From: Antedon bifida
Taxonomy: Eukaryota > Echinodermata > Crinoidea > Comatulida > Antedonidae
Length of the DNA stretch: 64,000 bases
Assembly (NCBI GenBank): GCA_963402885.1
Contig: OY727103.1
Span: 126,501 to 190,500, forward strand
Direction of reading: 5' to 3'
The notes below the pieces were generated by a model that ran no database searches, had not been told where the DNA came from, and saw nothing but the letters and a program-made list of their open reading frames with translations. Both the position numbers and the translations under genes were made by a program. This document shows positions 1-64,000 of the stretch, in pieces. Positions within the stretch are counted from its first letter, which is position 1; each line of letters begins with the position of its first letter.

Positions 1-1353
1 TAAGTGTTTATTCTAGCTATTTCTTATATAAACATCGACATTTCTATGCAGTTATGACGTTAAGTTACTGGAATGACTGACAAATTGTAATGCAGGTTTA
101 TCAGAGCCGTAGCGAGAGGTTAAAAACAGATGAGGCAAAGATGTTTTAAATATAATTAATATAAAGTATACAATATGTGCTGAGGATGAACAATTCAGAC
201 AACCAATCATGCTGGCTACAGTCCTGATTATGAACCTTGTGAACATTCAAAAGTGATATGAAAAGCAAGATGAAAAAGTATATTTGAGAAAAGAATGTTA
301 ATAGAATAAGGACACCCATGCTTGGACTCCATTCAGTTATTTTTCAATGTGCTTTTTAATGTCAATTATATGTATTTTTTCAGGTTTAGATTTTTAAAGG
401 AGTGTACCTACTAGACATCCAAGGTGAGGAAAACAACAACATGCAGACGAAACAAACAATCTTACTACATCAAAAAAAAAAATATAAAGTATTATTACGG
501 TAACAAAAAAGAACTGAAATGGCAATGAGGAATACAATGCATACTCTAATAAATTCATTTTATTATTTTGCGTCAAACAAAAAAGTTTAGCATGACATTC
601 CATTTTTCTTGGAATCTAGCTTTCAGAGTGTTTTTATTGTCTTTTATGCAATATACTGAATAATAAAACTACCATAATGTAGCAAGTTTTTCAAAAACAA
701 GTATATACAATTACATTTCAAACATAAAATAAATGCACTACGATAACAAAGTAATGCAAATATTAACTGTTTTTTGATAATTTTATAGTAATATTAGAAT
801 GCAAATGGTGTTTAAGTACATTTAAAATAAGAAATACAGTTAAACTACGCCTACGTCTTGCCATTGCATGCATATAATATAGATTAAAGTTCTTTGAACA
901 AAACGTACAATTATTACATAGGTAATACAATCACACTGTCTTTGAAAATAATGAGAACCACCATATGGACTAAAGCTCTGTCTACACTATCAAACTTTAT
1001 GTGACAAAACAATGTGATGTGCCCATATATGGACATGATGATGTCATATCACTACTATATTTGGGCATATCACTACCATATTTGTGTGCATCACACTTTT
1101 TTTCAAACTAGTTTGACAGTGCAGACAGAGATTCATAAAGACTTGGATAGTGGTTTGTCTGTTGTTTTGCATCGTGGGTTCAATTAATTTTAGGATGTTC
1201 CTCAAAGAAACTGGAATATATCACTACCATGTATTTCACTCAATCAAATACTGCTCTCAAAACCAACATAAATGTGTTCAAATTATTTGAAACACTGGAA
1301 AATTCTGAAAAAGGAGAAACCTTATCTACAAGTAGATTGTATGAATTGGTTAC
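1..1353 (-). other. Cav1 intron 20 (partial)
   Basis: AT-rich intron sequence continuing out of the window. The only structure seen is a TA-MITE copy at 971-1131. No further channel exon was found on the minus strand. Confidence 0.8.
971..1131. mobile_element. TA-MITE copy 1
   Basis: Non-autonomous element with terminal inverted repeats starting AAGCTCTGTCTACACTATC and an interior rich in CATATATGGACATGATGATG. The right end has decayed (CAGACAGAGATTC). Same family as the copies at 9549, 20116, 34888, 39707, 55684 and 63276. Confidence 0.85.
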
Positions 1354-1483
1354 CTGGTTTCGTTTGCTATTTTTGTCCACAGGATCTTCGGCAGCAAGCA
1401 TAGCACTACTGACCATAATCAATACAAGCACCACATTTGAAAAATAGTTGTGATTTACGATCAAGTAGCTAGCTTTGCGAAAC
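1354..1483 (-). CDS. Cav1: Cav1 exon 20: IIIS1
   Basis: 130 nt. [20 protein letters not shown] and then [13 protein letters not shown], matching IIIS1 of Cav1. Donor GTAACC, phase 0 out. It is the last channel exon I can find; exon 21 must lie before base 1. Confidence 0.96.
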
Positions 1484-4400
1484 CTGAATGCAAATTAAGA
1501 TATCATTTGAAATTATAGTAACCATAAACAAATAGATACCGGGATTTAAATTATTCATTGTACTTTGTATAGCATGAAATTCCCTTTGAATGAGTCTGTC
1601 ACTTCAATCAACCTGGGGGAATGGAAACAAACATGGATACTGAAATACAACTATTTATTTATGGTTACTATATCTACCTGTTATCCTTGGAGAATATGAA
1701 TAATGAGCTCTCCGTAGGCATCGGGTGTTTTTTTAATTGGATATTTAACTCCGACATTCTGCGAGGGCGTGCTGTGACTGTAGTCGAGTTATCATCATCA
1801 TCATCCTCATCAGGGCCTCCTTCTTCAGTTAAAGCTATAAACATATTAAAATTTAGTTTTTTGTAAGGGTTAAATTAATTTTTTAATTGAAACAAAACTC
1901 TAAACCAAACAAATGCTTAAATGATAAAATCTGCGCAAATCAGTTTCCCATGTAAAATTAACTTAATTATAAAAGACATTGACTTACCAATTGCTTTTCC
2001 ATCTTCATCAACTTTATCAGGAAGGATTTCATCAGGAACCCTTTAAAAAAACATTTATATTATATTATTTATCATATATAAAGCTGAACCTACTATTGCA
2101 CACCATGTGACCCACAATCATCCAATCAAATGAAGCTGCAGCTACTATTGTACACCATGTGACCCACAATCATCCAATCAAATGAAGCTGCAGCTACTAT
2201 TGTACACCATGTGACCCACAATCATCCAACCAAATGAAGCTACTGGTTAATATGGTTGCAGATTGGTTTTAATTTATAGAATCCTTTGAATTAAAAGACA
2301 ACTATTTCACTCATGATTTCCTGGGTTTCAATCAGCTTTTGGATTTGTACTGAATAAATGCTAATAATATAAATGTACAAAAACAATATGAAGTTGATAT
2401 ATGCTATCTTGTTTAAACTGTAAATGGTTTATGTATGATAATGAGCATTAATAATATATGCCATAATTCAATGTCACTATTAGCACTACTTTGAGCTTTT
2501 TAATTTCTATCTAATCGTACCTTCCGTTCTTATGATTCTGTTCATAATTCATCTTAGCTCGTTTTTCTTGAAGATGTTTTGGGCCGCGATTAATTCCCGA
2601 CGGATCCATACCCGGCGCAAGCTGTCTAGATATATCTTCCATCTCGTTAGCTCTACGTTTTGATTTATCACGTTCTTTTTGCTCCTCCTCCTGTTTCTCC
2701 AACGCTGTCAGACTTTCTGCATCAGCCAAGTTGTCAACAGCGATGGCCAAAAATACATTTAACAAAATATCTATTTATCTTCGTTAAAGAACCTTTTATA
2801 TTAATTTGAATAAATGATTTTCATAAATTTTCACTATATAAATCAGGTTTCCTATAGGACTATATGTAAAACAGGTGCTACACCTGATATGTTTTTATAC
2901 TGTATAAATATGTTTTGAATAAAAATTAAAAAATAAACTAAATTGTAAAAAGGATACAGTTACCACAAATAAATAGGACTATGAAGTAAGTACAGGCCAC
3001 AATGCCTATGGAATGTATACCACCATAGGCTTCTATACCATTGTACATTACTTCATTCCAATCCTCACCGGTTAAAATCTACAAAACAAAGATTGAACAG
3101 GAATATTTTGTTTTTCCATTTATCAAACGCAAGAGATTGTCCATCTCTAATTCTCATTATTCGTAATAGTAATAGAGTTAAAAGTTCATAAGTAGTATAT
3201 TTCCAGAAGTCTTAAATTAATGATAATAGTGTAATTTCAAAGAACCTATTAACTTATCTATATCCTAATGTACAATGATTAATGGTCTCTATTCATTAAT
3301 TGGATTGGATTCATATAGTGAACAACACATCAAGGATACCCAGCGTGAGGGCAGTACACACAATGTTCTCTCTTACTCACGTATCCAATATCTTACAACA
3401 AAATGTTTAATCTTAAGAGGGCGTTGTATTTCGTAAAATACTGTACCAGTCATTTTAATTCAAAAGTACAATGCGATTGAAAAAGGATAGTAGTATTGAA
3501 TACACTGTCTTTATGCATATATGTCTTATTATTATTATTATCATACATACTGAGAAAAAAGTCCCGTTACCTGAAATACTGTGAAAAGAGCCTGCCAAAA
3601 GTTGTCAAAATTACTGCGTGGCTTTTCTTTAGTATCATCAAAATTAAATTTCCCTCCGAACACTTGCATACCAAGAAGGGCAAAAATAAGAATAAAGAGA
3701 AAGAGGAGTAGAAGCAAACTTGCAATAGAACGCATTGAATTCAGTAGAGATGCTACAAGGTTACTTAGAGAACTCCAGTATCTGAAAAAAACAAAACATT
3801 TAACAATAATACACAAATCTGGATTGGAGAAAAAAACACATACATAATATATATATATAAATATATAATATAAATTGTTATTATTTATTTATTTATTCTT
3901 TTTTTGACTGGATTGCATTGTCAGTAACGTAGTACTAGGTACAGTAGGTTACATATATATAACTACAGGAAAATAAAAGCATAAATGGGCCTAATTTGAA
4001 AGGTATATACAGATATAGATACAGGTATGTATATAAAAATATATTTGTTTACATATAAGCACATAATTTGATTATTATGAGGTGTGAATCATGTAAGATG
4101 CTCAGTAAGAATTCTTTGAAGTCAAGTTGATCTGAAACATCTAGACTCCTTTAGTTCTTGTTGAGTGCACACAAACACACTCCTTAGGGCTTTAGTATTT
4201 GACCGACAAACATAGAATTAAAAATATTTCATATTGCGTACTTTGTTACTTTGAAAACACGTAAAAGTCGAACACAACGTAAAACACTAATTCCAATTGG
4301 ATCAATCCAGTGTGCATAGATGAGGACCATCTCCAATATACTACTGCATACAACAAAGAAGTCAAAGCGATTGAAGAGAGAAACAAAATAACAATCTATT

Positions 4401-7400
4401 CCAATACTGTACATCTTGATCACCATCTCAATCGTAAATACTATAACAAAGAATATGTTGGAACAATCTGAAAGATAAATAAATAAAAAATATTTAAAAT
4501 GTTTAGAAAAACAGCAAAACTGAACCAATTAAAGAAGGAGGAAATGAAGGAGAGGGAGAAATAAAAATGATTTAAAATTAATATTGATGTTTGCATAGAC
4601 AAATGGCACAACTGAACCAATTAAAGAAGAGGAGAGAGGAAGAAAGAAAAATGTTCAAACATATAAAGCTAAATAACAGAAATATGGAAAGGACCTTGGA
4701 GAATAAAGCTCAATTATTAATGTGTTATTAAGCTATTCACAGTAATATCATAATAATCACCACCATCATATGTTTCGTTTATCCCCTTTAATTGACAATA
4801 CAAGACTTTCTTCCACAGTCATAGCATACTTTCATCAAAAACATAAAAGACGCTATATTACAGCTGCCTTTATGTTGTCGCACTACAAGCTGAAAATCAC
4901 ATTCTTAATTCTTAAAATTGAATAGGATACATATTCATACATGTAAAAACTAAGTAAGGACAACTAAATTATTGCATATAATATTTGGTAGTATCATACC
5001 TTGAAAGGTTGTTAGCCATTTTGGTTGATTGTAATGAAATGAAGCTAGTATACATGTATTAATAAACACCATTACAATGACTATCCAATAAAATGTCTGT
5101 GATTTCACGGCCTGCCTGCAGGCACGTAAACAACGACGATTCCAACGACGAAGAACTCTCCTAGAATAATAATAATTATTGATAAAGAATACTGCCTGCT
5201 ATACATTTTAGTGGTAGAGAAACAACAATGCATTAAAAATATGGTTTATGTATAATACAGATAAACAGATGTTGTGTATTACAAAACAATTCATGTGACA
5301 AATGTACTAAGATGTTCTGAATGTTGGTAGTCATGGATACTTTACTTCATATTCATGTAATTAATGTTGTATAGAACATAATCATTCTGTAATTGTTAGA
5401 TGAGCTATTTATAAATCAACCATAAAACTATACCGTTTCTTTTGAAACCAAGTTACTTGAAGATTTTCACTTTTATCATCGTCTGATTTATCAGAATAGT
5501 CGGACGACTCTGGAATTGGTTTTGCAACTGGAATTAAAAATAAATATATATAAATTTAAACTAATTTGTTTCTCCTTATCAAACTGATTAGTTGAGAAAA
5601 ACTGTTACTTTCACTAAAGGCCATGCCACAAAATTTGTTCCCAAATTTAATTTGGTCTTTGTCCACACACATATTTGATTTTGACACTTTATTTAACTTG
5701 TTAAAACCATTTTAATCTTTTGATTTGTGTGGATCTTCATTTTGATGTGTCTTATTGTACAGTTTTTATATGTTTCTCTTAAGGGAGGTGAGTAAATTTG
5801 AATTTGAATTGAATATTTTACTTTTTAACTCTTTTGTGAGTGGAAACAAAATATTAAATACATTGAATTTGATGTAGACAAAATATAACAGGATACACAA
5901 ATGATGCATTATAACAATAATAGTAAAGTAATTAGTATCAGCCCCAATTTATTTTAGTCTCTGTCCACACACTTATATTTTACTTTTTAACTCATTGTAT
6001 TTTGTGAGTGGAAAACAAAATATTCAACACATTGAATTGGATGTAGACAAAATATAAAAACAACAGGATCCACACAAAAGATGCATTATAACAAAACAGT
6101 CTTTTAGTTTAATATCAGCATTACAACATTTACAGCCCCTATGTTTAATAGTCATCAGTAAAAAATATTTTAAAACCAAGCAGAGTGACCGACAAAAACA
6201 AAATTTTATCTTCTGTAAAATGTAAAATAGTTCATAAACACCATTTCACATTGAAAAATATTTAAGAGTTAATATAAATATTCATTGGTTTGTGTACATA
6301 ATATTAAATAAAAAGCATATGAAATAAGTAAACAGTAATAAAAAGCAAAAATTCTATAAAACAAATATTATACTGCAACATGCAGAATGAGATTGCTTAT
6401 TCATGCATGACAAGGAACTAGACATTTACCATAAACTATTCATACCTTTCGTATTGAGCGTGCCCAGACGTTTCCATAAAACTGCAGCAGGCAAGATCAA
6501 AAAGAAATTGAGTTGTTAGTTAATTGTTAAATAATAAACTAAATGTGAAAAAACCAAAAACCAATTTGCAACTAAAATAGCAAAGAAATAAAATGCACTT
6601 TTATGTCCACTATGTTGAAACTAAAAACCTCTTAAAATGAAAAATATAGATAGTAGGCGCAATTGGGAAATAAAATAAGCGTAGCATAAATTTGTTTTTA
6701 AGGAACCAAAATAAAATGAACCCCTAAAGTTGGCCAGTATATTTATATAATTTAGAGGCATAGAGAGAGAAACTGGCCAGTGTTCTGTTGATAGTTGGAA
6801 ATTGGGAAATAACTTTAGCACAACATATTTTCTTGAATCAAATAAACTGATGTGAGTTGGATCTCTAAAGTATATCATTATATACACCAGTATATCCTTC
6901 AGCTAGTAGATGCCTTTTATCTACATTTATTTCTCTTCATCTCAAATTTATGTAGGTACCAAGCCGATTTAAATGTCAATACACTGATTATTATCCAACA
7001 TTAGGAAACGCTCCCAGAGGGATTGTCTCAGGTGATAAATTATATTTGCTTGATAAGTATATTCAGCAAACCTCCAACAATTACAAGAAATAAGGTATTG
7101 TAATGTACTATACAATACACCCACGAGCAAGATGAATTTCCAATTATAGAATGACAATTATCTTGTATTTTCTATGGCGTGCAAGTAATGTTGGCTTTGA
7201 TTTTTTCCTGAAAACTTGTCGGCCATGAGAAATCTTATTTGTTACAAAGGTTTATGGTACCTAGGAGGAAGGCAACGTATTAACCTCCCATCTAGTGCTA
7301 CTTACGGGATTATGGGATACGTAATCTGGATGATGGGATATGTAATTTGGATATTGGTGTTTAAACAAGTAGTAATGGGGTAATAGTGATGGACATAAAT

Positions 7401-10400
7401 TATGAGTTATTGATGAAGTAATCGATAAAAAGAAAAAATATAGATATTTATAGTAAAAAGAACAGTAATTGATAGCAAGTAAAATGGAAATAAAACCATA
7501 AAGTAAAGATTAAGAAAATTATGGATGGAAGTTAAGATAGTAGGATGAATGAGCCTAGAAATTGGATTTGTTTAGGGGTTAGGAAAAGAATGAAATAAAG
7601 GCTATTAAATAAAATATAAATAATATTTCAAATGTTAAAGCATATATATGTGTAATACATCTTATGTTATTAATGTTACCATGCGAAAGTATAACCATTG
7701 TTATATAATAATATTAATGCATATAATAAAATAAATCTGCTTCGCATAACATTTTAGAGTATAATAGTATCAATTTAAAATGGAGTTTAAAAGCATGTTA
7801 TTATATCCACTGGGGATGGCGCATTCATGGGAGAATAGTTTTACCTCATCTTGCAGTTTTGATGCGCTGTGCGCCCTCAGACATGTATTGGAACGCATGT
7901 ATATTTGAGGTAAAATATCGTTAAAAGGTTATAGTTCTATAAATTTTTCCATACATCATCGTATAACCTATTCAAGTCATTTATTGGTTAGGTGGCCACA
8001 TTCCCTTCTGTACATATATAAGCTATCCAACCATATTAATATTGGATAAGACAAATCACTGAGAAAATTATATTACGATCAAATTTGCAGCGTATACCCC
8101 CAAAAGAGTGATCACATTTGAAAACGCATCAGAATTGCTTCAACCACACTTCTCAACGTTAATAGCATTTCTTTGTCCAAAATTATAGCATTTTTGTTGA
8201 ACTAATGATCTCTGTTTTCTTATGACTGCAAACATTATATACACATCATTATGCACACATTATGTACAGTTTTAAACTACATTATATTTTGAAACTTTAA
8301 TATTTTTTGCATTCAAAATATTAATGATATTTTAATAAATTACATAAATTATAAATTCATTATTATGGATGTAGGCTATTCCACCCTCAATATACAAAAC
8401 TATAAATCATAAAATCACTAGTAGCCCAAAAGAGGAAATATAAACATTATGGTTAAGGAATATAACATCGTGTCATTTATCCCTCAGCACCATGAACATC
8501 ACTTTTTGATGATTTTTTAGCTGTTACAAATGATTAAAAAAAAAATGGATGAATATAATTTGGCTACCATTGGGATTCTCAAAGTATCCAATCACCAACC
8601 AAAAACATATAAAACCAAAAAAAATGGAAATAATGCCCCAAAAGCATACCACTCCAATAGGGTTCTGTAAATAAAACAGATTTTAACGCTGAGATAAAAC
8701 TTGTATCATCTATGTGCACATACAGTAGTAGGCTACAGTTCTAATTGTGTTTGTATGCTTAACTAAATCTCTTTAAATGTGTGCAACTTTAGGGAAAATT
8801 AAACTATATTTGACATTCTGCAATTTATAAAATGCCAAGCGTGTGCAATTGTTTAGTCTACCGTTTCAATCTTCTAAAAGTTTCTGTTTTATATGGCTTA
8901 ATTTTTAGTTTAAAATGATGATTATTGAAAACCTAATTACTTACCATGCTGAGGTGGTAAACTTGGTTTTTGTTCCTCAGTTTCTGGCTCAATATCTTCT
9001 GAAAAGAAAACAGTAATGTTTAAATTTTTCATCTAGTTGAAACTAATGTAGTTAGTTAAATGTAATTTAATGTAGCATAATTATCTAATCTTTAGAATAA
9101 TCATTTTTCTATCAAGATTATTATTTCTAATTTAATTATCAAATCCTGCAAAATTTTCTTCTTAAGCATTGATCCATTTTACATAGCACAAATAAAAAAC
9201 GCAATGAGGCAAGAATAGAGTAGGTGCAATGCCTATTGTTCACCTGGGTCATGTCACCTGCCTTCAGACTCTACTGTTTCCTTTTGTTATTATATTAAAA
9301 TTATTTCAACAACACACATTAGCAATTATTGATCCAAGTATTAAAAGTACTCCATATGATAGATATGACAGTAGCTATGTATTCGAACATTAAAGCACAA
9401 CACACTAAGAAGATGTTCTGCTTCAGAATCTCTAAGAGGGCCTAACAGGTCACAGGTCATTAAACTCTTTTTGATCCGAATATTAAAAGTACTCTATATG
9501 ACTTTATGACAGAAACTATGTGTATTCTAACATTAATAAGCACACCACTAAAGCTCTGTCTACACTATCAAACGTTATGTGACAACAAAATGTGAGGTGC
9601 CCATATATGGACATGATGATGTACTATATTTGGGCAAATCACTACCATATTTAGACACATCATACTTTTTTTGTCAAACTAGTTTGATAGGGTAGACAAA
9701 GCTTTAGAAGCAAATACTATTCTGCTTCAGAATCTCTAAGAGGGCCTAACAGGTCAAAGGTCATTAAACTCTTTAATTACATCAAAGTTAATTACCTGCT
9801 TTCATGATCCAATCCAAGTAGCCCTTAAGATCATCTTCAATTTGCTGTTTCTCTCGTATTTTTTTAAACTCTCCTTTTACCTTTGCTTTTTCTCGCTCTT
9901 TTGAAAATTCACTAAAACAAAAATTAAGAATAAAAGTCGTGAGTTGGGAACATAATAGATATAAGAACATGTATTATATAATACTTGATTGCAAAATAAT
10001 TTATCAGGCCAATGTGAGGCTGGCTCGGATCACCAAATGTAGATTCTCAATATTGTTCATTCGTATATGATGGCAAACGTAAGTAAATACTTAATTTACC
10101 CACTCCCTCCACAATAGCATTTCAATATTCAAGATGAATGCATATACTGCTATAGCTACAATAATATGTAACACAAATTGAAGCTAAGAGGCCAAAACTA
10201 GAAGTGGTATTCATTTGAGAAAGTTGTTTATTAGAGCAACATTATAAAATTGTAAAAGCAATAATTTCTGTTCATACAATCATTATGCAAAATGTTAGTT
10301 TAATGTTAATTTAAAATTAGATTTAACTGCACATAAAAGCTTATTAAACAAAATCACTTTTGACGGCTGCCACAGGTAAACGTGAGTAAACCCAGTTTAA

Positions 10401-13400
10401 CTGTTTTTTGTTGAACAGACAGTTTGGAGTTACCCCTTCACCCAAATACTATAATTATAAAATGTCCAGGAAATGTATTAGTATCATCTCTAGACCCAAA
10501 CATAGATATTGAGTATGCCAAGTCTGCCAATGTTAAGGCTTGCATATAAATGATAAGCGACACTTTAACATTGACTGCTGACAAGCTGATCTATCAAATG
10601 TTTTTAAATATTTATTTCAAAATTGAGGATAATTTATTATAAAAAACAAAATATTAGTTGAGTTATACACAAAAAACTGTTTATATGTAATAAACACATG
10701 GTTAATTAACAGTGTTAAAGAAGCAACACAATATTATACTAACTCATTTTTTTGAATTTTATATAAAAAAAATAATTTGTAAGAATTTTACATAAGATTT
10801 TATCTAATTACTTAAGTGTGCTTAGAAAGAAGATGGCCGCTGATCAAAAATGTTGAAAATAGGAAACGCAAACTAAATGTACATCCTGAAAGCACTAATG
10901 GTTTATTATAATATTTAAACATGCAGCTCAATTTATGTAATAAATTATTTGTAAATCTGACTAGCAACTCAGGTCACTTATCATATACAAATGTTTACAT
11001 ATTTGAAGGCCGCCATCAGAGAATACATAGGTGTAGAACATAATAGTAAGTGATGGATGACAAATGAGAATACATTTAAAAGCCATTCATGTGGCTTATA
11101 AGCTACATTACTTTCAATAGAACTTCAATATAGATATAATACATTTATTCATTTATACAATATCGCTAACCTTCCGAAATATGAAGAAATTGGATGTATT
11201 CATTAAAGGAAGATTATTTTATTATATAATAACGCAATATGTATAGAATAAACCCAGAGGCAAAACATATAGATTAAGTATTAATACATTTTGTATATGA
11301 AGACAGAAACCTTTGCTACGATTGAACCAGGGATGTGTGAGTCAAAACTATACCGTAGCAAAATTAAGATTCTCTTTTTCAATAATGCATCTATTTTTTA
11401 GCTAAGTTAGCATAATAATACTACAATTTAATAAAATGTTATATAAGGATAATTTGAAAAATTTGTAAACAAAAACTAAAGAATCTAAATATGTGAACTT
11501 ATCTAAGCGATGTGACCAACAAAATGATGACCTGCCAAGGCCAAACAAACGAGATCACGTTGAACGCATTATTCATATAAGCAGGTGATATGATTATACT
11601 AGTTTACATATTGTGCACTTTACGCCTCCCCTCCCCCAGGGGGAATCATCACCAGAATATGCTGCCAATTGCCAGGATCAATAACATTGATTGCTACTTA
11701 AAGTAGTAACAAATGTGGTGTTGTACGACATAACACAGATTTAGACCTGCTGCAAATAGATCACTATACTCAGCTGATGGAAAAATGAATACATACAGAT
11801 CCTCATGTTAAAATAATGATGAGAGACGTTTACTATATAACTTTAAAATATAATTTAATGACAAAAAAGGTAGACGTTTCTAAACCATCATTGAACCAAG
11901 AACAAAATGAGTAAAATGAACAAAATACAAAGCACTAAAGGGTGACAGGAAATACTACAATAAGTTGCTCATAATGAAATAACAATATTAATTTCTTAGA
12001 ACAATAATTAAAACTGCTGCAAATAGATCACTATACTCAGCTGATGGAAAAATGAATACATACAGATCCTCATGTTAAAATAATGATGAGAGACGTTTAC
12101 TATATAACTTTAAAATATAATTTAATGACAAAAAAGGTAGACGTTTCTAAACCATCATTGAACCAAGAACAAAATGAGTAAAATGAACAAAATACAAAGC
12201 ACTAAAGGGTGACAGGAAATACTACAATAAGTTGCTCATAATGAAATAACAATATTAATTTCTTAGAACAATAATAATATATTGAAAAAAAATTTTGATT
12301 ATGAATGATTTAAAATGTTGATAGTTAAATTATATTTTATCCAATTTTTTGGGATTGGCTCACGACAACAAGAATTTGCAAACGAATATAGTTGTTTATG
12401 AAATGTAGAAGAATCGTAAGAACTGACTGGCAAATGGCTACTGTACAATAAATCATTATGTTGACAATTTCCAATCAAACTTCTGATAATCTAGGTTATA
12501 TCTCCGAGGCTAGTTCATTGAGATTTTAAATCGTATCATTTCACGTAAATCTAGAATATCACGTAAACAATATATAACATGTCTGTTTACTCTGATGGTT
12601 AGAAATGAATTCAAAAAATGGAGGAAATTTTAGTCTTTCTATGAATAAAGCATTTTAAAATTCAATGACTATTTTGTACTGAATAAATATAAATAAATTT
12701 GTACAGTAATAGCAAACATAAGTAATTATTTATCAATTAAATTCCAAAAAGTAGAAAAAACAGTAATGACAGATTGAGATTATTGAAAAAATGTATGAAG
12801 GCAGGATCCCAAGAAGATGGAAATCTTGTGGCGGGTTGCCTTGACAAATAAAATTCATAAGAGCACAAAAATAATTTGAATTCCTATAGAGAAAGTTATA
12901 TAGTAATTATATTCATTTAGTTTAGTAAAGATAATACAAAATGGGATCTGTATAAATGCATTACTCATGCAAAACTAGCCACAATGACGGAATGGCTTAA
13001 AGGCTGGATTTAAATAAATGTGTGTACCGTTTGCGAGTTGTCATTATTGTTTAGGTTTACAGTGAGAAGCCCATTAGATGAGAACAGACTTTACGATCGG
13101 TAACCTGATTATGACACGGTATGATCCCTGTGTACTCATTACTCTTCAGGCACGTACGGAGTCACTAAACGATGCTGCGTTGCGCCGTTTCATTTAGACA
13201 ATCAAACATCATCGCGGAAAGTAAACCCACATAATTTCTACAAAATAATGTGTAGCAAACATCGTAGACAACGTCATAGAATATCTCGTTGATGATATTA
13301 AATATTGATAACGTACAGCACTGTATTTGACATGCATTAAATTGTGTTATCGGTAATTAAGCTATTGGAGACTTACTGTATACTTTTTGACATACTTCAA

Positions 13401-16400
13401 TTCAATACAATTGTATTTTTTAAAGGCCATAAGATAGTTACAAACTGTTAATTTTAAATTTAGGCTACGAATATCTCATGTATAATTCTACTGTGTATAC
13501 TTATAATATACATACAAACATAATACTAAAGCATTATTCGCCTTTTTAATTAGAAATGTTAAAGGGGACCAGAGATGTGTATTTGTACCTCAAGTTCATG
13601 TTGCACAAATCTGCTAATATTTGCTAATGTATTGTTTAAAGGTTTGCATGGCAAAATCAAACGTTCCACTTGACTTTTTGTATTTCAAATATTTGATTGC
13701 ATTAACTGTAATATAAGCTTACTAGTTCTTAAAAACAGTTATTTTGTTCTAATTCAAACAGGAATTTACACTAAATTCACAACAAAATTATTTAAAAAAT
13801 CAAGATCATGGAAATATGATGATGTTCGAGAGGAAAATTATGTATCCTGATGGTTGCCATAGATTTTTAGATTTTAGTAGCAATTTCAAGAAAAACTTGG
13901 GGTTCTAGACCCTAACAAAGCACTACACACAAATAGTTATAACAACAATTCTATATAATTTACAAAGTTAAATGAAAAGAGAAAAATAAACCAGAGAGAC
14001 AAAAGTGGAACAAGACAAATGAATGAAATGAAAAGAGAAAAATAAACCGGAGAGTCAAAAGTGGAACAAGAGAAATGAATGAAATGTATTTATATTAAAT
14101 TAAAAACACTTGGGACAATCAGAAAATGGAAAAGCACTTTAAAGCGGCTCGTTCCAAAGATTTCATACGTTGAATTGTTTTTGAGAATGTACTTAGATAC
14201 AAGTAGTAATGATTGTTCTTAGTTCAATAGTACTAATTATAAAAAGATGATGTGTTAAAACAGCAACTTAATATCAAAGCTTCCGCACATTCAAAGGTCG
14301 CGACTGGAGTCACTATTTGCTTTAATTTACACTACTGAAAACCAAAATAACTAACATCAATGTATAAAAGTGTAATATACTAAACAATGAATTATCATGT
14401 AGGAATGGAATTATCATGCTAAGATTAAATACCAAATTAAATCTAATGTAGACCTAATGGTAGGATGTCTGCATGTTAAGCAGAAGATTCTGGGTTCGAA
14501 TCTCGTTGGGATGTCGTTTTTCTACGCTTACAGATTTCCTCATCTTTACCATTTCAAAATGATGTATTTTATGTAGGCCTGTACATTTATGATTATGTTC
14601 ATTTTTATTTAATGTATAAATTAAGAACAGACTAAAAAAACTATTAAATTATAAGACTTAAAAAATTATTGTTTTTCTATTTTCCTTTCTTTCATCAAAA
14701 AGTCAAAAAGTTAATGGTAAATCAATAGACAACTACTATTATATAAGATATGCAAAGATAATCAGGTACATTGTATAGTTTTGTCATTATAAAGCCACCC
14801 ACGCTAAGTAAGTAGTTTACATGTCATGAACAAAATGCAAAGATAAAACCATCTCTACCAGACATTTTGCACCGTTCAAGTATATACTTATCTTAATTAA
14901 GTTCTCCACAACAAACCCTCTTAAAGATAAATGCACTAAAAATCCAACTTTAGGAATTTAAGTACGATCACAAACTCTAGACTTAACGACACCAGACACA
15001 ACTTAGTCTTAGAATCTTCTAAGCTTTTGATAACAGAAAGTTAGCAACGTTTTAGTCACTTCTCTAACGAACCAACTAATTAATACATATCACCCTCCCC
15101 GACTATTTAATTTATATATTATGTTTATATTAAAAAAATAATATAAATTGTCTGTTGTACTTCATGTTATTAAAACAAACTTAAATATTCACTGTTTATC
15201 TATTCTGTAGTATTCATTTCAGTCTTCCTACACAAGTTGACTATTTACTATAAAATATCACGTACACTGTAAAACTACCTACCATGTTATAAACGAAATT
15301 AAAAAAAAAAATGTTGAGGTCAAAGGTTATTGGCTGAATTTGACAGCAATATGTGAGCATTTTATATTTATGAATATTGGTATGTAATGCAAGCAACCAA
15401 TTATTATTCCTGTATGCTTTTATATTGAATGCTAAATTTATGTATTGGCCAACAGCATGATTTTAGCTACACGAAATGCCTAAATACTTCTAATAGATAA
15501 TGTGTATTACTTTATTACAACATAAACAGTGGCAGATATTTTGCATAGAGGGCGGGCGGTAGCTTAGGTATGAAAATTAAATCTAGATAAAATAATATAT
15601 TTTAATGTGTCAATGTCAGGAAAGCAAATTTCAAAATATTAGTGGACGAATAAATATATATCTATATACTACTGAACATTTAATATTATTATTGAATAAA
15701 TTGCATGAAAGTTTGATGGGAATTTAATATTATGCAAGATTACCAATTATCTAAATAAAATGAAATTAGGCAATTATTTTAATAAAAAATATTTTTAATA
15801 TCTTAAAAAACAAGATTATCTGAAAGTGTTATAATAGGGAATATTGTACAATAAAATGATTTAATTTCAATAATTATAAATGACATACTTTGTAAAAAAA
15901 TGAATATTTAATATATTTAAAAAGGTATAATATAGTAAACATGCAGAGGTCTAAAAAGTGTTAGTAAAAATGACGTGAGGATGGTCTCCAATGAGGAATT
16001 TAATGTTATATAGCGTGCAACATTCAGTAGGTATATTATGTAATATATTCATATTTAAAAACGGATTATTTTAATAAAGACCAAACAAGGAATTCAAGTT
16101 TACTTATAAATACAGAGGTATATTATATATAACTGTATATTTAAAAAAAAACATAAAAATCTGCAAATATTACAAATGTTTAGTTAAAAAACAATTAAAA
16201 AATGGTTTCTTTTTAAAAATAATAAAATGCATCATATTGGAATCTGAATTAGCAAATGCGATATATTTTTTATGGGTTTTTATTTTTTAGGGGAAAAACT
16301 GAGTCTATCTATAATGTTTAAGTTTGGTTGGCAGAAAATGTCTAGTAAAAACAGTGCTGATAACTTTGTTTGCCATTTTAATTTGAATAAACCAAAAATG

Positions 16401-19400
16401 AATTCAAATCTAATAATACATGGAATAGGTGTAGATCGAATACTGCAACCTATAGTAACATACTTATTAAAGTTTTTGTGTTCAAGTTACAAAAAGGACT
16501 AAAGCCTAATAGTTCTCTATACATACATTGTTGTGGCAGGATAGTTTGACTAAATATGGTCACTGTTAAAAGTACAAAATGATGCATCAATGGATTCACC
16601 ATAGCACAGTGTACAGTAGGCCTACTTGGTGTGTCCCCTGATAATTCTGTCTCCTCTATTTACAACATTTTACAATTTATTACACCTATCAATTTAATCT
16701 AATATCAGCAGAATAAGCAATGTTTAAAATTTAAAATATTACATAACAAAATTGATATTGAATGGTGCATTATTGATGAGTATTAAGTTATCTTTACAAA
16801 GGATCTAGCCAATCATATTCAGACATAGAAATAAAAATACTCCTTAAGCTATTATAAAATATTGTGTAATGTATGCAAATAACTCCCTAGCTTTTGCATT
16901 TTTTCATCACTAGCTGCTTCATATGGTCATACCCAAGTATGAATAATATCTACATTTATGTATCCAACAAAAAAAAGAAATTAATTTATCTGTATGGTTT
17001 CTAGAGATTAATATTTGCGTCAGTAATCATTTAAGAAATAAATATACAACTTCTCTCCCCAACTAAGACATAAAAAATATGAGAAGGGGAAACCTAACAA
17101 TAATAGCCGAAAATGAAATAACAAAATAATAATAATAACAAAAAAAGGTAATATTAATAATTATTACAATTAGTTTTAGCTTGTGTTATGCTGTTGTTTA
17201 CTTTGCTAAATTTAAATTTAGGAAGTTTACAATCTTCCCAATTGCAACAGATTCCAATATGGCTTACAAAAGCTCGGCATGCACCAACGGCGAAAACAAA
17301 AACCAAAGACACCTCAAAAAAGGGGCAAAAAATACAGCTTGTTTTGTTAAGACGGCACGCCATGCCAACAGATTGGTGGCGTCGTTCTGTTGACTTACCC
17401 ACTTAAGACACCAAGAATAAGGTTAAGAACAAAGAATGAGCCCAAGAGAATAAGACTGACGAAATAGATCCATGGCCAACTTGGGCTCACAGAGTCGTTA
17501 ATCTGTGGGATGAAGAATAATACAACAGAAACATTCAATTAATGTTTAATGTAACATAGGAATAATATTGCAAAATGTTACCACCTTTCGTCTGTCAAAA
17601 AGTCATTCTTGAGTACACAACACATACTGCTGTCTTCATTGTAAGTTAAAAATCAATATCTGATTTCAGAATTATCTTTCCCTTATAAAAGTGATTAAAA
17701 ATCTATATTTTATAATTTCATAAATTCAATAACTTTTTTATTTTCTAACAATAGCTCAATCAAAAATTACAAGGTTAATTAGTGTTTCCATGACAACAAA
17801 TCTTGTTTTTTTCTTTAATGTAAAAATGAAATGATAAATTCGTTAATTTTGAAGATTTGAATTTCTTACAAGAATGACTTTAATGACAAATGAGAGATTA
17901 TACATTTTGCAGACGGTGATTTTATCACCACCTAAACACTTACCCACTTAAAACACCAAGAACTAGATTGAGCACGAAGAATGAGCCAACGATAATAAGA
18001 CTCACAAAATACACCCACGGCCAGTTGCTGCCCATGGCATCATTAATCTGCCAATCAAACACAAGCAATGTTAGTCCCACCCACTAAGCCACGCCCCTCT
18101 ATTAGCCATAATATTCATACAGCCACGTCGTACACATTTTACAAACAAAGTTTAAATAAATCATATCAGCTGAACCACTTCAAAGCCATGCAAAAGCCAC
18201 ACCCCAAAAATAATTAAGCCACACCTGTAACAAAGCCACACCTCTAATAAAAGCCACATCTCTATAAAAGCCACACCTTAACAAAATCAACATCATCATC
18301 ATCATCATCATCCGTTACGCTATTCGTCTTGGGTAGACATTGCGTACGCTAATCGTTTCCATGACTCTCTTTCGGTGGTCTGATGACCTGTCAACAAAAG
18401 CCACATCTCTAATAAAAGCCACACCTCTAACAAATGCCACACCTCTAACAAATGCTACACCTCTAATAAAAGCCACATCTCTAGCATAAGCAACAACCTA
18501 ACAAAGCCACACCTCTAGCATAAGCAACACCTCTAACATAGCCACACCTCTAACAAAAGCCACACCTATAACAAAAGCCACATCTCTAATAAAAGCCACA
18601 CCTATAACAAAAGCCACACCTCTAATAAATGCTACACCTATAACAAAAGCCACATCTCTAATAAAAGCCACACCTATAACAAAAGCCACATCTCTAATAA
18701 AAGCCACACCTCTAACAAAAGCCACACCTCTAACAAATGCTACACCTCTAACATAGCCACACCTCCAACAAAAGCCACACCTATAACAAAAGCCACACCT
18801 CTGGCGGATTGTAGAAAAGTGACGAAGTAACTTTTCTACAATCCGCCAGACTGGTGTCAGTTTTTTTTTTTTTTGTGTTTGTATTTTTAATTGTATTATA
18901 TGTCTTCTGGAAAATAAATGAATTGAAAAAGCCACACCTCTATAAAAGCCATACCGCTGACAAAGTTACACCCCTAACAAATGTCACACGTCATCTAACA
19001 GAAGCCACACTTCTAACAAAAGCCACGCCCAAACAAATTGGCACACCTAGCAAATATTGACAGAACAATCAGATTGATACAACATTGCAATTATGAGTAT
19101 TAATAAGCTCATCCCTTCTAATTCTTTGATTTTCAAACAATTCATCCATACCCTCCTCACTACACTATATCCAATATCTCTGTTAAATCTTCACACCCAC
19201 ATGTGGTGTTTGCTGTCAACAGTTTCTTTTCTCTTGTCCCTCTCTACTAATTGACTGACATTCAAATCTCTAATGTCTAACTAACACACCTTTATCCCAT
19301 CAATGCTTAATGTCTTCTGACTGGTTAATCGATCAGCATGAATTCTTGACTTAGATAGCAAATATATATAAGCACTCAATCATGGCTAAGAACAATCACC

Positions 19401-22400
19401 AACAGTGGGAAATATGATCAGAAATACATGCGTATCAAATTTGTAAGAATACCAAACACAAATTAGAGCAAATAACATGTGAACAAGTTAAATGATTTAA
19501 AAAAACAAATGCAAATTTTATAAACAAATTGTAAAGAATCAATTACAATTTTTTAAATAACAAAATTAAGTTCCAACCCTGTTAGATGATAATGAAAAAT
19601 ATGAAATTTTATGTAATGAACCAAATAATAATAATGTCAGACACCATATTTTAGTTTACGACAAAAAACATTGTAATTTTTAAATGTTGATTGCCATTTT
19701 GTATTGAGTCATATTTCGATGTGTTTTAAGAGCAGACAATTTGCGATTTAAAATTTATTTATATCTATTATTTCAACTACAAAATATATACATAAATATA
19801 AAAAACGAATAATTATAGGATACTAAAATAAATGATAGCAAAACATAAGAAGTTGAGGCAATACTTACATAATACATTATCTGTGTCCAGCCCTCCATCG
19901 TAATACATTGGAAGACAGTAAGCATAGCTAGACCTATGTTATCAAAGTTCGTTATGCCTTTATTAGGCCCCTCCCATAACTCTAAGCATTCATAGTTTGT
20001 AGGACAATTATATCCAGTTGTATTTGAGCACGGGCGAGGCACTTGCTCTATTTCTCTAATACCATCTAAAAAAAAAAAGAAACAGTTTTCTGGTAATAAG
20101 TTTATTTATAACCCGTAAAGCTCTGTCTACATTATCAAACTAGTTTGACAAAAAATGTGTGATGTGCCCAAATATGGTAGTGATATGACATCATCATGTC
20201 CATATATGGGAACATCACATTTTTTGTCACATAAAGTTTGAGAGTGTAGACAGAGCTTAATACTTATATAATATGACCACTGTTTCAAATATCCAAAACA
20301 ACAACCATTTTTCTCATAACTTTAAAGCGTGGAACCAAAGGTCTTCTTACCTGAATTTGTGAAATAGCACGCACTATGAAGCTTTCCCATAAATAATTCC
20401 AGACCAATAATTGCATAAATGATGATAACAAAAATTACTAATAGCGCAATGTGTAGTAGAGGCACCATTGCACGTAGAATTGCATTTAGGACGACTTGTA
20501 AACCTACAACAACAAAAATACACACAGATACATTTTGTGTTACTCTATACCCATTTAGTTACAAGGAGTGTTACATACAAAACTGATGCAAAGATCAAAT
20601 TATACAATAGAGAAAAAATGAATTTACTCAGAAACATACAGATTAGCCCATTAGTGCCATTTTCATGGAAACATTTGATCAAAAGTGTACTTTTTAATAA
20701 ACAAGCAATAGACGTCAGTTGGATTTTGGATAATGATATGCAGAAAAAGATTGTACAATTATATGAATCATGAATTCATATCGTTGTTTTAAGCCGACTT
20801 GCCACTGTCAGCATAGCAGCAAAGAATCAAACACATCAACAGTGATGTAAAGCTACATAATTTAGTATTGTATGCAAGCCCCAAGGACCAAAAACCCCTT
20901 GATTTAAATTGATTGATGTTCTGGTTGCAAAAGTATGTTTACAATGTTTTACATTCAATCTGTTTGAATATTAAATTACATTTATACATATATGAATGCA
21001 ATATTTATTCTAAACTTTCTTTATAAAACGAAATGCTACCTAACATTTTGGCATTATGCTGTATAACCTTGACTCATGGTCAAAGGCGGTCAATGAAATG
21101 ACCGTTATTTTGCTAAAACACAATAACTGGCTAAATGGCCATCTGTTGTGTCTTTTTAACAATATTTGAAATTTGTGACATTTGCTGCCAAAAATTGGGG
21201 TCAATTATTCACATGGTAATTAATCAGTTACTTGCTCGCAGCAAACAGACCAGACTTAAGCAGCAGAAACAGACCCGACTTAAGACATCATTGTATAAAT
21301 AATTTATATATGTCAAACGATAGCGAATTAGTAACATAATATTAATATCAAATAAATGTCAACAATATTAATACTATAACAACTTGATGGCCTTTATACA
21401 TCAATATGACTTTATTAAACAATTTGTACGACAGGCCATCTTATTAATTAGTTATAAAAATGAGAAATTTATTTTCGATTGGGGACACTAATTATCTAGC
21501 ACTGGCTGGCTATATAGACTGTTAGTAGGAATGATATATAGTCTTCATACTGTTCCAAATATATATAGTATATTTTCATGTCAAACCTCCTAGTTTAGTT
21601 TTAACACCACAACCAAACAATCTTAAAATAGTAAGTAATATTTATTCTTTTCAAGAACAGTACAATTTACAGCATAATTAATATATGAAAATAAATACAA
21701 AGAATAATACAAACATGCACAAAAAATGTAATTTGTAAGGGTTTATTTTCAAACTATGAAAGGGTTCTTATCAAAATGGTATTTTAAGTCTATACTTACT
21801 TGGAACCCCTGAAACTAGTCGTAATGGTCTGACAACACGAAAGGCTCTCAACGCTTTAACATCTAGTGTTGAACTTGATGATGTATTTAAGTCTGTCAGA
21901 ATCGTACTAATAATCCTGTTGAAAAATAAGAACATTAACATTTCAAGCTGGCTTGTATGAAAAATATGAATTTCAAAATTTACATAGCAAAAACAAAATA
22001 AACAATCTAATTTTTACTTTTAATATAATATTCTAATTCCAGCAATGGTACATGTTGTTTTAAAAAACAGATTTATTTTAAAAAAATGATGGCGTTACAT
22101 AAAAAAGTTACATCACTTCGAAAGGCCTTTTTTATAGACATACATTCTATTCTACTGAAAATTAAGGTAAAGATTTACAATACATCGTGATAATCAGGCC
22201 AATTTATCACTTTGTCGTCTTGATAACAAAAGAGCTTTGTAACAAGTGTGATTAAGACTGTATTATAGATTTCTATTTATAGAGTGTTTTACTAAAACTA
22301 CAAATTCTGTAAATGTAAATTGTATGCCAACACTATCAACTTCCTTGGTATTAATTTGTTAGCAAACATACTTCCTAAAACAATACGTAATATTGTCATA

Positions 22401-25400
22401 CATTTTTATCAATAGTTTCCCAATCAGTTTCCAATCCAAATATCAAAAACATTTTGAAATGAAATCTTTCTACAGTGCAATTATCAAATTTAACTTAAAA
22501 GTTCTACAAACAGCCATCATTTCTTTTTGAGTAAACATCAGAAAAGACATCAGTGTGTCATTGCCTGCAATAAATCATGGTCCATTAACGTTGAACTGTT
22601 TTTAGAAAGATGGAATTAAGCATGCAAGTGTTGGATAAAAAAACTAAAACTGTTAATAATGTATTACTTTTCTTACTAACGTATAAATGAAACCAAACTG
22701 TATATAAACATGCACACATTTTATTAAACCATACAACTTCAATATAATCTTAATAAATTGTAAAACCAGTCTGTTATCATTTTAATTTCTAAATATGGCG
22801 CAAGGAGTTGAAAAGATTAAAGTATGCTCAGATATTCTCTTTCTTTATGAAATAGATACACTTTCACTAGTACATTTAGTATCAGACACACAATCAGTAC
22901 TGTAGGTACAACTAAACCAGTTTACTTAAAACATCTTACTACTGGCCTGTCAAACGTCCCATTTAGTTTAGTCTTAATTTCAAACAACTAAACAATCTTA
23001 AAATGTAAAAACAATTTACTTTAAACAAAAAAATGTTAAAGGTTTCATTTTATTAGATGGCCTACTAATATATAACAATATCATGACCACTTTCTAAACT
23101 TACTTTCTAACCCTCTTCTAATCTTTCCAGTACTAATACTAACTAAAGATTTAAATGATTTGTGTTAGACTATGCCATCATTTCAACTCAACTAAAACGT
23201 TCCAGAATCTATTGCGTAGGAAAGTTTTTTTGTAAAGCTCTTTAAACCCATAATCTTCTGTTCTTATCTTTTTTAGCCTCAACCCTTACTTTAACTTTAC
23301 TTGAACTCATCACTTGTTAGAATCTTGTCCCCCAGTGAAAACTTGTTAGTTTAAGCATGTACTTCCAAATGCCAAGTAAAACGTCGGACATGTTGAAATT
23401 GAGTGGTCAGTTAAGCAATTCCAACAGTCTCAATAATCACACCCCTCAATTTACAATCAAATGCTGAACTCTTTTAGTCACAAAATGAAATGTAAACAAT
23501 AAAAAGGGGATTTATTATGAGTAACCTCACTTTGGCGGGTCGATAGGTTTTGCCAAAAATATGCCGGTATCAAAATTGTTTAATCATCTTGTAAGATTAG
23601 GAGAATTAATCAAAGATCTTGATGTTTTCTTGTTCTTTAATTCAATTAATGAATTCATCCATTGATTAAGAAACGAACCGTAAATGAAAGTTAACACGCA
23701 GAAGAAATGAAAGTCTCTTTATTTAAAATCAATCTTACAATGAAAATATCACTTGCCGGAGATGACCCTATTGATCTTCCTACTGATAGGTGAGTGTGTC
23801 AAAATATTTACATTTTATTACAATTTTATTATTTAGAATTTCTTTCAATTCAAATTTATATAATAAATATTATATTTTTATATCTGAATCACCCAGAATA
23901 AAAAGTGTGCACTAGAAGAAAATGACAATGGATGAGGAAGGAGAAGGAGGAGAAGCAAAGGGATGAAGGGAGAAACATGAGGAAAGAATAAGAAGAATGA
24001 ACATTATTCTTTGCCTAAAAAATTGGATATAAACTACAGTCTATACTACGATATGATAAAAATAATATATCTCTCCTTAATAATTAATGTGTGCTATAAA
24101 ATGGCCTTGAAAAAGTCAGAATAATTAAAATAATTTTGACAAAAGGTTTAAAATAAATTATTCATAAATAATATTGCAGACCGTATGCCACGTATATGTT
24201 TTGTTATTTTTTTTATTTCTTAAATGATGCGCTGGAAAAAAAAATCTATCCAAAATTTATTTATAGAAACAATTTGACAAGACTTGTAGATGATAAAAAT
24301 GCACCCAGTTAAAGCAATTCAAAATGTACATAACCATTAGTATAGAATTATACTTCCAATTAAAAACATAAAAATAGTTGCTATGAATTAAAATTCGCAA
24401 TTAAAACCCAAATAACAAAAACTACCCATTTTTAAAATATACAGAAGCTAATAAACAATCTTACAAATTTTAAAATTCTCCATGATTCTTCAAAATTCTG
24501 ACCTTTGACTTTGTGGATATTTAAAAAATTATTATAAACAGAGCAAGTCAATTTCAAAAGGATTTAACTGACGACATTTCTAAAATGTTGAAATAAGATT
24601 TTAAAGACAACGTTATAAAACAGTAATTCTTAATTCCGTTCTCATCGTGCAGTGTATGCTTAGAGGATAAATCATAAAACAAGACTAACAAACATAGCTT
24701 ATCAGTTTTATTTTAAATTCCTCGTTAAAAATAAAATGCTTCTTGAAATGCATAATGGCAATGCTATATTGTACAACTTTTTCAAGATTTCTTTCCACAA
24801 ATTATTTAATTGTTTATAGTGGGGGGGTGGAGGGGGGGGGGGAGCATATCAGAAACAAATTTTAAATTCTTCCTGCTTTATTAAAGGTGTGTTCACTAGA
24901 CTAGAGTTAAGTCTTCCAGATTTAAACGAGTCTGAATTAGAGTTTATACAACCCACACAAGTGCAGGTTAACTCTATTTCACCTCCAATACATCTAGGCC
25001 TGGTGAAATGGATGGGAATAAATACAATGGATGTTTTGCCATGGCAACATGGCACCAGGAGGGGTTAGCTGGGATGTGCATTGCATGGTGTTCACTCCTA
25101 GTACATATGTTCTACCAGATTACAACAGGGGATATAAGATGTATTATTGGCTAAATGATTAACTGTATTTGAAATACATAAATAGCTTGTTTTTAAATTG
25201 TGAAATGTTAATTTTTGTTATGTTCATATCATCTCATTAAAGCATACATAACATTAGCATAATAGCTCATGCAGTATCTGCTAAAAACCCTTAATTTTAT
25301 GTCCCTTAAAATGTTTGGATTTTCCACATGAAAACATCTCTGTGTCACTTTTAGCTGATTATCTAATATTATCATATTGCGAACATTGCTTTTCCGGAAA

Positions 25401-28400
25401 AAATTAAGACTGCCTAAAATAATGAGTATTAATGTATTTTTGTCAGCAACAGCAAGTACTTAACATACCAATTAGGGCATGAGAACTAAAGCACATGCTT
25501 TACAAGTTACAGTCTGTTACTTTGGTATAATATAAGAATTGAACCAGGAACATACAGTATAAACATCAAACCATAGTATCAATATTTTAGAATATGTAAA
25601 AAAAAAAAATCAATGGATAATTAATTTTATATAAGTAAATCTTTCATTTGTTGTCTTATTTTTCATTTTAAATTAATGTTTCATTAAATTTATCGGGACT
25701 TGAAAATTATCCTATTAATTAAAAACATTTTGCATAATATAAAACACTAGACAGTAGTAAATAAAATTCAGAGAAAACAAACAAAATGTTTAACCCACAC
25801 AAGAAGGATGTCATTAAACGTATCTTTCAACTTTGACCTTTCATGCAGAGATTCTCGCTCATTGTCTAATTTGCTTAAGGCCACTGGCCGCCGATCCACC
25901 ATATTGAAACATCTGATTAATCTCAAGTGCAACCATGGCAACCAAGTTTCCCATCAGCCATTAGTATGATATTCTTCTAAGATGATTGTTATCTCACTGT
26001 ATGTATCAGTAATACAATCAGTGCTATGGGTTTTTAATTAATTAAACAACATAATGTTGTAGTTTTATATATTTTTTTAATAAATTTCATGCTCCACTTT
26101 TTTCATAAGATGTTTTTAGTTTAATTTTTATGCATATTGCCAGAGACTATATCAAAATATTGATTCGAAATGCAATGCAATGTTGGGTGACAATGTTGCT
26201 AGAGATAATGATTATGATAATGATGATTATAACGCTAAATCATTTGACGAAGAACATAAATATATATACAACAATACAGCAGTCTTTACAAGATTAAAAA
26301 GGACTAATAAAACGGTTAATAACTCATAGATTTTTGTTGTCAATTACAATAAAACAAAACATTAAGTTTTATAATAGTCATTTTTAATGAAAATCAATAA
26401 ATCTGTCAAAGTACACTTACCCAATAAGAACAATAATAAAATCCAGTAAATTCCAAGCATTTCGTAGGTAAGCTCCATTGTGCATAAGAAAACCACATGC
26501 GATTATTTTAAGAACTGCTTCGGCTGTAAAAATCGCAAGAAAAGCATACTCGATCTTTTCCTAAAAACAAAAAGAATTCAGTATTAAATAAAGTATCATT
26601 TAGTAAACTATATAATTCATGCAATTTTACAAGCTGTATAAATTCCAAACAAATATAGTTGGAGTGGAGTTGGTCATGTGTTGAAATATATTGAAGCAAC
26701 ATAAAGAAAATGAATAAATAAATGTTCCATTAAAATAAAATGAGATTAAATGATGATATTATAAAGCTATTATCTATGTTGTTTGTAGTTCGCATCCAAA
26801 TAATAAAGAAACAAATAATTCATAAAAGATGCAATGAGAGAAAAAAAAGAATGAAAGAAAAGAGAAGGAGTGGCAGAATGAAAGAAGCAATAAGGCCGCC
26901 AAGAATCGAACAGATCTAAAAATTCTCTCTTCTTTAATTCCTTTGCACCATCTCAATCAGTCACAGTAATTTCCTCGCATAATTTACAATCAACAAAACA
27001 AAGAAGCAAAATCTGCTACAGATTTGTTTCTGTGATGAATTTTGTGGCAAACCACTTTAGGCTACTTAATACCATTCTGGCTTAAAGCAATCAAATGAGA
27101 AAGCTAAGCAAATATTATTTCTTTCTGTTATTTGGTTTTGAAGAAATTGACTAAATATTCTAATTGACAAAACTCAATTCAGTGCTAAGGAAGTAATTAA
27201 AAATATGTATTCATGGGCTACAGATACGGTCGCGTTTCAAACCGAATAGGTCGTGTTTCAAATTAGTCGTGTTTAGAATCGGTCACGTATATGGCATGCC
27301 AAATGTGCCTTTTAGCTTACCCATCCTAAAAACCTAACCACACTAAAAACAATCCGAACCATCCTAACAACCTGTATATCTGTATCCAATATTGGTGATA
27401 ACGTACGTTGGTCAGGGATTATTAATAGCAAAATGTGCTTTTGTGAAATTATTTTGAAATTGCGACATGGACAGAATTGGATTTGAACCAAGCCTCATCA
27501 ATTACACAAACACCATGCAAGTAATCAATCAACCATTACCACATATTGTATCTTTCCTTCTTCATTATTGCAATGTATATTTATCCAATTCATTTAAAAA
27601 TCAATATTATTGAGGCACAATTGTTTTGTAATATTGTATCATACAGTATTCATTTACCATATTACTAGGCAAGTCACTACTGTGTCTAAAATATTAACCA
27701 TGCCTTGTTGAGTGATTTCGAGCTCATGCCTCATGGGCGTCGCTTTCGATGCCCGGCATGTAGAACTAACCGGAAAAGGAATTCGTTTTTGCCAGTGGCT
27801 ATTCGACTCTTAAATTCTTGAACCTTGACTCTTTTTTTTTTTCTATTTTGTACTGTGTATTGTGATATTTTGTATATTTTGTAAGATCATTTTAATCCAG
27901 ACCTTTTTATTTGAATTGCCCCGTGTGGGATGATTAAAGAATTTTGAATTGAATTGAATTGAATTGAATAGTAGCAACATAATACTAATATTTCCACTAT
28001 GATATTGTATATGTTTTTTTATGCACAACTACTTTGTTATTACAATACTACTATTCCATCAGTATACGATTATTTTACATCATGTTTGCACCTACGGACT
28101 AGCACCACGATATGGACTAGCACCGCGATATGGACTAGCACCGCGATATGGACTAGTACCCTATGGACCATTGAGGCTAAAAAAGGAAAGGGCCATCAAG
28201 GGGTCATATCAGGGATTTTTCCCCAAAGCAAGCCAGTTGCTTTATTAGAGAATTACAGAAAGGAGAATTATTACACTTAGGGCTATATAGTTTTTATATA
28301 ATTGACAAACCGCGCTGTCTTCTGTGAAATAGAACAAGTGCAAATGTACCCTTACACAGAAAGAGTGTATCACCTGGGGGACAAGTGCAAATGTACCCTT

Positions 28401-31400
28401 ACACAGAAAGAGTGTATCACCTGGGGGACAAGTGTGAATGTACCCTTACACAGAAAGAGTGTATCACCTAAGGGGGAATTTTAACTAACTTGAAACTTAT
28501 TGGGTGTGGGTTATACCATGGGCTAATGTGCCTCTTGTGACCCACAGTCAGTTATGCTTCGAAGTCCTTACTTGACCAATACATGTCAAATGATGGTCAA
28601 GCATTATCAAGCAGTGGTGGCGCCAGGATTTGCCCGACGGGGGGGCCGAATTCCCCGACGGGGGGCGCCGAATTCCCCGACCGGGTAGGGGGGGGCGGGG
28701 CCGTACGCGCCGTACGCGCGAAAGAGGGGGTGGGTTTGGGAGGGGGTATCCCCCTCCTGAGCCTCAGAAAATTTTGAAAAAATAGATGCTTACACACTGT
28801 TTAATAGGCTAGAGCAACTAGTTTCCATTACATTTAATAACAATGTTACATAATGTAAATTTAAATAAATCCTTCCTAAATACTCTAATACGGATCTTTT
28901 TCGACGAACTAATAATAAACTTTGATCGAAAAACACTTCAAACGAAATGAACATTTGGTAATGCGGCACTCCGAAAATGCCTCGATAGTGCATGTGTTTA
29001 GTGTACGACTGTGCTTTGGTGGTCTGTTAACCTCAGATATATACCCTATAGCCGGGTGAATAACTCAATGTAATTTAGTATACAATGATTGCCGTAATCG
29101 CCGTGTCTATAACACAAATCAATAAAATGCCAAATCACCACACACGTTTTTTCGGCCGTGTACATAGAACAAGACATTTCATGTTTATGTTATGTCTATG
29201 AAATAATAATAAAAGAACATCATGTTTCTCGTTTTTTATTGTTTATACTGCATACCATTATATAAAAAATCTTCATACGCGAGAAAAAAGTTCACGATAT
29301 TACACTCTACTCTGTACGGGGGTGTAAATATACAGGTCCACGCTAACGCTTGCACACGGACCAGGGCGGAAAATGGTGTATTTTTGGAGAGTGATGACGT
29401 CAGCATTCACACGAGGAGCAAGCTAAGACAACGTGATGCTGGTAGTGGGAGTGCATGTGTTTTGAAAATAACTCGGTTGTGGGTATTTTCCGAAGATTTT
29501 AAATCACGTTTTCTTTTTAAACTCTTGAATTCATAAATAGTAATTAAACTCTTAGCTCTTTCACTTAAGTAGGCCTATTTACACAACTATAGCTCTAGCC
29601 TACTCTTCTTAATTAAAAGAGTCAAGTGCGTCGAATCTGCGTTTAGCGACGGTCGCGGGTTTGGTGCATCTTTTTTCCCCTTTAGAATTAAGGTGGGTGG
29701 CTAGCCACCCTATTCACCCCCTAGATCGAGATTTATGCGCGAAAAGAAACGTGATCAGACCCTGTTTTATGGTTCGGGCCAACCGCTTCCTCTTTCCAAA
29801 TCGAACCCCCACCCAAACCCCTTTAATCGACAGCGAACATACACGCGGTACACCAATGGTTATTGGTAAATTGAAACAATTCGTAAACTCAACCGTGAGA
29901 ACATAACTCGTACCTTTATCCCTGTATGAACGTACGTCGATGCGTAGTTGCAAATGAATCTCCGATTTTCGCCTGGAATCTGGAAAATACACATTTTGGT
30001 CCCTGGATGTAATATGATACAGCCCAGATATGTCGACGCGTATACCGCAGTGAGCCGGCCGGGCCATGAAAGATTCGTACAAAGAGACACCGCCAGACAA
30101 ATGCGTACCACATACTGTTTACTTCGCTGTCAGTGTATCGTATGTACGTCAAAAATAGAATGCCGCAGTTACTTACAATATATAGTAGTACACTTAATAA
30201 TGGTTTTATTTTTTACCAGAAAAGAAATGATCATATTTTTCTCCCCGACAATAAGGCCAATACTCCCCGACAGGGGGGCCAGCTTTCCCCGACGGGGGGC
30301 CCTGGCCCCCCTGGCCCCCCCCGCTGGCGCCACCACTGTTATCAAGTACATTATGAATGTATGTATGTATATTATGTGTGGTTTTTTTATACTAACTAGA
30401 ACATTTTATGGGCAGTAGCCTCATTACTTTATGAAACCTGTTGCCATCTCTTAGCTGATGAGCTAAATAAATACAATTTACAGCCATGATTCAACTGATC
30501 TATAAAGCAAGCTGTTGCATGTTATTAAAAATGATTTTTACGATTTGTTATATTACTCCAATGTTTATTTGTACACTTTGAAATCAATGTCTATTCAGAA
30601 AGCATTTCAATATATTTTGACTGAATCAATATTATAAAGAGTGCCACTATGTACTTATTTTGTTATTTAAGGTACAATACAGTATATTTCCTAACAAATT
30701 AAATCTATTTTAATAAATACGTAACTAAATAAAAAATAACTCAAAACTAATTACAAAGAAGTTTAAAATCATAAATCATACCTTTAAGAATTTAATCAGT
30801 CTCTTAAAGTGGAAATATAAAAAAAAAGCTATTAAAACATACAACACTAAATCTGACTAAAGATATTAATGTTGCAGCAACTAACACATTGCAGCTAACA
30901 CATTGCAGCTAACACATTGCAGTTAACACATTGCAGCTAACACATTGCAGCTAACACATTGCAGCTAACACATTGCAGCTAACAAATTGTACCTACTGTA
31001 ACACATTGCAGCTAACACATTGTACCTACTGTAAACACATTGCAGCTAACATAGCTAAGACATTGGTATTTGTTCTTATATACAAAAAAAATCTATAGAA
31101 CATAACATTTTGAAATAAAGAACAAAGTATGAACTAAATCTACAGTGACTGACAATAAAGTTCAACAACCAGAATTAGTGTTGCATAGATTATACAGCAT
31201 TATAAACAAGAAATGAAAGATATAAAAACAATTAAAGCTGTAACTAATGTATCTTGATTGCTCCAACTACTAAATTCAAATTATCAGTCACATCTTAATA
31301 AAACACTACTCATAAAGTACTGTGACCTATCCACCATCTTAAATTTATTGCATATTATTGAAGTTTTAACCAAAAAAAGTTACAAATTATGTGTCATATT

Positions 31401-34400
31401 AATTCTTTTATTTACACCATACCACTAGACCACTAGAGGATATGTTCAAATCCAATTGGATGGCATCTTATTTTCACTATCGCCATGGTATCATTTTGAT
31501 ATCATTGCAAAATTATTAAACTTTGTTAACTTTCTTTTTAAACAGCAAGTTTTCTTGAAATTGTAAAATCGACAAATTTATGGATACTAAAACCAGACCT
31601 TTGTATGAATGTTTAATGTCGCGCATCATCGGGCACTTAACAGACCAAACTCCGACGACTGCGTTTTTAATATTGAAATTGTCGTCTTTCAAAGAGATTT
31701 CGGATTGATTAATCTTCCGATTGCATTTGATTGTTTTCTATTCGAAAGCCGCAAACAGCATATAAAGTTCATTAGAATTAACCGTGCATATGTTGCAGGA
31801 TATAACAGACATTGTAATCGTATCTCGTATGTTTTTGTGTGGTAGAGCATGTACATGAATTTATATAAGGATTGATTGATACTGACATGTAGTAGCCTAA
31901 GGTACTGCAAACAGATAACACTACACTGACAAACAAAAGCTACTGAAAATATTGTAATATAATTTAATGTAAATTCAGTAAGCTGTTGCCGGAACATGGA
32001 AAACATTGCTAATGTATTGAGTGATAATCAACAAACATAGCGCTATATAAATGTCCCATTATTATATTATTGTGTTATGTAAAATGCAAATTCCAACGTT
32101 AATTTTACTAATCCTCGGTGTAAATCTTTGATAACAAAATGGTGGAATATAATAACAGATCAGGACTTTACCAATTGTGTTACTATATTTACAATGTGTA
32201 CTTAATTACCAGTAACTTAGCGTTTGAACAATGTGTACTTAATTACCAGTAACTTAGCGTTTGAACAATGTGTACTTAATAAATAGCTCTACGTGGACAT
32301 AACAAAACTATTATATCAATAACAAAAAATATAGTATTTTGTGTAATAATTTGTGTAACCCTGTCATGTTTTAGATATGTTTTCTTTTCCTTTACTTTTT
32401 ATTATTTTCCACTGCACCTACAATGTAAAGCAGCTGGGTACAGTGGGTGGGCAAGATTGTTTATCAATGTCTGCATTAAGATGTTTGCATTATATTGCTT
32501 TTCCTTGGAACTGCATATGTTTTAATCATTTTGTTAATTAATCCTTTTAAGAACTCCTTTTGTTCTGTTTTAATCCTCTCACATGTTTATCTATTTAAAT
32601 AGGAGGTCCTAAATTTGGGAATTGACCAATCGGTCAATTTACCCCTCTTGAATTTTGCCTAGTAACAAGAATGGACCAATAGGGATACCTTGTTTGATAA
32701 CTTTGGATAATATTAGGGTATGTTTTGGGAGATTTCTTTCTCTTTGCCTCTTGCCATCGGACGTGCTGGACACTCCAACTTTAATTACATTTCAATTATA
32801 TATTTTTTACATTTCAAACAACGTTGAGTTCGAGAACCTATTTGAAAGTACTGAAAGATATATATATATTATTATATACGGTATACTAAAAGAGTACTAA
32901 GTTTAAAGTACAATTCACGTTAAAGAAGACTGTGATATTTACACGTTGTACAGTTTGTACACTTAAAGTTTTGAAGTTATTTTATTACATAATGAGGATA
33001 TTGGCTCTCTATTTTAGGTGAGTGATATGTATACTTTATCATTATTTTGGGCAGACTTGATGCCTGATCTAATACCTTTAAATTAAGTTTTGTATTGCAT
33101 TGTTTTAGTTGTTTTAGTATTTAGACTGTACAGTGTGATTTAGTTTATCTTTTAATTTTCCATTGTGCTATTACAATGGTAGTATTGTTGCTTGAGTGCA
33201 ATCAAGCAAGAGGAGATTAATTAGCAAATAGAAGATAAATGACCCTATGAATGAATAGTATATGTTAGAAAGATTTATACTTTTACTGTTGTAGTTTAGT
33301 TTTATTATTACCTCTTATTGTTAATGTTATTTTATTAAGCACTGGAAGTTTCCATGATTTGTAGCTACAGTATTGCACGGATGCAATCGAGATAATTAGG
33401 TTAATCCATTTTGTAAGAAATGAATGATATTTAATTTGATTGTACTGTACTACTCTATTAGTGTTAAGCATACAGTGTTTAAGTCTGTTTAAGGTATAGC
33501 AAACGCTTACCATATTGTACATATTATATGTTGCTCTCTATTTTAGTTGGAAAAACTAGAATCTTACTGAAGATAATAAGAAAATCCAACTGCAGGCGTG
33601 GAAACACTGGACATCGGAAAATCATAGACGGTTTAGAAGAGGACAGCGTTGGAAGCGATGGTGCAAATTTTGCTTAAAACCAAGTAAACTTTAAAATATT
33701 TAAACGGCGCCTTGGGGGTTTCTAAGTTCAATACCGGTTTTAGTTCAGTGTAAATCTTGATTATTAATTTAAGTTTTGTTTTATTGTTTGTGGTCTTTTA
33801 TAGCGACCAAACATTCATTTATACTTACTATTATTCAATAAATAGCTTTTCCGAATTTAGATTGTTTTTGATGTACTTTGATTAGTTTGTCTCCAAGATA
33901 TTTGTTTATTTAAAAGATAAGTATTGATTGAGGGAGACTAAACCTGGGTTACATTTGTATGCAAAATTACAGTATATTCTATTGACATAACAAATAGGCG
34001 ACATATTACATTAAAAAAAAATGAATTAATCAAATATTTTTTATAAAATAATTAAATTTACATAAAATGTTGGTAAATTCATGAGTTATACTGCTCTTTT
34101 CAGACAATGTTTCATTCTAAAGGTATTTCATATTACAAGACTTTGTTGTCGGTAAAGTCACTTTCTACATTAAATGACTCAATTAATGTACAGATTTCAC
34201 TTTTCTTATCACTCACTAACAACATGTTTTTTCACAAGGTCTGCGAACTCCAAATTGGAAAAGAAGAAAGCCAATTGTATAGAACACTTCATTACTATCC
34301 AATAATTAATATTGATTAACAGATATAATAGGTGGTTTGTAATATTCCATAGGCATAATAATAGCCTCAATCTCTTAAGGGCATGTTACTGGAAAGACAC

Positions 34401-37400
34401 TCTCTATTCCTGTCATTATTCTACAACATTAATAAAATTGGTATAAATGGTAAATCATTACGGTTCAGAACGGTTCGGAAGAAGAAAGGCAGGTTTAAAC
34501 CCGATACAGAAGTAGGTTAGGCATAAGTAATTTTTAACGCTGAAATCCGTTAAACTTTAACCGTTCTGTTAAAGAATGGAAGTGGTTGCTAGGTAATATA
34601 TTCCGCAATATGTATGTTTATATTCAGACGATATAGACATAATAATCGCTAATTGAATTTATAATAAGAGATTCATTCAAGTTGTGGATTTGGCGATAAC
34701 AGTACAGTTTATCAATAAACCAATCATTCATAAATTATACCACATTTATAATGTGCTCTGTTCATTTCTTAGGAAGACATTGTACTGAAAGTGAATGGAA
34801 AATCAATATTAACATCAAAATAAGACTTCCACTTTCCACAGGTTATACTGTTATGTATTATTATTGTATTAGTCTGAATTTTCCCAATAAGCTCTGTCTA
34901 CACTATCAAACTTTATGTGACAAAACAATGTGATGTGCCCAAATATGATGATGTCATATTACTACCATATTTAAGAATATCACTGCCATATTTGAACACA
35001 TCACACTTTTTTTGATAGTGTAGACAGAGCTTTAGCAGGAAAATGAAACCATTCAAATATGGATATCATCAAATTGACTATCCAGTAAATTTCTAAAAAC
35101 AATACATTTTTTTGAATTAGTATTTTGTAATTTCTGGTTGAGATATTATTCCAATTTATGTACATAGCTTTTACGTAGCATAGTAACACGGTTTCTATGG
35201 TTACAATCCACCTGCAACTAAACCAGTGAGAGAACCCAAATGTTTAATTAACAATTTTGTTGAGATTGAGATTTAAGTAAATGCTTAAAAGCAATCGATT
35301 CAGCTACTTAATCAAATAATATGTTTTAAATTTCAAAAGTTAACCTGATCTATGTTTATTATTTTATCTTTTTTAATCCAACTTTCTATGAAATACTTGG
35401 CATTCAATTTTAGTAATATTTTTTTTTACTTTAGTAAATTATGTATTAATCCTAAATAATACCAACCAATTTGCATTTATCTATCATTTTTTCTTATTAT
35501 TATTTTAGAATTATTGTTGGGCTGCTGGAAGCGTTGGTTTCATTAGCCTTTCATATTTGTAATGTTTGATTAATTTGATTAAAACCATTGGAGAAAATGA
35601 ATTCCAATTTGCTACGCAGTATCGATCGAAAACCAAGGTTAAAGTAAATAAAAAGACATCAAATTAGGATTACAGTCATTATCAGAGTTTTCTTATAAAA
35701 ATACATTTTTAATAATCTAAAATATGCAAGGAACGTTTTTTCATCAGAATAGAAATTTAAATTAGGTCTGATACAGGACTTTTTAAAAAATTCTATAGAC
35801 TAAAATAATAATAATAATAATAATCTATTTTTATATATCAAATATTGTGTTATTGCTATACCATTTATTTATTTAAATTATTTAAGTATATTCTATTTCT
35901 CGGCAGCACAAGTTTTTGCTTTCTGCTCTTAAATTGCTGTATAACTGGTAATCATAAAAAGAAAAAAAAAATAACAATTAATTTGAATGAATGAATTTAC
36001 ACATTTTAGGATAATTTTTGCCTCCAAAGATTTATGATTTAGAAAAAATAAATCGCAATCAAAATTTTAAATTATATCATTCAATTGGAAATATATATCC
36101 AGGTCAGCCTAATGCGTGATAAATACTGCAAGTATTATCAAACCAGGTCATATACATATTTACATTAATGTCACGTTTTTATTGTTTTTATAACTAATGC
36201 ATCCACATCAGTTATAATTAATGCGGATGAAATGACATTATAATGTTATTAATGTATATATGTACACTATGACATACAATAGTAATTATTTAAAATGGTT
36301 TCCTGGACTCATTATAATATTTTATTTACAATAGATATCAAATAGCATCCTCCATTAGATAGAGACAATGCTTTAATCAAGTATGTCTAAACATTAGTGG
36401 CGCAATATAAAAATGTCATAAGAAAAAGACTTCAGAAACAAATGTCCCAAGATGTAAGCTACCTTTAACATAAAATCAAATATATATACCTAGCCCTTGG
36501 GATAAAGAGAAGATATACTACCAGAACTACAATAACGTCAAACTTTTATTCATATTGATCCACTGGGTCATTTTGAGACAAGCTTTGTAAACTCTAATTA
36601 TGATCCGAACCGATAGATATATGATCAATCTCATCCTAGTCATGCATTACCATCCAAACATTCTAAACCATGAATAATAACAAAGAAAATCCACATCATT
36701 TACAAAAATACAAATAGATGAAAAACTAAAAATACAAAAAGTGTTCAAAAATTACAAGATACACAGTAGAATATGTTACAATTTTCATTCTGATATAATG
36801 CATATTTAATCTTATAAACATAAGTTACTGAAATAGTAAATTATTTTTATGACCTCCAAGTTAACATTTGCATAACAGCTGTACTGGATATCAGACTATT
36901 TTTTTAGCATTTTCATCAGTACTTTTTTTCAAACCATTTCTGAAAGTTGTTTTAAAAGTAGTTTTCAGTTTCAATACAAGTTTATAATCATTCGGAAAAC
37001 CAGATATTTGGGCTAAAAACAATATGGTATTGAGAGTAACGTTGAATGTTATATTTCTTTATATTTACACAGTATCACATTATGTATAGTTTTAATTAAG
37101 TCAACGTCACTTGGTTGATTAAAAATAGTTTTTGGAAGAAATAGCTTGAAGATAAAATTGTATTTTCAAATTGAATGGTTACTTGGCGTTATACAGCAAA
37201 AAACAAACCCCAAGAATAATTTTGTCTAAACTTTGCTTACACACACAAACAATTTGGTAAACAACATTTGGAATTCTTTAGCTAATTGTCCGATGTCTGG
37301 GCTTTAAAAAAAAAATCCAGTGTCAGTCTGACAGTTAATTTATTTTGCTCAGTTGAATTGAAAGACTACACGAAATAGATGCTTGTAAATTATATGGTAA

Positions 37401-40400
37401 TGAATTGAAATTCATTATAGGAAAATCACTCAAAATTATATCTTTAAATGGGTATACAATAATTTCACATCCACGCCAACTAGCACACAATATAATATCT
37501 AGCCTGAAGGCGATGATCAACTGTAAACTGAGACTAGTTTGAATAAAGTGCCACTATACTTAGTTAATGTAATTACTTGAAAGAGCAAACATGGCGATCA
37601 TCAACAACCAGATATTATCATGGCGATCATCAACAACCAGCTATTAACATGGCGATCATCAACAACCAGCTATTAACATGGCGATCATCAACAACCAGCT
37701 ATTATCATGGCGATCATCAACAACCAGATATTATCATGGCGATCATCAACAACCAGCTATTATCATGGCGATCATCAACAACCAGCTATTATCATGGCAA
37801 CTGATGCTGTTTCTTCACTGTACAAATGGCAACCACAAAATAATTTGTAATACGTAGCCATGACATCAGCAAGGGTTCGAGGCTCATTCGCTCCTTGGTT
37901 CTGGTGGTAGCACAAGTCTTCTCGGATAAGAACTATAAACCGTAGGTCCAGTTTACACATCTGGCTCATGTGCACTTTAAAGAACCTAGTACATCTTTTG
38001 AGACAAGTAGGGGGTTACCCCGGTGTACACACACAGCCACTGTCACAAACTCATCATATATATATATATATATATATACACTGGGTCCTCTGGGAGAACA
38101 GTCCTAGACTGAAAAGGCTACTGTACCCAGTATAAAGAATAAATACATTTTTAAAATGGATTACTTCAAAGGGAACCACCAAAATGCTTAACTTCCAACC
38201 CTAGCATCCCAAGTTCAATTCTTATTAGATGTAAGTACAGTACTATTGTTATTGGCACTGACAAAAAACAATAGTTAATTTGTGCCAAACATCTACTGTA
38301 CATGACACAATAATAATAATTAAAATTTCATCAGATTAAGGCTATCGTAAATTAATTATGAATCACACATGAATTTGTGCATTATCCTTAAAATCATGTG
38401 GGACTTTTAAGGCCTACATTTGTGTAAGACCTCATTACAAGCATTTGCTTTCAGACTCAAATGCATTAAAACTACTGAAGGTTAATTTGATGTGTTCAAT
38501 TCACATAATGAGAACATTCACATTGTATGGTCTAATTCAGACAAAAAAAACATATGTGATATCAACAGCTCAACTGTTAAAGTTATTGGCATCATGTGTT
38601 ACATAAAACAATAACATGAACTGTTAATTTATTATTAATGTACAATGGTCCTTCAGTTGGATAATTAGATGAGTAACATATACTTGTAATGGTCAAATAC
38701 TTATTTCTTTCTCATTCTTATTGTCTCATCTCGTCATAAAACATTCACCAGTTGTTTGTTCACAAGAAAAAACATGTGATTTCAAAGAGTCCCTGTGTGA
38801 CAATCGAAAGTGCTAATATGATGTGCATCACATTTTTATGGATAATTGACAAATTCTAAAAGTGCATACAATAGCTAACCAAATCATTATTGCTAAGCTT
38901 AGTCTATTCAATGCTCAATTTAATATAGCGTACAACAACTGTATTCAAACCAAAATGGCCATGAAGATTTTACCAGCAATATACCATGTTATTTTCTTAT
39001 AAAGAAATTAATTTCAATTCAGAAGTGAAGAGGTAGGAGATACCGTTACGATTTAATGGTTGTACATAAACACTACAGACTATTGGTCCATTATTTACTT
39101 CCTTTTTAAAATTTGAACAATAATGGAATAAATAAGAAATAACATGGTCAATAAATCTGGGGGGAAAAGGAAGAAGGCATCACAGAAAGATACAGGATCT
39201 TGAGTCTGTCTGCCTGAGACACAAAAGACAGTGACAAAGACAAGCGGGACAGGACAAATTAACAGAAAACAACCAGGACATTAAACACTACGGATTCCAA
39301 CCAAGGAGCCAACAAAATGGAAGGGGATGGGAAATGCCAATCTCACGGGGTTCAGAATCAGGTTGGGTTAGATTTAAGATGAATCATAGTCTACTCCGCT
39401 TCAATCTACAAAACTATCTTTCTATTTTAACATAATTAACTTGTTGTTTTCATTTCTTAAATCCTTTATACTAGTTCATATTATAATTCAATAAAACTAA
39501 TTATTTGGAAGCAAGTTAATAAATGTACTGTTCATGTTGCATACACTAGAGAACTTAAACTGACGAACATTCATTGAATACATACAATCAATAATGTTCA
39601 GACACTCCTGAGACGTTCCACTCAGATTAGATAGATTGGTAGAATCAATAACAGCAATTCTTTCATTTTCTTCTACAAAATAACCCACATTTTGACTATG
39701 TATTTCTAAAGCTCTGTCTACACCATGTGACAAAAAAATGTGATGTGCCCATACTGGACATGATGATGTCATATCACTACCATATTTGGGCACATCCCAC
39801 TTTTTTTGTCAATCTAGTTTGATAGTGTAGACAGAGCTTAACTAAAATGGAAACTGTATAACACTGTACACAAGGGTAGATCCTACATAGTACACAAGGG
39901 TGGATCCTACATAGTACACAAGGGTCATGCATCCTGGGACATGCACTAGGGGCATATGTTGAACCCACAAATGTAAAAACGTCCACAAATGTGAAAACAA
40001 CCACAAATGTGAAAACGCATCACCCACAAATGTGAAAACAGCCACAAATGTGAAAACACATCACCCACAAATGTGAAAACAGCCACAAATGTGAAAACGC
40101 ATCAACCACAAATGTGAAAACGATCATCGCCCACAAATGTGAAAACGCATCACCCACAAATGTGAAAACGCATCACCCACAAATGTGAAAACGCATCACC
40201 CACAAATGTGAAAACGCATCACCCACAAATGTGAAAACAGCCACAAATGTGAAAACACATCACCCACAAATGTGAAAACGCATCACCCACAAATGTGAAA
40301 ACAGCCACAAATGTGAAAACGATCATCGCCCACAAATGTGATAACGCCCACAAATGTAAAAAAAGAGAGACTTTTTCGCCCACAAATGTAAAAAAAATCA

Positions 40401-43400
40401 GATCAAATTTAATGCTAGACTCAAACAATTTTGATCGAGTTAATACATTATATCATGATTGTATTGAGTTGTTTCAATAATTGTTTGTTCACGATACGTC
40501 TGTTAGGGTCGTCGTTAACGCGTTGGATTATTACCATTTGCTGCTTGTGTGCGCGATATTTGCATGTTAACTCGTTTGTTTAATGTACGTAATAGTTCAA
40601 GACGATGTTTGTTATTTTCTGCGCTCGTGCACCATACTTCAAGGTCAAGGCCATGTTATATCATTGTTGCTTCTACTGTGTGGTTGTTGGCTTACTATTA
40701 TGTACGTATTGTTATAAGTCGATGTTCGATGTTTTTTGCGCGTGTACACGATACTAAAAGGTCAAGGTTAAATTGCTACTTGTATGTAGTGTGTGGTTAT
40801 TAACTCGTTGGCTTATTGTTATGTTCGTATAGTTCCAAGTCGATGTTCGATTCGATGTTTTTTGTGCGTGCAATAGTATATATGACCTTGACCTTGTGGT
40901 ATCGTGTACGCGCACAAAAACATTGAATCGAGCATCGACTTTTTATAACAATACGTACATAATAGTAAGCCAACAGCCACGCACTAGAAGCAACAATGAT
41001 ATAACATGGCCTTGACCTTGAAGTATGGTGCACGCGCGCAGCAAATAACAAATATCGTCTTGAACTATTACGTTCATTAAACAAACGAGTTAACGTGCAA
41101 ATATCGCGCGCACGAGCAGCAAATGATAATAATCCAACGTGTTAACGACGACCCTAACAGACGTATCGTGAACAAACAATTATTGAAACTCAATACAATC
41201 ATGATATAATGTATTAACTCGATCAAAATTGTCTGAATCTAGCATTAAATTTGATCTGATTTTTTTTACATTTGTGGGCGAAAAAGTCTCTCTTTTTTTT
41301 ACATTTGTGGGCGTTATCACATTTGTGGGCGATGATCGTTTTCACATTTGTGGGCGGTGTTTTCACATTTGTGGGTGATGCGTTTTCACATTTGTGGTTG
41401 TTTTCACATTTGTGGGTGATGCGTTTTCACATTTGTGGTTGTTTTCACATTTGTGGGCGTTTTCACATTTGTGGGTTCAACAGCATACATTCCTCATTTT
41501 GACAGCTAAAATAAAATTATGAACTATACTGGGATAAATGTGCCAAGTCGTTAAAAACAACAAATTTCTGTCAATCTACTTGACAAAAACTAGACAATAT
41601 TATTGGTGCATTTATGGACGATAATAAGACTTGACGTCGTCTTAAACACACAAGACTGGTTGACAGTCATAGACGGTTCCTTCGGGACTTTCACACTATC
41701 AACAATAAAATAGTCAATACACAATCTCAATAATTTAACACTGTCTATTATTCTACGTGAACAAATGAAATGAAATGCATTGACGTGGAACACCAACTTC
41801 GTTCTCTTATAATTAATGTTTTTCGTCTTTTGTGAGGGCAGGCTATTTTTATGAGTTTGTTCAGATACATTGAATTATTTACATAGAATATACAGTTCGC
41901 AGAAACTGATATTAAAATGATATAAAATGTTTTTAGTGCAGCATTTTAAAGGTAAAATAACAATTAATTTATTATACAGTATTTTTATTATGCTATATTA
42001 CATAGCCTATCTGAACATGATTGGTTGAAACTGCATCACATGATTACCACTCCGAAAATCGTAATTTGTATATGTCCTCGAGTATGATGATATTGACTTG
42101 TGTAATTTTAGCATGATTATCATGTCCCTGTCATTAAATATATAAAATCCAGCAAATTCTCGAGGAGTTTGATATTGACTGTTTAATTTTCGAGTGACAA
42201 ATATATATTCCCTCGAGCAAAATATCATTCCCTCGGGATGTCAAATCTTATGTTACAGTACACCTCTAAGCAGGCAATATCTGTATAATAATATACTTCT
42301 AAGGAGTCAATATCTGTAATAATAATGAACCTTTTTATTCAAGCTATCCAATGTTGATAATACCGTATTGTATTGTATATATCATTTATTGTGGCTGGTA
42401 CTAAATAAATTAAACGTTATTATCATTGAAATTTGCCCACGACATAATCTACAAATATTGTCTATATTCAGTTTATACAGAACATCTCTATTATAGAGTA
42501 TATTAAACTTAATCTTATAGATCAGACACATATAGCAAAAATCAATAACACACAAATGTTAACCATGTGTTAAAAGACAGATTAGAATTCATGATTTTTA
42601 CACATTTGCTCATTCAATTTGAATATTAAGATATCAATTTATTATTAACCAAAATCTATACTAGAAACGTGTATTGCAATAATTCTTGATGCCAAACTGA
42701 TTTTATATCAGTTATTTATTATAAGTTATATTTATTTTCTTGACCAGTAATAACATAGAGGTGTAAGAGTATATTGAGTGTATCAGAAATAAAATAACTA
42801 TATTAAAACCCTTTTTATTTTCTGTGTTTATAGCAATGATTTGGAAGGCGCGTCAAATTAATTATTTATTTTTTTCAGATTGGCTGACCATCAAAATTCT
42901 TCATTAAAAATGCAATCCAAGCAAAGGAGGTGAATAAATAAATTTTAACAACAAAAATGACAATTTTATACAGAAATATGAATAGGAGTTATACAATAGT
43001 AGCAGTATCAGACCTTGGTTAATAAAAATTATAATTATGATCCCGCTGGAGGACAATTTATGATAGGAAAAACGATTCAGTAGAAACAGCGTACACAATA
43101 GCAGTGAATAACTAATCAGGCTCACAAGACAACAGGTCACCAGAGATACTATCCCATTAGATATAGTAGCTTGAATCCCTGCCAGTGATAATACTATACA
43201 GTTTATCACAGTACATAGATAGATAGATAGATAGATAGATATAACTTTTATTGTCCTTCTTGTAAAATATAACAAAAGAAAATTCATCTTCCATTAGTAA
43301 AATACAATACTGAGTAAAACGTACAAACAACATATAAAATACAGAACATTATAATATATGATAATATTGCTTTCTTTTGTTGCCTAGGCCTCATTGGGCA

Positions 43401-46400
43401 AAGAGTTAAGCAGGTTATCAGATCTACTACCAAGTGTATTTACACTCAAATCAGGATATTTTTTTAAATTTTGAATTCTATTTATTATACATCTCCTAAA
43501 TTCACAGTTTTCGGTCTGCCAACCTATAAAAGTCAACGTACATATGACACACAAAGTAATCGAAACACATCACATTGGCATTAACATTTACAAGATCTAT
43601 TCTGTCTAGCAAACTAAACAAAGTTATCAAAACTCAATTCTACATCTTTAGCTAAAATTTATGTTTAAAAAACGTTTTTATTGAAATAAATAGAATAAAA
43701 TAGACTACACTAAAGTCACATTGAATCAACTTCATCAATCTCTTGTCAAAAATGTGAATCTATTTTGTCTCTAGAATAAGGAATAAATATTCATCAGTTG
43801 TCTTTTACAGTTCTTATTGGAATCGACCCCATCCTCTGTGAAAACTACTGTGTCTCTAGAATTGGAAACAGGGTATTATAAAGCTCTTTATTGGAATTGA
43901 CCCCATCATCTGTGAAAACTAGGCCTACTGTGTCTATAGAATTGGAAACAGGGTATTATAAAGCTCTTTATTGGAATTGACCCCATCATCTGTGAAAACT
44001 AGGCCTACTGTGTCTATAGAATTGGAAACACAGTATCTATAAAGCTCTTATTGGAATCGACCCCATCATCTGTGAATATTGTATCTATAATAAAGTTGTT
44101 TGCTAATTTGGATACTACATCCTGGTACCTAATTATAATAAAATGTGCAAAACTGTATGTTATTGGATATGCATATATCATCTTTCAACAACGATGAAAA
44201 TATGATAAGAAAGTCTGAACAACAATCATGAAGCGTGTAATTAAAAGCGGGCTAATCAAGTAATTTGTTGTCGTGTCGCTCGACTGAAGGGACAATCCAA
44301 AAAATATCGGTAATTTTATAACTGGAAACAGAAATTTGTTTTGTTATTGTAATCTAAATCAAATCTTAAATGAATGGGTTTTTTCCGGCTATCTCTACTA
44401 TGAATGAAGGGAGAATCAACAAAATATCGGTAATTTTATAACTAGAAACAGAAATTTGTTTTGTTATTGTAATCTAAAGTCATATTTTAAGTGAACAGGT
44501 TTTTTCGCATATCTCTACTATGAATGAAAGGACAATCCACAAAATATTGGTAATTTTAGAACTGGAAACAGAACTTGATTGTAATCTACTGTAAATCATA
44601 TCTGAACGTTTTTGTTCCGCCTAGCTTATGATCATCCGCATGAATATTCCGGACTGATTCTCACAACAATTTTGCATTGCATTCTGGGATGTTAAAATAA
44701 ACACAGATCAATCAATCGTCCGATTATGTTTCTCGCTTTAGATGTTTTGACATTTAACGATTATAAATCACTTAGAATTTGATGAATTAATTTCTAAAAG
44801 TAGATGTCAACTTCGTTTTACTTGAATTATTGTAAAAAATATATTATTTCTATTGACACATTTTAGATATGTAATAAGGGACAATTTCATGACCAAAATA
44901 TTCAAAATATTAATGTTGAGAATTTTTTTTCTTCTAAATTTGGTATTATCAATATACTGAATAAAGATGTCACAATTGGCTGATAGATTCTACATTCTTC
45001 CATATCTCTATGATTCTTACATAAACTCTATATTAAAACATTGTGAATCCTCCTTTGACATTAAACATTTTGTGGATTAATTTTGATCAATTGAATGTTG
45101 TTGTGATATGAAGACAATGTAACTGGTTAATTAAAGAAGACCTTAATTACATACACAGCAGCTGAAATGCTCTATAACAGCACTGCAATATGTTAATGAG
45201 CTCTTTGTTTTGCTATTGATTACAACGCTATGTTCAAGTCTTCATTTTCGATTCTAAGTCTAAGTTTAAGTTACCAAAGTATTCTTAAATTCAAAACATT
45301 ATGCTAATGTTTAAAGGTACATTAATTAATACTTATTTTAAAACTAATAACAATTTTAAAACATAATGTATTTTATAAAAAAAACTAATATATATTGTTC
45401 AAAAATAATATTGTTCAAGAAGATATTGTTCATGGAATACACTTGAATATAAATTTCATTTTTAATTATGGATACAAAGCCTAAAAAGTATATCAAATTT
45501 GAAATTAAAAAGTGAAGTGAACGGGCAAAGACAAACATTACTAATAATTTAGAATTATGACATATTGTATAACTATATTACTGTGTATTGAAGAGCTTTT
45601 AAAAAATGTTATCTTAGAATTATCTTAGATTTAGTACAAACATGGAGGAAAAAATAAATAAATAAATTATTTTTTCCTCCATGGTACAAACTTGAGTACA
45701 GTTAACAAATGAGATTGTTCAGCCTATATTAAGATAACACTATTTGAAACCAATCTTATAGCGAGGAAACAAACAAAAATGTCACGGTACGATATTAAAG
45801 GAGCACTCATAATAGTGACATGTGACACCAGTAAGCAATCATATGATAATGACATGTGCTGACGAGTTGCCATGGTTAAATAAAGCCCCAGTGATTGCTA
45901 CCAGAATGGCTTTCATCATTAAATATAGCTGCAATAATCAAGCACGCTAAGATACAGCTTTCTACCATTCGCTTTCTTAAATTATTCAACCTTTCCTATT
46001 TCATTAAGCATTTTTCTTTTCATTATTTTCTCATGCTATAAAAATGACCCATGTACTGACAACACAACACCGTTCAGACAAAAACTCATGTATCAATAAA
46101 TATTCTCTTGCATAATAAAAACAAGATGGTTTTATAGACTAACTGTTACTTTATTTTACTGTATTTTATTTGAAAATAAATAATAGATAAATAAAATGCA
46201 AATTTTAGCATTATAAAACACCTTTCCTTTTATCATAATAATCAATATTTTTAGAATATATTTCTTTTAAAAAATACAATTAAATTTTCTTCTATAATAA
46301 CAACAATAACTACTATTTGGACAAAAACTTAGGTATACTAATGTAAGGCAAAAGCTTGAATCGTGGGCAACGTTATATAAATAAACTTGTAAAATGAAAC

Positions 46401-49400
46401 ATGTAAACCAACATTATATAAAATTAATCATCAAGATCGATGCTGAATTGTAAAGCTTTTTTGAATGTTGGTATTGCAAATTCAGTACTGAACTCAAACG
46501 AAATTGAATACAGTTTTTCCTGTAAAAACGTTATATCAACCTACAGGAGTGTTGTATTATTATTATTTGTATAATGTAAAGAGGGACTACAGCGACAGGT
46601 CCATCGGGCCTTTTGTAGTCTCTTGACTATATATATTATATGTCAACCATTGTTAATGTTATGATATAATATTTTTGGTCAATAAACTGAAGGATAAAGT
46701 GCTTCTTGGAATTCTAGAGTGTATATCTTATGAACCTACACGATTGTTTTTCTTTCTTGTTTATTAATCATTGATCACATACAACAGTTGTTTTTTTTTT
46801 ACATTTCTACTGTAATTGGTCAAAAATATTTCAACATAAATCAACCTTCATTAAACTCAGCCAATGTATACAAGAGGAGATTCTTAGAATACGGATGACG
46901 TACATACGTCTTAAAATGTTGCAACTTACCAAATTAGTATTTATGTCGTTAGAATCTTGCTCTGGAAATGGAGTATAGACAGCGAGGGCGACACAATTCG
47001 CAAATATCGTAAACAAGATGATTACATCAAATGGTCTGGTTGTAAATTAGTTAAGAAAATTGTTTATAAAATACACGTAAAAAGTTAGTTATGGAGGAAA
47101 GAAATAAAAAATATTAAAATTCAAAAAAGTAAAAGTATGTGTGTATCATCTATTAATAGGATGCATATAAATTTAAACAAAAAATTATTATAATATTTGC
47201 AAATATAAATATAAAAATGCAAAATAAATTATTAAAATAACATCAATATTATCAAACTATTTATAGAGCTGTACAGTATATATAAGTAAAATTGATCAAA
47301 GTACAGTATATTACACTTTCGTAATTCAATGTGCGATTTATCGACAATATCAAACAATACTTGTATGTAAATGAGGTATTAATCAGTTGATGTTAATTAT
47401 GTAAATTTCCAATATTATTGATTAATTAAACAACATTAAAAAATCAATGAAATCATTGAACCATGACTCATGTATGTTGTCATAGATAGCTGAACAGGTT
47501 AAATATTAAATACTTTAAAATAAATATGTATAATTATTCTATCAGATATTTTTGTAAAGCACCCAATATAAAACAAACAAATTGCAAAATTGTCATGGCT
47601 TTTCTGTGCAATAAAAGTAATATTTTGATAAAAACTAATGTGCAAATAATGTTGGATATCACTTTACAACATTTTAAGTTTAATTGACATTTAGACAAAA
47701 TTATTACAAAAGGATACTTCCATTCTACCAGACGTATGCAAAACCGCCGAACAGGATTGTCCAACGTTAGACAAAAAAGTGCCCTCTGTGGTCGCAGTGT
47801 ACTTGAATGGTGCGTTTTTTTCTTAGCATAGGAGTTGTTTGTTCTGTTGCGTGTCATAGTTTGAGCCGTGGTTGTGATAGCTAAGGTAGTATGCCACGCT
47901 GGGCTTAAAGGGTTTTCTGGTAAGTTAGACGAAGGTTGTGAACTTAAAGTGGTGTACCCCGACACATAACGGCCCCGACTTGAGACAGCTGAACCACTGT
48001 GGTTAACTCCTGAAATGAATCCAATAATTTATGATAAAAAAATTATACTAAAAAGTAAACATTTTGCCAGTCAATCCAAGCGTCATCCAAGTATATGAGA
48101 GGTATAAGTAAAAGTTGTCAAGTACAATCTAATATTAGAATAACTAGGAACATTTATAAATAGAAAATAAAATTCTCTTTCTGATATTTGAACCGATTTC
48201 TTTCAAAAAACCATAAACCATAAATAACAAAAATGTGAATACTTCTATAAATCCACATGAACAGTTTAATTATTATAATTTCTATATAAAATTTGTTTTG
48301 TTTGTGTTAACATTGAATGACTATGCAATAGCATAAACATCCTCACTCCCAACAACTTGCTTACAATTCAAGACACCAGCAATCAATGGGTATTATAGAT
48401 GCCGACGCCAAAATCAATTGATTTACAAAATTCATATTGATTCAATACAGAATACACAAGTACGTTATTGTATGACCTACATGTTTACAAATGTATGCAC
48501 TTTTGGTCTACTGCAGTAATCTACTAGTTTACTGCAGTAGTATTTTGTTTGATAGCAGTTACTACTGTATATCAATTCTACTATTGACAGGCTCAGTATT
48601 TTGTCTTTACATTGCATTTCAGTTATTGAATAAAGGTTGATTTTCTCAGACATTTAACTTTTATTTTATTATTATTTCAACTACATCCAACAGCGAAAAA
48701 TCGCCAATTATAGGATGCATTAAAAATATATCACTTCCTTCATTATATAGATACCAAACAAAAACATAAATGGCTTTTTCATTTTAGAATTCATGGTAGG
48801 CCTACAACCTGTCAGTTCTCTTTTGCACCTAATGCAATACTGTATAACTGTAAAGTTAAGATAAATAGGAGAATGTATTTTTTATGTTTGAGGTTAGACT
48901 GTACTCTTGTAAATATATCAACTTATTTTAATTATTATAAAATGTACAGTATTGAATAATTATCATAAGTAATTTTTAATCTTTTATCTATTTTTTTATC
49001 AGAGAATTGTGTTGTTTTTTGTGTTGTTTTAGTGCTTATCTACGTGTTGGTGCAATTATTTTGGAGTAGTTTTGACAAGGTATGTGCTAGTATTTTGGTT
49101 TTTTTTTTTGTTAACACAGTTTGTCAATACTCCTTGGACCTTGCAACAATCTCACCTTCATGACCTTTACATGAACGAAAGAAAAATCAATTTGCAAATA
49201 ACACCGTAACACATGTAACTGTATGAATATTAAACAATTATTTAATTTATTCAGAGATAAGTCCCTTGATACAGATTACTTAGTACTTACTAACACTCTA
49301 TAAAAGTAATTTAACTTAATTAATTTATCAAACTACAAATTGGTGACTTACTGTAAATGAAATTAAATATTTTATATTAGATTCTGAAAATTAACCTGTG

Positions 49401-49785
49401 GTGTGTATTGTCTACTCTTTAAAAATGTTCATGTTTAACTTAAATCAAAGTAATTAATATTTTTTTTTTTATTATTATTTCATTTCCAAAAACACATTGA
49501 TATTATGATACACTATTCTTCTGAAATGTTCAGCCAATCCCAAGCTGGGATAAACCCACCCTACCCCTTCTCCCCTGCTTGAGTCTCCATTAGGCCTAGC
49601 TAAGTGATGGACGTGAAAGGATGAAAACGAAATAATATTTTTTAAAGACTGAGCTAGACTAGACATCGCTCTTAGTCTTAACATTGAGCCAATGGATGCA
49701 GCGCCGCACAGGAATTTTCCCTGCGCGCAACACCTGCATGCAAATCACATAACATAGCCTACGTACCTGTGGACGATTTTTCCAT
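1354..49785 (-). CDS. Cav1: L-type (Cav1) voltage-gated calcium channel alpha-1 subunit, N-terminal half (spliced, 3' end outside window)
   Basis: Pore-forming subunit of a plasma-membrane L-type calcium channel. Twenty exons join in phase into 912 codons: N-terminus (1-about 103), IS1-IS6 (about 104-376), I-II loop with the AID (about 376-500), IIS1-IIS6 (about 500-730), II-III loop (about 730-868) and IIIS1. Diagnostic motifs seen: pore loops TMEGW (domain I) and TGEDW (domain II), each with the selectivity glutamate; S4 segments [16 protein letters not shown] and [15 protein letters not shown]; the [17 protein letters not shown]; and [13 protein letters not shown] after IIS6. The last reads as Cav1; Cav2 channels carry a different sequence here. 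Exon sizes 106, 140 and 104 nt equal, as I recall them, those of vertebrate Cav1 genes. Several donors are non-consensus (GTATCC, GTACGC, GTACGA, GTATAG) and were fixed by phase and homology. The remainder of the gene lies beyond base 1. Confidence 0.95.
1678..1834 (-). CDS. Cav1: Cav1 exon 19: II-III loop to pre-IIIS1
   Basis: 157 nt. An Asp run (DEDDDDD, from a CAT/ATG-type triplet repeat) is followed by [19 protein letters not shown] and [10 protein letters not shown]. The RPRRxSEL block and FIFS match the end of the vertebrate Cav1 II-III loop. Donor GTAGAT, phase 2 out. Confidence 0.92.
1988..2040 (-). CDS. Cav1: Cav1 exon 18: II-III loop
   Basis: 53 nt, phase 2 in and 1 out, donor GTAAGT. 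Encodes the acidic peptide [17 protein letters not shown]. Support comes from splice sites and phases on both sides; the sequence itself is not family-specific. Confidence 0.8.
2041..2520 (-). other. Cav1 intron 17
   Basis: AT-rich intron containing the 52-bp tandem repeat at 2091-2242; nothing else seen. Confidence 0.85.
2091..2242. repeat. 52-bp tandem repeat, about 2.9 copies
   Basis: Copies start with TACTATTG at 2091, 2143 and 2195; core CACCATGTGACCCACAATC. Copies differ at only a few bases, so the expansion is recent. Confidence 0.95.
2521..2770 (-). CDS. Cav1: Cav1 exon 17: end of IIS6 and start of II-III loop
   Basis: 250 nt. [20 protein letters not shown] followed by a charged, probably helical stretch ([18 protein letters not shown]). 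The later part, with [12 protein letters not shown], is not conserved with vertebrate channels. Donor GTACGA, phase 2 out. Confidence 0.95.
2958..3078 (-). CDS. Cav1: Cav1 exon 16: pore loop II and IIS6 start
   Basis: 121 nt. Starts [20 protein letters not shown]; the Glu of TGEDW is the domain II selectivity residue. The donor is GTATCC at 2957, not the GTAACT eight bases earlier in transcript order. Only this choice rebuilds the invariant FICGNYILLN across the junction. Confidence 0.94.
3079..3570 (-). other. Cav1 intron 15
   Basis: AT-rich sequence with a short (TTA)n run near the acceptor side of exon 15; nothing else seen. Confidence 0.8.
3571..3781 (-). CDS. Cav1: Cav1 exon 15: IIS5 and start of pore loop II
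   Basis: 211 nt. [20 protein letters not shown], then [17 protein letters not shown] and [13 protein letters not shown]. Nearly identical to vertebrate Cav1 over the S4-S5 linker and S5. Donor GTAACG, phase 0 out. Confidence 0.98.
3782..4241 (-). other. Cav1 intron 14
   Basis: Contains (TA)n-rich and (TTTA)n-rich low-complexity sequence at 3845-3900; no other feature seen. Confidence 0.8.
4242..4467 (-). CDS. Cav1: Cav1 exon 14: IIS2 to IIS4
   Basis: 226 nt. Contains [33 protein letters not shown] and the S4 ladder [17 protein letters not shown]. The donor GTACGC is weak but is fixed by the split Lys codon that leads into [13 protein letters not shown] of the next exon. Confidence 0.96.
4468..4999 (-). 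other. Cav1 intron 13
   Basis: Includes two diverged copies of a short segment built on ACTGAACCAATTAAAGAAG (about 4520 and 4610). No exon-like sequence seen. Confidence 0.75.
5000..5160 (-). CDS. Cav1: Cav1 exon 13: pre-IIS1 basic segment and IIS1
   Basis: 161 nt. [20 protein letters not shown] and then [25 protein letters not shown] and AVKS are Cav1 hallmarks just before IIS1. Phase 2 in and 1 out, donor GTATGA. Confidence 0.96.
5434..5527 (-). CDS. Cav1: Cav1 exon 12: distal I-II loop
   Basis: 94 nt, phase 1 in and 2 out, donor GTATAG. Encodes an acidic, Ser-rich loop ([17 protein letters not shown]) ending QKKR. The split Arg codon completes correctly with the next exon, giving [10 protein letters not shown]. 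Confidence 0.85.
5528..6445 (-). other. Cav1 intron 11 with an internal duplication
   Basis: Two diverged copies of a segment of about 110-120 bp lie at about 5811-5921 and 5976-6096. Both run through TACTTTTTAACTC, GTGAGTGGAAA and GATGTAGACAAAATATAA to GATGCATTATAACAA. A related CTTTGTCCACACAC motif occurs at 5657. It is probably a decayed repeat of unknown class. Confidence 0.7.
6446..6481 (-). CDS. Cav1: Cav1 exon 11: 36-nt I-II loop microexon, probably a cassette
   Basis: Acceptor TTGCCTGCTGCAG, donor GTATGA, phase 1 in and out. Adds 12 residues, with [11 protein letters not shown] between the split codons. Since 36 nt is a multiple of three and the phases match, it can be included or skipped without changing the frame. 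There is no close homologue in vertebrate channels that I recall; mammalian CACNA1C has an alternative exon 9* in this region. Support is from splice sites and phase only. Confidence 0.5.
6482..8944 (-). other. Cav1 intron 10
   Basis: 2.46 kb of AT-rich intron. I saw no exon, tandem array or recognisable mobile element in it. Confidence 0.7.
8945..8998 (-). CDS. Cav1: Cav1 exon 10: I-II loop
   Basis: 54 nt, acceptor TTTTCTTTTCAG, donor GTAAGT. Encodes [18 protein letters not shown]; the EDIxPE start matches the acidic segment after the AID in vertebrate Cav1 channels. Confidence 0.85.
8999..9795 (-). other. Cav1 intron 9 with a tandem duplication and a MITE
   Basis: Two diverged copies of a 141-bp segment (9329-9470 and 9471-9548 plus 9709-9775) share GATCC..TATTAAAAGTACTC and GCTTCAGAATCTCTAAGAGG. 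A TA-MITE interrupts the second copy. Confidence 0.85.
9549..9706. mobile_element. TA-MITE copy 2, with empty-site evidence
   Basis: Begins TAAAGCTCTGTC and ends GACAAAGCTTTA. In the neighbouring uninterrupted duplicate the matching site reads CACACTAAGAAG. Here it reads CCACTA, then the element, then TAGAAG, so insertion duplicated TA. Confidence 0.9.
9796..9911 (-). CDS. Cav1: Cav1 exon 9: proximal I-II linker with the AID
   Basis: 116 nt. Encodes [19 protein letters not shown] followed by the alpha-interaction domain [14 protein letters not shown]. All consensus AID positions (QQ, E, L, GY, WI) are present, so binding of a Cav-beta subunit is expected. Its first base completes the glycine left split by either copy of exon 8. 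Phase 2 in, 1 out. Confidence 0.97.
11747..12280. repeat. 267-bp tandem duplication, two near-identical copies
   Basis: Copies at 11747-12013 and 12014-12280, both beginning CTGCTGCAAATAGATCAC. I see essentially no differences until the end of the unit, so this is a very recent duplication or an assembly artefact. Confidence 0.95.
13971..14086. repeat. 56-bp tandem repeat, two copies
   Basis: AATGAAAAGAGAAAAATAAA recurs at 13971 and 14027, with A/G differences such as CCAGAGAGAC versus CCGGAGAGTC. Confidence 0.9.
14445..14515 (+). pseudogene. Degenerate tRNA-like sequence
   Basis: A perfect anticodon arm, TCTGC-ATGTTAA-GCAGA (anticodon GTT, Asn by the code), is followed by a B-box-like GGGTTCGAATCTC. 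The acceptor stem pairs poorly (about 4 of 7) and the D arm is weak. I read it as a tRNA pseudogene or SINE head rather than a working tRNA. Confidence 0.3.
17399..17502 (-). CDS. Cav1: Cav1 exon 8, second copy (8-like): IS6
   Basis: 104 nt with the same phases as the copy at 17944-18047, acceptor TTCATCCCACAG and donor GTAAGT. Encodes [20 protein letters not shown] and continues [21 protein letters not shown] recalls human exon 8. Both glycines corresponding to the Timothy-syndrome sites (LG and SG) are kept in both copies. Substitutions cluster in the outer loop and early S6, the pattern expected of functional alternatives. Confidence 0.95.
17503..17943 (-). other. Intron between the two alternative IS6 exons
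   Basis: 441 bp. A short hairpin, GGTGAT-AAA-ATCACC read on the minus strand (17915-17929), lies 14 bases after the donor of the first copy. No other exon seen. Confidence 0.8.
17944..18047 (-). CDS. Cav1: Cav1 exon 8, first copy (8a-like): IS6
   Basis: 104 nt, acceptor GATTGGCAG, donor GTAAGT, phase 0 in and 2 out. Encodes [20 protein letters not shown] and continues with the S6 helix [20 protein letters not shown] and PWVYF recall human CACNA1C exon 8a. It is one of two mutually exclusive choices for IS6: including both would add 208 nt and break the frame. Confidence 0.95.
18290..18405 (-). mobile_element. Possible retroelement 3' end with a (GAT)n tail
   Basis: Read on the minus strand, a non-repeat segment of about 90 bp (GACGAATAGCGTAACGGATG) ends in (GAT)n, and the whole lies inside the minisatellite. 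A simple-repeat tail is typical of LINE/SINE 3' ends. Too short to classify. Confidence 0.35.
18800..18850. repeat. Perfect inverted repeat, 21-bp arms, 9-bp loop
   Basis: Arms 18800-18820 and 18830-18850 are exact reverse complements (TCTGGCGGATTGTAGAAAAG and its partner) around GACGAAGTA. A T-run and a tail with AATAAATGAATTG follow to about 18933. The whole looks like an inserted element within the minisatellite. Confidence 0.95.
19869..20065 (-). CDS. Cav1: Cav1 exon 7: domain I turret and pore loop
   Basis: 197 nt. Contains the Cys-rich extracellular loop ([13 protein letters not shown], with an N-glycosylation sequon NTT) and the pore helix [20 protein letters not shown] followed by EGW. 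The Glu of TMEGW is the domain I selectivity residue. Donor GTAAGT, phase 0 out, as required by both copies of exon 8. Confidence 0.97.
20116..20260. mobile_element. TA-MITE copy 3
   Basis: Full-length copy in the opposite orientation to copy 1, from TAAAGCTCTGTC to GACAGAGCTTAA. It fills about half of the 285-bp intron 6 (20066-20350) and lies about 50 bp from the acceptor of exon 7. Confidence 0.9.
20351..20503 (-). CDS. Cav1: Cav1 exon 6: IS5
   Basis: 153 nt. Encodes [20 protein letters not shown] and then [19 protein letters not shown], matching the S4-S5 linker and S5 of domain I. Donor GTAAGA, phase 1 in and out. Confidence 0.97.
20504..21799 (-). other. Cav1 intron 5
   Basis: 1.3 kb of AT-rich intron with no recognisable element or extra exon. 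Confidence 0.7.
21800..21915 (-). CDS. Cav1: Cav1 exon 5: IS3-S4 loop and IS4 voltage sensor
   Basis: 116 nt, phase 2 in and 1 out, donor GTAAGT. A short Ser-rich S3-S4 loop (NTSSSSTLD) precedes the S4 arginine ladder [20 protein letters not shown]. Confidence 0.97.
21916..26420 (-). other. Cav1 intron 4 (4.5 kb)
   Basis: AT-rich. The one distinctive tract is a G-rich run at 24820-24843 (plus strand), with G-tracts separated by single T or A. No extra IS3 or IS4 exon copy seen. Confidence 0.7.
24820..24843 (+). repeat. G-rich tract with G-quadruplex potential
   Basis: Runs of seven and more G broken only by TGGA, on the strand opposite the channel transcript. Confidence 0.9.
26421..26560 (-). 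CDS. Cav1: Cav1 exon 4: IS2 to IS3
   Basis: 140 nt. Begins [19 protein letters not shown] and ends with [18 protein letters not shown]. Donor GTAAGT, phase 2 out. It follows a 20.4-kb intron, the longest in the gene. Confidence 0.97.
27690..27969 (+). mobile_element. 5'-truncated non-LTR retrotransposon with ORF2 tail
   Basis: In one frame (27690-27821) reads [20 protein letters not shown], then [12 protein letters not shown] and a stop. This is the typical C-terminal tail of LINE ORF2 proteins (CRT..R..NSF.P.AIRLLN). A 3' UTR of about 120 bp ends in a (TTGAA)n tail at 27942-27969. The reverse transcriptase region is missing, so the copy is dead on arrival. Clade not determined. Confidence 0.8.
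28091..28168. repeat. 18-bp tandem repeat, about four copies
   Basis: Unit GGACTAGCACCGCGATAT. Confidence 0.9.
28334..28475. repeat. 47-bp tandem repeat, three copies
   Basis: Units start ACAAGTG at 28334, 28381 and 28428; each contains CCTTACACAGAAAGAGTG. Confidence 0.95.
28612..30338. mobile_element. hAT-like non-autonomous DNA transposon with G-rich ends (1727 bp)
   Basis: Terminal inverted repeats CAGTGGTGGCGCCAG at 28612 and CTGGCGCCACCACTG ending at 30338 are exact complements, flanked by identical 8-bp direct repeats TTATCAAG (28604-28611 and 30339-30346). A CAG start and 8-bp target duplication are hallmarks of the hAT superfamily. Sub-terminal CCCCGACGGGGGG-type blocks lie inside both ends (28640-28720, 30240-30320), in inverted relation. 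The interior is more GC- and CpG-rich than its surroundings. Its short open frames do not resemble a transposase, so the element presumably relied on one in trans. Confidence 0.9.
30878..31062. repeat. 14-bp tandem repeat
   Basis: Unit AACACATTGCAGCT, about 11 copies, with two longer variants containing TTGTACCTACTGTA. Confidence 0.95.
32191..32280. repeat. 37-bp tandem repeat, about 2.4 copies
   Basis: ACAATGTGTACTTAATTACC recurs at 32191, 32228 and 32265. Confidence 0.9.
32354..33953 (+). mobile_element. Solo LTR candidate (1600 bp)
   Basis: Starts TGTAACCCTG and ends CTGGGTTACA, giving TG...CA ends with an 8-bp inverted match, flanked by the 4-bp repeat TTTG (32350-32353 and 33954-33957). 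An AATAAA (33837-33842) lies about 110 bp before the end, which suggests plus orientation. No second LTR, primer-binding site or gag-pol sequence is seen, so recombination to a solo LTR is likely. A 4-bp match alone could be chance; no other copy is in the window to confirm the ends. Confidence 0.5.
34888..35034. mobile_element. TA-MITE copy 4
   Basis: TAAGCTCTGTCTACACTATC on the left and GATAGTGTAGACAGAGCTTTA on the right (inverted), about 147 bp. The right inner TIR is shortened. Confidence 0.9.
37591..37801. repeat. 29-bp tandem repeat, seven copies
   Basis: Unit ATGGCGATCATCAACAACCA plus GCTATTATC, starting every 29 bp from 37591; copies alternate between AGATATT, AGCTATTAAC and AGCTATTATC variants. 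Confidence 0.97.
39707..39840. mobile_element. TA-MITE copy 5
   Basis: TAAAGCTCTGTCTACACCAT (left TIR shortened) to GATAGTGTAGACAGAGCTTA. It ends about 115 bp before the foldback element. Confidence 0.9.
39957..41482. mobile_element. Foldback-type element with tandem-repeat inverted arms (1526 bp)
   Basis: Outer ends TGTTGAACCCACAAATG and its reverse complement are flanked by 5-bp direct repeats GCATA (39952-39956 and 41483-41487). Each arm has an outer array of CACAAATGTGAAAACGCATC-like units (39963-40390; inverted, shorter copy 41268-41480) and an inner unique part of about 370 bp (40390-40768 against 40884-41265). The centre carries a third, direct copy of part of the inner arm. Long, internally repetitive inverted arms around a short loop define Foldback-like elements. 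No transposase frame is present. Confidence 0.88.
43200..43245 (-). repeat. (GATA)n microsatellite, possible LINE tail
   Basis: Seven or so GATA units. On the minus strand the order is GGACAATAAAAGTTATA and then (TATC)n, which resembles a LINE 3' end with poly(A) signal and simple-repeat tail; the body toward 43540 is not recognisable. Confidence 0.6.
43811..44085. repeat. 75-80-bp tandem repeat, four copies
   Basis: Copies of TTATTGGAAT-GACCCCATC at about 43814, 43888, 43968 and 44048, each followed by CTGTGAAAACTA and ATTGGAAACA. Confidence 0.95.
44281..44625. repeat. 120-bp tandem repeat, about 2.8 copies
   Basis: TGAA(A/G)GGACAATC copies at 44285, 44405 and 44525, each followed by AATATCGGTAATTTTATAAC. 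Confidence 0.93.
45641..45683. repeat. Perfect 17-bp inverted repeat with 9-bp loop
   Basis: CATGGAGGAAAAAATAA (45641-45657) and its exact complement (45667-45683). Confidence 0.95.
46930..47035 (-). CDS. Cav1: Cav1 exon 3: IS1 and S1-S2 loop
   Basis: 106 nt. Encodes [20 protein letters not shown] followed by [14 protein letters not shown]. Acceptor TTACAACCAG, donor GTAAGT, phase 2 in and 0 out. The split lysine of VEWK is completed by its first base. Confidence 0.96.
47036..47717 (-). other. Cav1 intron 2
   Basis: 682 bp of AT-rich intron; nothing recognised. Confidence 0.8.
47718..48009 (-). CDS. Cav1: Cav1 exon 2: cytoplasmic N-terminus up to IS1
   Basis: Acceptor TTCATTTCAG, donor GTATCC (weak), phase 1 in and 2 out. 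It encodes a Ser/Thr-rich N-terminus, a basic patch (AKKKTHH) and the conserved block [14 protein letters not shown] followed by VEWK, which matches the pre-IS1 block of Cav1. A Trp in the PAWHTTLAI stretch sits where vertebrate Cav1.2/1.3 carry the NSCaTE calmodulin-binding motif. Confidence 0.93.
48010..49766 (-). other. Cav1 intron 1
   Basis: 1.76 kb of AT-rich intron; no repeat or additional exon recognised. An open frame at 49475-49684 (minus) lacks any family signature. Confidence 0.65.
49767..49785 (-). CDS. Cav1: Cav1 exon 1, coding part: start codon and six codons
   Basis: Reads MEKSST followed by a split glycine codon and donor GTACGT. I chose this start because it ends in phase 1, exactly what exon 2 requires, has a strong Kozak context (A at -3, G at +4), and has an in-frame stop nine bases upstream. 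The untranslated leader extends to higher coordinates; its start is not visible. An alternative first exon further upstream, as in vertebrate Cav1 genes, cannot be excluded. Confidence 0.6.
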
Positions 49786-50283
49786 GTTTAATTAATTCAC
49801 TTCTTCTAAGAACAATTATTTCCGAATACCAAGTGCCTCCATCTTTACGAAAGTTTTATTATTTCTCCTAATTTTCTGACATAATGTCCGTCGTGAACAA
49901 CAGCTAATACTTGTGTTTTTCCGCATCGACTCTTTCAAAATCGCAGTCATACAGCAGACGACTTCTTCATGCCATAATAATAATAAACACGGGCGCTCTT
50001 AAAGTTGAGGGCGCTAACTATAAGTACACCTGTAGTTTGTACCTACTTGTCGAGGAATGGTGTATAATGTCGCCTATTAAAAAATGTATGCCATTGCCTA
50101 TGTAAGAATGTTATATATATATATATATATGAAGGGCTAGTGTTGCCCGAAAGCTCTGCTAACTTCTCTGGCTGTTTACTTTATCGTTTTGATTTAGCTT
50201 TTCGCTTTTTTATTTGTATCTCCATTGAGATCCAGCCACTGATACCCACAGCATTGTCATTTTTTTCAGTAATTTGCCTTTGG

Positions 50284-50320
<37 letters not shown>

Positions 50321-51453
50321 TTTCGGAAATGTGACCAGACATCCTTACAAATCATTTGAAATGTTCTATTTGTTTGCTCTGACATTATAACAAAGATGTT
50401 CTTACAATTGAGGGCGCCAAACATACAATTTACGAGATCGAAAGGAGGAGATAAGCAAAAAAAAAAAAAAAAAAATTTGGTGTGCTCCCTTGCCTCTAGC
50501 ACGTTAGGCCCTCTCACAGCCTTGGGTCACGACATCAGATGCTTTGATGTTATTGCTTCATGATGACGTGGTGGAAAGGGGGACGTTTTTAATCTGTGAA
50601 CCCCAAACACAGAAGCTCGCATAGCTTTAACTCTTTTCCACCGACCGGCATGGGGTTTGAACCCACGATAATCGTGTTCCACGACGCTCTACCAACTGAG
50701 CTATCCGGCCCTCTGGTTAAAAGACATGATAATACGAGTTTTGTCCTCTCAAAATTACGCTCATGAATATGCATATAGGACGTAACGATTAGAATGACGT
50801 AATAATGAAGCACGTAAAAAAATAGACTATACTGTTAGTTAGGTGTTTTTGTTGACGTGTACATTGTGGCGTAACGTGTTATGCTCTGGTTTAGGTACTT
50901 CCAACTCTAGCAGCTGGGGTTCAAGTCTCTTCAGAACTTTTTTTTTTTTTCAATATCGGTTTTTCTTTTTTCAATATCCTATCGTTTTTCTTTTATTTTG
51001 AGAGATATTTAGAGGGTTAAGTTAATTTAGTGTGATGAACTGTGGAGGCTTTGACTGCTACTCGCTTGGTTACAATTGTATTCGTACGTTATTCAACACA
51101 TACTTTTTTAGTATTAACATGAGTTTTAATATAATTGTTTTTTAATTGGAAGTGCCAGCGTCAGTTCAGTTTATTTTGTACGTGATTATGTTATGGACCT
51201 GATGGTGCTTTTTCCGGGGTTTTTTCCCTCACATATGCTTGACCAAAAACATCAGGACAAAGCATACTTTGTAAATATTTTGTAATTAATTTTTGTTTTT
51301 TTCTCATAATTTGTATTTACTGTATTCTTTTTTACTGTGTGCGGCATCTGATATAAAAGAGTAATACTGTATACGTACAGCAGTAATACAATCCGAAGTT
51401 CGGTTAAAAAGATAAAATAGAGGGCGGCAGCAGCATTATAGTTTATTTTCATC
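49786..51453. promoter_or_regulatory. Divergent intergenic region between Cav1 and DCP1
   Basis: Separates the two start codons by about 1.7 kb and must hold the DCP1 promoter and, if exon 1 is right, the Cav1 promoter and leader. Seen within it: an eight-codon upstream open frame in the Cav1 leader (49816-49842, minus), (TA)n tracts at 50111-50130 and 50286-50317, a SINE-like sequence (50456-50710) and a T-run at about 50940. No TATA box or initiator can be assigned with confidence. Confidence 0.55.
50456..50710 (-). mobile_element. tRNA-derived SINE candidate
   Basis: The head (50643-50710, minus) is tRNA-like: acceptor GGCCGGA pairing with GCCGGTC, A box TAGCTCAGTTGG, B box GGTTCAAACCC. 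It spans 68 nt and the anticodon arm does not fold correctly, so it is not a working tRNA. About 170 bp of unrelated body follows and stops at a run of 19 T (minus strand), which could terminate RNA polymerase III. Confidence 0.6.
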
Positions 51454-51612
51454 ATGGCTGCGTCCATGCCTACCGTAGACAGCGCTTTTCGTAAAAAAGA
51501 AGAAATGGAAGAAAAGATAAATCTGGCTGCTTTACAACAATGTGACCCAAATATAACAGGCATTATAGCTACTGCTAGTCAAGTAGCACTTTATAGATTT
51601 ACTACCGAATGG
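51454..51612 (+). CDS. DCP1: DCP1 exon 1
   Basis: Residues 1-53, from MAASMPTVDSAFRKKEEM through CDPNITGIIATASQVALYRF. Donor GTAAGT after a Trp codon, phase 0. Confidence 0.95.
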
Positions 51613-54600
51613 GTAAGTCAACTACTACATTGCCTATAGGCCTACCAGGTAGGCTAAAAAGCTAGGCCGAGCTTGACCCTTTTGTTTGTTTTGATTTGGT
51701 GAGTGAAGTCGATATGTACGTGCAAAACCGTGCAAACCTACCACCAATCGCAGAGCCTAGCAGAATTGGGAAAATGCCATATTTACACTGAGAGATGTAA
51801 CGTCTAATTAATAGATGATGGCATGTTATAGGCCCTAATTAACTAGCTATAGAATTCTGGACACTCAGTATTGTATTTTCTAGGCCTACACACAGTACAT
51901 ACTCCATTTTGTCATTTTGTTTTACTACTACTGTAGCTAGGCTAGGGCCTAGGACTACACAGGCCCTCCTAGCCTAATGATCAAACAAACGTAGCTGTTG
52001 TATTTATTCACAGTTGTCAATACATTAGTCCTAATTGCATTGTGTTTTTGTGGTTGTGTTTTTTAGGAGAAGACAGAAACAGAAGGAACGTTGTTTGTAT
52101 ATTCGAGGTAGGTTCACCAATCACAATGGAATCTGATTTAACTAAAATCTATACTTTCTACCAAAAACTATTAATATTTCCCATTAATTTAATTAATTAA
52201 TGTAGCCTAGTCAGTAGTATATTAAAGATGGGATGATACATATTATTTGGATTATTATTAAACACTATTACAATTTATATAATATTAATATACCAGGTAA
52301 CCTCTGGTGCCTAAATAATAATATGTATTTATAAAAAAAGTTCAAATTCAAAATAATAGAATATACATTACATTAAATAACATTTGTAATGATTGTTATG
52401 CATTGTATGCAAGTATACTGTAAATAACATTTGTAATGATTGTTATGCATTGTATGCAAGTATACTGTAAATCACGTTAGAATATAAAATGAACATGGTT
52501 ACGCAAAACATATTAAATATTATAAATGAGAAAAATGAATATTATCTCACTGCTGTATTTAATGGATAACAGCAATAAAAACACAAGAAGTATGTGCTCC
52601 ATTTATATGACTTTTACAATAAAGACTTTTTTCATTCGAGAAAATTATAATTATTTTTATGGTCGGCAAGGTAATTAAAATTCACACAGTTGTATTAACT
52701 GGTAGAGATGCAATTAAACACAAAGAGAATATGATTCTTTTATTAATGTGGACATGGAATGCTGAACATGGAATGCTGAACACTATGTGATACAACAAAC
52801 TCTTCTGCTGACAATAGTAGTCATACATAATGTATTATAAAGATATTAAATTGATAGGTAATTTGCTTGAATAAATTTAAATGAGCATAAGAATGTTGTG
52901 CTTGGTTTTTATTGTCAAGATGCTACTTATAAAAATATTATTTTGAAAGTGTTGGCTTAATTAAAGCAGTCTGTCAATTAAATTGCTAAATGTGAAAGTG
53001 ATCGGTACGCAAGCATTTCAAAACCTTCAAACCATATTGTAATTTGTAGTGTAATGCAAACTTAAAAACTAATAGCACATTAACAAATAATTGAATGTGA
53101 TTAATATAATCATAACTGCATACTGTTATATGCATTGAAGTTATTTCAATGTATACATTGTGCTGACAAAATAAGTCAGATGTTGTGGAAGTATACACTC
53201 CATGATACAAGTTCATGTATCCAAAGTCTGGCATTCTTCTCGGCATGTTGGTAATTAATCATTGCCTCATATATTAGGCCTGTCCATAATAAATTATCGA
53301 ATTGTTCCTAGCTCTCAAATATTATTTTGATTACAGATCATTTCACACCATCCTAGCCCTCAACTATCAAATGACTTGTTTCTGGGCCTTTATGCAATTA
53401 ATCATGATCTGTGTGTGATCAGCTGTTTTTAAATTAGAGGGCTTGGTGCCAGGCCGCTAGGTGAAACACTAATTCCAGCTGTTACTGAGTCATATACTTA
53501 TAATAAACTTGGGGTTTCTATCTAACAAGATCAATAATCTTAATCTCCTTCTTAAGCGTTAAACTGCTTTCTGTACTGTATATGGGCGCACAACACAATT
53601 TTACCTAAAATACATTTAACAACCCTTAAAAAATCTATGAAGACAATAAATCGAAACAAACTTGATTGGTTTACAATGTGTGCATTAATTGTTAGATTTA
53701 GCTCGTTGTCATTGTTTACTTACATTGTAAGCGTTGGTACTAAGTGTTTAAGTACTTTGTTGTAAGGCCATCAACCTAACTATTTAATTAGTTAATAATG
53801 TGTTGAAACATAAACAATGGCATCAATTGTTAATCATTAATCGTTTTAACAGTATTTTACATTACATTTTAAAGTGGACCAATAACATTTCTTGAATCTT
53901 AATGGGAGGGGTTTGTATAAGATTACTTTTCCATTAATTTTCCTAGAATAAACACCAAATCCTATGGACAAAGATCTTTTTTGTTCTCTGCTGCTTCTCT
54001 TTGGAATTCTCTCCCTCGACATATTACTAAATCAACATCTATTGCTATTTTTTTTAAATAACTTAAAACGCATCTTTTTAACATCTAATACAAGCGCCTT
54101 TGAACTTTTGCTTCGGTTTAGTAGATACTGGCACTATAAAAATACCTAAATTATTATTATTATGTAATGTTTTGAGTACCTGGCTTTGTCGAAGTAAGTA
54201 AAAATAAAAAGTTGTGATTGTAGATTTGTAATCAGACAACAAGAAGTAGATTACTGAACCATTAATTGAATTATGAAATCCAACGTGTGCAACATGATCA
54301 CTATATTAACAAAAGAAATGTTAATGCTCCCAATTAAGTATCAAATTTTTCAATAAATTATGGTAATATGTTTTCAAAATCAAATTATTGATTAGTACAT
54401 GGGTTTTGTTGTCCGCAGCAAAGAAGACAACAATGTTGATGCATGCTGTAAGTTATCAATTAAAATACTTTAAGGAATTTTCTTTCAAAAGTATTTAAGT
54501 CTGGACTAAATTTGTGTAAGCTATGAAGTAAAAAATTTCTCAACAAAACAAGAACTTAAAAGAAATATTGATATTATACTCACCCAAGAACGTTTACTAA

Positions 54601-57600
54601 AACCAAAATCACACCAGAAATATATATCCACTGAGTATAAAGAATCTAAAAATAAAGACATAGTTTAGCAGGATCAAGTATTTACTTAAACTCCCTTGGT
54701 AGAAAGAAACCATTTATCGTAGCGTTAAGTACCGTCTACAACATCACTCAGGCAAGAACTGTAACAATTATAAACAGACTATCGTGCAGCGTATATTACA
54801 ACGTCACGGCTGCTTATTAAAATCAAATTACCCACGAATCCAATCTATTGTCCATGAATCAATAACGTGCATAACGATAAAACCCGCTGACGGGAAAGCA
54901 AAGAATTAGCCTTAGATGCCAAAATGATAAACATAACAAGCGCTGGTATAACTAGCACACAACCGGCCTGCAAGTAAAATAACGATTGTATAACCGGTTA
55001 GTTTGGTGTAAAACAACAATGGTATACAACACGTATTATACGGTTGTTTGCCTGCAGTATTATTGTATACACAGGGTGTCAAGTTTCATTTTAATATATG
55101 TACATTATGTAGCCTATTGATAATAATATTCAATATATTCATTGTTTCTTTGAATCATTCTCCTTCAAATCAATGTTTATTTGTATTTCAAATTTGGTTA
55201 ATTGCGCGTTTTCACTCGCTCAAGTCAGTTTTTATTATTTATTACGGCATACTATACAAAAACGAAAAATCTATAAGCTCAAATAAAAATAAATGTTAGT
55301 TTTTCGTTTTGAAATATATATTTATGATTTGAAATATATTTTGATGAGGGGCTTTACTATTAGCTATTGTGAGAATGAGAGTTAAAAACGACGACGTCTG
55401 ACATGCCATCTTGCAATTACAATAAAAAGTACCTGAAAGTAATCCAGCTCATTTTTAATTGGAAAAATACAATACTCTGATAAAACTATTCACACAAAGA
55501 ACAATGAATAAAACACCGCCACAAGTATAATGTGTCTGTTTTGATATTGTGAAATAATTAAACAAAATTGTAACTGAAATTTCTATAATTCAGTCAATAT
55601 CCTTAAGTGTCAACAACCTTGTGATGTCACAATGATGTGAATGCGTTTGGCTGATTAATATGTAGTCAACCTCATTGATCTTGTAAAGCAATGTCTACAC
55701 TATCAAACTTTATGTGACAAAAAAGTGCCCATATATGGACATGATGATGTCATATCACTACCATATTTGAGCATATCACCACCCATATTTGGACACATCA
55801 CACTTTTTTTGTCAAACTAGTTTGATAGTGTAGACAGAGCTTTAGATTATCAAAAACAATAAAGAATACTGTATCTTATTTACTTGCATGTTTACTACTA
55901 AATATTCAGAATATTTCACCTGAATGTTTTTGAAGACTGAGAATGATGGTGCATCATTTCTTCTTGTCATCATTACCTCTCTTCATTTTAGTTGCGAAAG
56001 TTAAGTTGTACTTAATTCTTATTAAAAATATTAATAAAAACAAAAAAAAATTTGTCTGTTTTAATAAACAAGTTAAAGTCATGATTTTACTATCAATGTT
56101 GGTGTTTGTTAACAATTTAAGTGGCGTCCGTCGTTGAGAGTTATTCAAGGTGACATCTAATTTAATTGTAATTACTATTGTACAATTCACAGTGTTCTTG
56201 TCGTCACTGCTGGTATTTTCTAGTTGTTTTTAATATTTGCTGACTGTTAAAAGAGCAAGCCAGGTTATAATTTGTTTACACACAAAAAATAACACTTTCA
56301 CATTACACAGTAGATATTAATAATAATAGATTTGGACTTTAAAGTGCATAACACATAAAGCCTCTATGCGCTTCACATAAAAAACATCTAGTCCAATATT
56401 TATTTTTGTCATGAATAATTAAAATAAAATGTTGGTCTTAAACAGAGTTGAAAGGTCAATTAGCGCAAAATAAATAAATATTGATTATAATAACACTGCA
56501 AATTATCCCATAAAAGTATCAATTTCTGAACTAATAATAGTACTTACAGGTTTAGCTAAAGCTGAAAGTCCAGTTTTTCAAGATAAATCCAAAATATTTT
56601 CACCACAAAACAACAAAGTTTGATATTTTCCAATTAAAACAAAAGAGTAAAATAAAATCTACCGTAAATAGGTTTACTAAATCACAAAAAATTGATTCTG
56701 TTGCTAAATGAAAACACAGCACACAAGAAAGAAGCTTGAACTACAAAACATGAGACAGAGATGAATCTGCCAATCATCTGCGGGCCTGCTTTGAGCATGC
56801 CCAGTGGGGCTTCAAGATTTGATTATGCATGGAAATATGGTGGTTATAAAAACAAGGGCACGTGGTTGGTTACTGAAACATAAATTGAATAAGAGGCCAA
56901 AGTTGGTTGAAATTAGTACCCCCTGGTTATGATCTAACCAACACATCTAAACAAGCTTTTAGATTTGTCATTCATGACTTGATTATAAGGGCGGCCATTT
57001 TCACTCCCTGTTGTTATAGAATTTAAAGAATTCTACATCAGACATTTCTGGAATGTTACTATGACTAATTAGTTTCTCTCACTTGTCAACCATTCATAAA
57101 GTCTGGACATAGAAGCCTAGTTGTTGAACAATTATGAAGCTGTAACGCAATTGGAATTTGATACCAAAATATAAAATGCTTTCTTAATTGTGTGACACAT
57201 TTTTTAACGAATAAACGAAAGACATATTTGTTTTAGTTAACAGTAAATGTTGGTCTTTCTGCGTCATGAAGCCATATTGAATTATTAATTTGCCATGCAT
57301 TTTTAATATCTGATTTGTGACTCTGTATAATGTATGAATTTTGAATTTATATGACGCAAAAAAATATTTTAAAATGCAAGATAATATAATGTACATTTAA
57401 CAGATCTCACTAGAAATAATGCAATAATGGAAATAATTTAGAACATATAATTTGAAAAATAAAAAGAGCACAACAGGGCACAATTAAAAATTTCTTTTAA
57501 TAAATCAAATTAATTATTAAAAAGTAAATATTAGTTTTTTTTTATATTTAAAAATCCTCCACCTCCAGTGGGATTTGAACCAGGTACCTCTCAATTACAG

Positions 57601-60600
57601 GTGGGATGCCTTAACCACTAGACCACAGAGGTTTTTGATATTATAATAGGTAAAATTACAACCTAATACATTTCATCGCGCTGTTCATGGGTTTAAAATT
57701 ATGTGCTTGCCATATTGTGTAGGTTACTTTCTTTTAATAAATGTTTTCTTTTTTTCAGGTCAGCAATACCATATCATGGCTTTATGATTATGAATCGGCT
57801 GAATACAGAGAATTGGACCGAACCAATCAACAAAGAATTAGAATTCCAACTGCATGAACCATTCTTACTTTACCGGACTTCAAAAGGTACTAATGTTTAA
57901 AATGGCAGATAAACATGTTTTAGATCACCAAGAAGAATTGAGTAATCGAGGATGAGAGTAATTATGTAGGGTGGGGAGTGGATTTTACAAAAGACATGTT
58001 CAATGTATACTTTAAGAAATAGCTGCATATTCATATTAATATGTCACAAAAACTGTTTTGTAATACAATATGCCATTGGATTGTTGTCTATGGTAATTAT
58101 GCGTATCATATTAAAATGTCTTTAATATTAATATGGACAAGTTATCCTTAATTTTATTCTTCCTAACAATTTAATCTTAATCTAACCAATTTTATTGTAC
58201 ATTAGCCTAATTTAATGAGTTGTCACTGGTAAATTAAAAAAATATTAAATATAAATACAGTTACTATGTTCATGATATTTATTACTAATTGATTAACTAC
58301 CCTATATAAGAATGGTAGATTCCAAATTGTGTATGTTACTGTAGTTGGACACGGCAGAGCAATATGGTAGAATAGGGCAGTACACAAGTATAATATGAAT
58401 CTGCTATATACAGTTTAAAATTTATTTATTTTTTCATAGCTATTTTTGGTTTATGGTTCTATAAGCCTGAAGACTGCCATAATGTATGCGAACTGATGCA
58501 AAGGTAATGGCTTACACCAACATATATATTGTTCCAAAGATATATTAATTTATTTATTTATTTTCCACACATTAAACAAAAAAGAACAGATATTTATACT
58601 TTAGAAAAGGAAAAAAAAGATACAAAAAGGACAATGTGTGAAAGGAGATCAAAATAAGTAACCACCTAAGTAGTTGATACAGATATCAAAAGGTTTTTTT
58701 AAGGAGGCTAAATATATGTTTATATAGTCAGAAATATTTGTTTATCACAATCAATAGTGTAATTTAATAGTAATTGATAGTAGAGTTGGAGACATGTATA
58801 GAAGAACCAATATAATAACTGATTTATTACAATTTTCAGCTTGACTGAAAAGGCCAAATTAGAAAAAAAGGTTCGACAACGAAGCATGTCTGAAAGTGAC
58901 GGTGGCTATTCCCCTCGTGGTCCTGTTGATATACTGCAAATGTTGAATAGAGCACAGAATGAATATCTTGAGGTAATATATACACAATTACTGGTGGCGA
59001 ATATAGGATTTTGAAATAGGATGGGCCAGAGTTTGCCTATAAGAGTTGTTTTAACTGCCTCAATTTATGCATGACGGGTAAAGAACTGGTAAAATAAGCT
59101 GGTTATGATAACACACAAGAGCTGGTAATAGTTAAAAAGTTTACAGAGAAAAATACTGTTAGATAGATTGATTACAGTTCAACTGCCTCAATTTATGCAT
59201 GACGGGTAAAGGACGTGTAAAGAACTGGTAAATTAAGCTAATCAAAGATGGTTATAATAACACACAGCTGATAGTAGGCAAAACAATCAACTGAATCCCT
59301 GATTTGTACACAGATTTACTTGTGGAAAGTCTTCATGCAATCACTGTTCTATTTAAAGAATATATTAAAATATATTAATATTTGTTTTACTTTATCATAG
59401 TCGCAAGGATCTGAACAAATTCCAACACATACAGGTGAACAAAGCATTGAAATGATTGGCCCGCTACGACCAGTTCCCATAAAACCAGAAAGCCAAGTAG
59501 ATATGAGTAAAATAAGACCAATGTTAAATCGATCGATATCAATGCAACATGGTCATCAAGCAGCACACTACAGCCAAGGCATTCACCCTGTGTTACAAAA
59601 ACTTCTCTCACATCCAGGCGAGGGCGCTGTACCTTTGCCTGCGAACAATGTACACACTGTTGAAAGCATTGAAAAACTTCACGTTGACGAAGATAAAACT
59701 ATGAAACCAATTTCAGTTGGAAGTATTGAGGGTGTTATGAATGTTGGAGAAAACATGCCAGCCCAATCACAAGACAAAATAACTGCTCCATTACAAGACT
59801 TTTTGACTAAACTAAATATAACATCCGTTTTGGACTCTGAAACAAACCTCGGTAAAAACGTAGCTACGACAGAAATTGATGATACGATTGGACAAGATAT
59901 GTCTAGGAGTAAAGACTTAGATATTAACAAAGCATTGTTAGCAAATTTGAAAGGAAGTAGTCAGCAGGCTAAGACAGGACCGGTACCAAGTCTAGGCCAG
60001 ATGGCTGCTATGAGTGTGGGGGCTGGCAATGCACTCTTATTAGGCCTACAACAACAAGCAAACATGGACACAACAACAGTAGGTTCTGTGTTGTGATTAG
60101 CCTTATTAAAGATTAAGTTAAATCAAGACGGTATTCCTAAATAAGCATGCACTTAAAACACAAACTACTCTAGCATGACCTATAAACAATGTTTATCAAC
60201 AATATAGTCTCTATACGAACCCGGATGGAATAGTCGGCCTCAAAATATGATGATACAAACAGAGAGTGTCACTTGATGATGAACTTTAAAACATTATTTG
60301 TTTAAAAATTTGTCATCGTAATTTAGAGGCATATCATCTTTAATGTTTGCTAGTCACACAGTGCAATTGAACTTCAGCATAGATATGCTGATTTTGAAAT
60401 TAGAAGATCATTTAATGTTGTACTGGTCGACATAATTAAGTTATATTAGTAGCTAATGGGGGAGGAGGAAATGCAGTTTGAGAAAATTAATTTACAAATT
60501 GTGTCACCATTAAGCAAATACAGATGCATCTAGGCTAGACGCTATTGTCTGTTGTATGTAAATACACAGGCCTGTAGTTTAATAACAAATTTATGAGAAA

Positions 60601-61343
60601 TATTGATCTAATAAAGTATGATAAAGAATGGATTTAACATAATAACTGCAGCTATTATAATGTATCTATTCACCATTTGTAAGGTACATAACAATTTCAT
60701 TGTTTACTGTTGTTTTTCATGCACATGAACCAACATATATAAATTTGAATAATTGTAATATATTTGAAGATTTAATGTTTATTAATTTACATTTTTTCAG
60801 AAACCAATCAGCTCAGCGCCACTTCTTTTAGCACCAAGTGCTTTCCGGCCGAGGGCCGCTAGCGACACACCGACATCAAAGCCTGCTACCACCAGCTTAC
60901 AGTCCCCTGCAGCACCGTCCTCTATACCTCCAATGGCTTCCACATTTACCCAAGCAGAGAAGATGACATTATCATCAAGTAGCCCACAGAGTCGTGACAT
61001 GCGACAGCAGCAATCGTTTCTATCAAAGCCGCTAGATGCTGGTCAGCAGGTCCTTAATAGAGAACATTTCAGAGATGCCTTTGTTCATCTGTTACAGGTA
61101 AATCTCTACACTTTGAATATTACTGTAGCACACAAACATTACACTGACAATACTGTATACAATTAAGAAAGGTTGTGTTTTCCCAATTAATCTTAAGATC
61201 AAAACGGTACTGGGTATGATTAGCTAGCGTTCATGTTCCTACCTAGACTGACCACAACAAATTAATTTGTTTCTTCTTTTCAGACGGACTCGACTTTTGT
61301 TGATAAACTATTCTCAAGTTATTTACAAACGGCTCAGAAGTAA
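51454..61343 (+). CDS. DCP1: mRNA-decapping enzyme subunit 1 (DCP1), complete, 8 coding exons
   Basis: Activator and scaffold of the DCP2 decapping enzyme, acting in cytoplasmic 5'-3' mRNA decay and P-bodies. Spliced exons give 519 residues (human DCP1A: 582). Residues 1 to about 131 form the EVH1 domain: GTLFVY, PYHGFMIMNRLN, LEFQLHEPFLLYR and LWFYKPEDCHNV all match the family. DILQMLNRAQNEYLE at about 161-175 is the conserved motif I. A long low-complexity, Ser/Pro/Gln-rich middle (exons 6-7) precedes a C-terminal trimerization domain, HFRDAFVHLLQ then STFVDKLFSSYLQ. The start has A at -3 and G at +4. The gene is divergent from Cav1 and has no visible functional tie to it. Confidence 0.95.
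51613..52066 (+). other. DCP1 intron 1
   Basis: 454 bp; nothing recognised beyond several AGGCCTA words. Confidence 0.85.
52067..52107 (+). CDS. DCP1: DCP1 exon 2
   Basis: 41 nt, EKTETEGTLFVYS plus a split Arg. Acceptor TGTTTTTTAG, donor GTAGGT. WEKT..EGTLFVY is invariant in animal DCP1. Confidence 0.95.
52374..52472. repeat. 47-bp tandem repeat, two copies
   Basis: TAAATAACATTTGTAATGAT at 52374 and 52421, both running to AAGTATACTG. Confidence 0.95.
53945..54085 (+). pseudogene. Non-LTR retrotransposon ORF2 C-terminal fragment with a stop
   Basis: One frame reads KSYGQRSFLFSAASLWNSLP, RHITKSTSIAIFFK, stop (TAA 54059-54061), LKTHLFNI. The pattern SYG.RSF..AA.LWNSLP....S...FK..LKTHLF is the familiar tail of LINE reverse transcriptase proteins. 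The in-frame stop and missing upstream sequence show it is dead. Confidence 0.75.
55684..55844. mobile_element. TA-MITE copy 6
   Basis: Near full length, TAAAGCAATGTCTACACTATC to GATAGTGTAGACAGAGCTTTA. Its interior has two CATATTT-GCATATCAC blocks like copy 1. Confidence 0.9.
56320..56400 (-). repeat. Interspersed-repeat remnant with (TTA)n tail
   Basis: On the minus strand, a ATGCGC...AAAGTCCAAATC segment ends in (TATTA)n. It resembles the 3' end seen at 62215-62470 and common LINE/SINE tails, but is short. Confidence 0.35.
57562..57631 (-). pseudogene. tRNA-like sequence with intact A and B boxes
   Basis: A box TGGTCTAGTGG and B box GGTTCAAATCC fit the consensus; acceptor ends CCTCTGT and CTGGAGG pair at six of seven positions. 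The anticodon stem does not pair (CCCAC against TGAGA around a CTGTAAT loop), so it is probably a tRNA pseudogene or a SINE head. It lies about 130 bp before DCP1 exon 3. Confidence 0.55.
57759..57886 (+). CDS. DCP1: DCP1 exon 3
   Basis: 128 nt, SAIPYHGFMIMNRLNTENWT to EPFLLYRTSK. Core of the EVH1 fold. Acceptor TTTTTTTCAG, phase 2 in, 1 out. Confidence 0.96.
57887..58439 (+). other. DCP1 intron 3
   Basis: AT-rich; nothing recognised. Confidence 0.8.
58440..58503 (+). CDS. DCP1: DCP1 exon 4
   Basis: 64 nt, IFGLWFYKPEDCHNVCELMQ, the last strand and helix of EVH1. Acceptor TTTTCATAG, donor GTAATG. Confidence 0.95.
58504..58839 (+). other. DCP1 intron 4
   Basis: 336 bp, AT-rich; nothing recognised. 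Confidence 0.85.
58840..58972 (+). CDS. DCP1: DCP1 exon 5: motif I
   Basis: 133 nt. A basic helix (EKAKLEKKVRQRSMSE) precedes VDILQMLNRAQNEYLE. Acceptor TTTTCAG, donor GTAATA, phase 0 out. Confidence 0.95.
58973..59400 (+). other. DCP1 intron 5
   Basis: Holds two diverged copies (about 59050 and 59180) of a segment with AACTGCCTCAATTTATGCAT. Confidence 0.85.
59401..60078 (+). CDS. DCP1: DCP1 exon 6: low-complexity linker
   Basis: 678 nt (226 codons), largely disordered composition. Begins SQGSEQIPTHTGEQSIEM. Donor GTAGGT, phase 0. If this donor is not used, translation runs five codons into the intron and stops at 60094-60096, removing the trimerization domain. Confidence 0.92.
60079..60800 (+). 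other. DCP1 intron 6
   Basis: 722 bp, with an in-frame stop 16 bases after the donor. No mobile element seen. Confidence 0.85.
60801..61097 (+). CDS. DCP1: DCP1 exon 7
   Basis: 297 nt (99 codons). Ser/Pro/Ala-rich, then LNREHFRDAFVHLLQ, the first helix of the trimerization domain. Acceptor ATTTTTTCAG, donor GTAAAT. Confidence 0.93.
61284..61343 (+). CDS. DCP1: DCP1 exon 8 and stop codon
   Basis: TDSTFVDKLFSSYLQTAQK and TAA. Matches the human C-terminal NDSSFLSTLHEVYLQ. A candidate poly(A) signal AATAAA lies at 61612-61617. Confidence 0.94.
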   Translation, partial: TDSTFVDKLFSSYLQTAQK

Positions 61344-61682
61344 ACAGTCATTTTCTGTCCAAGATCCCACGCTCATTTCTGCTTTGCTCTGCTTTCTCAT
61401 TTCTACTATTATGCACCCACTCAGCCAATAAGCGCAGCCAAACAAACACATATAAATGTATACAAATCCAATCAGAATTACCTAATAAAGGTATCCACAA
61501 GTTTGTTTTGTAGAACATAACGGAAGTCATAAACGATTGAAAGTTGCACCAAGCACTAAAGTGCATTATAACAATAGTACTATTATTTTAACTATTCTTT
61601 ATGGACACTCAAATAAATCTGCATTACCATTATATCTATGTGTTGTCATGCTTATTAAAAGGACTATGTATGAATGTATGGA

Positions 61683-61892
61683 TGAGAGTGTCCACCCCTG
61701 TCATAATGATACACTAGCATGAGAGTGTCCACCCCTGTCATAATGTTACACTAGCATGAGAGTGTCCACCCCTGTCATAATGTTACACTAGCATGAGAGT
61801 GTCCACCCCTGTCATAATGATACACTAGCATGAGAGTGTCCACCCCTGTCATAATGATACACTAGCATAAGAGTGTCCACCCCTGTAATAAT
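61683..61892. repeat. 37-bp tandem repeat, 5.7 copies
   Basis: Unit TGAGAGTGTCCACCCCTGTC plus ATAATGATACACTAGCA, starting at 61683, 61720, 61757, 61794, 61831 and 61868. It begins about 65 bp after the candidate DCP1 poly(A) signal. Confidence 0.97.
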
Positions 61893-62214
61893 ATAAGTTA
61901 AAGTAGCATTATTCCATTTATACACCTGGTATAAGACTTGTAAACATAACAATAATTCTTTCAAACAACAGCACCATGTGAATGATAGACGCAATAATTA
62001 TTTGACGGATATTGTACTCTAAGCATAGTGAAATAATCGAATGTAACAGACAATGCTATCGTGTTACAAGGGGAATATTAAAAATCCAATCGAGTAACCT
62101 TGAAACTTCTAGTTGCAAAATGTAAAAGCCATAAATAATGAAGAAAAGCTTTCAACCTACATATTGATTTAACAGCTAATTATACATGTATGCTATCAAT
62201 GTTGGCTTGGGAGA

Positions 62215-62470
62215 TGGAGGGCTACCAACTATAATAATAATAAATAATAATAATAATATGATTTATATAGCTCCTAATATTGTGAAACCTCTAAGCGTTG
62301 AACAATATTACCCCAGTCATTTTTTGGGATCAAACACGTATGGAAACATATTCCCATAATGCAGCTAGTAATCAGCGCGAAGTTGTGTCTTGATCTAAAC
62401 CGGGTTCCCATTTATACACCTGGGTGGAGAGAGGCAAACATAAGTAAAGTATGTAGCTATAAGCCATTAC
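62215..62470 (-). repeat. Interspersed-repeat remnant, probable LINE/SINE 3' region
   Basis: Contains CCCATTTATACACCTGGGTG and, near its end on the minus strand, AGGAGCTATATAAATCAT followed by (ATT)n at 62232-62260. These word patterns recur in retroelement remnants of many marine animals; family not assigned. Confidence 0.45.
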
Positions 62471-63018
62471 ACGTCCCTTCCCCAAAATACTTGTCTCTCA
62501 ACTGGGAACAAAAATGCAGTAAACAATTCCCATCTAAAAAGGATAACATTTCAGTTGATGCATTTAGATTTTGCTAATACAATGCAATGTGTTAATACAA
62601 TGTTATTCATTAGTGAGAATATACTGTTGTTGCATATGCCATTTTGTACCACTGACATATGGAAACAGGATTAAAGTGAATAACTTATTCATTAATTGGC
62701 TGTTATTAATATACTGTATATATTGTAACAAAAACCAGCTATCTATTAAACTACAGTACTGTGGCGCAGTGGTTAGAGCATTGATATAGCTTAGGTTTCG
62801 ACTTTACCTTTACAGTATAACCTCTCAAGAAGGCTGTTTCACTGTCAAAATCAAGACCATTTATAAAAAAAATATATCAATTTGTTTTTCTTATTTATTA
62901 GAAACTAGAAACTTAAATACATTAACAAATTATCATTTCATTGATCTATATCAATTATACAGAATCCCTTGGCGATGATTGCACTAATACTATTGCTTAA
63001 AACATTACAAAAGGTCAC

Positions 63019-63072
63019 ACCAGGGAGGAGTAGTGAAATTACATTACATTCATTTCACTAGTCTTCCCTGGT
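63019..63072. repeat. Imperfect inverted repeat, 21-bp arms
   Basis: ACCAGGGAGGAGTAGTGAAA (left) and its complement (right, 63052-63072) match at 19 of 21 positions around 12 bp. Confidence 0.85.
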
Positions 63073-63275
63073 CACACTAACTTTGAAAAAAAAGTATATA
63101 TTTGGTTTGAAACCAACACAAACTGTTTCTGTGTTACTACAAACCAGTGGACAATCCAGAGGGTAGTATTTGGAACGTCTACCCCTCCTTTTGGAAGACA
63201 CCCTTGAATAACATCCCCACTTTATAAATCACTATGAATATTAGGACAGTCAAAAAATGGTTGAATTCTCTTCTC

Positions 63276-63370
63276 AAGCTCTATCTACACTATCAAAATG
63301 TGATGTGCCTATATATGAACACGGTTACATCATATCACTACTATATTTGGGCACATCACACCTTTTTTTT
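63276..63370. mobile_element. TA-MITE copy 7, truncated
   Basis: Left TIR AAGCTCTATCTACACTATC and interior GTGATGTGCC, CATATCACTACTATATTTGG and CACATCACACC are present; the right TIR is missing after the T-run. Confidence 0.8.
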
Positions 63371-64000
63371 AAAAACATGGTTGAAATCCTCTTACTTCTC
63401 AGATTTGACACTACCACCCTTGGAACAAATAAAAGCATCTGAAGTGACGGAATTGCTTTTAGTTGAATGTAGTAACATGTCTTTAGTATTTAAGTTGCTC
63501 ACTTAAGTCTGTTACTGAATATTATTTGATGTTTGCAATCAAATAATAAGGTGGGTATATATAGCACCTTTGGTTTTAATTTTCTCATATCAAACACATG
63601 AAAAAGTGAAAAAATATTCTCATATATTATTAAAAACATATTATAGCATCAAAAACACATTTACGTAATAAACAAAAAACGTATTGTCTATTAATTCTAT
63701 CTAATAATTGCACTTTACAGGGAAGGAAGTTATCATATTAAAAGCAGACGATAAAAGTTCTTTTCTCTATAGTACTGTTTCTGGAAATAAAATGAGATTA
63801 CGAAATGTTTCCAAGTCAGTTGTTCAGCTTCTTACTTCCAAGTCTCTAAACATATCTCTTGTAAATTATTAACAATGATAGATAAATATATACAGCATGT
63901 AAAATTCAGCCCCCCTATTAGTATTAGTATGCTAACAAATATAATATAGATTAAAAGGATACAAACTTCTGTTGACAATTGGGCGATATGGATTCTATAA

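Follow-up and report, generated by a model that had tools for sequence, protein, structure and literature searches.

The human L-type calcium channel gene CACNA1C carries two exons, 8 and 8A, that are each 104 nt long and mutually exclusive (PMC11043036), and the last two bases of either exon encode Gly406 together with the first base of exon 9 (PMC8165229). Exon 8 is placed upstream of 8A in Splawski's naming (PMC8165229), and the names 8 and 8a are swapped in other reports (PMC3596553). As described for the mouse primers in a paper on Timothy-syndrome exon 8A, exon 8 encodes QDAMGYE and 8A encodes VNDAVGR (PMC6964969). Read together, two of these accounts (PMC8165229, PMC6964969) suggest that in mammals the AMG type lies upstream and the AVGRDWPWIYF type downstream. 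The switch between the two affects the dihydropyridine sensitivity of mammalian Cav1.2 (PMC3596553) and determines where mutations of Timothy syndrome take effect (PMC8165229), and the electrophysiology of the mammalian exon 8 and 8A forms has been described as relatively similar (PMC11043036). The vertebrate Cav1 genes have been said to descend from one with three exon pairs (IS6, IIIS2 and IVS3), and the origin of the vertebrate IS6 pair has been traced to that ancestor of the paralogues; the IS6 event is not dated in the sections consulted (PMC9741552). The same source describes ten duplications in the calcium channels of human and fly, each at a different exon (PMC9741552). Five human exon clusters with homologous fly clusters have also been reported, convergence or common descent being left undecided there, and certain exons were said to seem prone to duplication (PMC5740500). 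For the IS6 exon pair or its kind in a non-vertebrate Cav1, no report appeared among the titles and abstracts listed in searches of open-access literature, in agreement with the first-pass annotation of the DNA analysed here, which knew of none in this lineage.

The window (the whole stretch of DNA that was analysed, 64,000 nt) corresponds to C16:126501-190500 of a 315.6-Mb genome in 27 contigs. Channel coding stretches lie on its minus strand and run from IS1 (46927..47046), 5' of which none was identified, through IS2-IS3 (26420..26560), IS4 (21798..21917), IS5 (20358..20504) and the exon 6/7 region (19869..20066, 5' limit approximate), which encodes the domain I pore loop with its CITMEGW filter. 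Beyond the IS6 exons follow exon 9 (9796..9911), with a beta-subunit-binding motif that was recognised by eye, a stretch of the I-II linker (5433..5519), IIS1 (5001..5156), IIS2-IIS4 (4241..4468), IIS5 with its pore loop (3571..3780), the domain II filter (LTGEDW) with IIS6 (2956..3078), the end of IIS6 with the II-III linker (2529..2759), a second stretch of that linker (1677..1832) and IIIS1 (1354..1488). The gene then runs on past the window into C16 below 126501, its remainder, at least to the IQ domain, lying in C16:108563-126038. A 585-aa query, made by concatenating the window exons with copy B of IS6 and with linkers partly omitted, scored 946-1016 bits against the 11 distinct Cav1 sequences among the PDB matches listed, versus 783-802 bits against three Cav2, 439-465 against four Cav3, 254-370 against Nav and 200-202 against NALCN among those same matches. 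The EEEE filter is complete (TMEGW, LTGEDW, STFEGW, ATGEAW), Pfam Ion_trans and Ca_chan_IQ were found in two of the three channel pieces (the third, of 43 aa, gave no match), and the C-terminal IQ domain matched PF08763 with an E value of 3.1e-15. Judged from its translation, the gene is that of a Cav1 (L-type) alpha1 subunit. The first-pass annotation had spoken of an invertebrate-type Cav1 gene, and a non-vertebrate Cav1 with its top scores against Cav1 sequences is indeed what was found. A search of the same genome, confined to the best-scoring candidates, points to one Cav1 gene. When 139 aa of joined exons were searched against genome_contigs and viral_contigs, 60 and 11 pattern matches were returned, respectively, none of which was confirmed.

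Other features were seen in the window and in the same assembly. On the plus strand, a 231-residue open frame at 59401-60093 had no Pfam match at 0.001, and by eye we take it to resemble the eIF4E transporter (EIF4ENIF1). A tRNA match (Rfam RF00005, 43 bits) lies on the minus strand at 50642-50710 and is perhaps a tRNA-derived repeat. Contig C27 is the mitochondrial genome (15,844 bp; genes named by eye from translations), with ATP6, COX3, ND3, ND4, ND5, CYTB, COX1 and COX2 on one strand and ND6, ND1, ND2 and the 16S RNA on the opposite one. COX1 is next to COX2, and the stretch from ND4 to ND5 holds an ND4L-like frame alongside tRNA-Arg. We take the general gene plan to be that of an echinoderm. 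Judging by the title of their 2006 paper, Scouras and Smith reportedly described a unique nad4L rearrangement within crinoids, and the displaced ND4L seen here is presumably that very rearrangement. The mitogenome of a crinoid has been given as 15,887 bp (PMC8820819). In the nuclear assembly at least ten contigs measure 19-35 Mb, with some 37 Mb left over, chiefly in C3-C7; a total of eleven chromosomes, which would suit a crinoid, is a guess.

The IS6 exon of the Cav1 gene is present in two copies on the minus strand, an upstream copy B (17944..18047) and a downstream copy A (17399..17502), separated by an intron of 441 nt (17503..17943). Both are 104 nt long and encode 35 residues, the last G being completed by exon 9. 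On inspection of the sequence, each copy is preceded by a CAG acceptor and followed by a GTAAGT donor, starts in phase 0 and ends in GG, which forms one codon with the T that opens exon 9. The coordinates and splice sites thus agree with the first-pass description of two complete 104-nt exons, 441 nt apart, with consensus donors and identical phases. The copies are identical at 78/104 nucleotides and 26/35 residues, and an assembly duplicate was ruled out by this 75% nucleotide identity. The best PDB match of copy B was Cav1.2, and those of copy A were Cav1.1 and Cav1.2. Pyrimidines make up 12 of the 20 positions of the tract before the AG of copy B versus 15 of 20 for copy A. The intron directly 5' of copy B holds a minisatellite with units of 17-18 bp (AACAAAAGCCACACCTCT) at 18216-19026.

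The reading frame constrains how these two exons can be used. A splice of B to A reads ...VLGVLSGLTTL* and meets an in-frame stop within A, as the first-pass annotation had anticipated in claiming that the frame forbids both copies together. The exon 6/7 region ends ...QIMYY in phase 0 with a GTAAGT donor from 19868; with exon 7 ending in TAT and exon 9 opening with TGAATTTTC, a direct 7-9 junction, read by eye, gives an immediate TGA. By contrast with these stops, 7-B-9 and 7-A-9 both stay open across their junctions. Since inclusion of both copies and of neither leads to a stop, the frame demands exactly one copy per transcript. The two exons are tandem and homologous, with equal phases and intact splice sites, and the frame is lost if a transcript takes both or omits both. 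Taken together, these features argue strongly that A and B are mutually exclusive exons, each supplying an alternative IS6 pore helix for the Cav1 of an echinoderm, most probably a crinoid. Nine residues would distinguish the predicted isoforms, of which five lie in the turret (pore loop to S6) and four along IS6, with the GSFFVLNL core common to both and the glycines at Timothy-syndrome positions 402 and 406 (numbering of the Cav1.2 PDB chain) kept in A and B.

A message would then hold one copy, as two or none would introduce a stop codon. Exclusion through crowding in a short intron was considered as the means by which this might be achieved, and is unlikely here, as an intron of 441 nt is too long for likely steric exclusion of splicing. 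With crowding unlikely at this length, the likely mechanism is a filter of reading frame and message decay, by which wrong products would be removed, together with regulated acceptor choice. If mammalian Cav1.2 is a guide, tissue or stage would govern which copy is chosen, and the choice may slightly tune drug-site and gating properties. Because B has the poorer polypyrimidine tract, the downstream copy A may be the default.

Divergence between the copies bears on both their age and their use. Estimates by NG86 and LWL85 gave dN of 0.156-0.163 and dS of 1.24-1.55, with dN/dS of 0.10-0.13, and YN00 returned no dN/dS value for the pair. BLASTN similarity between A and B extends no further than the exon and the adjoining GTAAGT, and the flanks are not alignable. 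A recent duplication is ruled out by these flanks and by a dS of 1.2-1.5. By these measures, the pair is old, under purifying selection and near synonymous saturation, which lends support to the old duplication that formed part of the first-pass interpretation. At conserved degenerate sites, 12 of 23 codons are identical versus 8.3 expected (P 0.07) from the codon use of the channel gene itself (826 codons). Synonymous identity is somewhat above equilibrium, and on this non-significant excess the pair could be younger than the vertebrates. The same data bear on whether one copy might be a decaying, unused duplicate. Partial, seemingly non-functional exon copies occur elsewhere in the Cav1 gene, and B has both the poorer polypyrimidine tract and an adjoining minisatellite, but neither copy has lost its open frame, splice sites or phases, the pore-core residues are conserved and dN/dS is low, and we consider an unused copy to be quite improbable.

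For comparison with the vertebrate exon types, nine columns that separate the two types were taken from a Cav1.2 chain and a Cav1.3 chain from PDB and counted by hand. At these columns, copy B agrees with the AMG/PWVYF type at three, with the WPWIYF type at two and with neither at four, while copy A agrees with the WPWIYF type at four, with the AMG/PWVYF type at one and with neither at four. Only at columns 5 (M/V) and 12 (V/I) do A and B differ from each other as the vertebrate types do. The contrast that the first-pass annotation had drawn between AMG/PWVYF and WPWIYF therefore holds in part: B has AMG and WVYF, and A has WIYF, but WPW is present in both copies and the contrast is weaker than stated. 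Its labels, B like human 8a and A like human 8, follow the opposite of Splawski's naming. Along the gene, B (AMG, WVYF) precedes A (V, WIYF), which is the order suggested for mammals, although the copies can be matched to the types only weakly. These likenesses fit a common origin, in which the IS6 exon was duplicated before the echinoderm-chordate split and both copies were kept here and in vertebrate CACNA1C and CACNA1D, the IIIS2 and IVS3 pairs being added later in the chordate line. In favour of such an origin are the shared exon and the shared upstream/downstream order (the mammalian order being that of PMC8165229 and PMC6964969), as well as the two columns that separate the copies in the vertebrate manner; against it, the pairs of Drosophila Ca-alpha1D are at other exons (PMC9741552). 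We regard it as a serious candidate, if one that falls somewhat short of an even chance.

Searches with other exons place the pair in a wider context. When 29 exon peptides were searched over 124 kb, an intact second copy was found for one only (IS6), and partial second copies were found for IIIS5 and IIIP. The partial second exon for the domain III pore loop lies past the window at C16:122371-122291, 148 bp downstream of the intact exon; it matches over 27 residues at 96% identity, is without the exon's 5' part and looks recent. In the intron before the IIIS5 exon, at C16:123300-123060, two degenerate fragments derived from the first part of that exon and its flank were seen by eye in tandem, one of them matched over 13 residues. 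Also past the window, the IVS3-IVS4 intron holds a long tandem array (C16:116528-111324) with a 1735-codon open frame that is mostly repeat. In the 124 kb searched, second IIIS2 and IVS3 exons were not found, the single exons being at C16:126038-125979 and C16:120115-120032. Since the pairs at these two sites are absent, this gene does not simply carry the vertebrate arrangement back in time. A whole-genome search with copy B returned, among the best-scoring candidates, three matches, namely B, A and C8:2426321-2426419. The last is a Cav2-like IS6 exon, 104 nt long by eye and with a diverged turret (CANAHGSAFVWLYF), for which no second copy was matched among those candidates. Because this exon also measures 104 nt, the borders of the IS6 exon probably predate the separation of Cav1 from Cav2, and they are uninformative on whether the duplication is shared.

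The single IIIS2 and IVS3 exons count against a common origin and in favour of a separate event, in which this exon was duplicated independently on the way to echinoderms or crinoids and the vertebrate likeness amounts to two conservative substitutions. The latter is a third reading, left out by the first-pass dichotomy in which the duplication either predates the vertebrate paralogues or had the same contrast selected twice. The repeated origin of tandem pairs in the channel family, seen in the ten human and fly events (PMC9741552), and the apparent predisposition of certain exons to duplicate (PMC5740500) are consistent with it, as are the further local partial duplications within this Cav1 gene. 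On the other side, the near saturation at synonymous sites and the loss of flanking similarity indicate that any such event was not recent, and the order of the copies agrees with that of mammals. We place the chance of an independent duplication at about even.

Trees were built on 35 residues from copies A and B, the Cav2 of this genome, and Cav1.2, Cav1.3, Cav1.1 and Cav2.3. With database-derived sequences only, common origin was better than independent origin by 1.84 (LG), 0.69 (LG+G), 1.36 (JTT) and 2.22 (WAG) lnL, a weak lean that speaks for the former and against the latter. The AU test rejected none of the three trees at the 0.05 level, and adding residues taken from the mouse primers for the alternative Cav1.2 exon left the preference essentially unchanged. 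Simulated independent origin reached the observed difference in 3/300 replicates under LG, where the simulating tree is nearly star-like and the branch joining the copies almost of zero length, and in 20/200 under LG+G. Addition of a provisional sequence for the Cav1.3 companion exon reversed the preference, independent origin becoming better by 1.4-2.4 lnL, and with provisional Cav1.3 and Cav1.2 exons both added it was better by 2.1-3.5 lnL; in the latter case, 32/200 simulations under independent origin reached the observed value. The preference for or against a one-to-one grouping of the copies with the vertebrate types thus changes sign with the sequences used. The statement that the tree rejects independent origin, which the 3/300 had suggested, was dropped after the LG+G simulation and the trees with provisional exons. 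That one provisional sequence flips the preference favours independent duplication and weakens the case for common origin, and independent origin is not rejected by the simulation in which 32/200 replicates reached the observed value.

An old IS6 pair in an echinoderm without the other two pairs would mean either that a non-vertebrate outgroup is available to date the switch or that the same exon was duplicated twice. It is a tentative possibility, held at a little under even, that the IS6 pair of vertebrate Cav1 channels, in which mutations cause Timothy syndrome, arose in deuterostomes or earlier and persists in crinoids, and that the vertebrate pairs were gained stepwise, IS6 first, then IIIS2 and IVS3. 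The pair in this L-type channel sits at the very place of the pair in the vertebrate heart and brain channel, which makes the origin of the latter testable outside vertebrates, and it is most useful as an outgroup for asking when the vertebrate switch arose.

Among known systems, the tandem exon pair of NALCN belongs to the same channel superfamily and reflects the same kind of event, in a different channel. The tandem pairs of Drosophila Ca-alpha1D, cacophony and Ca-alpha1T are likewise events of the same kind, but at other exons (PMC9741552). The vertebrate Cav1 pairs 21/22 (IIIS2) and 31/32 (IVS3) occur within the same gene family, but the corresponding exons are single here; an IIIS2 exon of about 60 nt is present and unpaired. 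The CACNA1D IS6 exons 8a/8b are the same exon as the pair found here and mutually exclusive (PMC7781618). The sequence of the CACNA1D companion exon used in the trees was the provisional one, and its inclusion turned the test against common origin. Compared with CACNA1C 8/8a, the pair found here lies in a single echinoderm Cav1 gene, has WPW in both copies and only two separating columns, and is predicted from sequence. It nevertheless shares with the CACNA1C pair the same exon, the length of 104 nt, the same phases and a Gly406-equivalent codon across the exon 9 junction, with the two vertebrate types arranged along the gene as B and A are here.

Follow-up and report, generated by a model that had tools for sequence, protein, structure and literature searches.

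A tandem pair of frame-exclusive IS6 exons in a Cav1 gene of the feather star Antedon bifida

The Cav1 gene and its two IS6 exons

The window, a 64,000-nt stretch of the Antedon bifida genome (contig OY727103.1, positions 126,501 to 190,500), contains on its minus strand the first two-fifths or so of a Cav1 (L-type) alpha-1 gene. The closest named protein among the matches listed was an L-type alpha-1D-like isoform X3 from Antedon mediterranea (P0001), at 98% over the 345 residues searched. When P0001 was mapped back onto the DNA, 1,663 of its 2,155 residues aligned; 32 of these were mismatched, some lying at exon edges. Residues 6 to 917 fell, with gaps, into the window, where the mapped gene begins at residue 6 and reaches the start of domain III (1336..48013, minus strand); no location was found for the first five residues in this mapping. 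The remainder of the gene, down to the C-terminus, lies on the same contig directly below window base 1 (stretches L002 to L004). The motifs TMEGW, TGEDW, TFEGW, and TGEAW, which hold the pore glutamates of the four domains, are present in this order, and so is, in its place among them, the Cav1-type beta-subunit binding linker EFSKEREK..., which identifies the gene as a Cav1 (L-type) alpha-1.

Two 104-nt exons encoding IS6, the pore-lining helix of domain I, lie next to each other in this gene. Copy 1 comes first in the transcript (17944..18047, minus strand) and encodes a protein segment identical to that of P0001; copy 2 comes second (17399..17502, minus strand) and has an open frame bordered by AG and GTAAGT. 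They are separated by a 441-nt GT-AG intron (17503..17943, minus strand). Both share an upstream partner, exon 7 (19869..20065, minus strand), which encodes the P-loop of domain I with CITMEGW, and a downstream partner, exon 9 (9796..9911, minus strand), which finishes the last IS6 codon and encodes the beginning of the I-II linker, including the motif that binds the beta subunit. Exon 7, both copies, and exon 9 all begin after an AG acceptor; the donor reads GTAAGT in exon 7 and both copies and GTAATT in exon 9. The acceptors of the pair read ...TTTGATTGGCAG (copy 1) and ...TTCATCCCACAG (copy 2), and the donors read GTAAGTGT and GTAAGTCA, respectively. The two copies have equal phase and complete splice borders. 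A first-pass annotation of this DNA had described two complete IS6 exons of this length, phase, and spacing, and the coordinates and splice sites bear this out.

Each copy translates to 35 residues, and the two share 78 of 104 nt and 26 of 35 amino acids (74%). Twenty codons differ, 11 silently and 9 with a change of residue. The copies are identical at residues 9 to 11, 13 to 18, 21 to 28, and 30 to 35, and five of the nine residue differences fall at residues 4 to 8, the others being at 12, 19, 20, and 29. In Cav1.2, where the exon corresponds to chain residues 372 to 406, positions 402 and 406 align with two glycines that both copies keep, and the pair marks variable IS6 positions, in the outer turn, beside invariant ones. 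When used as a query in the 184 kb containing the mapped gene, each copy retrieved the other at an E value of ∼1e-16, the next matches being at 0.07 and 0.13, so their similarity is not due to chance. No third IS6 copy was found in the 184 kb.

Several repeats accompany the exons of this gene. Intron 7 carries an 18-bp minisatellite (AACAAAAGCCACACCTCT) with 23 copies at window positions 18393-18802, ∼350 nt upstream of copy 1, and further copies at 18216-18294 and 18927-19026; it is G/U-rich on the transcript strand. The intron before the IIIS6 exon carries a 59-bp minisatellite (L002:4962-5619; 11.1 copies, 96% match) whose unit includes an acceptor-like CAG and ∼46 nt from the beginning of the IIIS6 exon. 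The true IIIS6 exon starts in the last unit, and ∼10 acceptor-like copies precede the real acceptor. A near-identical partial tandem duplicate of the domain III pore exon (L002:5791-5871) repeats its 3' half with the donor, has no evident acceptor of its own, and places STIEGW beside STFEGW. Upstream of the mapped exons, an Rfam tRNA match of 43 bits (window 50642-50710, minus strand) was not called by ARAGORN.

Reading frame, constraint, and proposed splicing of the pair

We joined the exons in silico. The joins of exon 7 and exon 9 through copy 1 alone or copy 2 alone kept an open frame, while inclusion of both copies led to a stop within copy 2 (GLTTL*) and omission of both led to a stop at the junction (YY*). 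The two copies are adjacent homologous exons of equal phase whose joint inclusion or joint skipping breaks the frame. The first-pass annotation had argued that the frame rules out joint use, and the stop in copy 2 confirms it.

It could be that copy 2 is no working alternative, either because the duplicate is decaying or because it is a poison exon that, when included together with copy 1, merely reduces the amount of channel. Three observations fit such a reading: joining both copies creates a stop; the Antedon isoform listed, P0001 from A. mediterranea, contains the copy 1 segment; and no copy 2 product was found among the matches listed in three protein searches, each covering the best 120 of ∼8,000 scored proteins, nor did copy 2 as the query find a carrier protein in the best 120 of 7,758. 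Isoforms of a single species may be merged in these lists, the P0001 entry representing 7 sequences. The exon itself argues the other way, as copy 2 has a complete frame without a stop, complete borders, the same residues as copy 1 at 21 to 28 and 30 to 35, and a pyrimidine tract better than that of copy 1 (0.75 versus 0.60). Moreover, the NG86 comparison of the two copies gave a high dS of 1.55 and a low dN of 0.16. The dS value was undefined in 63 of 300 codon bootstraps, and the 2.5% point of the 237 defined values was 0.60. On a neutral copy 2 branch of 0.3, half of that value, the absence of a stop together with at most 8 changes occurred in 0.2% of simulations; the probability was 0.07 for a branch of 0.2 and 0.26 for a branch of 0.15, and with only 13 changes on the copy 2 branch, neutral decay was not rejected (P = 0.26). 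We consider a nonworking copy 2 very unlikely. Judging from the sequence, copy 2 is likely under constraint and the IS6 pair is probably functional.

We propose that the copies would be spliced one per transcript, yielding two channel forms, and that transcripts with both or neither copy would undergo nonsense-mediated decay. Since the intron between the copies measures 441 nt and both donors are GTAAGT, mutual exclusion would need neither a steric nor a U12 mechanism, and would instead be enforced by frame and regulation. A candidate regulatory element is UGCAUG, an Rbfox-type motif, which precedes the copy 1 acceptor by ∼140 nt (18187..18192, minus strand) and follows the copy 2 donor by ∼115 nt (17278..17283, minus strand), with a putative function at both sites, and is absent between the copies. 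Among 180,000 positions along the gene strand in these 184 kb, 923 (0.5%) have UGCAUG in both 200-nt flanks, a figure to be read with the motif having been picked post hoc. In Cav1.2, Rbfox acts as a repressor at exon 9*, from an upstream site, and as an enhancer at exon 33, from a downstream site (PMC10995029). If this position rule is applied to the crinoid layout, copy 2 would be favored where Rbfox is present; a tissue factor would then pick the copy, with an Rbfox-type protein repressing copy 1 and favoring copy 2. In vertebrates, PTBP1 affects the 8a/8 choice; in mouse it is described as repressing 8a (PMC5748662), and reporters gave more exon 8A with PTBP1 (PMC11043036). RNA pairing between the flanking introns was considered as a selector and discarded: the longest duplexes, of 12, 13, and 18 pairs, were within the range of 15 shuffles each, and the 18-pair duplex is a triplet repeat.

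Residues 4 to 8 lie between the pore loop and the helix, at the outer mouth. The choice of copy may thus tune the outer mouth and how IS6 packs, with possible consequences for gating, the alpha2-delta contact, and drug sensitivity, and it would leave unchanged the selectivity filter, which is encoded in exon 7. Exons 8 and 8a of Cav1.2 are reported to alter dihydropyridine sensitivity with similar gating (PMC3596553), and the role of 8a/8b switching in Cav1.3 is called unknown in PMC7781618. A lineage with its own pair would make this latter question testable.

Resemblance to vertebrate exons 8a and 8

We then compared the two copies with the IS6 segments of other animals. The invertebrate rows come from proteins picked among the matches listed in the three protein searches, with identical IS6 rows merged, which gave 51 distinct rows. 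This count and the tree set leave aside three of four unnamed (lgn) rows, and P0001 was omitted as identical to copy 1; P0181, P0182, P0232, P0233, P0291, and P0293 were tallied in the segment count and are absent from the 51 rows. A one-residue gap was inserted by hand in the Lytechinus row. The 11 vertebrate rows were chosen from the types in the segment count; for P0135, P0155, P0162, and P0289, in whose records no paralogue is named, the paralogue was assumed from sequence.

The first-pass annotation had noted NDAMG and PWVYF in copy 1 and WPWIYF in copy 2, and had read them as the contrast between human exons 8a and 8. In agreement with that annotation, we take MNDAMG...ELPWVYF to be the upstream exon 8a. 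The motifs are present in the crinoid sequence as it had stated; their distribution, though, does not support the correspondence. Residue M5 occurs in 18 of the 51 invertebrate rows, I12 in 37, and V12 in 2. The other crinoid, Anneissia (P0121), reads INDAMGSIWPWIYF and the sea cucumber Apostichopus reads INDAMGSHWPWIYF, both with NDAMG and PWIYF in a single exon. Among vertebrates, the Cav1.3 8-type exon, the commonest vertebrate row among the matches (113 of the counted segments), reads VNDAIGWEWPWVYF with PWVYF, and the 8a-type exon named CAC1F (P0253) reads MQDAMGHELPWIYF with PWIYF. Five letters, M1, M5, L9, V18, and F20, were found in all four vertebrate 8a rows and in none of the eight 8-type rows, and copy 1, the upstream copy, has one of them, M5. 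E8 was dropped as a sixth 8a letter, as it also occurs in 8-type rows; copy 1 does not have it. Because the motifs are scattered over invertebrates and vertebrate types, they are not diagnostic, and neither of the two inferences drawn from them, a pair predating vertebrates or the same contrast selected twice, follows. What stands of the first-pass annotation is the presence of duplicated, frame-exclusive IS6 exons in an invertebrate Cav1; the likeness of the copies to human 8a and 8 is not supported by these comparisons.

The single nearest row of each copy is an echinoderm exon. Copy 1 is nearest to Anneissia (33/35 residues) and is about as close to the Cav1.3 8-type rows (30/35) as to the 8a rows (27 to 29/35). 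Copy 2 is nearest to Holothuria (29/35), followed among vertebrates by 8-type rows (25 to 27/35) and 8a rows (21 to 23/35). Against solved structures, the exon with its flank matched best with an 8a-type Cav1.3 for copy 1 and with an exon-8-type Cav1.2 for copy 2, which fits the 8a/8 pairing of the first-pass annotation; with the bare copy 2 exon, Cav1.1 ranked first. The upstream position of the 8a-like copy likewise matches the human order, and two copies allow just two orders.

The positions at which the crinoid copies differ overlap with those of Cav1.3 8a/8b at 3 sites (P = 0.16, and 0.32 within variable columns), and in view of these P values we do not claim convergence of the differing positions. 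The pseudoscorpion protein P0122 was rejected as an example of an exon pair, as its high score stems from a region with identical IS6 that is present twice in its record. Three heterobranch snail proteins (P0130, P0184, and P0189) have an unusually divergent IS6 outer turn (VSRSLGSE, INNAINSD, and INKSHGPH, respectively) with the rest of the segment nearly unchanged; alternative IS6 exons are possible in these snails too.

Origin of the pair

A pair in an echinoderm, at the very exon that vertebrate heart, muscle, and brain channels use, would mean either that the switch is older and shared or that one site was used twice. The first-pass annotation had suggested a phylogeny of IS6 exons. The best tree, built from 64 IS6 rows, grouped copy 1 with Anneissia (97/75) and copy 2 with the starfish rows (95/71, weak and not starred), and its vertebrate 8a clade (100/99) excluded copy 1. 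With 35 residues, columns are few, 33 of the 61 inner branches are open, and the groups bearing on the origin are weak. Clade tests on the same rows showed that uniting copy 1, Anneissia, and 8a costs 1.8 log units (P = 0.44), uniting copy 2 with 8 costs 6.3 (P = 0.30), and uniting the two copies costs 3.9 (P = 0.38). A clade of copy 1, Anneissia, and copy 2 costs 14.4 log units (P = 0.13), which counts against the explanation that we favor below. Constrained trees on 38 of the 64 rows scored −575.4 for independent duplication, −577.1 for a shared pair, and −580.7 for a shared pair with reversed pairing, the first two being 1.6 log units apart before rounding; the corresponding AU values, on 35 residues, were 0.60, 0.47, and 0.22, and none of the three was rejected.

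These results have to be weighed against the possibility that IS6 was duplicated before the split of echinoderms and vertebrates, copy 1 being the orthologue of 8a and copy 2 that of 8, with most invertebrates having lost one exon. Length, phase, borders, and order are as in human (104 nt each, 8a upstream), the trees do not reject such a history, copy 2 is closer to 8-type than to 8a-type rows, and the flanked structure matches give the same pairing. Yet a shared intron position would by itself give the same borders and phase, a reversed pairing also escapes rejection by the trees, copy 1 has one 8a letter of five and sits about as near to the Cav1.3 8-type as to 8a, and motifs of the NDAMG/PWVYF type are dispersed among invertebrates and vertebrate types. 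Two further observations bear on the prior. The ancestral vertebrate gene is reported to have had three exon pairs (PMC9741552). For the companion pairs at IIIS2 (21/22) and IVS3 (31/32), which both CACNA1C and CACNA1D have kept, we found one exon each and no second copy in the 184 kb with the mapped gene. The ten independent Cav exon duplications described in human and fly are all at different exons (PMC9741552). As the companion pairs were not found and the human and fly events affect different exons, the prior leans to independence, and we judge an ancient shared pair unlikely. Claims of convergence are said to require more taxa (PMC5740500).

As far as sequence comparisons can tell, the pair is thus likely the product of an exon duplication within the echinoderm line that was independent of vertebrate 8a/8. 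Our best explanation as a whole, which we hold with moderate confidence, combines this independent echinoderm duplication with an IS6 pair that is likely spliced singly into two channel forms. Within it, the duplication may be old enough to precede the split of crinoids and starfish, the starfish then showing the copy 2 type. This would account for the grouping of copy 2 with starfish IS6 in the best tree and for L19, L20, and I29, which are common to copy 2 and the starfish rows; L19 was found in two starfish rows and Owenia only, among the 51 invertebrate rows. However, L19-L20 is also present in Owenia and in Cav1.1, L20 occurs in 22 and I29 in 18 of the 51 rows, and copy 2 is closer to the holothurian exon (29/35), the starfish falling outside its eight nearest rows (all with at least 27). 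We regard such an early date as a tentative option, on the unlikely side. More doubtful still is the wider scenario of an echinoderm-wide switch predating the feather star/starfish split and independent of 8a/8, in which the 104-nt exon would have been duplicated twice in deuterostomes, each time ending in an either/or splice enforced by the frame, and Rbfox-type motifs flanking each crinoid copy on its outer side would choose between the copies.

Comparison with known exon pairs

Among the open-licence papers listed in literature searches, no title or abstract beginning described paired IS6 exons in a Cav1 gene of an echinoderm, which is weak evidence of novelty. The closest known systems are exons 8a/8 of CACNA1C and 8a/8b of CACNA1D, which concern the same exon in the same channel family as the crinoid pair. 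Exons 8a and 8 of CACNA1C have 104 nt each (PMC11043036) and are adjacent, with 8a upstream (PMC5748662), and their length, like that of the crinoid copies, is not divisible by three; the human 8a-8 intron measures 302 nt from the coordinates in PMC5748662. Unlike the vertebrate pair, the crinoid copies differ chiefly at residues 4 to 8, and also at 12, 19, 20, and 29; of the letters that mark vertebrate 8a, copy 1 has M5 alone; and vertebrate Cav1 has the 21/22 and 31/32 pairs, for which no second copy was found in the crinoid 184 kb. The exons of CACNA1C and CACNA1D are known as mutually exclusive, whereas the use of the crinoid copies one at a time is predicted from the frame of the DNA.

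Outside vertebrates, tandem exon duplications in Cav genes are described for fly Ca-alpha1D, cacophony, and Ca-alpha1T (PMC9741552). The fly events are at exons other than the human ones (PMC9741552), whereas the crinoid pair is located at an exon that is duplicated in vertebrates. Invertebrate NALCN, likewise a four-domain channel, has duplicated alternative exons in its pore region (PMC9741552, PMC3557258); those exons alter the selectivity filter, in contrast to the crinoid pair, which leaves the domain I filter outside, in exon 7.
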